DNA of 46,176 nucleotides from Ignavibacteriae bacterium HGW-Ignavibacteriae-2. Its GTDB lineage: Bacteria > Bacteroidota > Ignavibacteria > Ignavibacteriales > Melioribacteraceae. A program made the translations under genes and the position numbers. How positions within the stretch are numbered: the stretch's first letter is position 1; the number at the start of each line of letters is the position of its first letter. Location of the stretch: contig PGYT01000048.1 in NCBI GenBank assembly GCA_002839805.1, positions 1-46,176 on the forward strand. The letters are read 5' to 3'. Shown here piece by piece: positions 1-46,176 of this stretch. Below the pieces are notes generated by a model. That model saw only the letters and a list, made by a program, of their open reading frames with translations. It did not search any database and had not been told where the DNA came from.

Positions 1-140
1 CCGTCACTTGCAGCTTCTATTGCGCTGGATAAAGTGTTTTCGCCCGCGAATATCTTGTGAACTGTTTGTCCATAAATAAGACTAAAGCTCAGTGACAAGG
101 AAAAGAATAAAGCTAAAGTCAGTTTGTTAAAATATTTCAT
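1..140 (-). CDS. Secreted protein, N-terminal fragment (probably beta-helix family)
   Basis: Only the first 46 codons are inside the window and the gene runs off the left edge. It opens with a clear signal peptide (MKYFNKLTLALFFSLSLSFS followed by LIYGQ), and the mature part begins with a stretch reading AGENTLSSAIEAASDG. That pattern, a short strand followed by an L-x-x-A-I-x-A-A helix, is common at the start of right-handed beta-helix proteins such as polysaccharide lyase-like and DUF4957/DUF5123-type proteins. It lies 27 bases downstream of another beta-helix gene and is probably in the same transcript. The start ATG follows a GGGG-containing sequence. Function cannot be assigned from this fragment. 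Confidence 0.6.
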   Translation of the reverse strand, partial: MKYFNKLTLALFFSLSLSFSLIYGQTVHKIFAGENTLSSAIEAASD

Positions 141-167
141 TTTCTACCCCATTTAATTGGTTAATAT

Positions 168-1811
168 TTATTTCAAAAGCATCATTTTCTTTGTAGCTAC
201 AAAGCTTCCTGAAGTCAGCTGATAGTAATAAACTCCTGAAGACATTTTAGATGCATCAAGAAAATAGGTATGAGTTCCAGCGTTAATTTCCTTTGAGAAC
301 AATGTGTTAATTTCACGGCCAATTACGTCATAAACTTTAAGCGTAGCAAAGCCCGATTTTTTTAGACTGAATGTAATTGCTGTTGACGGGTTAAATGGAT
401 TAGGATAATTCTGATTCAAAGAATATTCAACCGGATTAAGATTATTTTCAACATCAGTTGTACTTAAAGTAAATACTGCTGTAATGTTTTTGATCCCGTC
501 TACTGTAATTTGCGCAGGATTAGCAGTACCGCTCAAGTCTCCGCCCCAGCCCGTAAATTCGTAAGTCGGATCAGGAACAGCAGTAACTGTAACTGCAGTG
601 CCACTTGGGAAAATCAGTCCTTTTCTTTCAGGATCGAAAGTAACTTGCCCGCTGCCCTCAATCTTAACATTAAGCGGCAGAACAGTAGGGGTATTAGTTG
701 CCCACCTTAAATCTCCAAGGTGTTTATTGCCGACACCCGAATAAAAAGCGGGCGAATTGGCGGCCAATGTAAAATTTTTGTTCGCAGCATCAGCATAGAG
801 AGGATCGAAATTGAATATAGTATTAGGATCCAGGGTTCTGGCCTTTTTAGTCGTTCTTAACACAACGGCGTCTCTAACCGGCCCGTAAACAATATTAAAA
901 GTATCTACGTTGGTTATAAACGTGCCGGGCAGCTGCGATTCAATCAAATAACTGGCTCTGTCCATTCTATCGGCACCTGGTAATCGTCCGTTAGAGATAA
1001 TAATATTTTTAATTTCAGTATTTTTATTGTTCTTAAAATATAGAACTCGTGTGGCGGAGTTATTAATTGTAAGATTTTCAACTATAACTTTTCCATCTAC
1101 ATTACTAGTATCAAGATCGCCGTAAAAACGGATACACTCTGCATCGATATTAGTAAATGTGCAATTTCTAACAATAAGTGAATCAACCAGTTTGGTAGTT
1201 TCAAATTTTTCAGTTTCAGACATCCTTATTGCTTCGTCGCCCATATTCTCAAATGTACAGTTTTCAATTTTTACAACACCGGCAACCGCGCCCTTCAAAA
1301 AATACAATCCGTGTCCAGCCAGATTAATATCTTTATCTTCATATACATTCCGAATTATGCAATTACGCAGTGTAATGTTAGTTCCGTTCTTAAATGCCAC
1401 CGGATCCCCATCGCCGTCGCCGGCACGAAGCGCATATTTCATACCGTGACTTCTTTCGTGACCACCGTCTATAATAACTCCTTCAATGGTAAGATCATTT
1501 TTAACACGGAATATTTCCAATACGTCTGCGCTATCATCGCTATGCGTAATTATAGGCATAGCAGCAAGTCCTTTTTTTGCTTTTATAATGAGTTTGTTTT
1601 TATTGTAGTAGTATAGAGTGTCTTTAGTTGTATAAACTCCACCCGAAGTCGCAAGTTGTATTGTATCAACCCTCTGCTGATTAGCAAAATTTATCGCTTG
1701 CTGAAAATCGAAATCCGATGTAACGTCTATACTTTTTATCTGGGCAAAAGAAGATACTGCCGATAGAGATAACGTTAAGAAAATAAATATTAGTAATTTT
1801 TTAAATTTCAT
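168..1811 (-). CDS. Right-handed beta-helix protein with InlB-like repeat and T9SS sorting domain
   Basis: This 547-residue secreted protein has a signal peptide of about 24 residues (ending SAVSSFAQ). A region at roughly 85-275 contains repeated short strands with N-rich turns (ITLRNCIIRN, VKIENCTFEN, LIVRNCTFTN), which is the signature of a parallel beta-helix. The motif LGDLRW near residue 367 is typical of Bacteroidota DUF4957/DUF5123 proteins. Residues about 385-455 form a divergent InlB B-repeat (YEFTGWGGDLSG...ITAVFT). The C-terminus is a T9SS type A sorting domain (NQNYPNPFNPSTAI to KKMMLLK). The start is well supported: a TAGGAGG ribosome site lies five bases upstream of the ATG. No polysaccharide-lyase catalytic motif was recognised, so it may be a lyase or only a carbohydrate-binding surface protein. 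Confidence 0.8.
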   Translation of the reverse strand: MKFKKLLIFIFLTLSLSAVSSFAQIKSIDVTSDFDFQQAINFANQQRVDTIQLATSGGVYTTKDTLYYYNKNKLIIKAKKGLAAMPIITHSDDSADVLEIFRVKNDLTIEGVIIDGGHERSHGMKYALRAGDGDGDPVAFKNGTNITLRNCIIRNVYEDKDINLAGHGLYFLKGAVAGVVKIENCTFENMGDEAIRMSETEKFETTKLVDSLIVRNCTFTNIDAECIRFYGDLDTSNVDGKVIVENLTINNSATRVLYFKNNKNTEIKNIIISNGRLPGADRMDRASYLIESQLPGTFITNVDTFNIVYGPVRDAVVLRTTKKARTLDPNTIFNFDPLYADAANKNFTLAANSPAFYSGVGNKHLGDLRWATNTPTVLPLNVKIEGSGQVTFDPERKGLIFPSGTAVTVTAVPDPTYEFTGWGGDLSGTANPAQITVDGIKNITAVFTLSTTDVENNLNPVEYSLNQNYPNPFNPSTAITFSLKKSGFATLKVYDVIGREINTLFSKEINAGTHTYFLDASKMSSGVYYYQLTSGSFVATKKMMLLK

Positions 1812-1863
1812 TAGTTCCTCCTAAATCATTTATAATTGCTGGTTGATTGTGGTTGTGTTCTCC

Positions 1864-3378
1864 TTAAAACCCTATCTGATATCCGAACAAAAGGTTATTA
1901 TATGTTTCTGTTACGTAATTTGTGTTACTGAAATAAGAATCGTAGTATCTTAAATTTCTAATTTCGTAGGCTATATCAAATCTTCCGAAGAAAAATGATA
2001 AACTGCAGCCGAAAGTATAACTGTTCGCAACCGGTCCTTCGTCTTTAATCGCAGCGCCGTCTGGAATAAATGTGGAAGGAATACTCCTGTAACCACCTAG
2101 AAGGGTAAGAAAATCTGAGGGTTTATATTCCATTCCGACTTTTATAACATTTTTATCAGTCCATTTGTGAAAAGTTTCATCGGGGCTGCTGAGTTTAGCT
2201 TTAGCCTCACTGAATGGTTGATAGTCATAATCGATGGCCAGATTAAAATTATCTATAGGTGCATATTTTACACCAACGCTAAATGTCGCAGGTATTTCGT
2301 ATTCATCCGTCCCCGAAGTACTTTGGGTTGATAATGAAACCGAATCTTTTATTGTGGTTGTGTAATTCCAGTCCCTGTTTATAGTGTAGGGCAGATCCAT
2401 TTTAATACCGACACTAAAATTTTTGAAATGTGTTTGTATACCTACAAATATGTTGCTGTAATCGTAATCTGATGTTCCAGTGGTTGCAGTAGAACCATCC
2501 AGATATGTAAATCTGAATCTATTTTCCCTGAACAAATTAAACTGCCCAATTTTAACCAACGATTGCGAATCATCTGAATTTCCCCATCGGTAATTAAATC
2601 CCAGACCAATGTTCAAATATTCACTGAGGTCATATGCAATTGCGGCTGTAATATTGTTTATAACACCTGATCTTTCCCTTGTGAATCTTGACCAGTTTAT
2701 AAGCAATGTATCAACACCGTTAACCTTGGAAATATCTCCGTATTCAGTGTAACCGGGATGAGGATCTAAATATGTATCATTCCTATCATAGTCCTCTATA
2801 TTTATACTTTTTGAGTAGCCCGCAGAAACAACAAAATTATGACTGCCTATATTTAGAGGCACAGCAAAGGAAAAATTATTCAATACGAAATTATTCTTCT
2901 CCTTTTTCCAGTCTGCAGCTTCTTCGCTAAATTGATCAACACCCAATTTAGGTTCATCCACATGGTAAGTAGAATCGATTGTGTAACCATCACCCCACAT
3001 TCTTTCATAATCCCATAATCCGTTATCGGCAGGGTCAGGTATATATAATCCTTCCAAATAAAAGGGAAGCGTAAGAAAAAACCGGTTGGGTTTATAAGTC
3101 TGATTTTCCCTCCAGTTTTGGGTAAATAAGTTCCCGGCGACAGAAACTTGTATTTTATTTATTCCAATAAGACCGGCGGGATTATTGAACAGGCTTAAAA
3201 CATCACCCGAGTAAGCTGTAACAGCTCCTCCCATCGCGGTAGCTTTAACGCCCACATCATTGGAAACGGATAATCCCTGAAAAGATAAATTATCGCCGCG
3301 GTGTTGTCCGAAGATTACACCTGAGACCAGGATAACTAAAAGAGTTATATAATTTTTATTGATTTCTTTGATTAACAT
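1864..3378 (-). CDS. OmpP1/FadL-like outer-membrane beta-barrel
   Basis: This protein of about 504 residues has a signal peptide (LLVILVSGVIFGQ). The N-terminal segment VGVKATAMGGAVTAYSGDVLSLFNNPAGL is shared by the FadL/PorV-like superfamily of 14-stranded barrels, with the A-x-x-NPAGL motif typical. The rest alternates strands with aromatic girdles, and it ends in a C-terminal aromatic strand (LLFGYQIGF). The reading frame opens at a TTG at 3387, but the GGAG element lies one base from that codon and ten bases from the ATG at 3378, so the ATG is preferred. It is the fourth gene of the TonB-receptor operon, 24 bases after a PorV-like gene. Substrate and partner are unknown. It could be a diffusion channel or a T9SS shuttle relative. 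Confidence 0.72.
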   Translation of the reverse strand: MLIKEINKNYITLLVILVSGVIFGQHRGDNLSFQGLSVSNDVGVKATAMGGAVTAYSGDVLSLFNNPAGLIGINKIQVSVAGNLFTQNWRENQTYKPNRFFLTLPFYLEGLYIPDPADNGLWDYERMWGDGYTIDSTYHVDEPKLGVDQFSEEAADWKKEKNNFVLNNFSFAVPLNIGSHNFVVSAGYSKSINIEDYDRNDTYLDPHPGYTEYGDISKVNGVDTLLINWSRFTRERSGVINNITAAIAYDLSEYLNIGLGFNYRWGNSDDSQSLVKIGQFNLFRENRFRFTYLDGSTATTGTSDYDYSNIFVGIQTHFKNFSVGIKMDLPYTINRDWNYTTTIKDSVSLSTQSTSGTDEYEIPATFSVGVKYAPIDNFNLAIDYDYQPFSEAKAKLSSPDETFHKWTDKNVIKVGMEYKPSDFLTLLGGYRSIPSTFIPDGAAIKDEGPVANSYTFGCSLSFFFGRFDIAYEIRNLRYYDSYFSNTNYVTETYNNLLFGYQIGF

Positions 3379-3402
3379 GATTTTCAAACTCCGCTAATAA
3401 TT

Positions 3403-4374
3403 TTAGTTGATACTTAATCCGAGCGATATTCTGTGAATAGAGTCCAGGTATTCTCCATAATCATTAAAAGAATAATCCAACTTGTAACCCATAAATTGAA
3501 ATCCGGCGCCGGCGCAAATACCTTCCTGATCGTTGTTAAATAAGTAACCGCCTCGCAGATATAACATATTATTAAAAGAATATTCTATGCCCACCGCGTG
3601 CTGTTGATCGAAATCTCGCGGTTGAATCATATCGTAAGAAAGAAGAAGAGAATGATCTCCGGCATCAGCAATTAATGGATCATTTTGCGAAAAAAGATAG
3701 GTTGAAATACCCAAATTGAGTGTTTGAGGCAGAGGATAACTTTTGTCAATAAATTTAACTTCCGGACCAAAATTTCGAAGAGTCGCTGCGATAACAATTG
3801 ACTTAAATTCGGTATCATATCTTAATCCACCGTCAAACATAATTAAACCGGTGCTTTTATAAATTAAATCCTCATGTGCGTATTTTGCAGTTAACCCGAA
3901 AGAGAACCTATCGTTAAGGTCCTTGGCATAAGAAATTCCTAATACAAGAGCTTGAGGACTAAATTTATTTCCCGTTAGACCCGGGTTATATACTCCGTTA
4001 ACAAATCCGAGAGCTCCAACAGTTGTTTCCTCTATTTCGCCAACATTCGATAGCATTCCTAATAAACCGAATGTTCCCAGACCTTCAACAGTATAGGCTG
4101 CTGAAAAAGAATAATGTGCTGCATCCATAAACCAGTCGGCATACCCGAATGTTACACCCGCGTTCTGTACACTTGTTATCGCGGCTGGATTCCAAAAAAT
4201 CGCATCTGAGCCAATAGCTATGGAGCTATATGCTCCTGCCATAGCTGAAGCTCTTGCCGTTGTCATTACTTTCAAAAACTGGAATGAAGTTGTTCCAACT
4301 TTTTCGAATGCAAAAGAATTACTGTTAATCAGTATTATAATTAGTGCTGTTGTAATAAACTTTATTGGTTTCAT
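3403..4374 (-). CDS. PorV/PorQ family outer-membrane protein
   Basis: The protein has about 323 residues and matches the usual PorV/PorQ (UPF0164) length and pattern. After the signal peptide come FLKVMTTARASAMAGAYSS and a DAIFWNPAAI box, followed by barrel strands with a GISYAKDLNDRFSFGLTAKY element and a closing YSFNDYGEYLDSIHRISLGL strand. PorV is known as the outer-membrane shuttle that carries T9SS cargo to the attachment complex. Here it directly follows a T9SS cargo gene and a TonB receptor, so a dedicated role for that cargo is plausible but inferred. The frame opens at GTG 4380, but AAAGG sits seven bases before the ATG at 4374, which is preferred. A second cassette has a homologous 340-residue protein at 27752-28774. 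Confidence 0.85.
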   Translation of the reverse strand: MKPIKFITTALIIILINSNSFAFEKVGTTSFQFLKVMTTARASAMAGAYSSIAIGSDAIFWNPAAITSVQNAGVTFGYADWFMDAAHYSFSAAYTVEGLGTFGLLGMLSNVGEIEETTVGALGFVNGVYNPGLTGNKFSPQALVLGISYAKDLNDRFSFGLTAKYAHEDLIYKSTGLIMFDGGLRYDTEFKSIVIAATLRNFGPEVKFIDKSYPLPQTLNLGISTYLFSQNDPLIADAGDHSLLLSYDMIQPRDFDQQHAVGIEYSFNNMLYLRGGYLFNNDQEGICAGAGFQFMGYKLDYSFNDYGEYLDSIHRISLGLSIN

Positions 4375-4401
4375 ATCCACGCCTTTAAATCTTACGAGTA
4401 A

Positions 4402-6669
4402 TTATTTTATTACTACAAATTTTCCTTTTGATTGCTGTCCATCGGGTGTTGTAACAACATAAAAATATATGCCCGAGGCTATTTCCTGACCGTTTCTCGA
4501 TACCTGCAACCATGCAGTTGTATATAACGGCGCATCATGCTCTATTGATTCAATCAACTGACCTGAATAAGAGAAAACTCTGATGGTACATTTTTCGGGT
4601 AAACCGTAAAAACCTATTTTTTCATCATTTTCACCCGCGCCTTGAAAACCGGATTTTGAAATGAATGGATTTGGCACCGCGTAAATTTTTCCCATTTTAT
4701 CAACAGAACCGATATTTTTACTGAACTTGATAGAATTAGTTTTGCCAGATGAATTACCGAACTGATCGATAGATATAACTGAGTAAAATCTATTTTCGCC
4801 AATCTTATAATCAGGATCTGTATCCAAAACTAAATACTCATCATCACTATTAACGTCTCCTTTGGAAACTACAGCAACAGTATCGCTCCATGGACCCATT
4901 TGAGCTAAACTTTTGAGAACAACAAATTTCTCTAGCTGCCCGGTTAAATTAGGATGATTAAATTCTTCTACCGCACGTCCCCATTTAATTTCCACATTTC
5001 CATCGGCGGTGTTGCTAACAACTATTGCAGGGGCTGGAACCGGAACTGGAATACTATATTTCCCTTTTGATGGATTTGCTTCTGGCCAAACTGGTATTGT
5101 AGGTTCATTACCCAAATATGCCCGGAATGCGTTGTGTGTAACCTGTGTTACATTTCTAATTTTGGAATTTACGTAATCAGGATAGCCGTAATCTGTAAGA
5201 TAATTGTTAGTCATAGTTTCGCCGCCAATCACAACCTTTTTGTCCCAATTAGGTGTTTTGTTCCACTGTAAAAGCAAACCCGGTTGCCCCGAAGGGCCGC
5301 CTTCCAGCAATTTATTAGGCTGAGCGCCGTAACCTATTACTTCCGCAATTGCATACCTAAGTGTATCACCCAAATTCAAAGTATATGGTCCGAAAACAAT
5401 ATGTTTTTGTCCGGCGTCGTTACTTTGTCTGTAATTAAAAGCTGCACGTCCATACCAGCGCGGGTCGTTACGCGGGACCTGAGCCCAAGTTGTACTGCCC
5501 TCACTATAAACGCCGCTCCATCTTTTTTCCGGGTTTATGGCTTCAACAATCATTTTAGATGAACGTGTATTTCCTGTGCTTACTTTATTTGAAAAAGGCT
5601 GTTTCATGTGTCCGTTTTCATCGATCTCATAATAGACACCCATACTGGTATTAAGTATCTTTACTGATTCAGATTCATTTCTATCCGGATTGAGAGGATC
5701 AATTGTAGCCAGATGTTTAGTGTCATAGTAAAGCATCGCGTATCCGGGTGCCTGCGGTGAAAGAAGACCGCCGCCGTTTAATCCGGTTTCCGAAAACAGC
5801 TTAAACAATTGTTTATTGGGTTCCGGTTTTGCCGCGAGATATTGAGTTGTAAAATCATCCGAGCCAGTATGAGTAGTTAAATTAAAACCGAGCCAGTAAT
5901 CTGCGTCCCAAAAATTATATTGGTCGCCTCGGTAAATTCCTCCATCGTATTTCCAATCCTGATAATTTCTTTGATAACCGAACATTGATGGTGCGAAACC
6001 GTAAATAAATAAAATCATTGCGTCATTCAATTGTTCTGTTTGTTCAATGGTTTCCGGATTACCGTCTGTATCGCCGTTGTAAACGAACTCATATTCATAA
6101 ATAATCATATCGTCGTAATCGGGATAACTCCAGGCCCGTGAAGTTCTTTTAACGGAAATTCCTACAGATGAACCCCACGCAGATTCAATTATTTCTTCGG
6201 CTTCATTAGGGTTATAATCCGGATTAAGCGATCCATTGCTTAAGACCGGGAAATTTTCGGTTTCATTTATATAGTAAGGGAAACTCCATTTTCCGAAAGA
6301 TACTTCGGGCGTACTTGCTCCCACTCCGCCGCAGAGAGCATACATTCTATTGGCTGTGCCCAGTTGTCCTTTTTTATTTGCAGCTATGTAAAGACCTGCG
6401 CCCAATAAATTATGCTGACCGCTGTATTCAATTCCTTCCACAAACGTTTTAGAACCGGAAGGCCATTCCATCACCGGAATATTTGTTACGTTTCCCGCTT
6501 CACCGGTCATCCAGCCGCGTCCTATTTCGCCGGTATTATAAACGGTTTCATGCAGCATTCCGCGGTTGTGAATTCTATATTCTCTTATTTGTCCGTAAAC
6601 TGAAGTCGAGTACAGAATAAACATAAGCAGAGCTGAAAAAATTATATTGTTCTTATTTTTGGTAATCAT
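4402..6669 (-). CDS. Large T9SS-sorted surface protein paired with TonB receptor
   Basis: The mature protein is about 730 residues after a signal peptide (IIFSALLMFILYSTSVYGQ). The N-terminal half (EYRIHNRGMLHETVYNTGEI, then MEWPSGSKTFVEGIEYSG) resembles the start of the 28788-31907 product, and the two seem to be one family. A fibronectin III-like domain lies around 580-680, and the C-terminus is a sorting domain of the VPNPF...GKFVVIK kind rather than NYPNPFNP. Function is not recognised. The position directly after a SusC-like receptor, where SusD would normally be, suggests a ligand-binding partner of the receptor. The frame opens at 6699, but GGAG followed by five bases precedes the internal ATG at 6669, which also gives a clean signal peptide, so that start was chosen. 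Confidence 0.78.
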   Translation of the reverse strand: MITKNKNNIIFSALLMFILYSTSVYGQIREYRIHNRGMLHETVYNTGEIGRGWMTGEAGNVTNIPVMEWPSGSKTFVEGIEYSGQHNLLGAGLYIAANKKGQLGTANRMYALCGGVGASTPEVSFGKWSFPYYINETENFPVLSNGSLNPDYNPNEAEEIIESAWGSSVGISVKRTSRAWSYPDYDDMIIYEYEFVYNGDTDGNPETIEQTEQLNDAMILFIYGFAPSMFGYQRNYQDWKYDGGIYRGDQYNFWDADYWLGFNLTTHTGSDDFTTQYLAAKPEPNKQLFKLFSETGLNGGGLLSPQAPGYAMLYYDTKHLATIDPLNPDRNESESVKILNTSMGVYYEIDENGHMKQPFSNKVSTGNTRSSKMIVEAINPEKRWSGVYSEGSTTWAQVPRNDPRWYGRAAFNYRQSNDAGQKHIVFGPYTLNLGDTLRYAIAEVIGYGAQPNKLLEGGPSGQPGLLLQWNKTPNWDKKVVIGGETMTNNYLTDYGYPDYVNSKIRNVTQVTHNAFRAYLGNEPTIPVWPEANPSKGKYSIPVPVPAPAIVVSNTADGNVEIKWGRAVEEFNHPNLTGQLEKFVVLKSLAQMGPWSDTVAVVSKGDVNSDDEYLVLDTDPDYKIGENRFYSVISIDQFGNSSGKTNSIKFSKNIGSVDKMGKIYAVPNPFISKSGFQGAGENDEKIGFYGLPEKCTIRVFSYSGQLIESIEHDAPLYTTAWLQVSRNGQEIASGIYFYVVTTPDGQQSKGKFVVIK

Positions 6670-6713
6670 TTTTTCTCCGAATACTATTTTCCTTTTCATA
6701 GTGAAACCGGTAA

Positions 6714-9602
6714 TTAGAATTTTACAATTACGCCGAATCTAAAATGTCTTGGTTCATTGCTTAACAAATACAACTCCTGACTAGTAACAAACGGGTAATA
6801 TTCCTTATAGGTTAAAATTTCTTCTCTGTCTGTTTCCCATCTGGGGGTTGTTCTTTGGTCGTTAAAGGTTCTTGAATAATGGAATACTTTAGCATTTAAT
6901 AAATTGAAAGCTTCGCCATAAAGAGTAAGATCAGCGTTATCTATTTTTATTCTTTTTTCCACCCTAAGTCTCATATCTTGTTCAATGGGTGTACGTTTAT
7001 TGTATTTTAATCCCTGCCCACTTATGTCGTAGGTATATGGTCTGCCGCTGTAAATTTTGTAAGTTAAACTTATACTTATATTGCTCAATGGGAACATTTC
7101 GCCGATGGCAAATCCAAATTTGTTAGAAGTTAAATACCTTACATTCGCCACAGCTTTATGCGATCGGTCATAATCCAGATAAACATCTTCAGGATCAGGT
7201 ATCTCAATAGATTCCTGACCTTCGGCAGGTTTCTCGAAAAATGTTACAGGAGCATCAAGCGCATTACTGCTTTTACCTGTAGCAGACTCATAATTATACC
7301 TTACAGAACCCCTCAGTGAACCTTCATTTTTTTCTATACTTACATGAAATCCTTTTATATCTGCATAATCTCTATTCATATAAGTTCTGTAAACAGATTG
7401 CTGCTCATCGTAATAATAAGCTGATTCAATAAGATTTGTAACATCTTTATAGTAAGCGCTTACATCCAGTTTTAGTCCATAAGGGAAAGCGTTTACTAAG
7501 CCTATGTCGTAGGATTTTGTATTTTCAGGTTTAAGTTCGGGGTTTCCTAACACTTCAATTTCGTTAGATTTTGTTACCTGACTGTAGAAAATCTGGTTGA
7601 AGCCGGGTCGCTGTGTGAAAGTCCCGTAATTCAAATGAAATACAGAAGACTCGGAAAGAGGAAAAGATAAACCGATTCTTGGCTGTAAACGTGCATATAA
7701 TTTGGTATCTGTTTTGTCTGCTTTGTCCCTATCGTAGTATAAACCTCTCTCAAGATATGGCAGAGATTCATCGTAATCAGGATTACGCAAAGGGGAATAC
7801 TGATCAGAATAATAGGAGGAATTAAAATTATAAAAATCGTATCTGAGTCCAATGTTAGCAATAAATCCGCCTAATTCCAGTTTATCCTGCAAGTACAATG
7901 CCCCTTCGTAGGGATAAGCGTTAAAATTAATATCCCGATAAGAGCCAGAATTTGAAACGTTTAATTCCTGATCAACATGCACATCGTAATAGGAAATCTG
8001 CAGACCGCCTTTAACTAGATTGTTTTTATTTATCTGTGAGGTTAAACTTCCGTGTAAATCGTAAGTATAAGTTTGTTCGAACCCTCTGTCGTCGGACATT
8101 CTGCCGACACGCTGATTTGATGGGGTTGTATAATCCACCCAATTGGTTAATGATGAATAATCTTCCGTGTACTGAGTGTCAGTAATAACTTCAACTCTGT
8201 CCTCAGAGTATACATCCAGCAAATTCAGCTTTACATCAATAAAAGTGGATTTACTCAATATATGATTCCAGCTTAGCCCATATTGAAGCGATCTTTGAAC
8301 ATTTTTCGCGATGCTCAAAGTCCTATCAAACATCCAATAAAGCCAGTTGCTGTTTATTATATTATTAAACTGATAGTCGTAAACAAATCGTATTTGAAAT
8401 TTATTTTCCGGATTTGGCTGGTAACTTAAGTTACTCATTAACTGTCGCTCGACGTCATTATACGGAGTCGGAACAATTGGTGTAGAAACAGATTGTCTGC
8501 CTGCTGTAAATATCTTGACTCCGGTTGTTAGTGGACCGCCAATTGTAAAATCAGCGCGATAATCAACATTATTATCATATTCAAGACCTATATCCCGCAA
8601 CGCCGAAAGCCATTGGATTCTGCCGAGCTGAGCAATGTGCAAACTATCCCGTAAAGTAAGCGGGTTAGGCGGCCAGGTGATTCTTTCAGGTAAATAAACA
8701 CCGCCGAAGCCATACCCTGCGTCAAAAAGAGGTCTGCCAGGATTTGTTGGATTATCCTGAAGCCATGCTTCAACATTTTTTAGATTATCGTAATAATCAA
8801 GATTGGAAGTTGAATACGGACTTCCAGCCCATGACTTATAATAAGGAGGAAGTCCTGCAATCTCCAAACGAGTTTCCCATTCACTACCCCCTTCGCGAGC
8901 AACCATATTTACAACGCCCGATTGAGCGTTTCCATACTCAGCGCTAAATCCACTCGTATAAACTTCCACCTGTTCAAGTGCTGTAACAATTGGACTGAAG
9001 GCTCTTTGATTATTCAGAGGATTTACAATAGAACCGCCGCCCATCAGATAAAGAGATTCGCCGACACGTCCTCCGCGGAAATGGTCGTCAACAACATCCG
9101 CCTGCAGATCCAATATATCGGAAATATCTGCAACACCCGCGATGCTTTGAACCTCATTTATATTATAAACTTGTTTAGTAGCAGTAACATCAGCTTCTAC
9201 TGTTTTGGGGGAAAACGCAGTTACAGTTATCTCATCGGTTAAAAACTCCTCGCTTTCCAACTTGAAATTGACCGTTGTAGTTTTGTCAACATCCACACGA
9301 ACTTTTATTACTGCATTAGTTTGATAACCAACAAATGAGGCTTTAACACTATATTCCCCCGGTGGAATGTTGAGCATATAATACTCACCTTCTATATCAG
9401 CGGCGGCACCGAATATTGATTCCATTTTTTGCTCTTCGCCGTTTACCCACCGGGCAAAAACAACAATATTCGCTCCTATCAACGGCTCACCTGTTTTTGT
9501 ATCGGTTATTTTGCCGGCAATTTTTCCTGTTTCCCCTGCAAAAATTAGAGTAGAACAGAACAGAAATATTATTGCAAGTTGTATTTTTTTAAGTCTCCAC
9601 AT
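6714..9602 (-). CDS. TonB-dependent receptor with carboxypeptidase-regulatory-like domain
   Basis: This 962-residue outer-membrane receptor has a signal peptide ending IFAGETG. A CarboxypepD_reg-like domain covers about 24-120 (GKIAGKITDTKTGEPLIGAN ... GEYSVKASFVGYQT). A plug follows at about 125-245 with the FRGGRVGESLYLMGG and SGFSAEYGNAQSGVVNMV motifs, and then a 22-strand-type barrel ends in FRFGVIVKF. The SusC-like layout suggests energised import of oligosaccharides across the outer membrane. The start has a perfect GGAGG six bases upstream. It is the first gene of a run of short-spaced genes reaching the left edge, and a TTGACA/TATATT promoter sits about 200 bases upstream. No SusD gene follows. 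The substrate is inferred to be beta-glucan oligosaccharide from the neighbours only. Confidence 0.9.
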   Translation of the reverse strand: MWRLKKIQLAIIFLFCSTLIFAGETGKIAGKITDTKTGEPLIGANIVVFARWVNGEEQKMESIFGAAADIEGEYYMLNIPPGEYSVKASFVGYQTNAVIKVRVDVDKTTTVNFKLESEEFLTDEITVTAFSPKTVEADVTATKQVYNINEVQSIAGVADISDILDLQADVVDDHFRGGRVGESLYLMGGGSIVNPLNNQRAFSPIVTALEQVEVYTSGFSAEYGNAQSGVVNMVAREGGSEWETRLEIAGLPPYYKSWAGSPYSTSNLDYYDNLKNVEAWLQDNPTNPGRPLFDAGYGFGGVYLPERITWPPNPLTLRDSLHIAQLGRIQWLSALRDIGLEYDNNVDYRADFTIGGPLTTGVKIFTAGRQSVSTPIVPTPYNDVERQLMSNLSYQPNPENKFQIRFVYDYQFNNIINSNWLYWMFDRTLSIAKNVQRSLQYGLSWNHILSKSTFIDVKLNLLDVYSEDRVEVITDTQYTEDYSSLTNWVDYTTPSNQRVGRMSDDRGFEQTYTYDLHGSLTSQINKNNLVKGGLQISYYDVHVDQELNVSNSGSYRDINFNAYPYEGALYLQDKLELGGFIANIGLRYDFYNFNSSYYSDQYSPLRNPDYDESLPYLERGLYYDRDKADKTDTKLYARLQPRIGLSFPLSESSVFHLNYGTFTQRPGFNQIFYSQVTKSNEIEVLGNPELKPENTKSYDIGLVNAFPYGLKLDVSAYYKDVTNLIESAYYYDEQQSVYRTYMNRDYADIKGFHVSIEKNEGSLRGSVRYNYESATGKSSNALDAPVTFFEKPAEGQESIEIPDPEDVYLDYDRSHKAVANVRYLTSNKFGFAIGEMFPLSNISISLTYKIYSGRPYTYDISGQGLKYNKRTPIEQDMRLRVEKRIKIDNADLTLYGEAFNLLNAKVFHYSRTFNDQRTTPRWETDREEILTYKEYYPFVTSQELYLLSNEPRHFRFGVIVKF

Positions 9603-9782
9603 GGAGAGCCTCCTGAAAATAATATTAACGTATTAGATATTCTTTTATCGTAGAAATGAATTCCGGATGAATTTTAAATTCGTAAGAAATTTGTATTTGA
9701 CTGGTGTAAAAGGGAAAATTTGATATGTTTTTTGTTTTTCTAAACACAATTACCATGCATTAAAAGATTGTTAACTTTAACT

Positions 9783-9798
9783 TGTATGACAACATACA
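9783..9798. promoter_or_regulatory. Inverted repeat at transcription start, possible operator
   Basis: TGTATG-ACAA-CATACA is a perfect six-base inverted repeat with a four-base spacer, lying just downstream of the -10 hexamer of the receptor-operon promoter. Its position would let a bound repressor block initiation. No regulator gene that could bind it is visible in the window. Confidence 0.35.
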
Positions 9799-9809
9799 TA
9801 ATATATGTA
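9795..9809. promoter_or_regulatory. Inverted repeat overlapping the -10 element
   Basis: TACATA-ATA-TATGTA is a perfect six-base inverted repeat with a three-base spacer. It overlaps the -10 hexamer and shares four bases with the neighbouring inverted repeat. In AT-rich DNA such short palindromes can be chance, but two at one promoter is suggestive. Confidence 0.3.
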
Positions 9810-9828
9810 CTGAGTTATTTTCTGTCAA
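9800..9828 (-). promoter_or_regulatory. Sigma-70-like promoter for TonB receptor operon
   Basis: On the minus strand a perfect TTGACA (9828-9823) is followed after 17 bases by TATATT (9805-9800). Transcription would begin near 9793, leaving a leader of about 190 bases before the receptor gene. This is the best hexamer pair in the gap. No GG-N10-GC sigma-54 element is present here, unlike upstream of the GH5 and symporter genes. Confidence 0.5.
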
Positions 9829-10067
9829 GAAAAAAATGTAGAGTTGATAAAAAAATTGTAAAATATTTTTAATTAGTTTTTCTAACCAAAAAATGAATTG
9901 AATTAATTTGTAAGTGATAATAGCGCAGGAAAATTATAAAAGGATTTGAGCACACTCTCGATTATATTAAGTTTTGAGCGGGAAATGAAGCGTTAAAGAA
10001 TTATTAATAGATAAATTCTAAAAGCGATTATTAGTATTTTTAGGAGAATTACAGGTACAATAATAAA

Positions 10068-11927
10068 CTATTTTAAATACATAACTTTCCTTACAAGATT
10101 AACTGAATTGAATTTTATAGAAATAAAATAAATTCCAGAATTCATCCGGTAATTCATCGCAATAGGAAATTCATTGGATCCCTTGTAAATTGTTATTGGC
10201 TCAGCATGTAACTGCTGCCCTAATCCGTTATAAATAACTAGCTTTGTATCAAATGGGCGGCTGTCAGAATAATTGACAATTACCTTGGTCTGATTATTAA
10301 ATGGATTAGGATAAACGTATATTTCATTATCCATCTCTAGTTCAGTTTCTTTAACACTTGTGGGGAAATCCAATCGAAGGGTTAGATTATCAAGATTAAA
10401 TCCCCCTTTTTCGGCAATAATTTTTAAAACATGATCTCCATATTTTAAATTAATTCCGGGACGCGTAATTGTTCCCCAGTTTTGGTAACCACCTGTAGAT
10501 AAAATATTTACCGAACCAGTTAAATCCTGCCCGTCAATTTCAATTCTGAATTTACTTCCCGAATTTGGAGTTGCAGCACGTACTATTAGCGAATATATTC
10601 CTGATGATTTAACAGAAATCATATAATTCAACCATTCACCGTCTTCGATCCATCCGACATTATAACCCCCTTCTCCTGAAGTTTGTATATCAACTCCTTC
10701 TGATTGCCTAAATTGCGTACCTGATTGCAAGCCGTTATTTATTAATGGGTCGCTATCATTATAGGCAATACCTTGTCCGCCTATATCATAATTTTCCGCC
10801 TCAATTAAACCGGGCACCGAGATCGGAACACCAAGATACGGCGCCTGAATACAATGTTCCCCTACTTTTATATTAAGCATTTGAGAAAATCTATAATTAC
10901 CGCTATTATCAGTAGCCTTAGCTTTAATATTATAACAACCTGGATATATGCCTTCCCACAAAATATTGTAAGGTGGCTGCTCTACCACCCCAAGAAGAGC
11001 GTCATCCTGAAAAAATTCCACCTTCAAAATACTGCCATCGGGATCGGAGGCATCTGCAGAAATCTGAATATCGGAAAAGGGTTCTATAATATTGCCGGCT
11101 GCTGGATTAGTTAGTGTTACATTCGGAAACTCGCTTCTGTCCTGATATACACTTACGTAATCCACCTCCATACGCTGCGGAAATGAAGTGGTTGCGTCAG
11201 GGCTGCCGGGCCAGTTTCCTCCAACAGCTAAATTCAATATTATAAAATAATTCTGATGAAATTCCTGAAGTTCCGCAGGTGTTATGTCTATTACATGATA
11301 CTGATTTCCGTCCAAATACCAGCGGATAGAATTTTTTGTCCATTCAATTGCAAACAGATGAAAGTCATCGGCAAATTTGCCTGACGATAAAGACTTGCTT
11401 CCTCCATAAGATGCGTGTGATCCGTTGTTATCCCAGTGCGCTGTTCCATATATTCTGTTATCGTTACCTGTACCACCTATCATTTCCATTATATCAATTT
11501 CACCGCATTTCGGCCAACCAACATTATCGATATTTCCTCCCAGCATCCAAAAAGCAGGCCACATACCTTTGCCGAATGGAAGTTTAATTCTCGCCTCTAT
11601 CCTACCATATTTATAAAACTTTTTATTTTGAGTTATTATTCTTGCCGAAGTATACTGCTTGTTTAAGTAGTTTTCCTTTTTTGCCTGAATGATGAGTTTG
11701 CCATCTTCCAGAAAAACATTGTCCGATCTGTCTGTATAATACTGTAGTTCGTTATTACCGCCGCCATTTCCATTTACTTCGTAAGTCCATGAACTTAGGT
11801 CCAGCTGAGATCCTGAAAAGTTTTCAAACCAAACCAACTCATAATTCTGTCCTTTTAGAAAAGATGGAATTAAAAAAAATCCCGTTAATAAATAACAAAA
11901 TATTTTAAACAATCTATTTTTCACCAT
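10068..11927 (-). CDS. GH16 beta-1,3-glucanase (laminarinase-like) with Ig-like domain, CBM6 and T9SS domain
   Basis: This secreted endo-glucanase of about 619 residues would cut beta-1,3 or mixed-linkage glucan. The GH16 domain contains WTYEVNGNGGGNNELQYYTD and the catalytic box GEIDIME, in which the two glutamates are nucleophile and acid/base. A bacterial Ig-like domain follows (DPDGSILKVEFFQDDALLG), then a CBM6 (LIEAENYDIGGQGIAYND to GGFNLDNLTL), and a T9SS domain (YVYPNPFNNQTKV to KVMYLK). The frame opens at 11966, but the ATG at 11927 gives a proper signal peptide (RLFKIFCYLLTGFFLIPS) and has an AAGG element. It is the last gene of the enzyme block. Its catalytic domain closely resembles that of the lipoprotein at 21014-21865. 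Confidence 0.92.
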   Translation of the reverse strand: MVKNRLFKIFCYLLTGFFLIPSFLKGQNYELVWFENFSGSQLDLSSWTYEVNGNGGGNNELQYYTDRSDNVFLEDGKLIIQAKKENYLNKQYTSARIITQNKKFYKYGRIEARIKLPFGKGMWPAFWMLGGNIDNVGWPKCGEIDIMEMIGGTGNDNRIYGTAHWDNNGSHASYGGSKSLSSGKFADDFHLFAIEWTKNSIRWYLDGNQYHVIDITPAELQEFHQNYFIILNLAVGGNWPGSPDATTSFPQRMEVDYVSVYQDRSEFPNVTLTNPAAGNIIEPFSDIQISADASDPDGSILKVEFFQDDALLGVVEQPPYNILWEGIYPGCYNIKAKATDNSGNYRFSQMLNIKVGEHCIQAPYLGVPISVPGLIEAENYDIGGQGIAYNDSDPLINNGLQSGTQFRQSEGVDIQTSGEGGYNVGWIEDGEWLNYMISVKSSGIYSLIVRAATPNSGSKFRIEIDGQDLTGSVNILSTGGYQNWGTITRPGINLKYGDHVLKIIAEKGGFNLDNLTLRLDFPTSVKETELEMDNEIYVYPNPFNNQTKVIVNYSDSRPFDTKLVIYNGLGQQLHAEPITIYKGSNEFPIAMNYRMNSGIYFISIKFNSVNLVRKVMYLK

Positions 11928-12024
11928 AACCTTGTCTTTATTAAATGCACAAAATTGTTTATTCATAATATTTCTAAAGCAGCTAATATCATTACTATAC
12001 TAAAAATAATTTTGGAATCTCATG

Positions 12025-14502
12025 TTATTTTGCCAAGGTAAATTTTAATTTAAACAAGTCGGAATCATCTGACGAATTTCCTACTAAAACAAAGTAGTCT
12101 CCTTCATCAATACCCCAAACTTTTTTATGGACATCATAATAAAAAATATCCGCTACATCAATAATAAATTTAACCTCTTTAATCTCACCAGGATTTAGAA
12201 CAACCTTTTCGAAACTTTTTAATTCTTTTTCTGGACGTATAACTTTTGGATTATTGTACCCTACATATAGTTGAACCACTTCCGCTCCTACTAAGTTACC
12301 AGTATTTTCAACAGTACAAGAGACCCTTAATTTTCCATCGATAGGACTGATTTTATCATCGTCCAAATTAACTTTATCTATTTTAAAGGAAGTATACGAA
12401 AGACCAAAACCAAAATTATACTGCGTTGTAATTTTATAATGATCGAAATGCCTGTAACCTATAAACAAACCATCGTAGTATAAAATTTCATCATTCTGTT
12501 CGGGATAATATTTATATGCGGAACAGTCCTCCCATCTTTTAGGAATTGTATAAGGCAATTTGCCTGAAGGATTTATATTACCTAGTAAAACATCGGCAAT
12601 TGCTAATCCACCTTCCTGCCCGGGATACCAAGCTTCAACAACCGCGTCAGACATTTCATAAATTTCGGGCATTATAAGCTGCCCTCCATTGTTTAGTACA
12701 AGAACAAAAGGTTTACCAAGTTTTTTAACTGCTTTAATTAAATCAATTTGTTCCTCAGGCAATGAAAGGTTTGTTCTGTCAGAGCCTTCAGACTCGAAAT
12801 GTTCCGATAGCCCAGCGAAAATAATTATAACTTCACTCTCTTTAGCGGCAACAACCGCTTCTTCAAGCAAATTTTCAATAAGCGGAAACCAGCCAAATTG
12901 AACAGCAGCTTCGCCGGCATTTTCGTAGTACTCCAATATTAAGTCGTATTCTTTCCCTTTCTCCAAATTTATTTTGTACCCGCTATATGCTACTGCTCTG
13001 TCCACCCAATCGTCAATAACTTTTTTACCATTAATATATAACCTTACTCCATCATCGCTTAATAAGCCTATTTCGTAGTCTCCCGTTTCATCCGGCACTA
13101 ATTTACCTTTCCATCTAATGGAATACTGATTCTCGCCGAGTTGTTCGGCCGGACCGCCGCCGCCCCAGCGGAAATCTATAATATCATCAACTCTTACAAG
13201 TGCGGGTTCGCCCTCCAGATTTTTATTGTTGTAATAATACCCGGTTAAACCATTTACATCTTTGCCGTCGACCTTTGTAAACAAATTTTTTGAAGGAAGT
13301 ATGGTCAATTCTCCCATCACCCTGCAACCGGCAGCATAATTTATATCAACTTCAGCACCTATCTTTTTTTTGATCGCATCCAATGGGCTGGTTGAAGCTG
13401 CATAATTAACGCGTGAACTTCCGCCGCCGCCTACTCTAGTTGACAGGGCATTGGGACCGAGAATCGCGATGCTTTTAATTTTTTCTGAATTAAGCGGTAG
13501 AAGACTATTCTCATTTTTTAACAATACAATGCTGCCTGCCGCTGCTTCGTATGCAATTCTTTTGTTGGATTCATATGGATTTCTGTTGATGTAATTTCTA
13601 TTACCGAATAAACCGAATCGCATTGAAGTTTTTAGTAATCTGCTCACTTTATCGTTGATAGTATTAATATCAATTTCACCGGAAATTATTTTGTCCGCCA
13701 GAGTTTTATTAAGATATTCACCGGTGGGCATTTCTATATCAACTCCATATTTAGCCGTTTCATTCATCGAATGAACTGCTCCCCAATCTGACACAACAAA
13801 CCCTTCGAATCCCCATTCCTGTCGCAATATTTTGTTCATAAGAAAATCATTTTCACTGCAATAACTTCCGTTCAATTTATTGTAAGCCGACATAACAGTT
13901 GCAACTTTTGCTTTTTGTACTCCTAGTTTAAATGCGGGTAAATATATTTCACGCAAAGTTCGTTCGTCAACTACCGCGTTTATTGTCGTTCTTTTATACT
14001 CTTGATTATTAACGGCGTAGTGCTTAATGCACGCAAGCACATCTTCGCTTTGAACTCCTTCGATATATGCCGAGGCAAGGATTCCGGAGAGTATAGGGTC
14101 TTCTCCATAACTTTCAAAATTACGACCGCCGTGGGGAGTCCGAACAAGGTTAACACAAGGTCCTAACAACATATCACGTCCTTTTGCTCTAACTTCTTGT
14201 GCAATCGTTTTTCCTACTTTATAAATTAAAGCTTTATCCCAACTAGCTCCAAGCGCAATACTTGCGGGAAATGCTGTTGCTGTTTCCCATCTGACGCCCA
14301 ATGGACCATCCGCCATTTTTATCGCTGGGATTCCTAACCTTTCTATCGGTTTGCTATCGAAACCGGTACCGCTTAGCAAATCAATTTTTTCTTCTAATGT
14401 TAACCTGGATAAATAATCGGCAACTTTGTTTTCAATTTCATTTTGTGAATACGTTGATAAAAAAGGGATAAATAAAAATATTAGAAAAATAATTTTTCTC
14501 AT
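12025..14502 (-). CDS. GH3 beta-glucosidase with inserted PA14 domain
   Basis: The 825-residue enzyme has a signal peptide (MRKIIFLIFLFIPFLSTYSQ) and no T9SS domain, so it is probably periplasmic. The GH3 (alpha/beta)8 domain carries DGPLGVRWE, KHYAVNNQE and the nucleophile motif GFVVSDWGAVHSM (Asp239). A PA14 domain (about 405-545, GLTGYYYNNKNLEGEPAL to AAVQFGWFPL) is inserted within the second catalytic domain. This is an arrangement known from some fungal and bacterial GH3 beta-glucosidases, where it shapes the substrate pocket. A fibronectin III-like domain closes the protein. It likely releases glucose from oligosaccharides imported by the TonB receptors. Hydrolysis of other beta-linked sugars cannot be excluded. 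Confidence 0.92.
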   Translation of the reverse strand: MRKIIFLIFLFIPFLSTYSQNEIENKVADYLSRLTLEEKIDLLSGTGFDSKPIERLGIPAIKMADGPLGVRWETATAFPASIALGASWDKALIYKVGKTIAQEVRAKGRDMLLGPCVNLVRTPHGGRNFESYGEDPILSGILASAYIEGVQSEDVLACIKHYAVNNQEYKRTTINAVVDERTLREIYLPAFKLGVQKAKVATVMSAYNKLNGSYCSENDFLMNKILRQEWGFEGFVVSDWGAVHSMNETAKYGVDIEMPTGEYLNKTLADKIISGEIDINTINDKVSRLLKTSMRFGLFGNRNYINRNPYESNKRIAYEAAAGSIVLLKNENSLLPLNSEKIKSIAILGPNALSTRVGGGGSSRVNYAASTSPLDAIKKKIGAEVDINYAAGCRVMGELTILPSKNLFTKVDGKDVNGLTGYYYNNKNLEGEPALVRVDDIIDFRWGGGGPAEQLGENQYSIRWKGKLVPDETGDYEIGLLSDDGVRLYINGKKVIDDWVDRAVAYSGYKINLEKGKEYDLILEYYENAGEAAVQFGWFPLIENLLEEAVVAAKESEVIIIFAGLSEHFESEGSDRTNLSLPEEQIDLIKAVKKLGKPFVLVLNNGGQLIMPEIYEMSDAVVEAWYPGQEGGLAIADVLLGNINPSGKLPYTIPKRWEDCSAYKYYPEQNDEILYYDGLFIGYRHFDHYKITTQYNFGFGLSYTSFKIDKVNLDDDKISPIDGKLRVSCTVENTGNLVGAEVVQLYVGYNNPKVIRPEKELKSFEKVVLNPGEIKEVKFIIDVADIFYYDVHKKVWGIDEGDYFVLVGNSSDDSDLFKLKFTLAK

Positions 14503-14615
14503 TTTGTTTCCCTGTTAATTGTTTAATAATTGAATCAACCTTTATAATGGCGGAATCATTTATAGAAAAGCTGAATTTATTTATCGTATTCTTTTTAATA
14601 AAGCAGTAACACTCT

Positions 14616-17414
14616 TTACTTTATCAAAGTCATTTTTCTTGTTTGAAAATATTGATTCGTTTGAAATCTGTAGAAATATGTACCGCTCGAAAGATTGCTG
14701 CCGTCAAAAATAACTTCATAATAACCTGGCGATTTAACTTCGTTTACCAGCAAAGAGACTTGTTTACCCAGAATATCGTAAACAGCAAGTTTAACATGTC
14801 CGGTTTCTGATATTTGATATTTGACATTTGATTTAGGATTAAACGGATTAGGATAATTCTGAAATATCGCGTTTTCGTCTGGAATAAGCTGATCCTCTTC
14901 AACTGAAACAAGCGAGGTAAAGTTTAGCCAATTTAAATTAAATCCGCCCCTTAATACATTCACTCTAAAAGTTTGTTCACCCTCAAATAGTCCGATCAAC
15001 TGGTTAACAGTAGTCCATGTCTGCCATCCTCCTGTAACAGGCAAAGTTCTGGATCCCAAATTTCTCCCTCCGCTTGTCAAAGTAATCTGAGCTGGCTGTG
15101 ACTCACTTGCAATTCTTAATGCTAGAAAGTAATTGCCAGAAACTTCCGGATTTATTGTATATTCAAGCCAGTCACCATCATCAATATAGCCTACGTTTAT
15201 TCCGCCGCCATCGTCAGTTGTTGGCTCAACTTGTACACCAAACATATCGGAAAAATCTTCTGCTTGTATAAGACCGGGAACTGTTAAAGCCGCGGCTTTA
15301 ACTGAATTAAGAATATTTACAGGACCGAAAGGTTCAAGCTTGCCCCCATCGAACGATAATAAATTACCTGCAATAAAACTCAGAGACACTAAATCTCCCG
15401 GGGCAAAGTTTGTATTCAGTTCCAAAACAATAGTAGTGTTGTCACCGGTTTTTAATGAAAAATTAATTGTCGGAGAAATTGGAAGTTGATTTCGGGTTAA
15501 AATAAAATCTGTGTTTGCGGATACGGGATCAATCATAGGTTTGTTGAACGTAAGTTCTATTTGGTTTCCGCTATTCGTAATAATTGATGATAAAAATATT
15601 GGCTCAGAACCCGCGGGTGAGTCGGAAAGATCTGTAATTCCGTAACCGTATTCATATAATGGATCATAAGTTGCATCTCCATAATTAATTGGTATTTGAT
15701 CCATATTTTTAGCCCATGTATTTGAAAGCAAACCTGTAGGATTATAATCACCAAACAATATATCGGCGACACCATCCCCTTCAGTGCCGGGTAGCCACGC
15801 GGCAATAATAGCGTCTGAATAATGAAGTATCTGTTCAATTATCATCGGTCTGCCGGAAACAATTACAACAACAACAGGTTTACCGAGAGCTTTCATTTTT
15901 TTAACAAGATCAATATCCGTTTTTGATATACTAAGGTCACTCCTATCGCCCTGCCCTTCGGCATAAGGGGTTTCGCCAATCACGACAACGGAATAATCCG
16001 CATTCGTATCTGTAAAGTCACCTGTTTTGGAATAAACAATTTCAGTATTGTTGGCTGCGTTCTTCATTGCCTGAAAAATAGTAGTGCCCGAGGTTATATT
16101 TCCGCTGGAGCCCTGCCACGAAATAGTCCATCCACCGCATTGATAACCAATATCGTTGGCGTTGGAACCCGCGACTAAAATTCTTGCGCCGTTTTTTGGC
16201 AAAGGCAAAACTCCATCTTTCTTTTTAAGAAGCACAAGCGACTCCCGAACGCACTGTCTTGCTACATCTCTGTGATCTTGAGAACCTACTTGAGATATCA
16301 GCGACCTGTCAGCGAAAGGTTTTTCGAACAATCCCATTTTAAATTTTATTTTAAGTATTCGGCGTACGGCGTCATCAATTCTTTGATTAGTAATTTTTCC
16401 CTGTTGTACAAGGGCTTTAAGTGTATTTATAAAAGTGACATAATCGTAAGGGACCATCACCATGTCTATACCGGCATTGATAGAATTTTCTACATCGGAA
16501 GTATAATCACCGGGCAATTGATCGATTGCCTGCCAATCTGAAACTACAAAACCATCGAATTTAAGTTCCCCTTTTAAAACATCTGTTAATAAATATTTGT
16601 GCCCGTGTAATTTTTCGCCGTTCCAGCTGCTATAAGAGACCATAATGGAACCTACACCCTCTTTAATCGCTGCAATATATCCTGGGAGATGAATTGCCCT
16701 GAGAGCAGTTTCGTCTATAATTGAGTTACCCTGATCCTGACCACCATTTGTTGCTCCGTCTGCAATAAAATGTTTTGCGCATGCCAGTATATTTATTTTA
16801 CCAGATAGATTTTCACCCTGCAAACCATTTACAGCTGCTGAACCCAAAAGCTCAGCCAACTCAGCTGATTCACCAAAACTTTCGTATGTTCTTCCCCAGC
16901 GTTCGTCGCGCACTACGGCAATACATGGAGCAAAATTCCAGTCTATTCCTGTGGCGGCTACTTCGGCAGCGGTTATTTGCGAAGCTAATTTTATTAGTTC
17001 AGGATTACGTGTGCAGCCTAATCCAATATTGTGCGGAAAGATAACTGCATCCTTCAAGTTATTATTGCCGTGAACTGCATCGATTCCGTATATCAATGGA
17101 ATTTTAAGACGTGCTTCCAAAGTCTTTTTTTGATATTCATCATACATATCGGCCCAGCCCGTAGGAGTATTTGATGAGGGCGCCGATCCACCTCCGCTCA
17201 ATAAAGATCCAATAAAATAATTTTTTAAATCATCAAGGTTTTTTATAACTGATCTGTCGGCCTGCGTCATCTGACCGATTTTCTCATCTAATGTCATCCG
17301 CTGAAGCAAGTCTTCAACCCTCTGATCAACAGTTGCGTTGGAATCAAGATAAATCTGTGCAGATAAACTTTGTACAATAAATAAGAATACTAATAAAATT
17401 AATAAACGTTTCAT
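14616..17414 (-). CDS. GH3 glucan exohydrolase with CBM6 and T9SS domain
   Basis: This secreted 932-residue enzyme resembles ExoP and barley exo-beta-glucanase type GH3 proteins. It has a signal peptide (MKRLLILLVFLFIVQSLSAQ), an N-terminal barrel with YGIDAVHGNNN, CAKHFIADG and GFVVSDWQAI (nucleophile Asp293), and a second domain with GGWTISWQG and ERxDLS-like segments. An Ig-like region follows (about 610-695), then a CBM6 (VPGLIQAEDFSDMFGVQVEP to GGFNLNWLNF), and a T9SS domain (FQNYPNPFNPKSNVKY to KMTLIK). The sorting domain implies action at the cell surface, in contrast to the two other GH3 enzymes here. A weak AAGG lies before the ATG. It is 29 bases downstream of the CotH gene and probably co-transcribed. 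Confidence 0.92.
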   Translation of the reverse strand: MKRLLILLVFLFIVQSLSAQIYLDSNATVDQRVEDLLQRMTLDEKIGQMTQADRSVIKNLDDLKNYFIGSLLSGGGSAPSSNTPTGWADMYDEYQKKTLEARLKIPLIYGIDAVHGNNNLKDAVIFPHNIGLGCTRNPELIKLASQITAAEVAATGIDWNFAPCIAVVRDERWGRTYESFGESAELAELLGSAAVNGLQGENLSGKINILACAKHFIADGATNGGQDQGNSIIDETALRAIHLPGYIAAIKEGVGSIMVSYSSWNGEKLHGHKYLLTDVLKGELKFDGFVVSDWQAIDQLPGDYTSDVENSINAGIDMVMVPYDYVTFINTLKALVQQGKITNQRIDDAVRRILKIKFKMGLFEKPFADRSLISQVGSQDHRDVARQCVRESLVLLKKKDGVLPLPKNGARILVAGSNANDIGYQCGGWTISWQGSSGNITSGTTIFQAMKNAANNTEIVYSKTGDFTDTNADYSVVVIGETPYAEGQGDRSDLSISKTDIDLVKKMKALGKPVVVVIVSGRPMIIEQILHYSDAIIAAWLPGTEGDGVADILFGDYNPTGLLSNTWAKNMDQIPINYGDATYDPLYEYGYGITDLSDSPAGSEPIFLSSIITNSGNQIELTFNKPMIDPVSANTDFILTRNQLPISPTINFSLKTGDNTTIVLELNTNFAPGDLVSLSFIAGNLLSFDGGKLEPFGPVNILNSVKAAALTVPGLIQAEDFSDMFGVQVEPTTDDGGGINVGYIDDGDWLEYTINPEVSGNYFLALRIASESQPAQITLTSGGRNLGSRTLPVTGGWQTWTTVNQLIGLFEGEQTFRVNVLRGGFNLNWLNFTSLVSVEEDQLIPDENAIFQNYPNPFNPKSNVKYQISETGHVKLAVYDILGKQVSLLVNEVKSPGYYEVIFDGSNLSSGTYFYRFQTNQYFQTRKMTLIK

Positions 17415-17443
17415 TTGACTGCCTTAAATTTTAAATAAATTTT

Positions 17444-20221
17444 TCATCTTAATAATATCATTTTACGGGTTTGGTTAAATGAGCCTGCTCTCAAATTGTA
17501 AAAATATATTCCACTCGTCAAATTACGTCCGTCGAACTCAATAGTATAATTTCCTGAATTTTGATTTTCATTTACAAGTGTTGTTACAACACGGCCTAGA
17601 ATGTCGTAAATATCTAACTGAACTTTTACCAAATCATTCTGAAATCCGACATTATCGGTTGAGGAATTGGTATCGTTCCCTTCATTAAGAATCGAAGTTG
17701 AATTTAAAGAAGATGGAATAGTATATTCAATTATAGTAACCGGATTAAAAGGATTGGGATAGTTTTGTTTCAACCTAAATGTAGTTATTGCTTGATTTCC
17801 CAAAGTAATTTCAGTTATGAAAACATCATTAATTTTACCGGGTGTTCCCAAACCAATGGATGACTTCCAGCTTGAGGCACGAGAATTTTCCATATCAGCG
17901 TTTATCAACGATAAAGTTTTACCGGTTCCGTCACATTCTATTGGCCATGGATCTTCATCATCATAACTAACGGAATCGATAAGAGTGTTGTTATTATCAA
18001 ATAGTCTAACCTCGTCGCCGCTGTTATTTAATGCAAATGGTAAGTTTCCCAAAATATCGATGTCTTCTGTTAAATATTTCCTAAAGGCAGTCGAGTCGCG
18101 TGCAATTACAATGTACGCTTCGCCTTGTAAAATGAAACCTGGTGGAAAGCTGAACTTATGTGCATCATCGGAATCACGTATTATCCACCCATGCAAATCA
18201 ACTTCCTTTTTGGAATTATTATATAACTCAATCCAATCCTCTGTATCAAATTGCGGGGAGGAATTATAATTAATTTCATTAATTACTACATTTGGCAGGG
18301 AATTGTCTTTCTGAAATAGAGCAGTAAATTGAACATCTCCATTAGGCTCAAATGTTATTGACCGATCAATTGACTCTGATTCGCCCTGCCAACCAATAAA
18401 TTTATAACCGTATTTCGGAATGGCTGTAAGTGAAATTGTATTTCCGTAAAAATATTGTCCTTCCCAACTTGAGTCGTTTTCTATAATGGAATTAATTTTA
18501 ACTGATCCACCCGTGACATCGTTTATGTTTATTTTTACATCGACAAATCCGTTTATCTGAAACTGCAAGAGATAGTAAGCCTTCAGATACAACAATCTCT
18601 GACGCGCAAAATTTTTCATTATACCCAAATTGTTTGTCCATCCAGTCTTGCTAAATGTGTTCCAGCGCTGCCCGTGTCTTTGTATTTCCCCGGAGATTTG
18701 GGCGGATAAAGAATCTATAAGGCTTACAGCACTATCCGGCAAAAGTATTGTATTACACAGATCTGCGAATTTATTTAGGAATAGGTTTTTAAATTGATTG
18801 TTTTTTAAAAGACTGCGCAGTAAAAAAGTTGACCAGGGCGGATTAGGCCAGCCAGGTCCATTCCCAGCAAGCGCAAAACTGAGTGTGTTAAATTTATATG
18901 CCATAGGATCATATATCCCATAACCAAAATCCGTATCGAATATAAGCCATCTCCACTTACCTTCATTAGATTGCGGCCGCCAGAATTTTATATTATTGCC
19001 GGGCCAATCTTTGTTATCGTAATATATCTGAGCAGTCATATAAGCGATAAAATTGTTTATATCCATCTTTCCAGTTACTACTTGGTAATTTGCATCAACC
19101 GACATATCATATTTATTTATGAAAGAAATCATTTCTTTGTAGTGTGTATTATTGCCTTCTATAATAACACCGTCCAATTCAAGTATATCTAATTTATCGG
19201 GATCAGCGTTATTATGAGCCGCAATAAAGTCTTCATTAATTTTTTCTCGTAAATTTTGAATTCCCCAGTATTCTCCATTAATAAAAAGTATTGCCGGACG
19301 GTAGGCCTGCAAATCCAAATCCTGATTACCAACAAGTGTCTGCATAAAACCATCCCGAATCATAGTATAACCCCAGTCGTTGCCCGAATTACGAAGCAAA
19401 AACGAAGTATATTCTTTAAAAGGACGAGAAGGGAAAATCGTATGTTGGAATGATGAAGCTCCATATTTTTTTCGCGCATATACGGCTAGTGATTTTTGGG
19501 AATGCCCGCGCGACCAGCCACCGAATATTTTTATTCCGGCATTTGATTCAAATGACAGGGATTTATCCGATTCGAAAAACTGAATAAATACTTCCTTTTC
19601 CCAATCCTGCCAAAAGTTCGCATTAAAATAGGGGAACGCGCTTTCAGCGTTTGGTCCTTTCACATATATGCCCTCTTTATTATCCCAAAGGTTTATTCTA
19701 TCCGTCACTATTGAAACGACAGGCAAATTATGAACCTCATTTATAAAATAAGTGGCGGAAGAAACTTGACTCGGGAGAAACCCTTCTCTGATTGCTATTG
19801 CACGTATAACTGTTGTTTTAGAAATTACAAAAGGACCATCGTACTTAGTTGAATTTGAGGTTGGTGTATCGCCGTTAAGTGTGAAATAAATTTTTACTAA
19901 TGGATCTACGTTATTTAGAGCTATCGCAACTTGATTATTGTAAAATCCGGATGGATTAATAAAATTAACAGAACTAATTACATTAGCATATCCATTGGTT
20001 TCATTTGATGACCCAGGTGTAGATTCCTTAAAATAAACTAAGGTATCTGACCCATCAGGTTTTCGCCCGTAAGAGATATCGGGCATAAGTGGAGGAACAA
20101 CAAGTGAATCTATATGGCTCCCGTTGGGATTCATTAAATAAATAACATCGCCCGAAGAAGAAAGCGAAAAATTTGCGTTTAAAGGATTCACTGTAATTGT
20201 GAACTTGAACCGCCAGTACAT
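17444..20221 (-). CDS. CotH/lamin-tail secreted protein, 3' part of a frameshifted gene
   Basis: The frame completes a lamin-tail domain (NANFSLSSSGDVIYLMNP to STPGSSNE). It continues with a chitobiase C-terminal-like domain (YFTLNGDTPTSNSTKYDG), a full CotH kinase-like domain (HNLPVVSIVTDRINLW, LLRNSGNDWGYTMIRD, RWLIFDTDFGYG), an InlB-like repeat (YKFIGWQGES), a second lamin-tail domain (VVINEINYNSSPQF) and a T9SS domain (KQNYPNPFNPVTIIEY to RKMILLR). Its first residues, up to about base 20194, are out of frame with real homology, so the ATG at 20221 is not a true start. It should be read with the fragment at 20055-20951 as one gene with a one-base shift near 20185-20198. CotH proteins in spore formers are protein kinases. 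A role in a glucan locus is unknown. Confidence 0.75.
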   Translation of the reverse strand: MYWRFKFTITVNPLNANFSLSSSGDVIYLMNPNGSHIDSLVVPPLMPDISYGRKPDGSDTLVYFKESTPGSSNETNGYANVISSVNFINPSGFYNNQVAIALNNVDPLVKIYFTLNGDTPTSNSTKYDGPFVISKTTVIRAIAIREGFLPSQVSSATYFINEVHNLPVVSIVTDRINLWDNKEGIYVKGPNAESAFPYFNANFWQDWEKEVFIQFFESDKSLSFESNAGIKIFGGWSRGHSQKSLAVYARKKYGASSFQHTIFPSRPFKEYTSFLLRNSGNDWGYTMIRDGFMQTLVGNQDLDLQAYRPAILFINGEYWGIQNLREKINEDFIAAHNNADPDKLDILELDGVIIEGNNTHYKEMISFINKYDMSVDANYQVVTGKMDINNFIAYMTAQIYYDNKDWPGNNIKFWRPQSNEGKWRWLIFDTDFGYGIYDPMAYKFNTLSFALAGNGPGWPNPPWSTFLLRSLLKNNQFKNLFLNKFADLCNTILLPDSAVSLIDSLSAQISGEIQRHGQRWNTFSKTGWTNNLGIMKNFARQRLLYLKAYYLLQFQINGFVDVKININDVTGGSVKINSIIENDSSWEGQYFYGNTISLTAIPKYGYKFIGWQGESESIDRSITFEPNGDVQFTALFQKDNSLPNVVINEINYNSSPQFDTEDWIELYNNSKKEVDLHGWIIRDSDDAHKFSFPPGFILQGEAYIVIARDSTAFRKYLTEDIDILGNLPFALNNSGDEVRLFDNNNTLIDSVSYDDEDPWPIECDGTGKTLSLINADMENSRASSWKSSIGLGTPGKINDVFITEITLGNQAITTFRLKQNYPNPFNPVTIIEYTIPSSLNSTSILNEGNDTNSSTDNVGFQNDLVKVQLDIYDILGRVVTTLVNENQNSGNYTIEFDGRNLTSGIYFYNLRAGSFNQTRKMILLR

Positions 20222-20951
20222 TCATACCGTTATGCACTATCGCATGAATATTATCTATATAAAATGCTTCCGGTTTTCCTCCTTGATAAATAAGAGCCTC
20301 GTGTTGATTTGTAGCAAAATAATTATAGGGAATATCTTGTCCGGGGTTTCCTAAATTAACACGGGCTATTTCTATACCATTTATATACGCGGCAAATCCA
20401 TCGTCGTAATCCATATGAAAAACAGCTTGAACAATTTGTTCAATATCTTCGATAAAAAATTTTTTTCTCGCAAAAATAGAATTTGAATTCACTACTACAG
20501 TACGGTCATCATTGTCTCCCACTCCAATTCCTGTTGGTCCCTCGTGCCAACCGGCTTCATTAAAGTTTTCGTCTTTCCACTCTGCTGGAATTCCGGAGTT
20601 GCCTATTGAATATTTCCAAGTATCACCCCAATTAATTACAGTTTCCCAGTATCTGGGAAATAAATCCGAATCAGAAGATGACGCGTTAACAAGCATGAAT
20701 GATTTAGCTTTAATGACGACTTCAGGAAAAAGCCACGGTTCACCATTTTTCAAATTGTCTGTAAGTAAAAAACCATTTAGTTGAATTTCAGAAGTGTCGG
20801 CATTATAAAATTCTATCCAATCCGGAGTGCTGCCTTCGTTATCCGCAAGCGCAGAAACGTTTTTCGACATCACTTCATTAATGAATAGTTTTTGTCCACT
20901 CAGCTGGTTAAAAATCAGGAACAGTAATAACAATAGAAGGTTATATTTCAT
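20055..20951 (-). CDS. CotH/lamin-tail secreted protein, 5' part of a frameshifted gene
   Basis: The fragment starts with a signal peptide (MKYNLLLLLLFLIFNQLSGQ) and the first half of a lamin-tail domain (KLFINEVMSKNVSALADN, DWIEFYN, GFLLTDN). It then enters a galactose-binding-like jelly roll (WKYSIGNSGIPAEWKDENF to HNGMNVLAVQVHNYS). From about residue 254 the translation becomes meaningless and stops at 20055. The second half of the same lamin-tail domain is found in the overlapping frame of the 17444-20221 reading frame. The intact product would be about 1,160 residues. The break could be a sequencing or assembly error, a real inactivating mutation or, less likely, recoding. A stem-loop lies just before the ATG and no clear ribosome site is seen. 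Confidence 0.72.
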   Translation of the reverse strand: MKYNLLLLLLFLIFNQLSGQKLFINEVMSKNVSALADNEGSTPDWIEFYNADTSEIQLNGFLLTDNLKNGEPWLFPEVVIKAKSFMLVNASSSDSDLFPRYWETVINWGDTWKYSIGNSGIPAEWKDENFNEAGWHEGPTGIGVGDNDDRTVVVNSNSIFARKKFFIEDIEQIVQAVFHMDYDDGFAAYINGIEIARVNLGNPGQDIPYNYFATNQHEALIYQGGKPEAFYIDNIHAIVHNGMNVLAVQVHNYSESFKRKFFAFFFGRCYLFNESQREPYRFTCCSSTYARYLLRAKT

Positions 20952-20964
20952 CGCATTAAACGGC

Positions 20965-20987
20965 GAAGGGCGAAAGACTCGCCCTTC
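20965..20987 (-). terminator. Stem-loop between GH16 lipoprotein and CotH genes
   Basis: A nine-base perfect stem (GAAGGGCGA/TCGCCCTTC) with a five-base loop lies 27 bases after the GH16 stop and 14 bases before the CotH ATG. No T-tract follows on the minus strand, so termination would be weak. It could be a processing or translation-control hairpin instead. The T-rich run beside it is on the plus strand, where no gene is present. Confidence 0.4.
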
Positions 20988-21013
20988 AGTTGTTTTATTA
21001 TTTTTATTTTTAT

Positions 21014-21865
21014 TTATTCTTTTTCATAAACCCTTACATAATCCACTATCATTTCCTGCGGCCATTTTGTAGTCATATCAGGATTGCCCGGCCAATTTCC
21101 ACCGACTGCAAGATTAAGAATTATAAAATAATGCTGGTGGAATTCCGACATACTTGCGGGTGTTATTGACATTGAGTAGAAAGGTTCATTATCAAAAAAC
21201 CATTCTATTTTGTTAGCGTCCCATTGAATAGCGTAAACATGAAAATCATCGGCCAATATTCCGGAACTAATTTTTTTATTACCACCTTGATATTTGTGTC
21301 CGTTATCATCCCAATGAAGAGTGCCATGCGTAACATTATCTCTGCCGTCACCGCCGCCTATCATTTCCATTATATCAATTTCACCGCATTTTGGCCAACC
21401 GACTTCCGATATATTCAAACCCAGCATCCAAAAGGCAGGCCATATCCCCTGCCCGTAGGGTAGTTTTAATTTTGCTTCAATCCTTCCATACATAAACGAT
21501 TTTGTTTCCTGCGTGGTCATTCTTGCGGAAGTATAATAACGTTTTCCATCGGAGCCCGTAAATTCTTCCTGCAAAGCCACAATATGAAGCGCGCCGTCTT
21601 TTACAAAGGAGTTTTCTTCTCTATCCGTGTAATACTGCAGTTCATTATTACCGCCGCCGTTTCCATTAACTTCATAGATCCATTTTAAGGGATCAACTTT
21701 AGAACCATCAAATTCATCCTGCCAAAGCAATGTGTATCCTTCCAAATCATAATCCGGAGCAATATCATTGTTCGCAGCAGGATTATCGTCTTTTGAGCAC
21801 CCGTAATTTATAGCGGATGATAACAGCAGAGAAAAAACCAGAATCAATATTTTTTTTACAATCAT
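21014..21865 (-). CDS. GH16 beta-1,3-glucanase lipoprotein (laminarinase-like)
   Basis: This single-domain GH16 enzyme of 283 residues has a lipoprotein signal (KKILILVFSLLLSSAINYGC, lipidated Cys23). The catalytic domain has WIYEVNGNGGGNNELQYYTD, WPAFWMLGLNISEVGWPKCG and the box GEIDIME with catalytic Glu162 and Glu167. It lacks binding modules and a sorting domain, unlike its paralogue at 10068-11927, which shares long blocks of identical catalytic sequence. A surface or periplasmic lipid anchor would keep endo-glucanase activity on the cell. It lies 114 bases after the MFS gene, with a palindrome in that gap, so it might have its own control. Confidence 0.93.
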   Translation of the reverse strand: MIVKKILILVFSLLLSSAINYGCSKDDNPAANNDIAPDYDLEGYTLLWQDEFDGSKVDPLKWIYEVNGNGGGNNELQYYTDREENSFVKDGALHIVALQEEFTGSDGKRYYTSARMTTQETKSFMYGRIEAKLKLPYGQGIWPAFWMLGLNISEVGWPKCGEIDIMEMIGGGDGRDNVTHGTLHWDDNGHKYQGGNKKISSGILADDFHVYAIQWDANKIEWFFDNEPFYSMSITPASMSEFHQHYFIILNLAVGGNWPGNPDMTTKWPQEMIVDYVRVYEKE

Positions 21866-21895
21866 TTATATCACCGAAAAATTGTGTTTAAAAAC

Positions 21896-21911
21896 ATGAT
21901 GTCTACATCAT
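21896..21911. promoter_or_regulatory. Perfect inverted repeat upstream of GH16 lipoprotein gene
   Basis: ATGATGT-CT-ACATCAT has seven-base perfect arms with a two-base spacer, 31 bases before the GH16 start codon. The 114-base gap around it is the largest but one within the enzyme block and is otherwise AT-rich without a recognisable promoter. It could be an operator or an mRNA hairpin. Confidence 0.35.
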
Positions 21912-21979
21912 CATAAAGTCAAAATAAAAAACACTAGATTCGTTGCAACAATAACTATTAAATTAATTAAATTTTCATT

Positions 21980-23296
21980 TTACGCTTTTACAAAAGTTGG
22001 CAATGATCCTTTAACTCCGTAATGTACTATATAAAAATAACATATAACCGGAAGGATAAATGCATGATGAATTCCGATATTGTCTGCAATTACACCTTGA
22101 AGAACAGGAACAATTGCTCCGCCTACAATCGCCATACACAATATTCCAGAACCCTGACTAGTATGTTTACCAAGACCTTTGAGGGCTAGAGTAAAAATTG
22201 TTGGGAACATAATGGAGTTAAAAAGTCCGACAGAAAGAATCGCCCACATAGCAATTTGTCCATCTGTTAACATTGTAACCAATACAAGAACAGCAGCAGC
22301 AAGAGCGTTAAGGGAAAGAACTTTACCAGGATCAATTCTACGCAATACAGCCGAGCCAATAAATCTGCCGACCATAGCCCCTCCCCAATAAAAAGAGACA
22401 TATTGACCTGCCTGACTTTCGGGCAGACCAGCAATATTACTTTCTCCCAAAAAATTCACTAAAAAACTACCAATAGAGACTTCCGCTCCAACATAAACAA
22501 ATATTCCTATAGCTCCTAAAACCAGGTGTTTAAATCCCCACGCGCTGGAATGTTCGTTTTCATAACTATCTGTTGCGGTATCTTCTGTTGATCCGGTTTC
22601 GTTATTTATTCGAGGGAGTTTAAACATAGCGAATAATGCAGCTAAGATGAACAATGCGGCCGCCAAACCTAGATAAGGGACTTGAACCGCTGCCGCTTCC
22701 GCAGCTATATAAGCATTTAACTGCTCCGGCACCATTGCCGCCATCTCTTCAGTGCTTTTTACGGCTACCGATAAAATTATTAATGCGCCGAAATACGGTG
22801 CGATAGTAGTTCCTAAAGAATTAAAAGCCTGTGTAAGATTCAATCGACTTGAAGCAGTTTTGGGTTTACCTAAAATCGCCACATAAGGGTTTGCGGCAAC
22901 CTGAAGCAGTGTAATACCCGAAGCGAGTATAAAGAACGCCAGTAAAAACAGAGGATAATATCTTACCGCGGCTGCGGGATAAAATAGAAGCGTACCTATT
23001 CCCGCAGTTATTAAACCAACAATAATTCCTGCTTTATAACCTATCTTCTTTATAATCCAACCTGAAGGCAGTGACATAATAAAATATGCTGCAAAGAACA
23101 CAAATTGTATCAGCATTGCTTCGGTATAATTAAGTGTAAACACCGCTTTCAAATGCGGAATAAGAATATCATTAAGACATGTTAGGAATCCCCACATAAA
23201 AAAGAGTGATGTGAGAACAACAAGCGCAAAATTATAATTTTTGTCGTTTTCTGATTGCCCTATATTCACGGTTCCTGAAACAGGTGAAATTGCCAT
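21980..23296 (-). CDS. MFS sugar transporter, FucP (fucose/glucose-galactose) family
   Basis: This inner-membrane proton symporter of 438 residues has about 12 membrane helices. The family pattern is clear: [20 protein letters not shown] in helix 1, [24 protein letters not shown] for helix 2 and loop 2-3, and the [30 protein letters not shown] segment typical of FucP/GluP relatives. A central loop carries a hydrophilic [18 protein letters not shown] stretch. Its place between two GH3/GH16 genes suggests uptake of the released monosaccharide, probably glucose, from the periplasm. FucP members also take fucose, galactose or N-acetylglucosamine, so the substrate is inferred. GAGGAG lies six bases before the ATG. 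Confidence 0.9.
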
Positions 23297-23331
23297 AAAT
23301 ATCTCCTCATTAAAGTAGACTTTGTAAAATA

Positions 23332-25590
23332 TTATTTAAGCACGAATTTCTGTTCTAAATTTTCAATCATAACTGAAAATTCTCCCGACTCGGTTATTCT
23401 TTTATTTTCCCTTCCAATAAACGATAAATCCTCGGCAGTTAATTTAAAGGAAATTGTTTTAACCTGAGCTGGATCCAAAGATATTTTTTCAAATCCTCTT
23501 AACTGTTTTACCGGCCTTGAAACGGAACCATATTTATCGCAGATGTATAATTCCACAACTTCTTGTCCAGCCAATTGCCCGGTGTTTTTAACATCCACCG
23601 ATATATTTACATCGTCGTTCATCTCGTAATTAATTTTATCCAGCTTTAGATTGGAATATTCAAATGAAGTATAACTAAGCCCGTAACCAAAATGCCACTG
23701 ATGTTGCACAACATTCTCATTCGCATTTTCCAATGGTTTGTAATCATATGTAGTAAATCCGTTAACTGCGATAGGATAAGAATAAGGCAACTTGCCGCTA
23801 GGGTTTACATCACCAAACAATACATCTGCAATTGCTCTGCCTCCTTCCATTCCGGGAAGATAGGCGAGAAGAATTCCTTCTGCTTTTTCTACGATTTCAT
23901 TTATAACTCTGGGTCTGCCTTCAACTAAAACTAAAACTACTGGTTTTCCGGTTTCGTAAATCTTTTTAGCAAATTGTAATTGAACTTCGCTAAGATTCAG
24001 ATTACTTATATTGCCAGGAGTTTCACAGTATGGTGGTTCGCCCAAACATAAAACAATTACATCGGAGTTTTTTGCTTTTTCAACTGCTTCAGTAACATTT
24101 ATTTCTGAGTCAAAATTAACACCTTCCAGATATTGAGTGTTATCGGCGCCAACTTTATTTTGAATTGCTTCCAAAATTGTAAATTTTTCCTGAGGGTATA
24201 ATGATTCATTATTACCCTGCCAGGTGATTGTCCATCCCCCGTTTAATACAGATAATAAATTTGCCGCCGGACCTGTTACAAATACTTTTTTATCTTTTTT
24301 TAACGGTAGAATATTGTTTTCGTTTTTAAGAAGAGTTATAACTTCCTGGGCCGAAGCTAAATTAGCCGAAGTGTGATTTTGGGAGGCAAACTCTTCGGAG
24401 AGAGATTTATCAGGATACGCATTATCAAATAATCCAGCCAAGTATTTAACACGTAATATTCTACTAACAGCGTCATCAATACGTTTCATAGGTACTTCAC
24501 CATCTTTTACAAGTTCCAACAGATATTCGTAGAATGAAAAATCGTATGGAACCATACTCATATCTACGCCAGCCATTACGGCAAGTTTAACGGCTTCTTT
24601 TGGTGATGCCGCCACACGATCGCGAGTATATAATCTTTTAACATCTTCCCAATCCGAAACCGCAAACCCTTTAAACTGAAGTTCATCTTTCAGAATTTCG
24701 GTAAGGATATGATAATCCGAATGAGTGGGAATACCATTAATTTCACCCGAGTTAATCATAACTGTTAAAGCTCCTTCATCTATTGCTGCGGCAAATGGTG
24801 GCAGAATAATTTCACGCAGCATTCTTTCAGGTATCCATGCTGGTGTTCGGTCAAAGCCATTTTTTGGCAAACTGTAACCCATATAATGTTTCAAACAAGC
24901 GACTCCACTGCTTTTATCACTTACATCGTTTCCTTGTATTCCTTTTATATATTCTCTCGCGTATTCACTTGTCATATATGTATCTTCACCATATGTTTCC
25001 CAAAGTCTTGACCAAAGTGGCTCTCGTCCCATATCGAGAACGGGATTAAAATTCCAAGGTATTCCTGATGCTCTCATTTCGAAAGCGGTTATTTCCGCAC
25101 CTTTTCTTACGAGTTCTCTGTTACGTGTGGCGGCCATAGCAATTGCTTGTGGAAATAGAGTTGCTCCTAAAGTATAAGTTGCGCCATGTATAGCATCTAT
25201 TCCATAGAGCACAGGAATTCCCAACCTTGTTTCTTTTGTTGCAATGTCCTGAATTGTTGTTATAACTTCGTGCCACTTTTCCAGGGAATTGGCGCTTCCG
25301 CCGGTATTAAGAATTGAACCAACGTGATATTTTAAAATTGCTTCGTTTAATTTTTCAACATCCAGAAATAGTTCATCACCTTCATTCGGTCTTGGTTGCG
25401 AAACCACTTCCAAAGTAATTTGAGTCATTTGTCCAATTTTTTCTTCCAAGGACATTTTTGACAGAATGTTATTCACAAATTTATCCGCTTCAATAATCCT
25501 TGAATTTTTATTCATTTGATAGCTCCCGGTGAAAGCCGATACACTAATTGAACTCAATATGATCATTAATAGTAAAGCTATTCTTTTCAT
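23332..25590 (-). CDS. GH3 beta-glucosidase, BglX-like
   Basis: This 752-residue GH3 enzyme has a signal peptide ([20 protein letters not shown]) and no sorting domain, so it is probably periplasmic. Features seen are [12 protein letters not shown], the LKHYMGYS region, the nucleophile motif [10 protein letters not shown] (Asp313), [13 protein letters not shown] in the second domain, and a fibronectin III-like domain from about 645 ([20 protein letters not shown]). It would hydrolyse beta-glucan oligosaccharides to glucose after import. It follows the permuted GH16 gene by 28 bases and precedes the MFS transporter by 35, which supports one transcript linking cleavage and uptake. A GAGG lies before the ATG. 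Confidence 0.93.
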
Positions 25591-25618
25591 TAAACCCTCA
25601 TAAGATTTTAGTTATAAA

Positions 25619-27424
25619 TTACTTCAAGAAAACCAATTTTTGTGAATGGTATTCAATTCCGTTTGACAGCTGGCATATATAGACCCCGGAATTTAATTGT
25701 ACCCCTTTTTCGTTTTTCGCATTCCATAAAAAATAATGAACTCCCGAGCCGGTTACATTAAAAGTTTCCCGATATACAATTCCACCGAGAATATCATAGA
25801 TAGTCAACTTTATTTTCTCCTGACCATTCGCTATGTATCTTATATTTGTATACCCGTTAAACGGATTGGGATAGTTTTGAAGAAGTTGAAAATCTTTGGG
25901 GGATATTGTATTGTTTGAGCTAACATCGGTAAAAACCTGCTCGACAATTATTGCATTCGCAAATGAGCTATCGACTTCTTCAGGTAAATAGATATCCAAA
26001 ATTTCATCTTCCACATCTACTTCTTTTTCAAGTATATAGGCTCTATTTTTCCCAACATTTAATGCAAGATCAAGATTATCTTTTACAATTACGCCTTCGG
26101 CAATAACATCAAATACTCTTGCGCCGGGTGCATTGTTGTCATTTTCCGAGAAAAGAAACTTAACATTATATCTTCCGGCCGGAACTCTGAATTTATAAGT
26201 GGCGAGTCCTTTCCGTTCAACCCTAAAAATATCATCATCTTCAGTTCCGGCAATATCAACATCACCCCATTTTTTTATGTCTCCTCCCAAATAGCCGTAA
26301 TCAACTGTTTCATTCCATTCCTGATCAGCAGCGTAGTCAAGCACAGCGCTGCCGCCAAGGTTCACTTTAAAGGGGAACTGAATCTTTTTTAATTTATTAA
26401 TACTTACCGCTTTAGTAGACATAGTGTTTGGCGGACTTGCATCATCAGAAACACTAAGCACAATTAAATTATAACTATTTTCTAAATTATAATTTTCGGT
26501 GAGCAATTTAACAGATTTCTTGTTTGGGCTGAGGAGAACTTCTTTTATTGTAACCCCGGATATTAAATATTTAGAAGGAATTACCGCTGAGGCGGAATCC
26601 AGTTCTTCAGAAAACATTACATCAATAGAACCATTATAATTTTCGTGAGCCCATAATATTTCCGGTTTTTGCAAATCTGTGTATCCAAGGTTAGTTGAAT
26701 TTGTTAAACATAGAATCATTTTTCCGTCTTCAAACACTATGTTTTCCTTAATAAAATCACAATCATTTCCACCGAATGTATGGGTTGCTTTCTCCCACCG
26801 GGTTTCATCGAAGGCATCGAAATCATCTTTCCATTCTAAAGAAAAATTATTTCCGGTGCCATAATCACCGGATCCCGGTGAGTATTTATAATAACTTACC
26901 CAATCGTAATACGAGTTAGCCGGCAATATTGCTTTATTCCAATAACCTACCCAATTAGTATAAACCGGATTCCAAATATTCATCATTAATTTTTGGGGAT
27001 AAGAAAGTGTTTTTACAAAATCTTCTGTTTGCCTGTAAACTTCCTCTCCATCAATAAACCAGGCAACATAATCAGGCGTCCATTCGAATGCATAAGTGTG
27101 GAAATCGGCATAAGGATCAAAGCTTAAATAATTGCTGCGGATATGAAATTTTTGCCCCGGTGTAATTGTATTGAACTGAATAATATTGGTGTGACGTCCG
27201 ACAAACTCAATATCAATTTCATTCCAACCCGTAGAACTTGTAATTTCGTGGTAAGTGAAAAATGAAGAAATAACTCCCTCGCGAAAGGCGGGTATATAAC
27301 TAACTTCGAATCTGCCGTATAAAAATTCTTCTTTAGTCCTGTATTCACCACCTTTATAGTTTTTACCTTCTGCTAAGGATGAAAAAAAAAGTATTGAAAT
27401 AAATAAGAGCGTAAATTTCTTCAT
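25619..27424 (-). CDS. Circularly permuted GH16 beta-1,3-1,4-glucanase with malectin and T9SS domains
   Basis: The catalytic domain begins in the middle of the usual GH16 order: GGEYRTKEEFLYGRFEVSYI, then the catalytic box NEIDIEFVG, then HTYAFEWTPDYVAWFIDG. The normal N-terminal strands (FSLEWKDDFDAFDETRW ... IKENIVFEDGKMILCLT) follow them at about residues 213-260 counted from 27481. This is the order known for the naturally permuted Fibrobacter succinogenes lichenase. An Ig-like region (about 270-365), a malectin-like domain (about 370-520) and a T9SS domain (LQNYPNPFNGYTNIRY to QKLVFLK) follow. The frame opens at 27481, but the ATG at 27424 starts the signal peptide (MKKFTLLFISILFFSSLAEG) and has an AGGA element. 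It is likely the first gene of the enzyme block. Confidence 0.9.
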   Translation of the reverse strand: MKKFTLLFISILFFSSLAEGKNYKGGEYRTKEEFLYGRFEVSYIPAFREGVISSFFTYHEITSSTGWNEIDIEFVGRHTNIIQFNTITPGQKFHIRSNYLSFDPYADFHTYAFEWTPDYVAWFIDGEEVYRQTEDFVKTLSYPQKLMMNIWNPVYTNWVGYWNKAILPANSYYDWVSYYKYSPGSGDYGTGNNFSLEWKDDFDAFDETRWEKATHTFGGNDCDFIKENIVFEDGKMILCLTNSTNLGYTDLQKPEILWAHENYNGSIDVMFSEELDSASAVIPSKYLISGVTIKEVLLSPNKKSVKLLTENYNLENSYNLIVLSVSDDASPPNTMSTKAVSINKLKKIQFPFKVNLGGSAVLDYAADQEWNETVDYGYLGGDIKKWGDVDIAGTEDDDIFRVERKGLATYKFRVPAGRYNVKFLFSENDNNAPGARVFDVIAEGVIVKDNLDLALNVGKNRAYILEKEVDVEDEILDIYLPEEVDSSFANAIIVEQVFTDVSSNNTISPKDFQLLQNYPNPFNGYTNIRYIANGQEKIKLTIYDILGGIVYRETFNVTGSGVHYFLWNAKNEKGVQLNSGVYICQLSNGIEYHSQKLVFLK

Positions 27425-27525
27425 CTGTTTAATTCCTAATTTATAAAAGATAGCTTCTGGTCTTAAAAATAATAATCGCAATTATTTAAGATCTTGTACA
27501 ACTGCGTTAGTCAAAAATACTGACT

Positions 27526-27553
27526 GCTATATGTACCGCTAAAATTATTTCAA
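27526..27553 (-). promoter_or_regulatory. Weak promoter candidate for enzyme block
   Basis: On the minus strand TTGAAA (27553-27548) is followed after 16 bases by TATAGC (27531-27526), about 100 bases before the permuted GH16 start. The match is poor. Apart from this pair and the hairpin nearer the PorV-like gene, I see nothing else in the 327 bases from 27425 to 27751. Confidence 0.2.
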
Positions 27554-27677
27554 CACACAGTAGTAACCATTTTTAGGCGATGTTTGCAAAAAGTTGTGTC
27601 AAAATATTATTATTTATATCAAAATAATTTCAACAAAACTCGCAAGGAGAATATTACAAACAATCACTAATAAATTC

Positions 27678-27704
27678 AGGCCGGTTAAAATTAAAAACCG
27701 GCCT
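27678..27704 (-). terminator. Hairpin after the receptor/T9SS-protein/PorV operon
   Basis: AGGCCGGTT and AACCGGCCT form a nine-base perfect GC-rich stem around a nine-base AT loop, 48 bases after the PorV-like stop codon. The T-tract on the minus strand is only moderate (GAATTTATT). Its place between the end of one operon and the start of the enzyme block supports a terminator. Confidence 0.65.
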
Positions 27705-27751
27705 TATTATAAACATAGATACTGATACAGCTATTAATTCTCTAGTGCGAA

Positions 27752-28774
27752 TTAAAAGTTTATAGCCACCGAAAATTTTTGAACATCTTTAAGCACTCCG
27801 AAATCGGAATAAGAATAATCGAAACGAATATTAATATTTCCCATAATCTGCTGTTTAATTCCTGCGCCTAAAGTGAATGATTCTTCAGAATCTTCGAGCA
27901 ATAAAGATTTATATCCTCCTCTAACAGTGAACATATCATTAAAAGTATACTCACCGCCTAAATTCAGATATTCGTAATTATCATTAGGATGGGCGGCATC
28001 AACTGCAAGTATAAGATTATGAACACCACTCTGGAACGGTCTGTATGCAAGACCAACTTTAAACCCTAACGGTAAATCCCAAGCGTCCATCTGTAATCTT
28101 GAAGGTATTCTATCATTATTACCCGTACTTTCTTCATCGCCATCATATAAAACAACACTACTGGTACCATCCAGCTGCATTTTAGTACCGAAGTTTGTTA
28201 TAGAAGCGCCGAGTGTTATCCCTTTAAAAGGAGTATTATATAACACTCCTAAATCAATAGCGAAAGCGTAGTCGGACATCTTCCAGATACTTTGGTAAAC
28301 AAATTTAGGATTCAATCCAATTGAGAAATTATCCGTTAAATTAATTGCCCACGCGATGCTGAAAGCTGCATCACCTACACTAAAAGTTTCACCTGTTCCA
28401 TCTGGTTCTTCGATGGTATTAACATTCATCTCGCCAATATCCGAAATAATAAAGCTAGCGCCTAAAGTACCGAATTCGCCGAGATTAAAATTGGCCGCTG
28501 CAAAATTGTATCCTATACCCGCGAACCATTCTGTATGATCAAACAAAACACCATTTTGTTTTAATCTTGCAACTCCGGCTGCGTTCCAAAATATTGCGCT
28601 TGGATCATCAGCCACAGCTGTAAAAGCACTTCCCATACCTGCCGCACGTGCACCCTGACTAATACTTAAAAATGAGGCCGCTGTAGTTCCACGTTTCGAT
28701 ACGTCGGAGACAAATTGTGCAGACAACATAGCAGGGACTAATAAGATCAGTAATAAAACATTTATCCTTTTCAT
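27752..28774 (-). CDS. PorV/PorQ family outer-membrane protein
   Basis: This 340-residue barrel protein has a signal peptide ending AMLSAQ. The PorV/PorQ signature is FLSISQGARAAGMGSAFTAV, DDPSAIFWNAAGVARL and an N-terminal WFAGIGYNFAAANFNLG strand. The C-terminus closes with FDYSYSDFGVLKDVQKFSVAINF, similar to the 3403-4374 product. It is the third gene of a cassette whose order (TonB receptor, T9SS surface protein, PorV-like) is repeated at 9602-3403. An AGGGAAG element precedes the ATG. In the T9SS, PorV binds the C-terminal sorting domain of cargo, so a dedicated shuttle for the neighbouring surface protein is a reasonable inference, not shown by sequence. Confidence 0.87.
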   Translation of the reverse strand: MKRINVLLLILLVPAMLSAQFVSDVSKRGTTAASFLSISQGARAAGMGSAFTAVADDPSAIFWNAAGVARLKQNGVLFDHTEWFAGIGYNFAAANFNLGEFGTLGASFIISDIGEMNVNTIEEPDGTGETFSVGDAAFSIAWAINLTDNFSIGLNPKFVYQSIWKMSDYAFAIDLGVLYNTPFKGITLGASITNFGTKMQLDGTSSVVLYDGDEESTGNNDRIPSRLQMDAWDLPLGFKVGLAYRPFQSGVHNLILAVDAAHPNDNYEYLNLGGEYTFNDMFTVRGGYKSLLLEDSEESFTLGAGIKQQIMGNINIRFDYSYSDFGVLKDVQKFSVAINF

Positions 28775-28787
28775 AATTATTCTTCCC

Positions 28788-31700
28788 TTATTTAATTATT
28801 GCAAATTTGCCGATGTGCTCACCAACTCCAGGCGCATCAACGTGATAAACATACAAACCAAAGGCTGCATCCATGCCGTCTTCTGTAACAAGATTCCACG
28901 AAACCGAACCATCTTCGGTCGATGATTCTTTATCAATGGTTTTAACAAGCGCTCCTGATATTGTAAATATTTTAACTTTACATTGAGCTGGCAAATGAAT
29001 AAAATCAATTCTTCGTTCACCCCTGCCTGTTTGGTTAAGATTTCGTCTTTCCCAAGTTGCCTGTGCGACATAAGGATTTGGAACTACCCTTATTTCATCC
29101 AATTTATTTTTAGCCATTTCCGCATCAACTCTTGAGGCTTTTGTTGAAAAAGTAAAATAATCACCTTTACCAAATTGTTTAGAAGTTTTAATTACAAACA
29201 CATCGCCTTCACCTGGATATATCGGCTGATATCCGATACCCGCCGGCTGAAGATAAGTAATACGCCATGTGAGTCGGAAATCCCTGTTAGGCAAACGCTC
29301 CATTATAGAAATATCATCTCCTATAGAAAGAAGTTTATCCGCGTTATTATCAAATACTTCCGCTTCAACCGTATCTTGCGTAGTGGTATTAATCACTAAA
29401 AAATTGATGGGGATTTTGAAGAACGGAGTAGTTGCAACTGTTTGATCGAACCATTCAATTCGATAGTCCGCAGGATAAATAACATTTTTTGCGGGAGAAC
29501 TGTTATCAGGAATAATATTCATAGTAAGATTTGGTTTTTTGTTATCACCGCCTGTCCATGAAAACCATCCGCTTTTATCCATATTAATTGCAATAGCCGT
29601 ATCATTTAAAGCCGATACTGTCATACCATCAAATGGCGAGCTGTATTTACCTTTGCCAATATCTGAGGCCGGAACAGTAATTAATGTATCTACCGAACCG
29701 CTGTGTGATCTAACTACAGAGTACTCTGATGTTTTATAACTGGGATAAGCACCAGTGGCGTTAAATACAACTTTATAACTTGCGCCTTCAATAATTGAGG
29801 CCGGATTAAGAAGAGCTACTTCAAGAGTACCAGTGCCAACACCAGCTTCTACTTCACTTACAGTACCTTCAATTTGCGGAGGAATATATCCCGCGGCAGG
29901 AGCGTTAGGAACAATAACGGCGCAATTGATATCAACAAAATTTAGTGTTCCGGTAAAATCTTCACTAATAATTTTGGTGCATTCAGACGGGGTTAATCCT
30001 TTAGTGCCTCTAGCAGGATCACCCATATCGTAGGAAACAACCGCATAGTAATATTTTTCACCGTTAACTACATTTGAATCAACGAATGAATGTGTCAAAC
30101 CTGTATCGTCGCCTCTCCAGAAACTTGCTCCGTTCACACCAACCGGGTCAGGTCCTTTAATACCGTCTTTAAGATCGAATTGAGCTATAGGTTTCCAGAA
30201 TTTAGTTTGACCTTTGGAGTCGGTAATAGTTTTAATATCATTAAACTCAGCTTCCTGACTTCTATAAATCAAATAACCTTCAAAATCTTTTTTTGGTCCG
30301 GAAGTTGGATCACCCGGAATCTGGTAACCCATAAAGGGATCTCTGGATTCTTCTGCCAAATCATCCCAATAAAGATATACTTTTTTATCGCCCGCAACCG
30401 CTGTTAACTTAGGCTTCTCCGGGGGTTTTGAAAAGTTATAATTAGCGTTATAAATTTCCTGAACAGTTTCTTTATTAAAAATAAGGTCATCAAGATCAGC
30501 GCCGAATACAAGAGCCATAGAAAATCGTTCGCGAAGATTTGCTTTCAGTTCGAATGGAGCCGCTGAAAAAACCATAGAAATATTCGCTTTTTGTAATTCG
30601 GTATCAAATAATCCCGAAGTCATTTTCACCCACATAGATTCATCATCTTTAGGCCAGCCACCGCCGGTTCCACCGTCTCCCAAACGGTAAATTGAGAGTG
30701 CGGTTAAACCTATCATGTCTGACTCATCAATGTCAGTCTGATCAAAATGCGGTTCTCCGGGTGTAGGTTTACCATCGCCTTCTCCAGCATCGGGTCCAAC
30801 GTACTGTCTGTCGAAAGGACCAACGCCGTCTTTACCAACGTCGTCGTTTAATGGCTCGTTTTCCTGAGGATCCCATTTGCCGTTCATATTCAAATCAGTA
30901 AAAGGAACCCAATCACCGTCGTTATCAATTCCGTCATCTCTTCTTTCGTCTATCAATCCGTCTTCATCATCGTCTATTCCGTTAAAACCAAGACCCGGAC
31001 TTTCCAGGTATGCGTAACCGTAATAACCTGTAGGATATTGACCCGGAGTTCCTTTTCCATTGCTGTCGAATGCGTATGCAATATCCAAAGTTTTATCATA
31101 AAACGCGTTGTCGTCATCACTATCGTTAGTGCCGCCTACACCGGGATCTGTATAAAAACCAAAAGCTGTAGTTGGGTAATCAAAATCCGAAATATTAACG
31201 ATGTCGTAATGCCAGAAAATAATATCTTCGGCAAGAACATGCGACCATTGGAAACCTCGCACTTCAATTCGCAAACCTAAACCGCCTCTTTTAGTATCTG
31301 CGGCTATAGGGAAAAAATTATAAGGTGCTCGTTTCCATTCACCATCTTTTGAATCATCCATAACGAAGAATGTTTCAACATCGGCGTTCTGAACACCTCG
31401 TCCGAAATATCCATACCAATAACCGTCCCAAGAAGCATCAACAATAGGAAGAGCCCGCGGCCATTTTTCCGGCCAAGTGGTGGAGTTTGTATTGATAGCC
31501 GGGACTACGGATTGTGGATTCATATAACCCGGAACAGGTTCCAAAGTCCACTGCAACCCATTAGTTTTATCGTAATCCGTCCATTCCCTGTATGCGGTCT
31601 GCAGTGGAGTAATCAATTGATTGTTACCGGGGGCTTTAACCTGGGAAGCTATCAGTACAGCAACACCATCCAAATAACTATGCCCCGTTCCTTTAGGCCA

Positions 31701-31907
31701 TTCGCCAGAAGGCTGAAATGGCCAATGTGCAACTTCGCCCTGATTATTAAATAACGTACGAATCTGATTACCATCCATAATTCCTTCTCGACGGTAAATA
31801 ACATCTCCATAAGCGTCATTCCTATAACCTGCGGTTTCCAAAGTTGTCTGTGCAAAAATTGTTATTGTAGTAAAAAAAAGTATAACTGTCAGCATATGAC
31901 GATACAT
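28788..31907 (-). CDS. Large T9SS-sorted surface protein with calcium-binding-type repeats
   Basis: This protein of about 1,039 residues has a signal peptide (MYRHMLTVILFFTTITIFAQ). The N-terminal region (IRTLFNNQGEVAHWPFQPSG, then GTGHSYLDGVAVLIA) resembles the 4402-6669 product. An acidic stretch near 310-385 (GIDDDEDGLIDERRDDGIDN, then DLNMNGKWDPQENE) looks like thrombospondin type 3 or dockerin-like calcium loops. A fibronectin III-like domain follows (TAVAGDKKVYLYWDDLAEES, FEGYLIYRSQE), and the sorting domain is of the RVVPNPYVAQ...GKFAIIK kind. The frame opens at 31919, but GGAGG sits five bases before the ATG at 31907. It lies between a SusC-like receptor and a PorV-like gene. Function is not recognised. 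A glycan-binding partner of the receptor is the favoured guess. Confidence 0.8.
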   Translation of the reverse strand: MYRHMLTVILFFTTITIFAQTTLETAGYRNDAYGDVIYRREGIMDGNQIRTLFNNQGEVAHWPFQPSGEWPKGTGHSYLDGVAVLIASQVKAPGNNQLITPLQTAYREWTDYDKTNGLQWTLEPVPGYMNPQSVVPAINTNSTTWPEKWPRALPIVDASWDGYWYGYFGRGVQNADVETFFVMDDSKDGEWKRAPYNFFPIAADTKRGGLGLRIEVRGFQWSHVLAEDIIFWHYDIVNISDFDYPTTAFGFYTDPGVGGTNDSDDDNAFYDKTLDIAYAFDSNGKGTPGQYPTGYYGYAYLESPGLGFNGIDDDEDGLIDERRDDGIDNDGDWVPFTDLNMNGKWDPQENEPLNDDVGKDGVGPFDRQYVGPDAGEGDGKPTPGEPHFDQTDIDESDMIGLTALSIYRLGDGGTGGGWPKDDESMWVKMTSGLFDTELQKANISMVFSAAPFELKANLRERFSMALVFGADLDDLIFNKETVQEIYNANYNFSKPPEKPKLTAVAGDKKVYLYWDDLAEESRDPFMGYQIPGDPTSGPKKDFEGYLIYRSQEAEFNDIKTITDSKGQTKFWKPIAQFDLKDGIKGPDPVGVNGASFWRGDDTGLTHSFVDSNVVNGEKYYYAVVSYDMGDPARGTKGLTPSECTKIISEDFTGTLNFVDINCAVIVPNAPAAGYIPPQIEGTVSEVEAGVGTGTLEVALLNPASIIEGASYKVVFNATGAYPSYKTSEYSVVRSHSGSVDTLITVPASDIGKGKYSSPFDGMTVSALNDTAIAINMDKSGWFSWTGGDNKKPNLTMNIIPDNSSPAKNVIYPADYRIEWFDQTVATTPFFKIPINFLVINTTTQDTVEAEVFDNNADKLLSIGDDISIMERLPNRDFRLTWRITYLQPAGIGYQPIYPGEGDVFVIKTSKQFGKGDYFTFSTKASRVDAEMAKNKLDEIRVVPNPYVAQATWERRNLNQTGRGERRIDFIHLPAQCKVKIFTISGALVKTIDKESSTEDGSVSWNLVTEDGMDAAFGLYVYHVDAPGVGEHIGKFAIIK

Positions 31908-31937
31908 TCTCGCCTCCATTTACAAAATTATTGTTCG

Positions 31938-34592
31938 CTAGAAACCTACTCTAAAACCAAGACGTACTTGCCTTGGTGTGGAATACATACCCGGATTCTT
32001 GATAAATTCTTCAATAGTATTTAATCCGAAAATTTCACCGGCATATTTGGTGTTCAGATCCGCATTCGCGCGACCGGTAGTTGAATAAACACCGTTTTCA
32101 TTTCTAATATCAAGTACGTTATAAACCAGTAAGAATGCGTTTACATCCAATGGTCCCAGCTTGAAATTTTTATCTGCTTTTAAATCCAGATTATAATAAG
32201 TAGGTCTTCTTCCGCCATTTTCAAATCGAACGCCGTTAGATATTCTTATATCTTCTGTATAAGGCATTCCTGAACCATATTGGAAAATTAAACCAACAGT
32301 CCAATTTCCAGGTTCACCCACTGTTCCCGTAAAATTGATTGTGGATGTCTGGTCCCAATCCAAAGGAACAAGATGTTTTTCAGATTCAACAGGTGGATCC
32401 GTCTGATTGTCATTATAAACTGCCATAGGATCGGAAGCGTTACCTTCGGCTATCTGATATGTATAATCTATTTTAGCACTAAAATAATTTGCGAATCTTT
32501 TATCGAGAGTAATTATAACACCCTTAGTGTTGCCATAGTCTCTATTAATAAATCTTGCATACTTAAATCCTTCGTAAGTATTAAGAATTTCCATTCCCAA
32601 TAAATTCCTTATATCCCTATAGTACATTGTAAAATCTATAGAAACGTTAGGGAACAGCACTTGCTGCAAACCAATTTCATACTGAATAGTTTTTTGTGCT
32701 TTCAGATTAGGATTTCCTGTAAAGGACGATAGAGACTGACCAGAAATTATAATGTACTCATCGTTAGAATATAAATTCTCGAGCGAAGGGATCTGGAAAA
32801 AATGTCCGTAAGAAAAATATATGGCGCCCTGATCTGACATCGGGAACGACACACCCAAACGCGGACTCACCTGCAATTTTGAGTCGGCTTCAACTTTTTC
32901 TTTATATCCCGGAAAGTTGGGGTTGTTGGTTACGTTTCTTAAATCCGCTGGTATAGCGGTATTGGCGTCAAAATACTCAAACCTTAACCCGGCGTTTATA
33001 ATCATAATGTCATATTCCATTTTATCTTGAATATAGGCATTAAATTCAAGTGGATATTTATCATATTGCTGATTATCTCGCGCGTGCAATTCAGGGTAGC
33101 CAAGCTCGAATAACGGTCTGCCTAATTCATCAATCTGTCCTTCGATCAGGTTAATCATATTCCAGGAATGATTAAACAAATGCGTCTTTCTTCCCTCAAC
33201 ACCTATTTTTACTTTGTGTTCTTTACTTAATTGCGACTCCAACGTCCACTGTGCTATAAACGTTTCAGTATATCGTTTATATCTGCCGGTCTGGTTGCCT
33301 CCATAACGGTAGGTATAGTTTGATGTGGCAATTCCCTGTTGCGGATTTATATATCTGGAATCATATTCGTCTTCATACAAATAACCATAGAAATCATGTC
33401 TGTTCGCTGAAAATTTTAAAGACATAAAAGTACTTTGCGAAGGAACAAATGACATTTGAAGATTATGTATAGTATTATTACTAAAGTGGTTCATTATACC
33501 ATCGGGAGCCCAACGATATGCATGATCATAATATGTCCTTTCGTCGGTGTCCCAAAAAATTGAGTAGCTCAATTTCCAATTTGGCAATCCGTAAGCCAGC
33601 TTTCCATTAAACGAATATTTCGTCCAAGGATTCATTGAAACATATTTTCCGTCACCGGTTGGCATAAAGGGATTTACGTCCGTTTTATTATATACACGTT
33701 TTCCAAATAGGTAACCTTCATCGTCAAAGTAACGTCCGGTTATGAAAAACGTTAGCCCATTTACAATAGTTGTTGGGCCCGAAAGAGAGAATTGAAAATC
33801 TTTAATACCGCTCGAATTAAATTTATCTAAATTATAAAATATTCCGTCATTCTGAGAAATATAGTTACCGAAATACGCAGTAGCGTTTCCTTCAAACTTT
33901 TGTGAGCCTTCTTTAGTAACTATATTCACAATGCCGGACATTGCCTGTCCATATTCAGCGTTAAAAGTACCGCTAATAACTTCAAGTTCACGTATGGAGT
34001 TATTCTCTATTTCCACTGTCATACGAGAGTTAAAAGCATCTGTTACCGGGATACCATCAATTAGGTAAGCAACTTCGTTGGATCTGCCACCTCTAAAGTG
34101 ACCGTCAATAACACCTGCCTGCAAATTTACAATTGCGCTTAGATTTTCCACAGGCATCATTTCAATTTCTTTGGATGAAACTGTTGCCGCAGTGGAAGTT
34201 AGATCTTTGGTGATTAATGGTTTTTCAGCAATTACAACAACCTCCTGTCCCAACTCAACAGATTCGGATACCAACGCGACGTCTAGGTTTGTTGTTTTAT
34301 CGATTGTAATTCTTACTTCACGTATTGTGGTTTTTTTGTAACCTACCGCACTTACAAGTACAGTATATTCTCCCGGAGGAATATTGTTTATATAATAATA
34401 TCCGTCAAGATCAGCAGCTGCTCCCAGATATGTACCTTCAATAATTATATTAGCACCAATAATCGGTTCATTTAAATCTCTGTCAACAACTTTTCCGGCA
34501 AGTTTACCTGTTTGTCCCGCATATACGTTAATGCTTAGGAGGATGATTCCAACAAACAGACTCCCCAAAAGATTTGTCATATTCAACTTCAA
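31938..34592 (-). CDS. TonB-dependent receptor with carboxypeptidase-regulatory-like domain
   Basis: The receptor has 884 residues. It has a signal peptide ending INVYAG and a CarboxypepD_reg-like domain (about 26-115, GKLAGKVVDRDLNEPIIGAN, PPGEYTVLVSAVGYKKT). The plug (about 120-235) carries FRGGRSNEVAYLIDGIPV and SGTFNAEYGQAMSGIVNIV, and the barrel ends in RLGFRVGF. It is a paralogue of the receptor at 6714-9602, with about 80 fewer residues. Translation appears to start at TTG (34592): GGAGG lies seven bases before it and 19 bases before the next ATG (34580). It heads a three-gene cassette with a T9SS surface protein and a PorV-like barrel. A terminator hairpin lies 48 bases upstream, so a separate promoter or read-through is needed. 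No clear promoter was found. Confidence 0.9.
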   Translation of the reverse strand: MKLNMTNLLGSLFVGIILLSINVYAGQTGKLAGKVVDRDLNEPIIGANIIIEGTYLGAAADLDGYYYINNIPPGEYTVLVSAVGYKKTTIREVRITIDKTTNLDVALVSESVELGQEVVVIAEKPLITKDLTSTAATVSSKEIEMMPVENLSAIVNLQAGVIDGHFRGGRSNEVAYLIDGIPVTDAFNSRMTVEIENNSIRELEVISGTFNAEYGQAMSGIVNIVTKEGSQKFEGNATAYFGNYISQNDGIFYNLDKFNSSGIKDFQFSLSGPTTIVNGLTFFITGRYFDDEGYLFGKRVYNKTDVNPFMPTGDGKYVSMNPWTKYSFNGKLAYGLPNWKLSYSIFWDTDERTYYDHAYRWAPDGIMNHFSNNTIHNLQMSFVPSQSTFMSLKFSANRHDFYGYLYEDEYDSRYINPQQGIATSNYTYRYGGNQTGRYKRYTETFIAQWTLESQLSKEHKVKIGVEGRKTHLFNHSWNMINLIEGQIDELGRPLFELGYPELHARDNQQYDKYPLEFNAYIQDKMEYDIMIINAGLRFEYFDANTAIPADLRNVTNNPNFPGYKEKVEADSKLQVSPRLGVSFPMSDQGAIYFSYGHFFQIPSLENLYSNDEYIIISGQSLSSFTGNPNLKAQKTIQYEIGLQQVLFPNVSIDFTMYYRDIRNLLGMEILNTYEGFKYARFINRDYGNTKGVIITLDKRFANYFSAKIDYTYQIAEGNASDPMAVYNDNQTDPPVESEKHLVPLDWDQTSTINFTGTVGEPGNWTVGLIFQYGSGMPYTEDIRISNGVRFENGGRRPTYYNLDLKADKNFKLGPLDVNAFLLVYNVLDIRNENGVYSTTGRANADLNTKYAGEIFGLNTIEEFIKNPGMYSTPRQVRLGFRVGF

Positions 34593-34599
34593 TTTGAAT

Positions 34600-34604
34600 C
34601 CTCC
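34600..34604 (-). promoter_or_regulatory. Ribosome binding site deciding a TTG start
   Basis: GGAGG on the minus strand lies seven bases before the TTG at 34592 and 19 bases before the ATG at 34580, so it favours the TTG as the start of the TonB receptor. Confidence 0.65.
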
Positions 34605-34639
34605 TTGAAATTTGAGTAAAACTAAACATTCTAAAGAAA

Positions 34640-34667
34640 AAAGGTGCAGTTGCTTAACTGCACCTTT
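34640..34667 (-). terminator. Rho-independent terminator after carbohydrate-binding protein gene
   Basis: A 12-base perfect stem (AAAGGTGCAGTT/AACTGCACCTTT) with a four-base loop is followed on the minus strand by TTTCTTTAG, giving a continuous T-rich tail with the stem end. It begins 12 bases after the stop codon of the upstream gene. It is the best terminator in the window and separates the symporter operon from the TonB-receptor cassette. Confidence 0.85.
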
Positions 34668-34679
34668 AGAGGAAAATGA

Positions 34680-37169
34680 TTATTTAACAAGCATCATTTT
34701 TTTAGAGCTAACAAAAGTTCCAGCAGTAATTTGATATACATAAATTCCGGAAGCTAAATTTGAAGCGTTAAAATCAACATTATATGTTCCCGGAGCTTTA
34801 ACTTCATTTACTAATGAAGCTACTTCCTGACCCAATAAATTGAATACTTTTAGAGAAACGTCACTTGTTTTTTGAATGCTAAAAGTAATTTGAGTACTCG
34901 GATTAAACGGATTAGGATAATTCTGATTCAAATTGAACGTTAATGGTTGATTCAGATTGTCTTTTACGTCAACCATTTTGTCTCCTATCCAAGTATATAA
35001 CCATCTGGAAACATCACCCCATGATTGATCTTCGTTATAAGGGGAATAGGTTAGAATACCTTCTCTTGTTCCTGTTGCGTCAGCGTCATTTATTGACATG
35101 TCAATTTTTATTCTTTGACCAACGATAGGAGTAAATACTGCGTCGCCAGAATTGTTAAGCGCAGCAATGTCTGCAAAAGTAAATGAACCTTCCACAGTAT
35201 AACCACTTGGGAATTTTTCAACCCATGCATAATTTACACCAACGGTTCCAATAACTTTATCACCTCTGTTACCAATAATTGCTGAAGCTCTGTTAAATCT
35301 CCATTGGTAATCTGGTTCAGCGCCTTGTTTTAAACCAATGTGTGAAGGTCCGTGCCAGTCATACAAACCGATAAATAAATCGGGTGCATCCTGCAGATAA
35401 GTAGTAGCCTGATCGGTATTAATAATATCATCAGTTACATCCCAAGCTACATATAATCTTTCGCTGTCAACAGCTAAATATACTTTTGCCGAACAGTCTG
35501 TTGCGTTATCAATTTTCTGATTAGCAACGATAAATCCGGTTCCGTTATCAGGGTTAATTTCAAATGGAGTAATACCGGCCCATTCACCCAAATTACCGTC
35601 AGCAACAAAATTAGCAGGAGCTGTAGGATTAATAATTGTAACGCCTTTAGCTGTGTTAACAGTTGGGTTTTGAGTTGCAGCTAATTTACTTGAGTTACCA
35701 GCGGCGTCTTTACATACTACCGCATAGTAGAATGTAACGTCCTGATTTGTTTTAGGCGCTCTTAGGAAATGTTCAACAACCTGTAAACCTTCGGCAACGC
35801 CCATTTGAACAACTTCAATACCTTTAGCAGTTAAGTCTGTTATAGGATTTAAGCTGTAATAAACATCATATACTTCGTCTGTTTCACCAGGTACATCTGT
35901 CCATGTAACAAGATTAACAAAATCACCGCCAACAGCGGAAACCAATGCAGGTGCTTCAGGAGCCAGAACATCAAATGTTGGACTTCCTGTCCACACATCA
36001 TCTACCCAAACAACTTGGCCGTTAGCTCCACTGCCTTCAGTTAAAATTTGAAATACTGTAACATGTTCAAAATTAAAATTAGCAGTTCCGTCGTAATATG
36101 TAATAAGATCTTTTAAAGCAAATTTGTATTGATGCCATGTATCGTCCGAAATTGGGGTAAAATTAGCGCCTATTTTTGCGGCTCCATCTTCCCATTGAAG
36201 TCTTAAATTACCAATACCAGGTGCTGCTTTCATTTTAAATTTTAAAGTATCTGTGTTCCAGTGATAAGATAAATTTGTTGGAGGAACATTCCATCCGAAT
36301 CCTGCCCATGCGTCGCCAATAGTCCACTTAATCGCATTTGGAGATTCTGTAGATGAACCCGCGCCTTCAACCAATTCTGCAGAACAATTCCATTGGAATT
36401 TTTCTACTGTTGAAGGGAACGCCGCACCGTTAAAAAATACTACAGGACGAGCCGCAACTCCAACTAATTTAAGATCATCCAATATAATTGAGCCGACAGC
36501 AAAATCGCCGTCGCCGCCGCCGTTAATCGAGAATTCTAAAGAATAACCTTTAATTTTGTCCAGATCGAGTTTCTCATTACCTTTAGTTCCAGACCAGCCT
36601 GTTAAGTTAAATCCGGCACCTTCCCAGTTGTAATTATTTACTAAAGGAATTTTTATTGTATGCCAGCCGGGTTCATTATCTAAGACGTACTGGAATGAAT
36701 AATAATATTCGCAATCGCCTACATCATAAACTTTGTAGGAATCGTTGTCGCTAACGTCTTGAAGGTTAACTCTTAAGTGAACTCTTCCTGCCTTGTCCTG
36801 AGCAACTACGTTATTATAAGATAATGAAAGTGTGTCGTATAACGACCAGTCATACACGCCATTAGAATCAGGATTCCAATGTTCTAGCTTGGTATATCCT
36901 CCCCAGCTTTCAATGTTTTGCGCGCTATAATCCAGACGCATAGCTGCGGCGCCTTCAATTTTATTATCTGTAGGATAGCTGAACTTTATCCATCCATGTT
37001 CAGCGGTTGCGTTACCGCTGGTTTGATAATGCTGGCCGCCGTGATTGTCGAAAAATGCCCAGTAATTAGTGTCCGCGGGCGCCGAGTCGTAACTATTTAA
37101 CTGCTGACTTTGCGCACTGAGCATAACTGAAAAAAGAATTAATATAGAAAAAGTTAATAATTTTTTCAT
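34680..37169 (-). CDS. T9SS-sorted multi-domain carbohydrate-binding protein
   Basis: This surface protein of about 829 residues shows no catalytic domain that I recognise. After the signal peptide (MKKLLTFSILILFSVMLSAQ) come two jelly-roll modules resembling CBM11/ExoP-type binding domains (about 25-235 and 250-430). A fibronectin III-like domain follows (SAVGGDFVNLVTWTDVPGE), then a CBM9-like domain (FVADGNLGEWAGITPFEINP, AKVYLAVDSERLYVAWDVTD), and a T9SS domain (NQNYPNPFNPSTQITF to KKMMLVK). The frame opens at 37235, but GGAGG lies nine bases before the ATG at 37169, which starts the signal peptide. It follows the sodium symporter by 65 bases and shares its sigma-54 promoter by inference. 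It probably holds glucan at the cell surface. Confidence 0.8.
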   Translation of the reverse strand: MKKLLTFSILILFSVMLSAQSQQLNSYDSAPADTNYWAFFDNHGGQHYQTSGNATAEHGWIKFSYPTDNKIEGAAAMRLDYSAQNIESWGGYTKLEHWNPDSNGVYDWSLYDTLSLSYNNVVAQDKAGRVHLRVNLQDVSDNDSYKVYDVGDCEYYYSFQYVLDNEPGWHTIKIPLVNNYNWEGAGFNLTGWSGTKGNEKLDLDKIKGYSLEFSINGGGDGDFAVGSIILDDLKLVGVAARPVVFFNGAAFPSTVEKFQWNCSAELVEGAGSSTESPNAIKWTIGDAWAGFGWNVPPTNLSYHWNTDTLKFKMKAAPGIGNLRLQWEDGAAKIGANFTPISDDTWHQYKFALKDLITYYDGTANFNFEHVTVFQILTEGSGANGQVVWVDDVWTGSPTFDVLAPEAPALVSAVGGDFVNLVTWTDVPGETDEVYDVYYSLNPITDLTAKGIEVVQMGVAEGLQVVEHFLRAPKTNQDVTFYYAVVCKDAAGNSSKLAATQNPTVNTAKGVTIINPTAPANFVADGNLGEWAGITPFEINPDNGTGFIVANQKIDNATDCSAKVYLAVDSERLYVAWDVTDDIINTDQATTYLQDAPDLFIGLYDWHGPSHIGLKQGAEPDYQWRFNRASAIIGNRGDKVIGTVGVNYAWVEKFPSGYTVEGSFTFADIAALNNSGDAVFTPIVGQRIKIDMSINDADATGTREGILTYSPYNEDQSWGDVSRWLYTWIGDKMVDVKDNLNQPLTFNLNQNYPNPFNPSTQITFSIQKTSDVSLKVFNLLGQEVASLVNEVKAPGTYNVDFNASNLASGIYVYQITAGTFVSSKKMMLVK

Positions 37170-37234
37170 AAGGAAAATCCTCCATATGATTGTGGTTGGT
37201 GATTGGTATTTAATATTTGAGTTAGTTGGTACCA

Positions 37235-38806
37235 TTATTTATGTTCTATTATCTCAAATTTTTCTATTTCTTTAGTTCCGATTCTATGTTTCATTTCATT
37301 TTCTAATTCCACGTCCTCCGAAGATTTAGATTTACTAATAATTATTTTTTTATCATTCAAACTGACGACGATTAAAACGAAAGAAGTTAACAAAAACAGA
37401 AATACAGCGAAGTGTAAATAATGAACCCCGTTCAGAAAATGGAATAATGGAAATTCCCCAATTAGAGTAGGGTTAATCATCGAAATAATTATTCTAACAA
37501 ATCCAACAATTCCACCGAAAATAAGAGCTGTAAACACCCCTTTACTGGTGGATTTTGACCAGAATATTCCGAATAAAAAAGCGCTCGCGATCGGGGGGCT
37601 TATATATGCCTGTATCTGTTGCAAAAAAAGATAAATTTGGCTGTCTATTACTTTTAACAAAGGAATTAGAATAATTGCAAATACAACTATCATAATCGTA
37701 GATAATCTGCCTACAAGGACTATTTCACTTTCTGTCGCTCTAGGGCGCATAGGTTTAAAGATGTCTATAGAAATTAACGCTGCGGAACTATTAAAAGCGC
37801 TGGCAAGTGAAGACATAAGCGCTGCGATTAATCCCGCAATAACAATTCCTTTTATGCCTGTTGGTAATAAATCGCCGGTAACCAAATATGTAAAAGCAGC
37901 GTCGCCTTTTATATTCGGATATTTTATTGCGGCTACTAACCCTGGAATTATTAAAAGAAAAATTGGAATGATTTTTAAAAACGCGGCTAAAAAAGTTCCT
38001 TTGCGCGCTTCTCTAATATTGCGAGCACTCAATATCCGCTGGACTATGTATTGATCGGTGCACCAATACCATATCCCTAAAATCGGCGCACCAAAAAGAA
38101 TTCCAGTCCATGGAAAATTTGGATCGGAGGAAGATTTTATTATTTCAAAATAACTTGCAGGCAATTTTTCAATTATTACTGATAAACCGCCAATGTCTTT
38201 TAAACCGTATAAAGTTAATAGCAGGGAACCAACTATTAAAACAATAGCTTGAAAAAATTGGGTTTTCATTACTGAGGCCATTCCGCCAATGACGGTATAA
38301 AGTCCTGTGAGCAGCACAATTAGTACTGCGGAAGTAAATACATCCAATCCAAGAATTTTGCCTAGCAGATACCCCCCCGCAATTAAAGTAACAGCAATTT
38401 TTGTAAAAAAATACGCTGCTAAAGATATTGCAGTTAAATAAGCCCTAACCCTGTCGCCAAATTTTTTACCCAAAAATTCCGGCATTGTCATCACATCAGC
38501 TTTAATAAACACAGGGATAAAAAACCAAGCTAATATAATAAGTATGAATACAGCTAGCCATTCGAACAGACCGACACTTAATCCGTGAACAGAGCCTGCA
38601 CCGGCTAGTCCAATAAAATGTTCACTGGAAATATTTGTCGCAAAGAGGGAAGTACCAATTAATATCCACCCCATATCTTTTCCGGCTAGAAAATAATCCT
38701 GGGTAGTTTTATCTCTACCAACGGCCGAAATCAATCCGATGACCAATGCTATTCCGATATACAATATCAGAATTAAGTTATCAATTGTACTTAGACTTTC
38801 TATCAA
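37235..38806 (-). CDS. Sodium:solute symporter, SGLT-type sugar transporter
   Basis: The protein has 523 residues with about 13-14 predicted membrane helices. The family motif YFLAGKDMGWILIGTSLFAT followed by NISSEHFIGLAGAG is the sodium/sugar symporter (SSS, vSGLT-like) signature, and AFNSSAALISIDIFKP in a later helix carries the conserved sodium-site serines. Sodium-driven glucose or galactose uptake is the expected role. The sugar is not set by the sequence. The start is TTG (38806) with AAGGG five bases upstream, and no closer ATG exists. A sigma-54 promoter element lies 30 bases upstream of the start. The gene heads a two-gene unit with the carbohydrate-binding protein downstream. Confidence 0.92.
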   Translation of the reverse strand: MIESLSTIDNLILILYIGIALVIGLISAVGRDKTTQDYFLAGKDMGWILIGTSLFATNISSEHFIGLAGAGSVHGLSVGLFEWLAVFILIILAWFFIPVFIKADVMTMPEFLGKKFGDRVRAYLTAISLAAYFFTKIAVTLIAGGYLLGKILGLDVFTSAVLIVLLTGLYTVIGGMASVMKTQFFQAIVLIVGSLLLTLYGLKDIGGLSVIIEKLPASYFEIIKSSSDPNFPWTGILFGAPILGIWYWCTDQYIVQRILSARNIREARKGTFLAAFLKIIPIFLLIIPGLVAAIKYPNIKGDAAFTYLVTGDLLPTGIKGIVIAGLIAALMSSLASAFNSSAALISIDIFKPMRPRATESEIVLVGRLSTIMIVVFAIILIPLLKVIDSQIYLFLQQIQAYISPPIASAFLFGIFWSKSTSKGVFTALIFGGIVGFVRIIISMINPTLIGEFPLFHFLNGVHYLHFAVFLFLLTSFVLIVVSLNDKKIIISKSKSSEDVELENEMKHRIGTKEIEKFEIIEHK

Positions 38807-38835
38807 ATTTTCCCTTACCTGAGAGTATTATTTTA

Positions 38836-38851
38836 TGCATATATGATGCCA
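38836..38851 (-). promoter_or_regulatory. Sigma-54 (RpoN) promoter for symporter operon
   Basis: On the minus strand TGGCATCATATATGCA gives the invariant GG (-24) and GC (-12) with exactly ten bases between them, and matches the consensus TGGCAC-N5-TTGCA at nine of eleven defined positions. Transcription would start near 38826, about 20 bases before the TTG start codon and just ahead of its ribosome site. A sigma-54 activator gene lies in the same window. Confidence 0.8.
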
Positions 38852-38923
38852 TACCGGATTATGTCTAAATTCCCTTTATTTATAATACTTTAGAGGATTT
38901 TTGGAGTATAAAACTTAAGACTT

Positions 38924-38941
38924 ATTATTAAAATGATAACC
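38924..38941 (-). repeat. 18-bp repeat, copy 1 (candidate activator site)
   Basis: ATTATTAAAATGATAACC is identical to 45526-45543 and occurs 73 bases upstream of the symporter sigma-54 promoter. With flanking bases it forms a near-palindrome (TTATTATT-AA-AATGATAA, one mismatch in eight). This would suit an enhancer site for a Fis-type helix-turn-helix dimer, although AT-rich chance matching is possible. The rest of the 181-base gap (38807-38987) holds only the promoter and AT-rich sequence. Confidence 0.4.
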
Positions 38942-38987
38942 GGGTATTATTTTTTTAATAATTATTAAAGGTTGGAATTAATTCAAT

Positions 38988-40793
38988 TTATCTATTTAAA
39001 AGAATTTCATTCAATTGCCGAGCATCACTATAATTTGGATTTAATCTTAAACATGCCTTAACGTTTTTTGCTGACTCACTAAAATTACCCGAGTAAAATT
39101 GAGAGAGTGATAGGAAATATAAAACCTCCGGATCTGAGGTATCAAGTTTAAGCGCTTCTTTTAAGAAATATTCAGCCCGAGGGTATTGACCCAAATTTAC
39201 TGATAAATGTCCCATAGTTTTTAACGTGTAAATATCGGGATTAACATTATGCAAAAGCGACACTACCGTATACGCGGGAACGAACTGTTTGGCCTCAATC
39301 AGATAACTGGCAGTGGATTTATAAGTATAAGTATCGAAAGGTTTATCAAAAATAATAGACATCATTTCTTTAAAGAATGCCTTATAATTCTGTTTTGAGA
39401 AATAATATTCCGCCAACAGCGTATGCCCAGCCGTCCAGCTTATTTTTCCTTCAGCGGTTTGTAATGCCAGTGAATCTGAATAATTAGAAGGTTTATAATT
39501 TGAGAAAATAATTTGAGTCCCGTATCCTTTCTTAAAAGGAAATGAATTTAAAAGAACACGAATTTTTATATCGGCAAAAGTAGAATCAAACCGTGTAAAG
39601 GGGAATGTTTCTTTGAGAATTTTATCGCTTAAAGCCCACAAATTTTTATTGTCGGGTTCGGAGAGTAACCCCCTCTCAATTATCTGATTAAAATACTCAT
39701 TGGCAATTAATTGATGTCCATATATATTTGGGTGCAGGTGATCAACAAAAATAGAATAACCTGGAATTCCTTTTTCACATTTATTTTTAAATAACGAATC
39801 TATGTCGGCAATAGTGCTGCCATATCTTAAACGCATTCCACCAATAATTTTGTTCATTTCAGCAGGCGCCCTGAATCGAAGCATATCCTTCTCTTTTGCT
39901 TCAACAAACAGATTATACGCTCCGGCTGAATCTGTAGTAGAAATTTTTTCAGCTGACTTAAATATTTTATTCGATAAAGAGTTCGGATTGGTAACCGAAT
40001 CAAGCGGTTTTTGTAAAAGATTTGAGGTAAGAGTGCCAATAATTACAGGAACATTTGCGGATTTACACTCACTTAAAATGTATTCAAGATTAAGCCTGAA
40101 CTGATTTATACCTTCTTTATATTCCGGCGAATTGTGTTTTACTAATCTATCCCCCGCCATTTCCGCCATTAATGTTTTGCCCGATCCGAATGGCGCTTCA
40201 TCATGAAAATATCGTGCGGTGTAAGCAATTAAATTTTCAACTAACTGATAAGTTTTATATTCCTTTAAATAGAAAAACCAGGATAGAAGAGGATTATCAC
40301 CTTTTATCAATCCCGCGGCAGCGGCGCCATAAGCTCCGTAGTATTCATTGTGTCCTGCGTAAATCAGAATCAAATCAGGGGATTGATCCAAAACATCCCT
40401 TATATATTGAGCCATAAAAGTTGTATTTACCGCTGAAACACCCATATTTATTATTTCAAATTGTTTATCGGGATATAACAGCTGAAGTTTTCTTTTTAGT
40501 TGTCTGGGGAATGAGGCATTAGTTGGATATGGGAAACCGGCGGTTGTACTGCCACCGAGTACGAATACTCTAAATGTGTTCTTGTCTTTAATGTCTTTAA
40601 ATCCATCCGGAATAACGGACGGAACCGCCACATTATCGTCAAAATATTTTTTTGGCAAATCGGGATTAAAAAAAATAAGCCCCGGATACTGATCCGGTAA
40701 TCTAACAAACGTAGAATAGTCTTTTCCGTAATGCGATACACGAAGTACTAATTCCAGAAGCATAAATAAAAATATAGGAATTAAAAGAGCCAC
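38988..40793 (-). CDS. Membrane-anchored SGNH/GDSL hydrolase with TPR repeats
   Basis: The protein has 601 residues from the GTG at 40793. An N-terminal membrane helix (ALLIPIFLFMLLELVLRV) anchors an SGNH-hydrolase domain with its blocks in order: VFVLGGSTTAG (Ser82), NMGVSAVNTT, AGHNEYYG (Asn149) and VDHLHPN (Asp351, His354). TPR-like helices fill the C-terminal third (AEYFLKEALKLDTSDPEVLY, SAKNVKACLRLNPNYSDARQ). Family members are esterases, often acting on acetylated carbohydrate, so deacetylation of a glycan is possible but unproven. The reading frame continues upstream without stop to encode KKYPVWFYLV, and a single base removed near 40845-40847 would join it to an ATG at 40854. The true start is therefore uncertain. 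It follows the GH2 gene closely. Confidence 0.82.
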   Translation of the reverse strand: MALLIPIFLFMLLELVLRVSHYGKDYSTFVRLPDQYPGLIFFNPDLPKKYFDDNVAVPSVIPDGFKDIKDKNTFRVFVLGGSTTAGFPYPTNASFPRQLKRKLQLLYPDKQFEIINMGVSAVNTTFMAQYIRDVLDQSPDLILIYAGHNEYYGAYGAAAAGLIKGDNPLLSWFFYLKEYKTYQLVENLIAYTARYFHDEAPFGSGKTLMAEMAGDRLVKHNSPEYKEGINQFRLNLEYILSECKSANVPVIIGTLTSNLLQKPLDSVTNPNSLSNKIFKSAEKISTTDSAGAYNLFVEAKEKDMLRFRAPAEMNKIIGGMRLRYGSTIADIDSLFKNKCEKGIPGYSIFVDHLHPNIYGHQLIANEYFNQIIERGLLSEPDNKNLWALSDKILKETFPFTRFDSTFADIKIRVLLNSFPFKKGYGTQIIFSNYKPSNYSDSLALQTAEGKISWTAGHTLLAEYYFSKQNYKAFFKEMMSIIFDKPFDTYTYKSTASYLIEAKQFVPAYTVVSLLHNVNPDIYTLKTMGHLSVNLGQYPRAEYFLKEALKLDTSDPEVLYFLSLSQFYSGNFSESAKNVKACLRLNPNYSDARQLNEILLNR

Positions 40794-40866
40794 AAGGTAA
40801 AACCAAACTGGGTATTTTTTCCTAACGTTTATTGTTTTCAGATTAAACTCGCATTAAAATTTATTT

Positions 40867-43209
40867 TTACTTGAGTAAAGTAAGTTTTATACTCGAAACA
40901 TGTTTTGTATTATCAACGATTTTTTCCGCTTCCATTCTGCATAAATAAATTCCACTCGCCAAATTTAGTTTTTCCAAATTTATTTTATGTTCGCCCGATG
41001 AAAAAATGGAATCGGCCAATACCGTTATCAATTCGCCCTTGATATCGAATAAACTTATTTTAACATTACTTTGATCCGGAATTGAAAAACTTATTACCGT
41101 GCTCGCGTTAAAAGGATTCGGATAATTCTGAATCATTTTATAGGATTTAATTTCAGAAGATTTTAGCGTCTCACTTTCAACTGAAGTGACAACTGTTCCA
41201 CCTTTATCGAAGTATGGTTTATACCCGGCAGCAAGAACATCATAAACCGGTTTTTTGGTTTGCCTGTCCATACTCACCAATCCCATGCTCTGAAATCCGT
41301 TGGGGTGCTGGTGCGAGTACCAGTCGAACATGCACCACCAGGTTGCGGCCATAAGAACACCACTCGCATTGTATGTACCGTTAGATCGTATTGGGGTAAA
41401 ATACTGGAAAGCTTTGAATGTTTCGTTAAATACTTTTACTTGTTCATTTAACGATGAGCCATTTTCCGAAGACCAGTATCCAAACTCAGTATCAATAATT
41501 GGTTTGTTAGGAAAAGCAGCTATTGCTTGAGAAAAAAAACTGACTGTCCCTGCAAAATAAGTGCTCCCATGAAATATGCCAAAATATAAAGTCCATCCTG
41601 CTACATCAATCGGATTTTGTGAACCGTCGGCGGGTCCGGGTTTATCGCCCGCTGAAGATTGCGAGATCAATCGTCCATCCGGGTAGTTATTATTAAGATC
41701 GTCGTAAACGCGTTTGTTATAAATGGTTCTGTTAGTTTCTTCTTTACATTCGTTGGAAGTACTCCATAGAATAATTGAAGGTCTGTTATAATCTTTAAAT
41801 ACCATTTCCCTGAACATCTGTTCGTGCAAATGCCGTTCGTTATTCTGAATAAGCCATTCCAGTTCATTATCGAACCACCAAACGGGAATTTCTTCCATAA
41901 CTGTAATACCCAAACGATCGGTTAAAAGATAAGTGTATGGGTTATTAGGATAATGTCCGGTTCTAAGAAAATTTATATTTGAGTTTTTTATCAGTTCTAA
42001 ATCATTATAAATAATTTCATTAGGTATACTTCTTCCGTAAACCGGATGATCTTCGTGACGGGCAACGCCAGTAAAAAAAACGACATTGTTATTTAATCGA
42101 ACTTTATTTCCGTCTGTTTCAATTGTGCGTATACCAAACTGAGTTGAATATTCGTCTACAACTTTTTCGCCATCTAACAACTGCACTTGAAGTACGTATA
42201 AATTGGGTTCGGAAGGTGACCACAATGCCGGGTTTGTAATTATTAATTCTTTTTTCTCCGCGTGCACACTTTGAGAAATCAATGTAATATTTTCGAAAGT
42301 TTCAGTCTCAGGTAAATCCCCTGTTAAAATTAAGTCATTCGCTTTTTCTGTTTGAATATTTTCCGAATTTATATGTGCTTTGTAAATACTAGTTTTCAGA
42401 TTCAGATCTTTTTGGGTGTTTGATGAATTGAACAATACAGTAGAGATTGATAATTTTCCTTCAATATCCAAGGGAACAACATCAGCTCTTATAATTGACG
42501 CAGGCTCGCTGAATTCAAGATAAACATCGCCTATAATTCCAGCGTAGTTAAACCAATCACAATTATAAAAAGGTATTATATCTTTCCTGCTTCCCCACTT
42601 AATATTATCCACACGAACAAGAATTACATTTTCTGAATTGTAATTAAGATTCTCAGATACGTCGAAAGCAAAAGGAGTGAACCCTCCTTCGTGATAACCG
42701 ATATATTGACCGTTCAACCAAACGTCCGCCACATAATTAACCGAATAGAACATAAGTTTGACGAATTTATTTTCAAGAGAATCCGCTACAGAAAATTTGT
42801 AACGGTATAATACGCCATCCTGATAATATTCCGGCACTTTGGGAAAATCGTACATAATGTTTTCCACAGAAGGAATTAATTTTTCATCCCAGGAACTATC
42901 GTCAAAATCGGCTGATTCTGAGTTCCCTATCTCATTTAGTAAAGAAGATAGCGCTGATTGATCTCTTTGGACAAGAGAGAGATTATGATCTGCCTGAAAT
43001 CTTTTTTTCTTCCAAATTCCTTTAAGCGAAATTGTTGGTCTGTTTTGTTTATCAAAACTGGGCAACGGCATATTGTTCTGATATACAACTTTAACGGAAT
43101 TGATATCCTTCAATTCTAATGTAGTTTTTAAAGTTGCCGTCTGTGCTGTCAGAACACAAATTGAGCCCAATAACAAAATATAAATTACGAGCAAAACATA
43201 TTTATTCAT
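40867..43209 (-). CDS. GH2 glycoside hydrolase (beta-galactosidase/glucuronidase-like) with T9SS domain
   Basis: This 780-residue secreted enzyme has a signal peptide (LLVIYILLLGSICVLTAQ) and the GH2 order of jelly-roll, Ig-like and barrel domains. Seen motifs are DVWLNGQYIGYHEGGFTPF in the sugar-binding domain, FFTGVARHEDHPVYGRS at the barrel start, FLRTGHYPNNPY, the acid/base motif WSTSNECKE (Glu487) and the nucleophile motif IIDTEFGYWS (Glu575). A T9SS domain closes it (IQNYPNPFNASTVISF to IKLTLLK), so it should act outside the cell. Known GH2 activities include beta-galactosidase, mannosidase and glucuronidase, so the substrate cannot be named. It lies 17 bases after the GH5 gene and is presumably controlled by the same sigma-54 promoter. 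Confidence 0.9.
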   Translation of the reverse strand: MNKYVLLVIYILLLGSICVLTAQTATLKTTLELKDINSVKVVYQNNMPLPSFDKQNRPTISLKGIWKKKRFQADHNLSLVQRDQSALSSLLNEIGNSESADFDDSSWDEKLIPSVENIMYDFPKVPEYYQDGVLYRYKFSVADSLENKFVKLMFYSVNYVADVWLNGQYIGYHEGGFTPFAFDVSENLNYNSENVILVRVDNIKWGSRKDIIPFYNCDWFNYAGIIGDVYLEFSEPASIIRADVVPLDIEGKLSISTVLFNSSNTQKDLNLKTSIYKAHINSENIQTEKANDLILTGDLPETETFENITLISQSVHAEKKELIITNPALWSPSEPNLYVLQVQLLDGEKVVDEYSTQFGIRTIETDGNKVRLNNNVVFFTGVARHEDHPVYGRSIPNEIIYNDLELIKNSNINFLRTGHYPNNPYTYLLTDRLGITVMEEIPVWWFDNELEWLIQNNERHLHEQMFREMVFKDYNRPSIILWSTSNECKEETNRTIYNKRVYDDLNNNYPDGRLISQSSAGDKPGPADGSQNPIDVAGWTLYFGIFHGSTYFAGTVSFFSQAIAAFPNKPIIDTEFGYWSSENGSSLNEQVKVFNETFKAFQYFTPIRSNGTYNASGVLMAATWWCMFDWYSHQHPNGFQSMGLVSMDRQTKKPVYDVLAAGYKPYFDKGGTVVTSVESETLKSSEIKSYKMIQNYPNPFNASTVISFSIPDQSNVKISLFDIKGELITVLADSIFSSGEHKINLEKLNLASGIYLCRMEAEKIVDNTKHVSSIKLTLLK

Positions 43210-43226
43210 AAAAATTTTTCACTTAT

Positions 43227-45203
43227 TTAGTTCAATAAAACTGTTTTTATTGTGCTTGAAAAATCTTCCGAACGCATACTTATAAAATAAACTCCGGAAG
43301 ATAAATTTTCCGAATTAAATGTAAACGAATAATTACCTGATTCCTTTGTGGAATTGACTAAAGTTTTAATTAGTTGTCCCATACCGTTGTAAAGATTTAA
43401 TTTAACCAACGATTTTACAGGAACCTGATAATGTATAATCGTTTGATTATTAAATGGATTAGGATAATTCTGATTCAGATTAAATTTCTGAGGAGAGAGA
43501 GTTTCATCCTCTACATTCACCAATTGCTTAGTAAATTGAAAATAATTGAGATTAAATCCGCCGAAGTATAACTGAACCATTAGTTCTTTTTTACCGGACT
43601 CAACTCTTATATTTTCTATTGTAATTGTTTTCCAGTTCTGCCATCCGCCAGTTGACGGAAGTGAAACTAATCCGCTAAGACTGGTTCCGCTCATTGATAA
43701 CATAATTTTCCCGTTCGAATTTCCTGCTGCATAACGTATACTAAGGTTAAAATAGCCTGTTTCAGGCACATCAACGGTATACTTTAGCCATTCTCCGCTT
43801 TCAATCCATCCGACATTAAATCCGTTAGTAAGCTGATCTGTACAGGGTTCAATATCAACTCCGTCATTCCTATATATCCCGCCATTGTTCCAGGCTTGAC
43901 CTCCGGGTGAACCAGTAGTATTTTCATAGTCTTTATCAGAATAAGCGACTCCACGCATTCCCAAATCGTAATCCACAGCAAAAATTCTTCCGGGAATACT
44001 GTTTTGTTTATATGGGATTGAGGTTTGATCGTATTGCTGTCGGAAAAGCGCATCAATTACTCCCGGTTCAAATGAACAGTTTTCGAACTTAAGGTTTTCG
44101 GCCTGTTCCAATAAAGCCGCATAAGCGAATGCTTCGGAAGGTTTTGATATTTTACCGTTCCAGTAATCGAGAAGTTTTTGATAGTTATCGGACATTGGCG
44201 AAGAAAGTGGGCCTGTAACATTTTTAATTTTTTTATGCGGCCACCACGCCCAGCCTATGTCATTTTCTTCCATCAGAGCCACACAATCTTTAAACCAGTT
44301 ATTCGAATTTTCACCAGTTTCACCAAGCCATAATGGAACGTTTGTATTATTGCGAAGGGTTAGCAGATAGTTTATCGCATCGAGATTATTCCCGCCCCAA
44401 TATCGGTGAAAACTGTAGACCATATTGTTATCCCATGGCGGAGTAAGACCGCCGAAATCTGTAGCGTACCAATTTCCCTCGGCAAATATTATATGCTTTT
44501 TATCAACCTCTCTAATAGCATTTGTAATATCTATATATAATTGACGAAGAGGAACATTGCCAGGACCTAAATCCCATTTCGGTTCATTGAGTAAATCGTA
44601 CCCCCCAATGTATGGTTCGTCTTTATATCTTTCGGCGAGTTTGCGCCACAACTTTATTGTAATTTGTTTGTTCGTTTCACTTTCCCAAAGAGATGGTTTT
44701 GATGGATTATAATCACTAATGCCTTCATCACTTTGTCCTCCGGGTGCCGCGTGTAAATCGAGAATTAAGTATAAATTATTTTTTTTACACCACTCCAGAA
44801 GAGCGTCTATACGAGCGAATCCTTCTTCGTAATAAGTGTCATCGTTGTTCAAATTTGTAAGTTTGTTATAATGCATTGGAAGACGAATTGAATTAAAACC
44901 CCATTCGGCTAATTTTTCTATATCAATTTCACGAACATAATTATCCCAATATTTTTTGTAAAAGTCTTTGGTTTTTTCAGTCCCAATTAATGCTTCAATT
45001 TTTCCTCTAAATTGGTACTCGGCATTAGCAAAAGACGAGGTATGAATCATATAACCCTCCTGAAGAAGCCATCCTCCTAAACCCATACCACGTAAAATAA
45101 TTTCAGTGCCTGATTCATCTATAATTTTTTTCCCGTCTGTTTTTAAAAAACCTTCCCCATAAACCAAAGACGAAATTATCATCAATATTAAAAATATCCT
45201 CAC
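43227..45203 (-). CDS. GH5 glucanase with CBM6 and T9SS domain
   Basis: This secreted 658-residue enzyme starts at GTG (45203), with GGGAGG six bases upstream, and has a short signal peptide (MRIFLILMIISSLVYG). The barrel has LRGMGLGGWLLQEGYM, reminiscent of exo-beta-1,3-glucanase-like GH5 enzymes, then WGFNSIRLPMHY, LILDLHAAPGGQ, the acid/base motif YDLLNEPKWD (Glu207) and the nucleophile motif PLWLGETGENS (Glu295). A CBM6 follows (RIFAVDYDLGMRGVAYSDKD to FGGFNLNYFQF), then a T9SS domain (NQNYPNPFNNQTIIHY to KTVLLN). Activity on beta-1,3- or beta-1,4-glucan is likely. The subfamily was not determined. It heads the GH5-GH2-SGNH unit. Confidence 0.92.
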   Translation of the reverse strand: MRIFLILMIISSLVYGEGFLKTDGKKIIDESGTEIILRGMGLGGWLLQEGYMIHTSSFANAEYQFRGKIEALIGTEKTKDFYKKYWDNYVREIDIEKLAEWGFNSIRLPMHYNKLTNLNNDDTYYEEGFARIDALLEWCKKNNLYLILDLHAAPGGQSDEGISDYNPSKPSLWESETNKQITIKLWRKLAERYKDEPYIGGYDLLNEPKWDLGPGNVPLRQLYIDITNAIREVDKKHIIFAEGNWYATDFGGLTPPWDNNMVYSFHRYWGGNNLDAINYLLTLRNNTNVPLWLGETGENSNNWFKDCVALMEENDIGWAWWPHKKIKNVTGPLSSPMSDNYQKLLDYWNGKISKPSEAFAYAALLEQAENLKFENCSFEPGVIDALFRQQYDQTSIPYKQNSIPGRIFAVDYDLGMRGVAYSDKDYENTTGSPGGQAWNNGGIYRNDGVDIEPCTDQLTNGFNVGWIESGEWLKYTVDVPETGYFNLSIRYAAGNSNGKIMLSMSGTSLSGLVSLPSTGGWQNWKTITIENIRVESGKKELMVQLYFGGFNLNYFQFTKQLVNVEDETLSPQKFNLNQNYPNPFNNQTIIHYQVPVKSLVKLNLYNGMGQLIKTLVNSTKESGNYSFTFNSENLSSGVYFISMRSEDFSSTIKTVLLN

Positions 45204-45245
45204 ACTAATCCTCCCGTAACAAATACTGGTGAAAGGGATTTATTA

Positions 45246-45261
45246 AGCAAATCTTGGGCCA
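45246..45261 (-). promoter_or_regulatory. Sigma-54 (RpoN) promoter for GH5 operon
   Basis: On the minus strand TGGCCCAAGATTTGCT has the invariant GG and GC with exactly ten bases between, and matches TGGCAC-N5-TTGCW at ten of eleven defined positions. Transcription would start near 45236, about 33 bases before the GTG start of the GH5 gene and upstream of its GGGAGG ribosome site. Confidence 0.85.
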
Positions 45262-45525
45262 TAAGAGAGTTTAATGACTATGGTAATGATTTCTGTAAAT
45301 TAAGAAGTATGGCAATGCATTTAAGTCGTTATTAAATAAATGATTACAGAGATTTTTATTTCCAACCTTTTTGACAAACTTATTACAAAATATTATTCGG
45401 ATAAGTGGACTAAACAATTATTTTATAAGCTTTTAACAAAATGCGCACCGCTTAAATATTCATTTTTTACTTATTATGAAAAAATGCAAATACCGCCCGA
45501 TCCGAATAGTATTATTTCGTTAAAA

Positions 45526-45543
45526 ATTATTAAAATGATAACC
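45526..45543 (-). repeat. 18-bp repeat, copy 2 (candidate activator site)
   Basis: This copy is identical to 38924-38941 and lies 264 bases upstream of the GH5 sigma-54 promoter, a normal distance for an enhancer-type activator site. It sits 22 bases after the activator gene's stop codon. Together the two copies link the two sigma-54 promoters. Confidence 0.4.
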
Positions 45544-45565
45544 TTTACTTATTAGAATAATAAGT

Positions 45566-46176
45566 TTATTTTAAATGCAGTTCCTTGCACATTCTGTGAA
45601 AGTTAGGGGGCGCAAGACCTAATTTTGCTGCTGCATCAGCGTCGGATTCCGAATTCTGCCTTACAAATTCAAAATACGTTTTTCTAAAGTTACGTTCCAA
45701 ATCTTTTAACGGTTGGATAATAGAGGGATCCTCAAAGTTAAAAATTGATTTGTTTGTTTTTAATATTTTTTTGCGAGTCACGGCATCGCTTAAATCTTCC
45801 ATTGTAATTGTATTCTGGCAGTTAAAAACGAGCCGTTGAGTAACATTTTTTAATTCTCGTACATTGCCGGGCCAATCGTAATTTTTAAGAGCGTCCAAAA
45901 TGCCATTTTCAATTTCAGGAATTGGTTTACCCATATCAAAACTGTAAAATGAAATAAAATGATAAAATAAAACTTCTATATCATCAGGACGTGTGTTTAG
46001 CAGTGGAATTCTTACAGGAACTACGTTAAGCCTGTAGTAAAGATCTTCGCGAAAATTTCCCTTCTCTATCTCATCTTCCAGCTTTTTATTTGTAGCAGCA
46101 ATAATTCTAACGTTTACTTTAATACTTTTCGTTCTACCAATTTTTTCTATCTCTCCTTCCTGTAAAAAACGTAGTA
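45566..46176 (-). CDS. Sigma-54-dependent Fis-family transcriptional activator, C-terminal part
   Basis: The gene enters from the right edge with no start in the window. 203 codons are visible, reading open through the edge, so the internal ATG at 45934 is not its start. The AAA+ sigma-54 interaction domain is recognisable by LRFLQEGEIEKIGRT, KVNVRIIAATN (sensor I region), GNFREDLYYRLNVVPVRIP (arginine-finger region) and NYDWPGNVRELKNVTQRL (sensor II). The C-terminal end (DADAAAKLGLAPPNFHRMCK) is a Fis-type helix-turn-helix. The GAFTGA loop and any N-terminal sensor domain lie outside. Such proteins bind upstream sites and use ATP to open sigma-54 promoters, and two such promoters are found just downstream, so it probably controls the GH5 and symporter operons. 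Confidence 0.93.
   Translation of the reverse strand, partial: LRFLQEGEIEKIGRTKSIKVNVRIIAATNKKLEDEIEKGNFREDLYYRLNVVPVRIPLLNTRPDDIEVLFYHFISFYSFDMGKPIPEIENGILDALKNYDWPGNVRELKNVTQRLVFNCQNTITMEDLSDAVTRKKILKTNKSIFNFEDPSIIQPLKDLERNFRKTYFEFVRQNSESDADAAAKLGLAPPNFHRMCKELHLK

Follow-up and report, generated by a model that had tools for sequence, protein, structure and literature searches.

The window analysed here is the whole stretch of 46,176 nucleotides of contig PGYT01000048.1 from Ignavibacteriae bacterium HGW-Ignavibacteriae-2, called the home genome below. It holds two copies of a three-gene cassette: a TonB-dependent receptor (TBDT), a surface protein (S1 in copy 1, S2 in copy 2, S for the family) with a C-terminal sorting domain (CTD) related to those of the type IX secretion system (T9SS), and a barrel of the PorV/PorQ family. 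The genes of the two copies and their surroundings are:

6714..9602, minus strand: TonB-dependent receptor, copy 1, first gene of the cassette (962 aa; PF00593 79.6 bits, cut-off 27; in the cassette-receptor clade)
4402..6699, minus strand: surface protein S1, copy 1 (765 aa; signal peptide and an N-terminal region without cysteine, from the translation)
4405..4698, minus strand: CTD of S1, PorZ/PorU-like type (NCBIfam scores, CTD tree and profile comparison)
3403..4380, minus strand: PorV/PorQ-family barrel, copy 1, putative anchor or shuttle of S1 (325 aa; NF033709 174.9 bits, cut-off 90)
1864..3387, minus strand: FadL/OmpP1-like barrel, in fourth place in the copy 1 operon and beyond the first-pass span (507 aa; PF03349 35.2 bits; gap 15)
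168..1811, minus strand: T9SS-sorted right-handed beta-helix protein, in fifth place in the copy 1 operon and likewise beyond the first-pass span (547 aa; PF13229 40.4 bits, PF18962 38.0 bits; gap 52)
31938..34592, minus strand: TonB-dependent receptor, copy 2 (884 aa; PF00593 85.2 bits; in the cassette-receptor clade)
28788..31919, minus strand: surface protein S2, copy 2 (1043 aa; predicted super-beta-sandwich, further beta domains and PorZ/PorU-like CTD)
27752..28774, minus strand: PorV/PorQ-family barrel, copy 2 (340 aa; NF033709 213.1 bits, cut-off 90)
34680-37235, minus strand: CBM9 T9SS protein upstream of copy 2 (PF06452; homologues in 36/39 copy 2 orthologue loci)
37235-38806, minus strand: sodium:solute symporter upstream of copy 2 (PF00474; homologues in 26/39 copy 2 orthologue loci)
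23332-25590, minus strand: GH3 downstream of copy 2 (Pfam)
25619-27481, minus strand: GH16 downstream of copy 2 (Pfam)

The gene order read in the first-pass annotation for copy 1 stands: receptor, S1 and PorV-family barrel follow each other at gaps of 14 and 21 bp. The start of S1, previously set at 6669, is an internal methionine ten codons into the gene. The copy 1 receptor carries a CarboxypepD_reg domain at its N-terminus (PF13620, 53.3 bits), and no cysteine is read in the first 100 residues of translated S1. Orthologues of S1 are found in 9 of 38 relatives searched. Wherever these loci have sequence at the corresponding place, the FadL/OmpP1-like gene is kept as the next gene (7/7) and a relative of the beta-helix gene is present (7/7); the contig of the home genome ends directly past the latter. 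Copy 2 repeats the order of copy 1 between 27752 and 34592, and S1 is connected to the S2 family via an intermediate profile.

The linkage of the three gene families, proposed from the window as a unit, is seen repeatedly. Among the best 80 S loci elsewhere, upstream sequence is available for 78 and shows a receptor directly before S in 77; downstream sequence, available for 76, shows a barrel directly after S in 72 and no more than three genes away in all 76, the barrels at loci L150 and L182 being seen on reading all frames. The same holds for the copy 1 orthologue loci (receptor 9/9, barrel 8/8) and for distant S1-like loci (receptor 10/10, barrel 11/11). Figures obtained by scoring three or five candidates per genome are presence counts, not censuses. 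From the side of the barrels, 13 of the 17 over-cut-off PorV-family genes of the home genome adjoin a TBDT, an S protein with divergent CTD, or both. In six relatives, a same-strand TBDT detectable with PF00593 is present no more than 6 kb upstream of 26 of 70 over-cut-off PorV-family genes, versus a mean of 1.0 and a maximum of 5 in 2000 trials of random TBDT placement with some contig sizes approximate; downstream of these genes a TBDT occurs in 0/70. The barrel–TBDT linkage is not by chance.

The home genome encodes at least 14 S proteins, a lower bound because its 15 matches to S1 were covered in part. Twelve home cassette receptors form one clade with support 1.0, separate from 22 others, in a receptor set that excludes receptor C77. 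Divergence is correlated within the 12 home cassettes, between S and barrel (r 0.82, p 0.0001) and between S and receptor (r 0.92), in a Mantel test that covered neither L099, where the contig stops short of the receptor, nor the orphan S of L271. Correlated divergence is also expected from duplication of whole cassettes. The orphan (L271:5442-8696) has neither receptor nor barrel within the 12 kb read. No earlier description of the cassette was found in the literature searched.

The place behind the receptor is the one that a SusD lipoprotein has in classical SusCD loci, and the first-pass annotation suggested that S is found there instead of SusD. In the home genome (99.92% complete) this holds: PF07980 gives no SusD match at E<=0.001, with a positive Bacteroides control. 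A SusD profile from four relatives likewise finds none in the cassette neighbourhoods and TBDT regions searched, which comprise 565, 803, 230 and 233 proteins. Of the two outcomes that would have spoken against the first-pass annotation, a SusD beside these receptors and a lack of recurrent linkage, neither was thus observed. Replacement does not extend to the phylum sample as a whole, where 52 of the 97 S-bearing genomes have at least one SusD; for Melioribacter roseus, one SusCDE operon is mentioned in PMC3534657. The receptors also fall away from the SusC/RagA model TIGR04056 (cut-off 368.25), which gives no match at E<=1 for copy 1 and 77.2 bits for copy 2.

The sorting domain of S1 is divergent, because it passes TIGR04183 (26.6 bits, cut-off 23) but stays under the cut-off of PF18962 (13.5 bits, cut-off 27); the S2 domain has no TIGR04183 match at E<=1, and PF18962 is absent. 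The type B model TIGR04131 reaches 9.8 bits of the 35 required. The PorZ-tail model scores S1 higher than TIGR04183 does (32.3 vs 26.6 bits), while remaining under the PorZ cut-off of 260. By profile distance the S CTDs are nearest to PorZ (E 2.4e-19), then to PorU (3.2e-13) and then to ordinary type A domains (5.3e-9), and in the CTD tree they group with PorZ CTDs (support 0.88). The type A set consists of 33 home proteins scoring >75 bits to a profile built on 8 window proteins, and the PorZ set of 19 of 20 loci. A loop, W-x12-G-x-Y, is present in S (13/13), PorU (4/4), PorZ (19/19) and type A (4/33); it was picked after viewing the alignment and marks kinship, not retention. In P. gingivalis, as described in PMC5562754 and PMC11285876, the CTDs of PorZ and PorU are uncleaved and the proteins form PorQ:PorZ and PorV:PorU sub-complexes. 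The PorZ/PorU loop placed in RgpB still permits cleavage (PMC11285876, section 2.4), 4/33 type A domains share it, and the profile distances used above place PorU closer to type A (E 1.3e-17) than to the S CTDs (3.2e-13). For these reasons it is the kinship of the CTD that would argue for retention of S. The T9SS itself is encoded in the home genome, with PorU (967.3 bits), PorV (254.8), PorQ (256.9), PorZ (369.1) and SprA (977.4) all over cut-off.

The cassette barrels are a group of their own. That of copy 1 is under the cut-offs of the PorQ (93.0 bits, cut-off 220), PorV (61.3, cut-off 250) and PorP/SprF models (TIGR03519, 15.9, cut-off 90.55), and in the barrel tree a single split with support 0.86 separates the cassette barrels from PorV, PorQ and PorV2; the barrel profile is without three divergent home barrels. 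The first-pass annotation took the barrel for a dedicated PorV-like shuttle. A PorV/PorQ-family barrel beside S is indeed what is found. However, it is no canonical PorV, and the S CTD is kin to the retained PorZ and PorU CTDs; permanent anchoring therefore has at least the same likelihood, and the barrel may hold S in place rather than shuttle it.

The predicted structure of S2 (pLDDT 85.2, pTM 0.79) contains a super-beta-sandwich resembling that of glucoamylases and glycan phosphorylases, with a few short helices and with the helical catalytic barrel of those enzymes missing. Fold matches to glycan enzymes reach Z 20.6 (VIA rows), and the super-beta-sandwich call is based on these rows, obtained with the whole S2 chain. 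The best Foldseek E-values for S2, to PorZ (5m11, 8.3e-7) and PorU (6za2, 5.1e-5), were rejected as whole-protein matches, their whole-chain TM-scores being <0.1. The S1 model, on 35 S2-type sequences with S1 first, is poor (pLDDT 44, pTM 0.32) and confident in the CTD alone; because of this, a super-beta-sandwich is proposed for copy 1 solely through the intermediate family. By sequence, the PDB yields nothing for S1 and one chance-level row for S2 (E 0.2), and the S2 profile retrieves PorU alone (E 0.076). S1 has no named Pfam domain except a weak CHU_C tail, a PHROGs search gave none, and no S1 relatives were found in the viral contigs searched.

The glycan context differs between the copies. 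A GH16 or GH3 homologue is present in 31 of the 39 copy 2 orthologue loci, versus 0/41 other S2-family loci. Copy 1 had been linked to beta-glucan; conserved beta-glucan context is a feature of copy 2, whereas at the nine copy 1 orthologue loci GH16/GH3 homologues number 0/9 (phmmer 1e-40, in the stretches read, three of them short), which leaves beta-glucan unsupported as the copy 1 substrate. The GH16 gene 465 bp upstream of copy 1 probably belongs to the neighbouring locus. Three copy 1 orthologue loci have other glycan genes: PL6 in two, a heparinase-like gene in one and three sulfatases in one. In having conserved glycan genes alongside, the cassette loci agree with polysaccharide utilisation loci, by GH16/GH3 at copy 2 and by the beta-helix gene and the genes just named at copy 1. 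For the home cassettes L088, L090 and L096, the genes tested include no clear glycan neighbour. Of the glycan-import system suggested earlier, the glycan setting is borne out, being common and matched by an S2 model of glycan-enzyme type fold; import itself is a step that we infer.

We consider it about an even call that the cassette is a SusD-free surface capture-and-import unit. S would be exported by the T9SS via its PorZ/PorU-like CTD and kept at the surface on its own PorV/PorQ-family barrel, in the way that PorQ holds PorZ and PorV holds PorU. Its N-terminal super-beta-sandwich would bind a ligand, in most cases a fragment of a glycan, and hand it to the adjoining TonB receptor, in the position that SusD has in SusCD. 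Each cassette would serve one substrate: beta-glucan for copy 2, and a polysaccharide of uronic or sulfated type as the likelier one for copy 1.

Membership of the barrels in the PorV/PorQ family would also suit a purely transient role, in which the barrel would pick S up at the translocon and deliver it to PorU, the service that PorV performs for type A cargo. S would then undergo cleavage, become attached to lipopolysaccharide or be set free, and form no lasting complex with the barrel, though it might still serve the receptor. Type B cargo of F. johnsoniae requires a cognate PorP/SprF shuttle encoded adjacently, as reported in PMC12618676, and cleavage still occurs with the loop that S and PorZ have in common (PMC11285876). 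Against this stand a canonical PorV beside PorU, already available for ordinary cargo, and the clustering of the S CTD with uncleaved PorZ and PorU CTDs; we regard such a shuttle as possible, though rather unlikely. S could further be a surface enzyme or a structural or adhesive protein whose sole tie to the receptor is their common operon. The super-beta-sandwich is also part of GH15, GH94, GH116 and GH149 enzymes, and numerous T9SS cargoes are enzymes or adhesins; yet the S2 model is without the catalytic barrel, and a receptor adjoins S at nearly every locus while the genes on the other side vary, which makes this reading improbable.

The direction of transport could also be reversed. The receptors have the CarboxypepD_reg plus barrel architecture of Oar, which is required for PopC secretion in Myxococcus according to PMC6434023, and a receptor acting outward with TonB might move or display S with no nutrient import. 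However, the same source describes this architecture as dominant among Bacteroidetes TBDTs, so that it is not diagnostic of export; moreover, S has a T9SS-type CTD in a genome that encodes the T9SS, and catabolic genes recur near many cassettes. We hold an export aid to be very unlikely.

The capture-and-import unit shares features with several known systems and coincides with none of them. As in SusC/SusD, the gene directly after that of the TonB receptor encodes a surface partner dedicated to it, in loci with glycan enzymes; here, however, the receptor is outside the SusC/RagA model, SusD is absent, and in place of a lipoprotein there is a T9SS-type partner that comes with a barrel. In BtuB-BtuG a surface lipoprotein caps a TonB receptor; this and similar pairs likewise give the receptor a surface partner, but that partner is a lipoprotein and a barrel gene is absent. 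In the T9SS attachment complex, the pairs PorQ-PorZ and PorV-PorU combine a surface protein bearing a related CTD with a PorV/PorQ-family barrel, likely partner by partner, whereas S and the cassette barrels stay below the cut-offs of the PorZ, PorQ and PorV models, are present in many cassettes per genome, are tied to a TonB receptor and do not suggest a cargo-processing role. Type B cargo with a PorP/SprF-like barrel (SprB-SprF, PG1035-PorP) has the same succession of cargo gene and own barrel gene, and such a barrel binds and may anchor its cargo (as described in PMC9143113 and PMC12618676); unlike in those systems, a receptor belongs to the cassette, and neither the S CTD nor the barrel is of the respective kind, type B or PorP/SprF. 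That the cassettes form a separate importer class, in which a TonB receptor works with a T9SS-delivered super-beta-sandwich binder held by a PorZ-like CTD on a dedicated barrel and takes the SusCD role in SusD-poor lineages, we put forward tentatively, at a little short of even chances.

Ignavibacteriales degrade polysaccharides, yet their clusters of glycan genes hardly ever contain susCD, as reported in PMC10576277. The cassette is a concrete, repeated candidate, with named genes, for the uptake route of the breakdown products. If the proposed role is true, the T9SS would assemble import machines besides secreting enzymes, TonB-dependent uptake and type IX secretion—so far separate fields—would become joined, and a function would be assigned to many unannotated surface proteins and PorV-family paralogues. 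The cassette recurs across bacteria in which classical SusD proteins are rare or missing, and it may be the route by which these bacteria themselves take up complex sugars: its loci are found in Ignavibacteria and under the labels Calditrichota and Neomarinimicrobiota, and in three single-contig genomes 10/14, 9/13 and 4/8 of the barrels lie beside a TBDT.

Every long gene of the window, contig C28 of a home genome of 4.16 Mb and 99.92% completeness, lies on the minus strand. Both cassettes place a TonB-dependent receptor (TBDT) first, followed by a surface protein (S1 or S2) and a barrel of the PorV/PorQ family.

Genes of the two cassettes
6714-9602, minus strand: copy 1 TBDT, first gene
4402-6699, minus strand: S1, 14 bp after the TBDT
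3403-4380, minus strand: copy 1 PorV-family barrel, 21 bp after S1
1864-3387, minus strand: copy 1 FadL-like barrel, 15 bp after the PorV-family barrel
168-1811, minus strand: copy 1 beta-helix protein sorted by type IX secretion (T9SS), 52 bp after the FadL-like barrel
31938-34592, minus strand: copy 2 TBDT, first gene
28788-31919, minus strand: S2, second gene
27752-28774, minus strand: copy 2 barrel, third gene

Against a new BamG model, the FadL-like barrel scores 53.3 bits, below the cut-off of 250. Elsewhere in the window (17444-20951), a CotH/LTD protein was read in overlapping open frames at 17444-20221 and 20055-20951, possibly a single gene split by a frameshift.

The cassette gene order is borne out and general. 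The home genome has 17 PorV-family genes and 32 TBDTs (PF00593) above cut-off, and in the stretches read around them a TBDT, an S protein or both adjoin 13 of the 17 barrels, including three cassettes (L092, L093 and L096) whose TBDTs were identified by translation and not by PF00593. One cassette starts at a contig end (L099), and another deviates in order (L088: S, two genes, TBDT, barrel). The remaining four barrels are the canonical PorV beside PorU, PorQ, a PorV2-like gene and one member of a tandem pair. In a tree of 34 home TBDTs, the 12 cassette receptors form a single clade (support 1.0), and a split in the barrel tree (0.86) separates the cassette barrels and one tandem-pair barrel from PorV, PorQ and PorV2. 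In 12 home cassettes S, barrel and receptor have concordant distances (Mantel r 0.81 to 0.92), and so do the barrel and the S C-terminal sorting domain (CTD; r 0.74, p 0.0009); the three components are thus shown to travel together, which is no proof of contact.

A 14th home S protein (L271:5442-8696, contig C25, 1084 aa) stands apart: the 12 kb read around it contain no receptor and no barrel. A GH2 gene adjoins it, and its contig also carries the full cassette L091, whose barrel it perhaps uses, by analogy with orphan type B cargoes that share one shuttle. SurA-like PPIase genes, for outer-membrane folding helpers, adjoin two home cassettes (L092:17164-18834, two in the protein; L094:2313-3743, one). 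A conserved PorV-family gene pair with a 519-529 aa protein bearing a PorU/S-like tail, with no TBDT, is present in all four genomes read (L100:9020-12534, L236, L244, L250) and is possibly another barrel-cargo unit.

Beyond the home genome, a genome-collection scan with eight home S2-type proteins was analyzed for the best 80 of 522 relatives, whose deposited titles include Ignavibacteria, Bacteroidetes, Calditrichota, Neomarinimicrobiota and others. Among these 80, a TBDT lies directly upstream of S in 77 of the 78 loci having upstream sequence; in the exception (L202) it lies downstream of a second S. A barrel directly follows S in 70 loci by gene calling, and in 72 of 76 once all frames of L150 and L182 are read; in the other four (L142, where S is split, L189, L190 and L202) it lies at most three genes away. 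The 80 loci are mutual relatives and therefore not independent events. S1 orthologues were found in 9 of 38 relatives, with an upstream TBDT (9/9), a barrel (8/8), the FadL-like gene (7/7) and a beta-helix gene (7/7), and 11 more distant S1-like loci, where testable, have an upstream TBDT (10/10) and a barrel (11/11). In three single-contig genomes the barrels that adjoin a TBDT number 10 of 14, 9 of 13 and 4 of 8; each genome thus leaves four barrels unlinked, one being the PorU-linked PorV and the rest belonging to three further non-cassette types. SprA scores above cut-off in the source genomes of the loci titled Neomarinimicrobiota (G362 and G363), which puts a T9SS translocon in genomes assigned by label to a phylum outside Bacteroidota.

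SusD was not found in the home genome. Within the class, 37 of 149 genomes have a SusD match (34 above cut-off), and the S2 profile matches 147 at 1e-5, 107 at 1e-20 and 79 at 1e-100; the weak ones could stem from other proteins with a CTD. Across the phylum, S is found at 1e-20 in 97 of 247 genomes and SusD in 130 (both 52, S alone 45, SusD alone 78, neither 72). In genome counts that ignore ancestry, S occurs in none of the 54 genomes with at least eight SusD matches, which makes S and large SusD repertoires mutually exclusive; the median number of SusD matches in genomes with S is one, the counts being capped near nine. Outside the class, 45 of the 58 genomes with S carry some SusD, and S is therefore not a simple SusD replacement. 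One report finds susCD to be scarce in Ignavibacteriales glycan clusters and terms their machinery distinct (PMC10576277). A search of open-licence PMC papers yielded no account of the cassette.

The first-pass annotation had proposed a SusD-free glycan importer with a T9SS-delivered capture partner. A SusD-free import unit remains the best reading of the cassette; from gene order we infer a complex, and from the complex, transport. The predicted S2 model is good (pLDDT 85.2, pTM 0.79), and glycan enzymes lead its VIA-align rows, with dextran dextrinase 9ju0 first (Z 20.6, 266 residues, 3.0 A) and glucoamylase 1lf6 second (Z 19.6), followed by glucodextranase, cyclic glucan synthase, laminaribiose and cellobiose phosphorylases and GH116. 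The rows mostly start around residues 30-45 and stop somewhere from 491 to 964; judged by known fold families, the common part is presumably the super-beta-sandwich domain of these enzymes. Their (alpha/alpha)6 catalytic domain is missing from S2, where short helices alone follow the signal peptide; the common fold is no proof of sugar binding by S2. A family of 605-662 aa proteins connects S1 with S2 (S1-family E 4.4e-62, family-S2 E 5.7e-47), and direct profile alignment of the two covers the CTD region only.

The barrel had been proposed as a PorV-like shuttle. Ordinary T9SS cargo of the home genome carries a type A CTD, from which that of S differs: its nearest profile is PorZ (E 2.4e-19), then PorU (3.2e-13) and type A (5.3e-9), whereas PorU is closer to type A (1.3e-17) than to S. 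In the CTD tree 13 S and 19 PorZ domains group together (0.88), with PorU next (0.77), and the median length from PNP to the end is 97 in S versus 91 in PorU, 85 in PorZ and 79 in type A. In P. gingivalis, PorZ and PorU are described as retaining their CTDs, in PorQ:PorZ and PorV:PorU sub-complexes (PMC5562754, PMC11285876, PMC10202324). Against this, a loop common to S, PorZ and PorU did not block cleavage when grafted into RgpB (PMC11285876, section 2.4). CTD kinship and PorZ/PorU retention, weighed against the graft, make an S anchored on its barrel likelier than a shuttled one, though unproven, and somewhat shift the earlier proposal from shuttle towards anchor.

The suggested ligand, beta-glucan, is not supported for copy 1. 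A GH16 or GH3 homologue is present in 31 of 39 copy 2 orthologue loci (chosen at ≥52% identity, L166 being placed in the other group), together with CBM9 (36/39) and a symporter (26/39), and GH16/GH3 is absent from all 41 other S2-family loci. Copy 1 orthologue loci have no GH16/GH3, CBM9 or symporter homologue, and a substrate other than beta-glucan is the best reading. In two of them (L216 and L217) a PL6/chondroitinase B-family gene follows the beta-helix gene, a position that the window contig ends short of; L216 additionally has a heparinase II/III-type gene, and L218 has three sulfatases. Neighbours of the home cassettes, surveyed with L089 and L099 left out, include GHL10 with CBM48 (L093), CBM9 (L094), a rhamnosidase-like gene (L097), a glucoamylase-like gene (L098), a solute-binding protein (L091), and a weak X25 domain (L092); three others instead have amidase and FG-GAP (L090), PLD (L088) and an oxidoreductase (L096).
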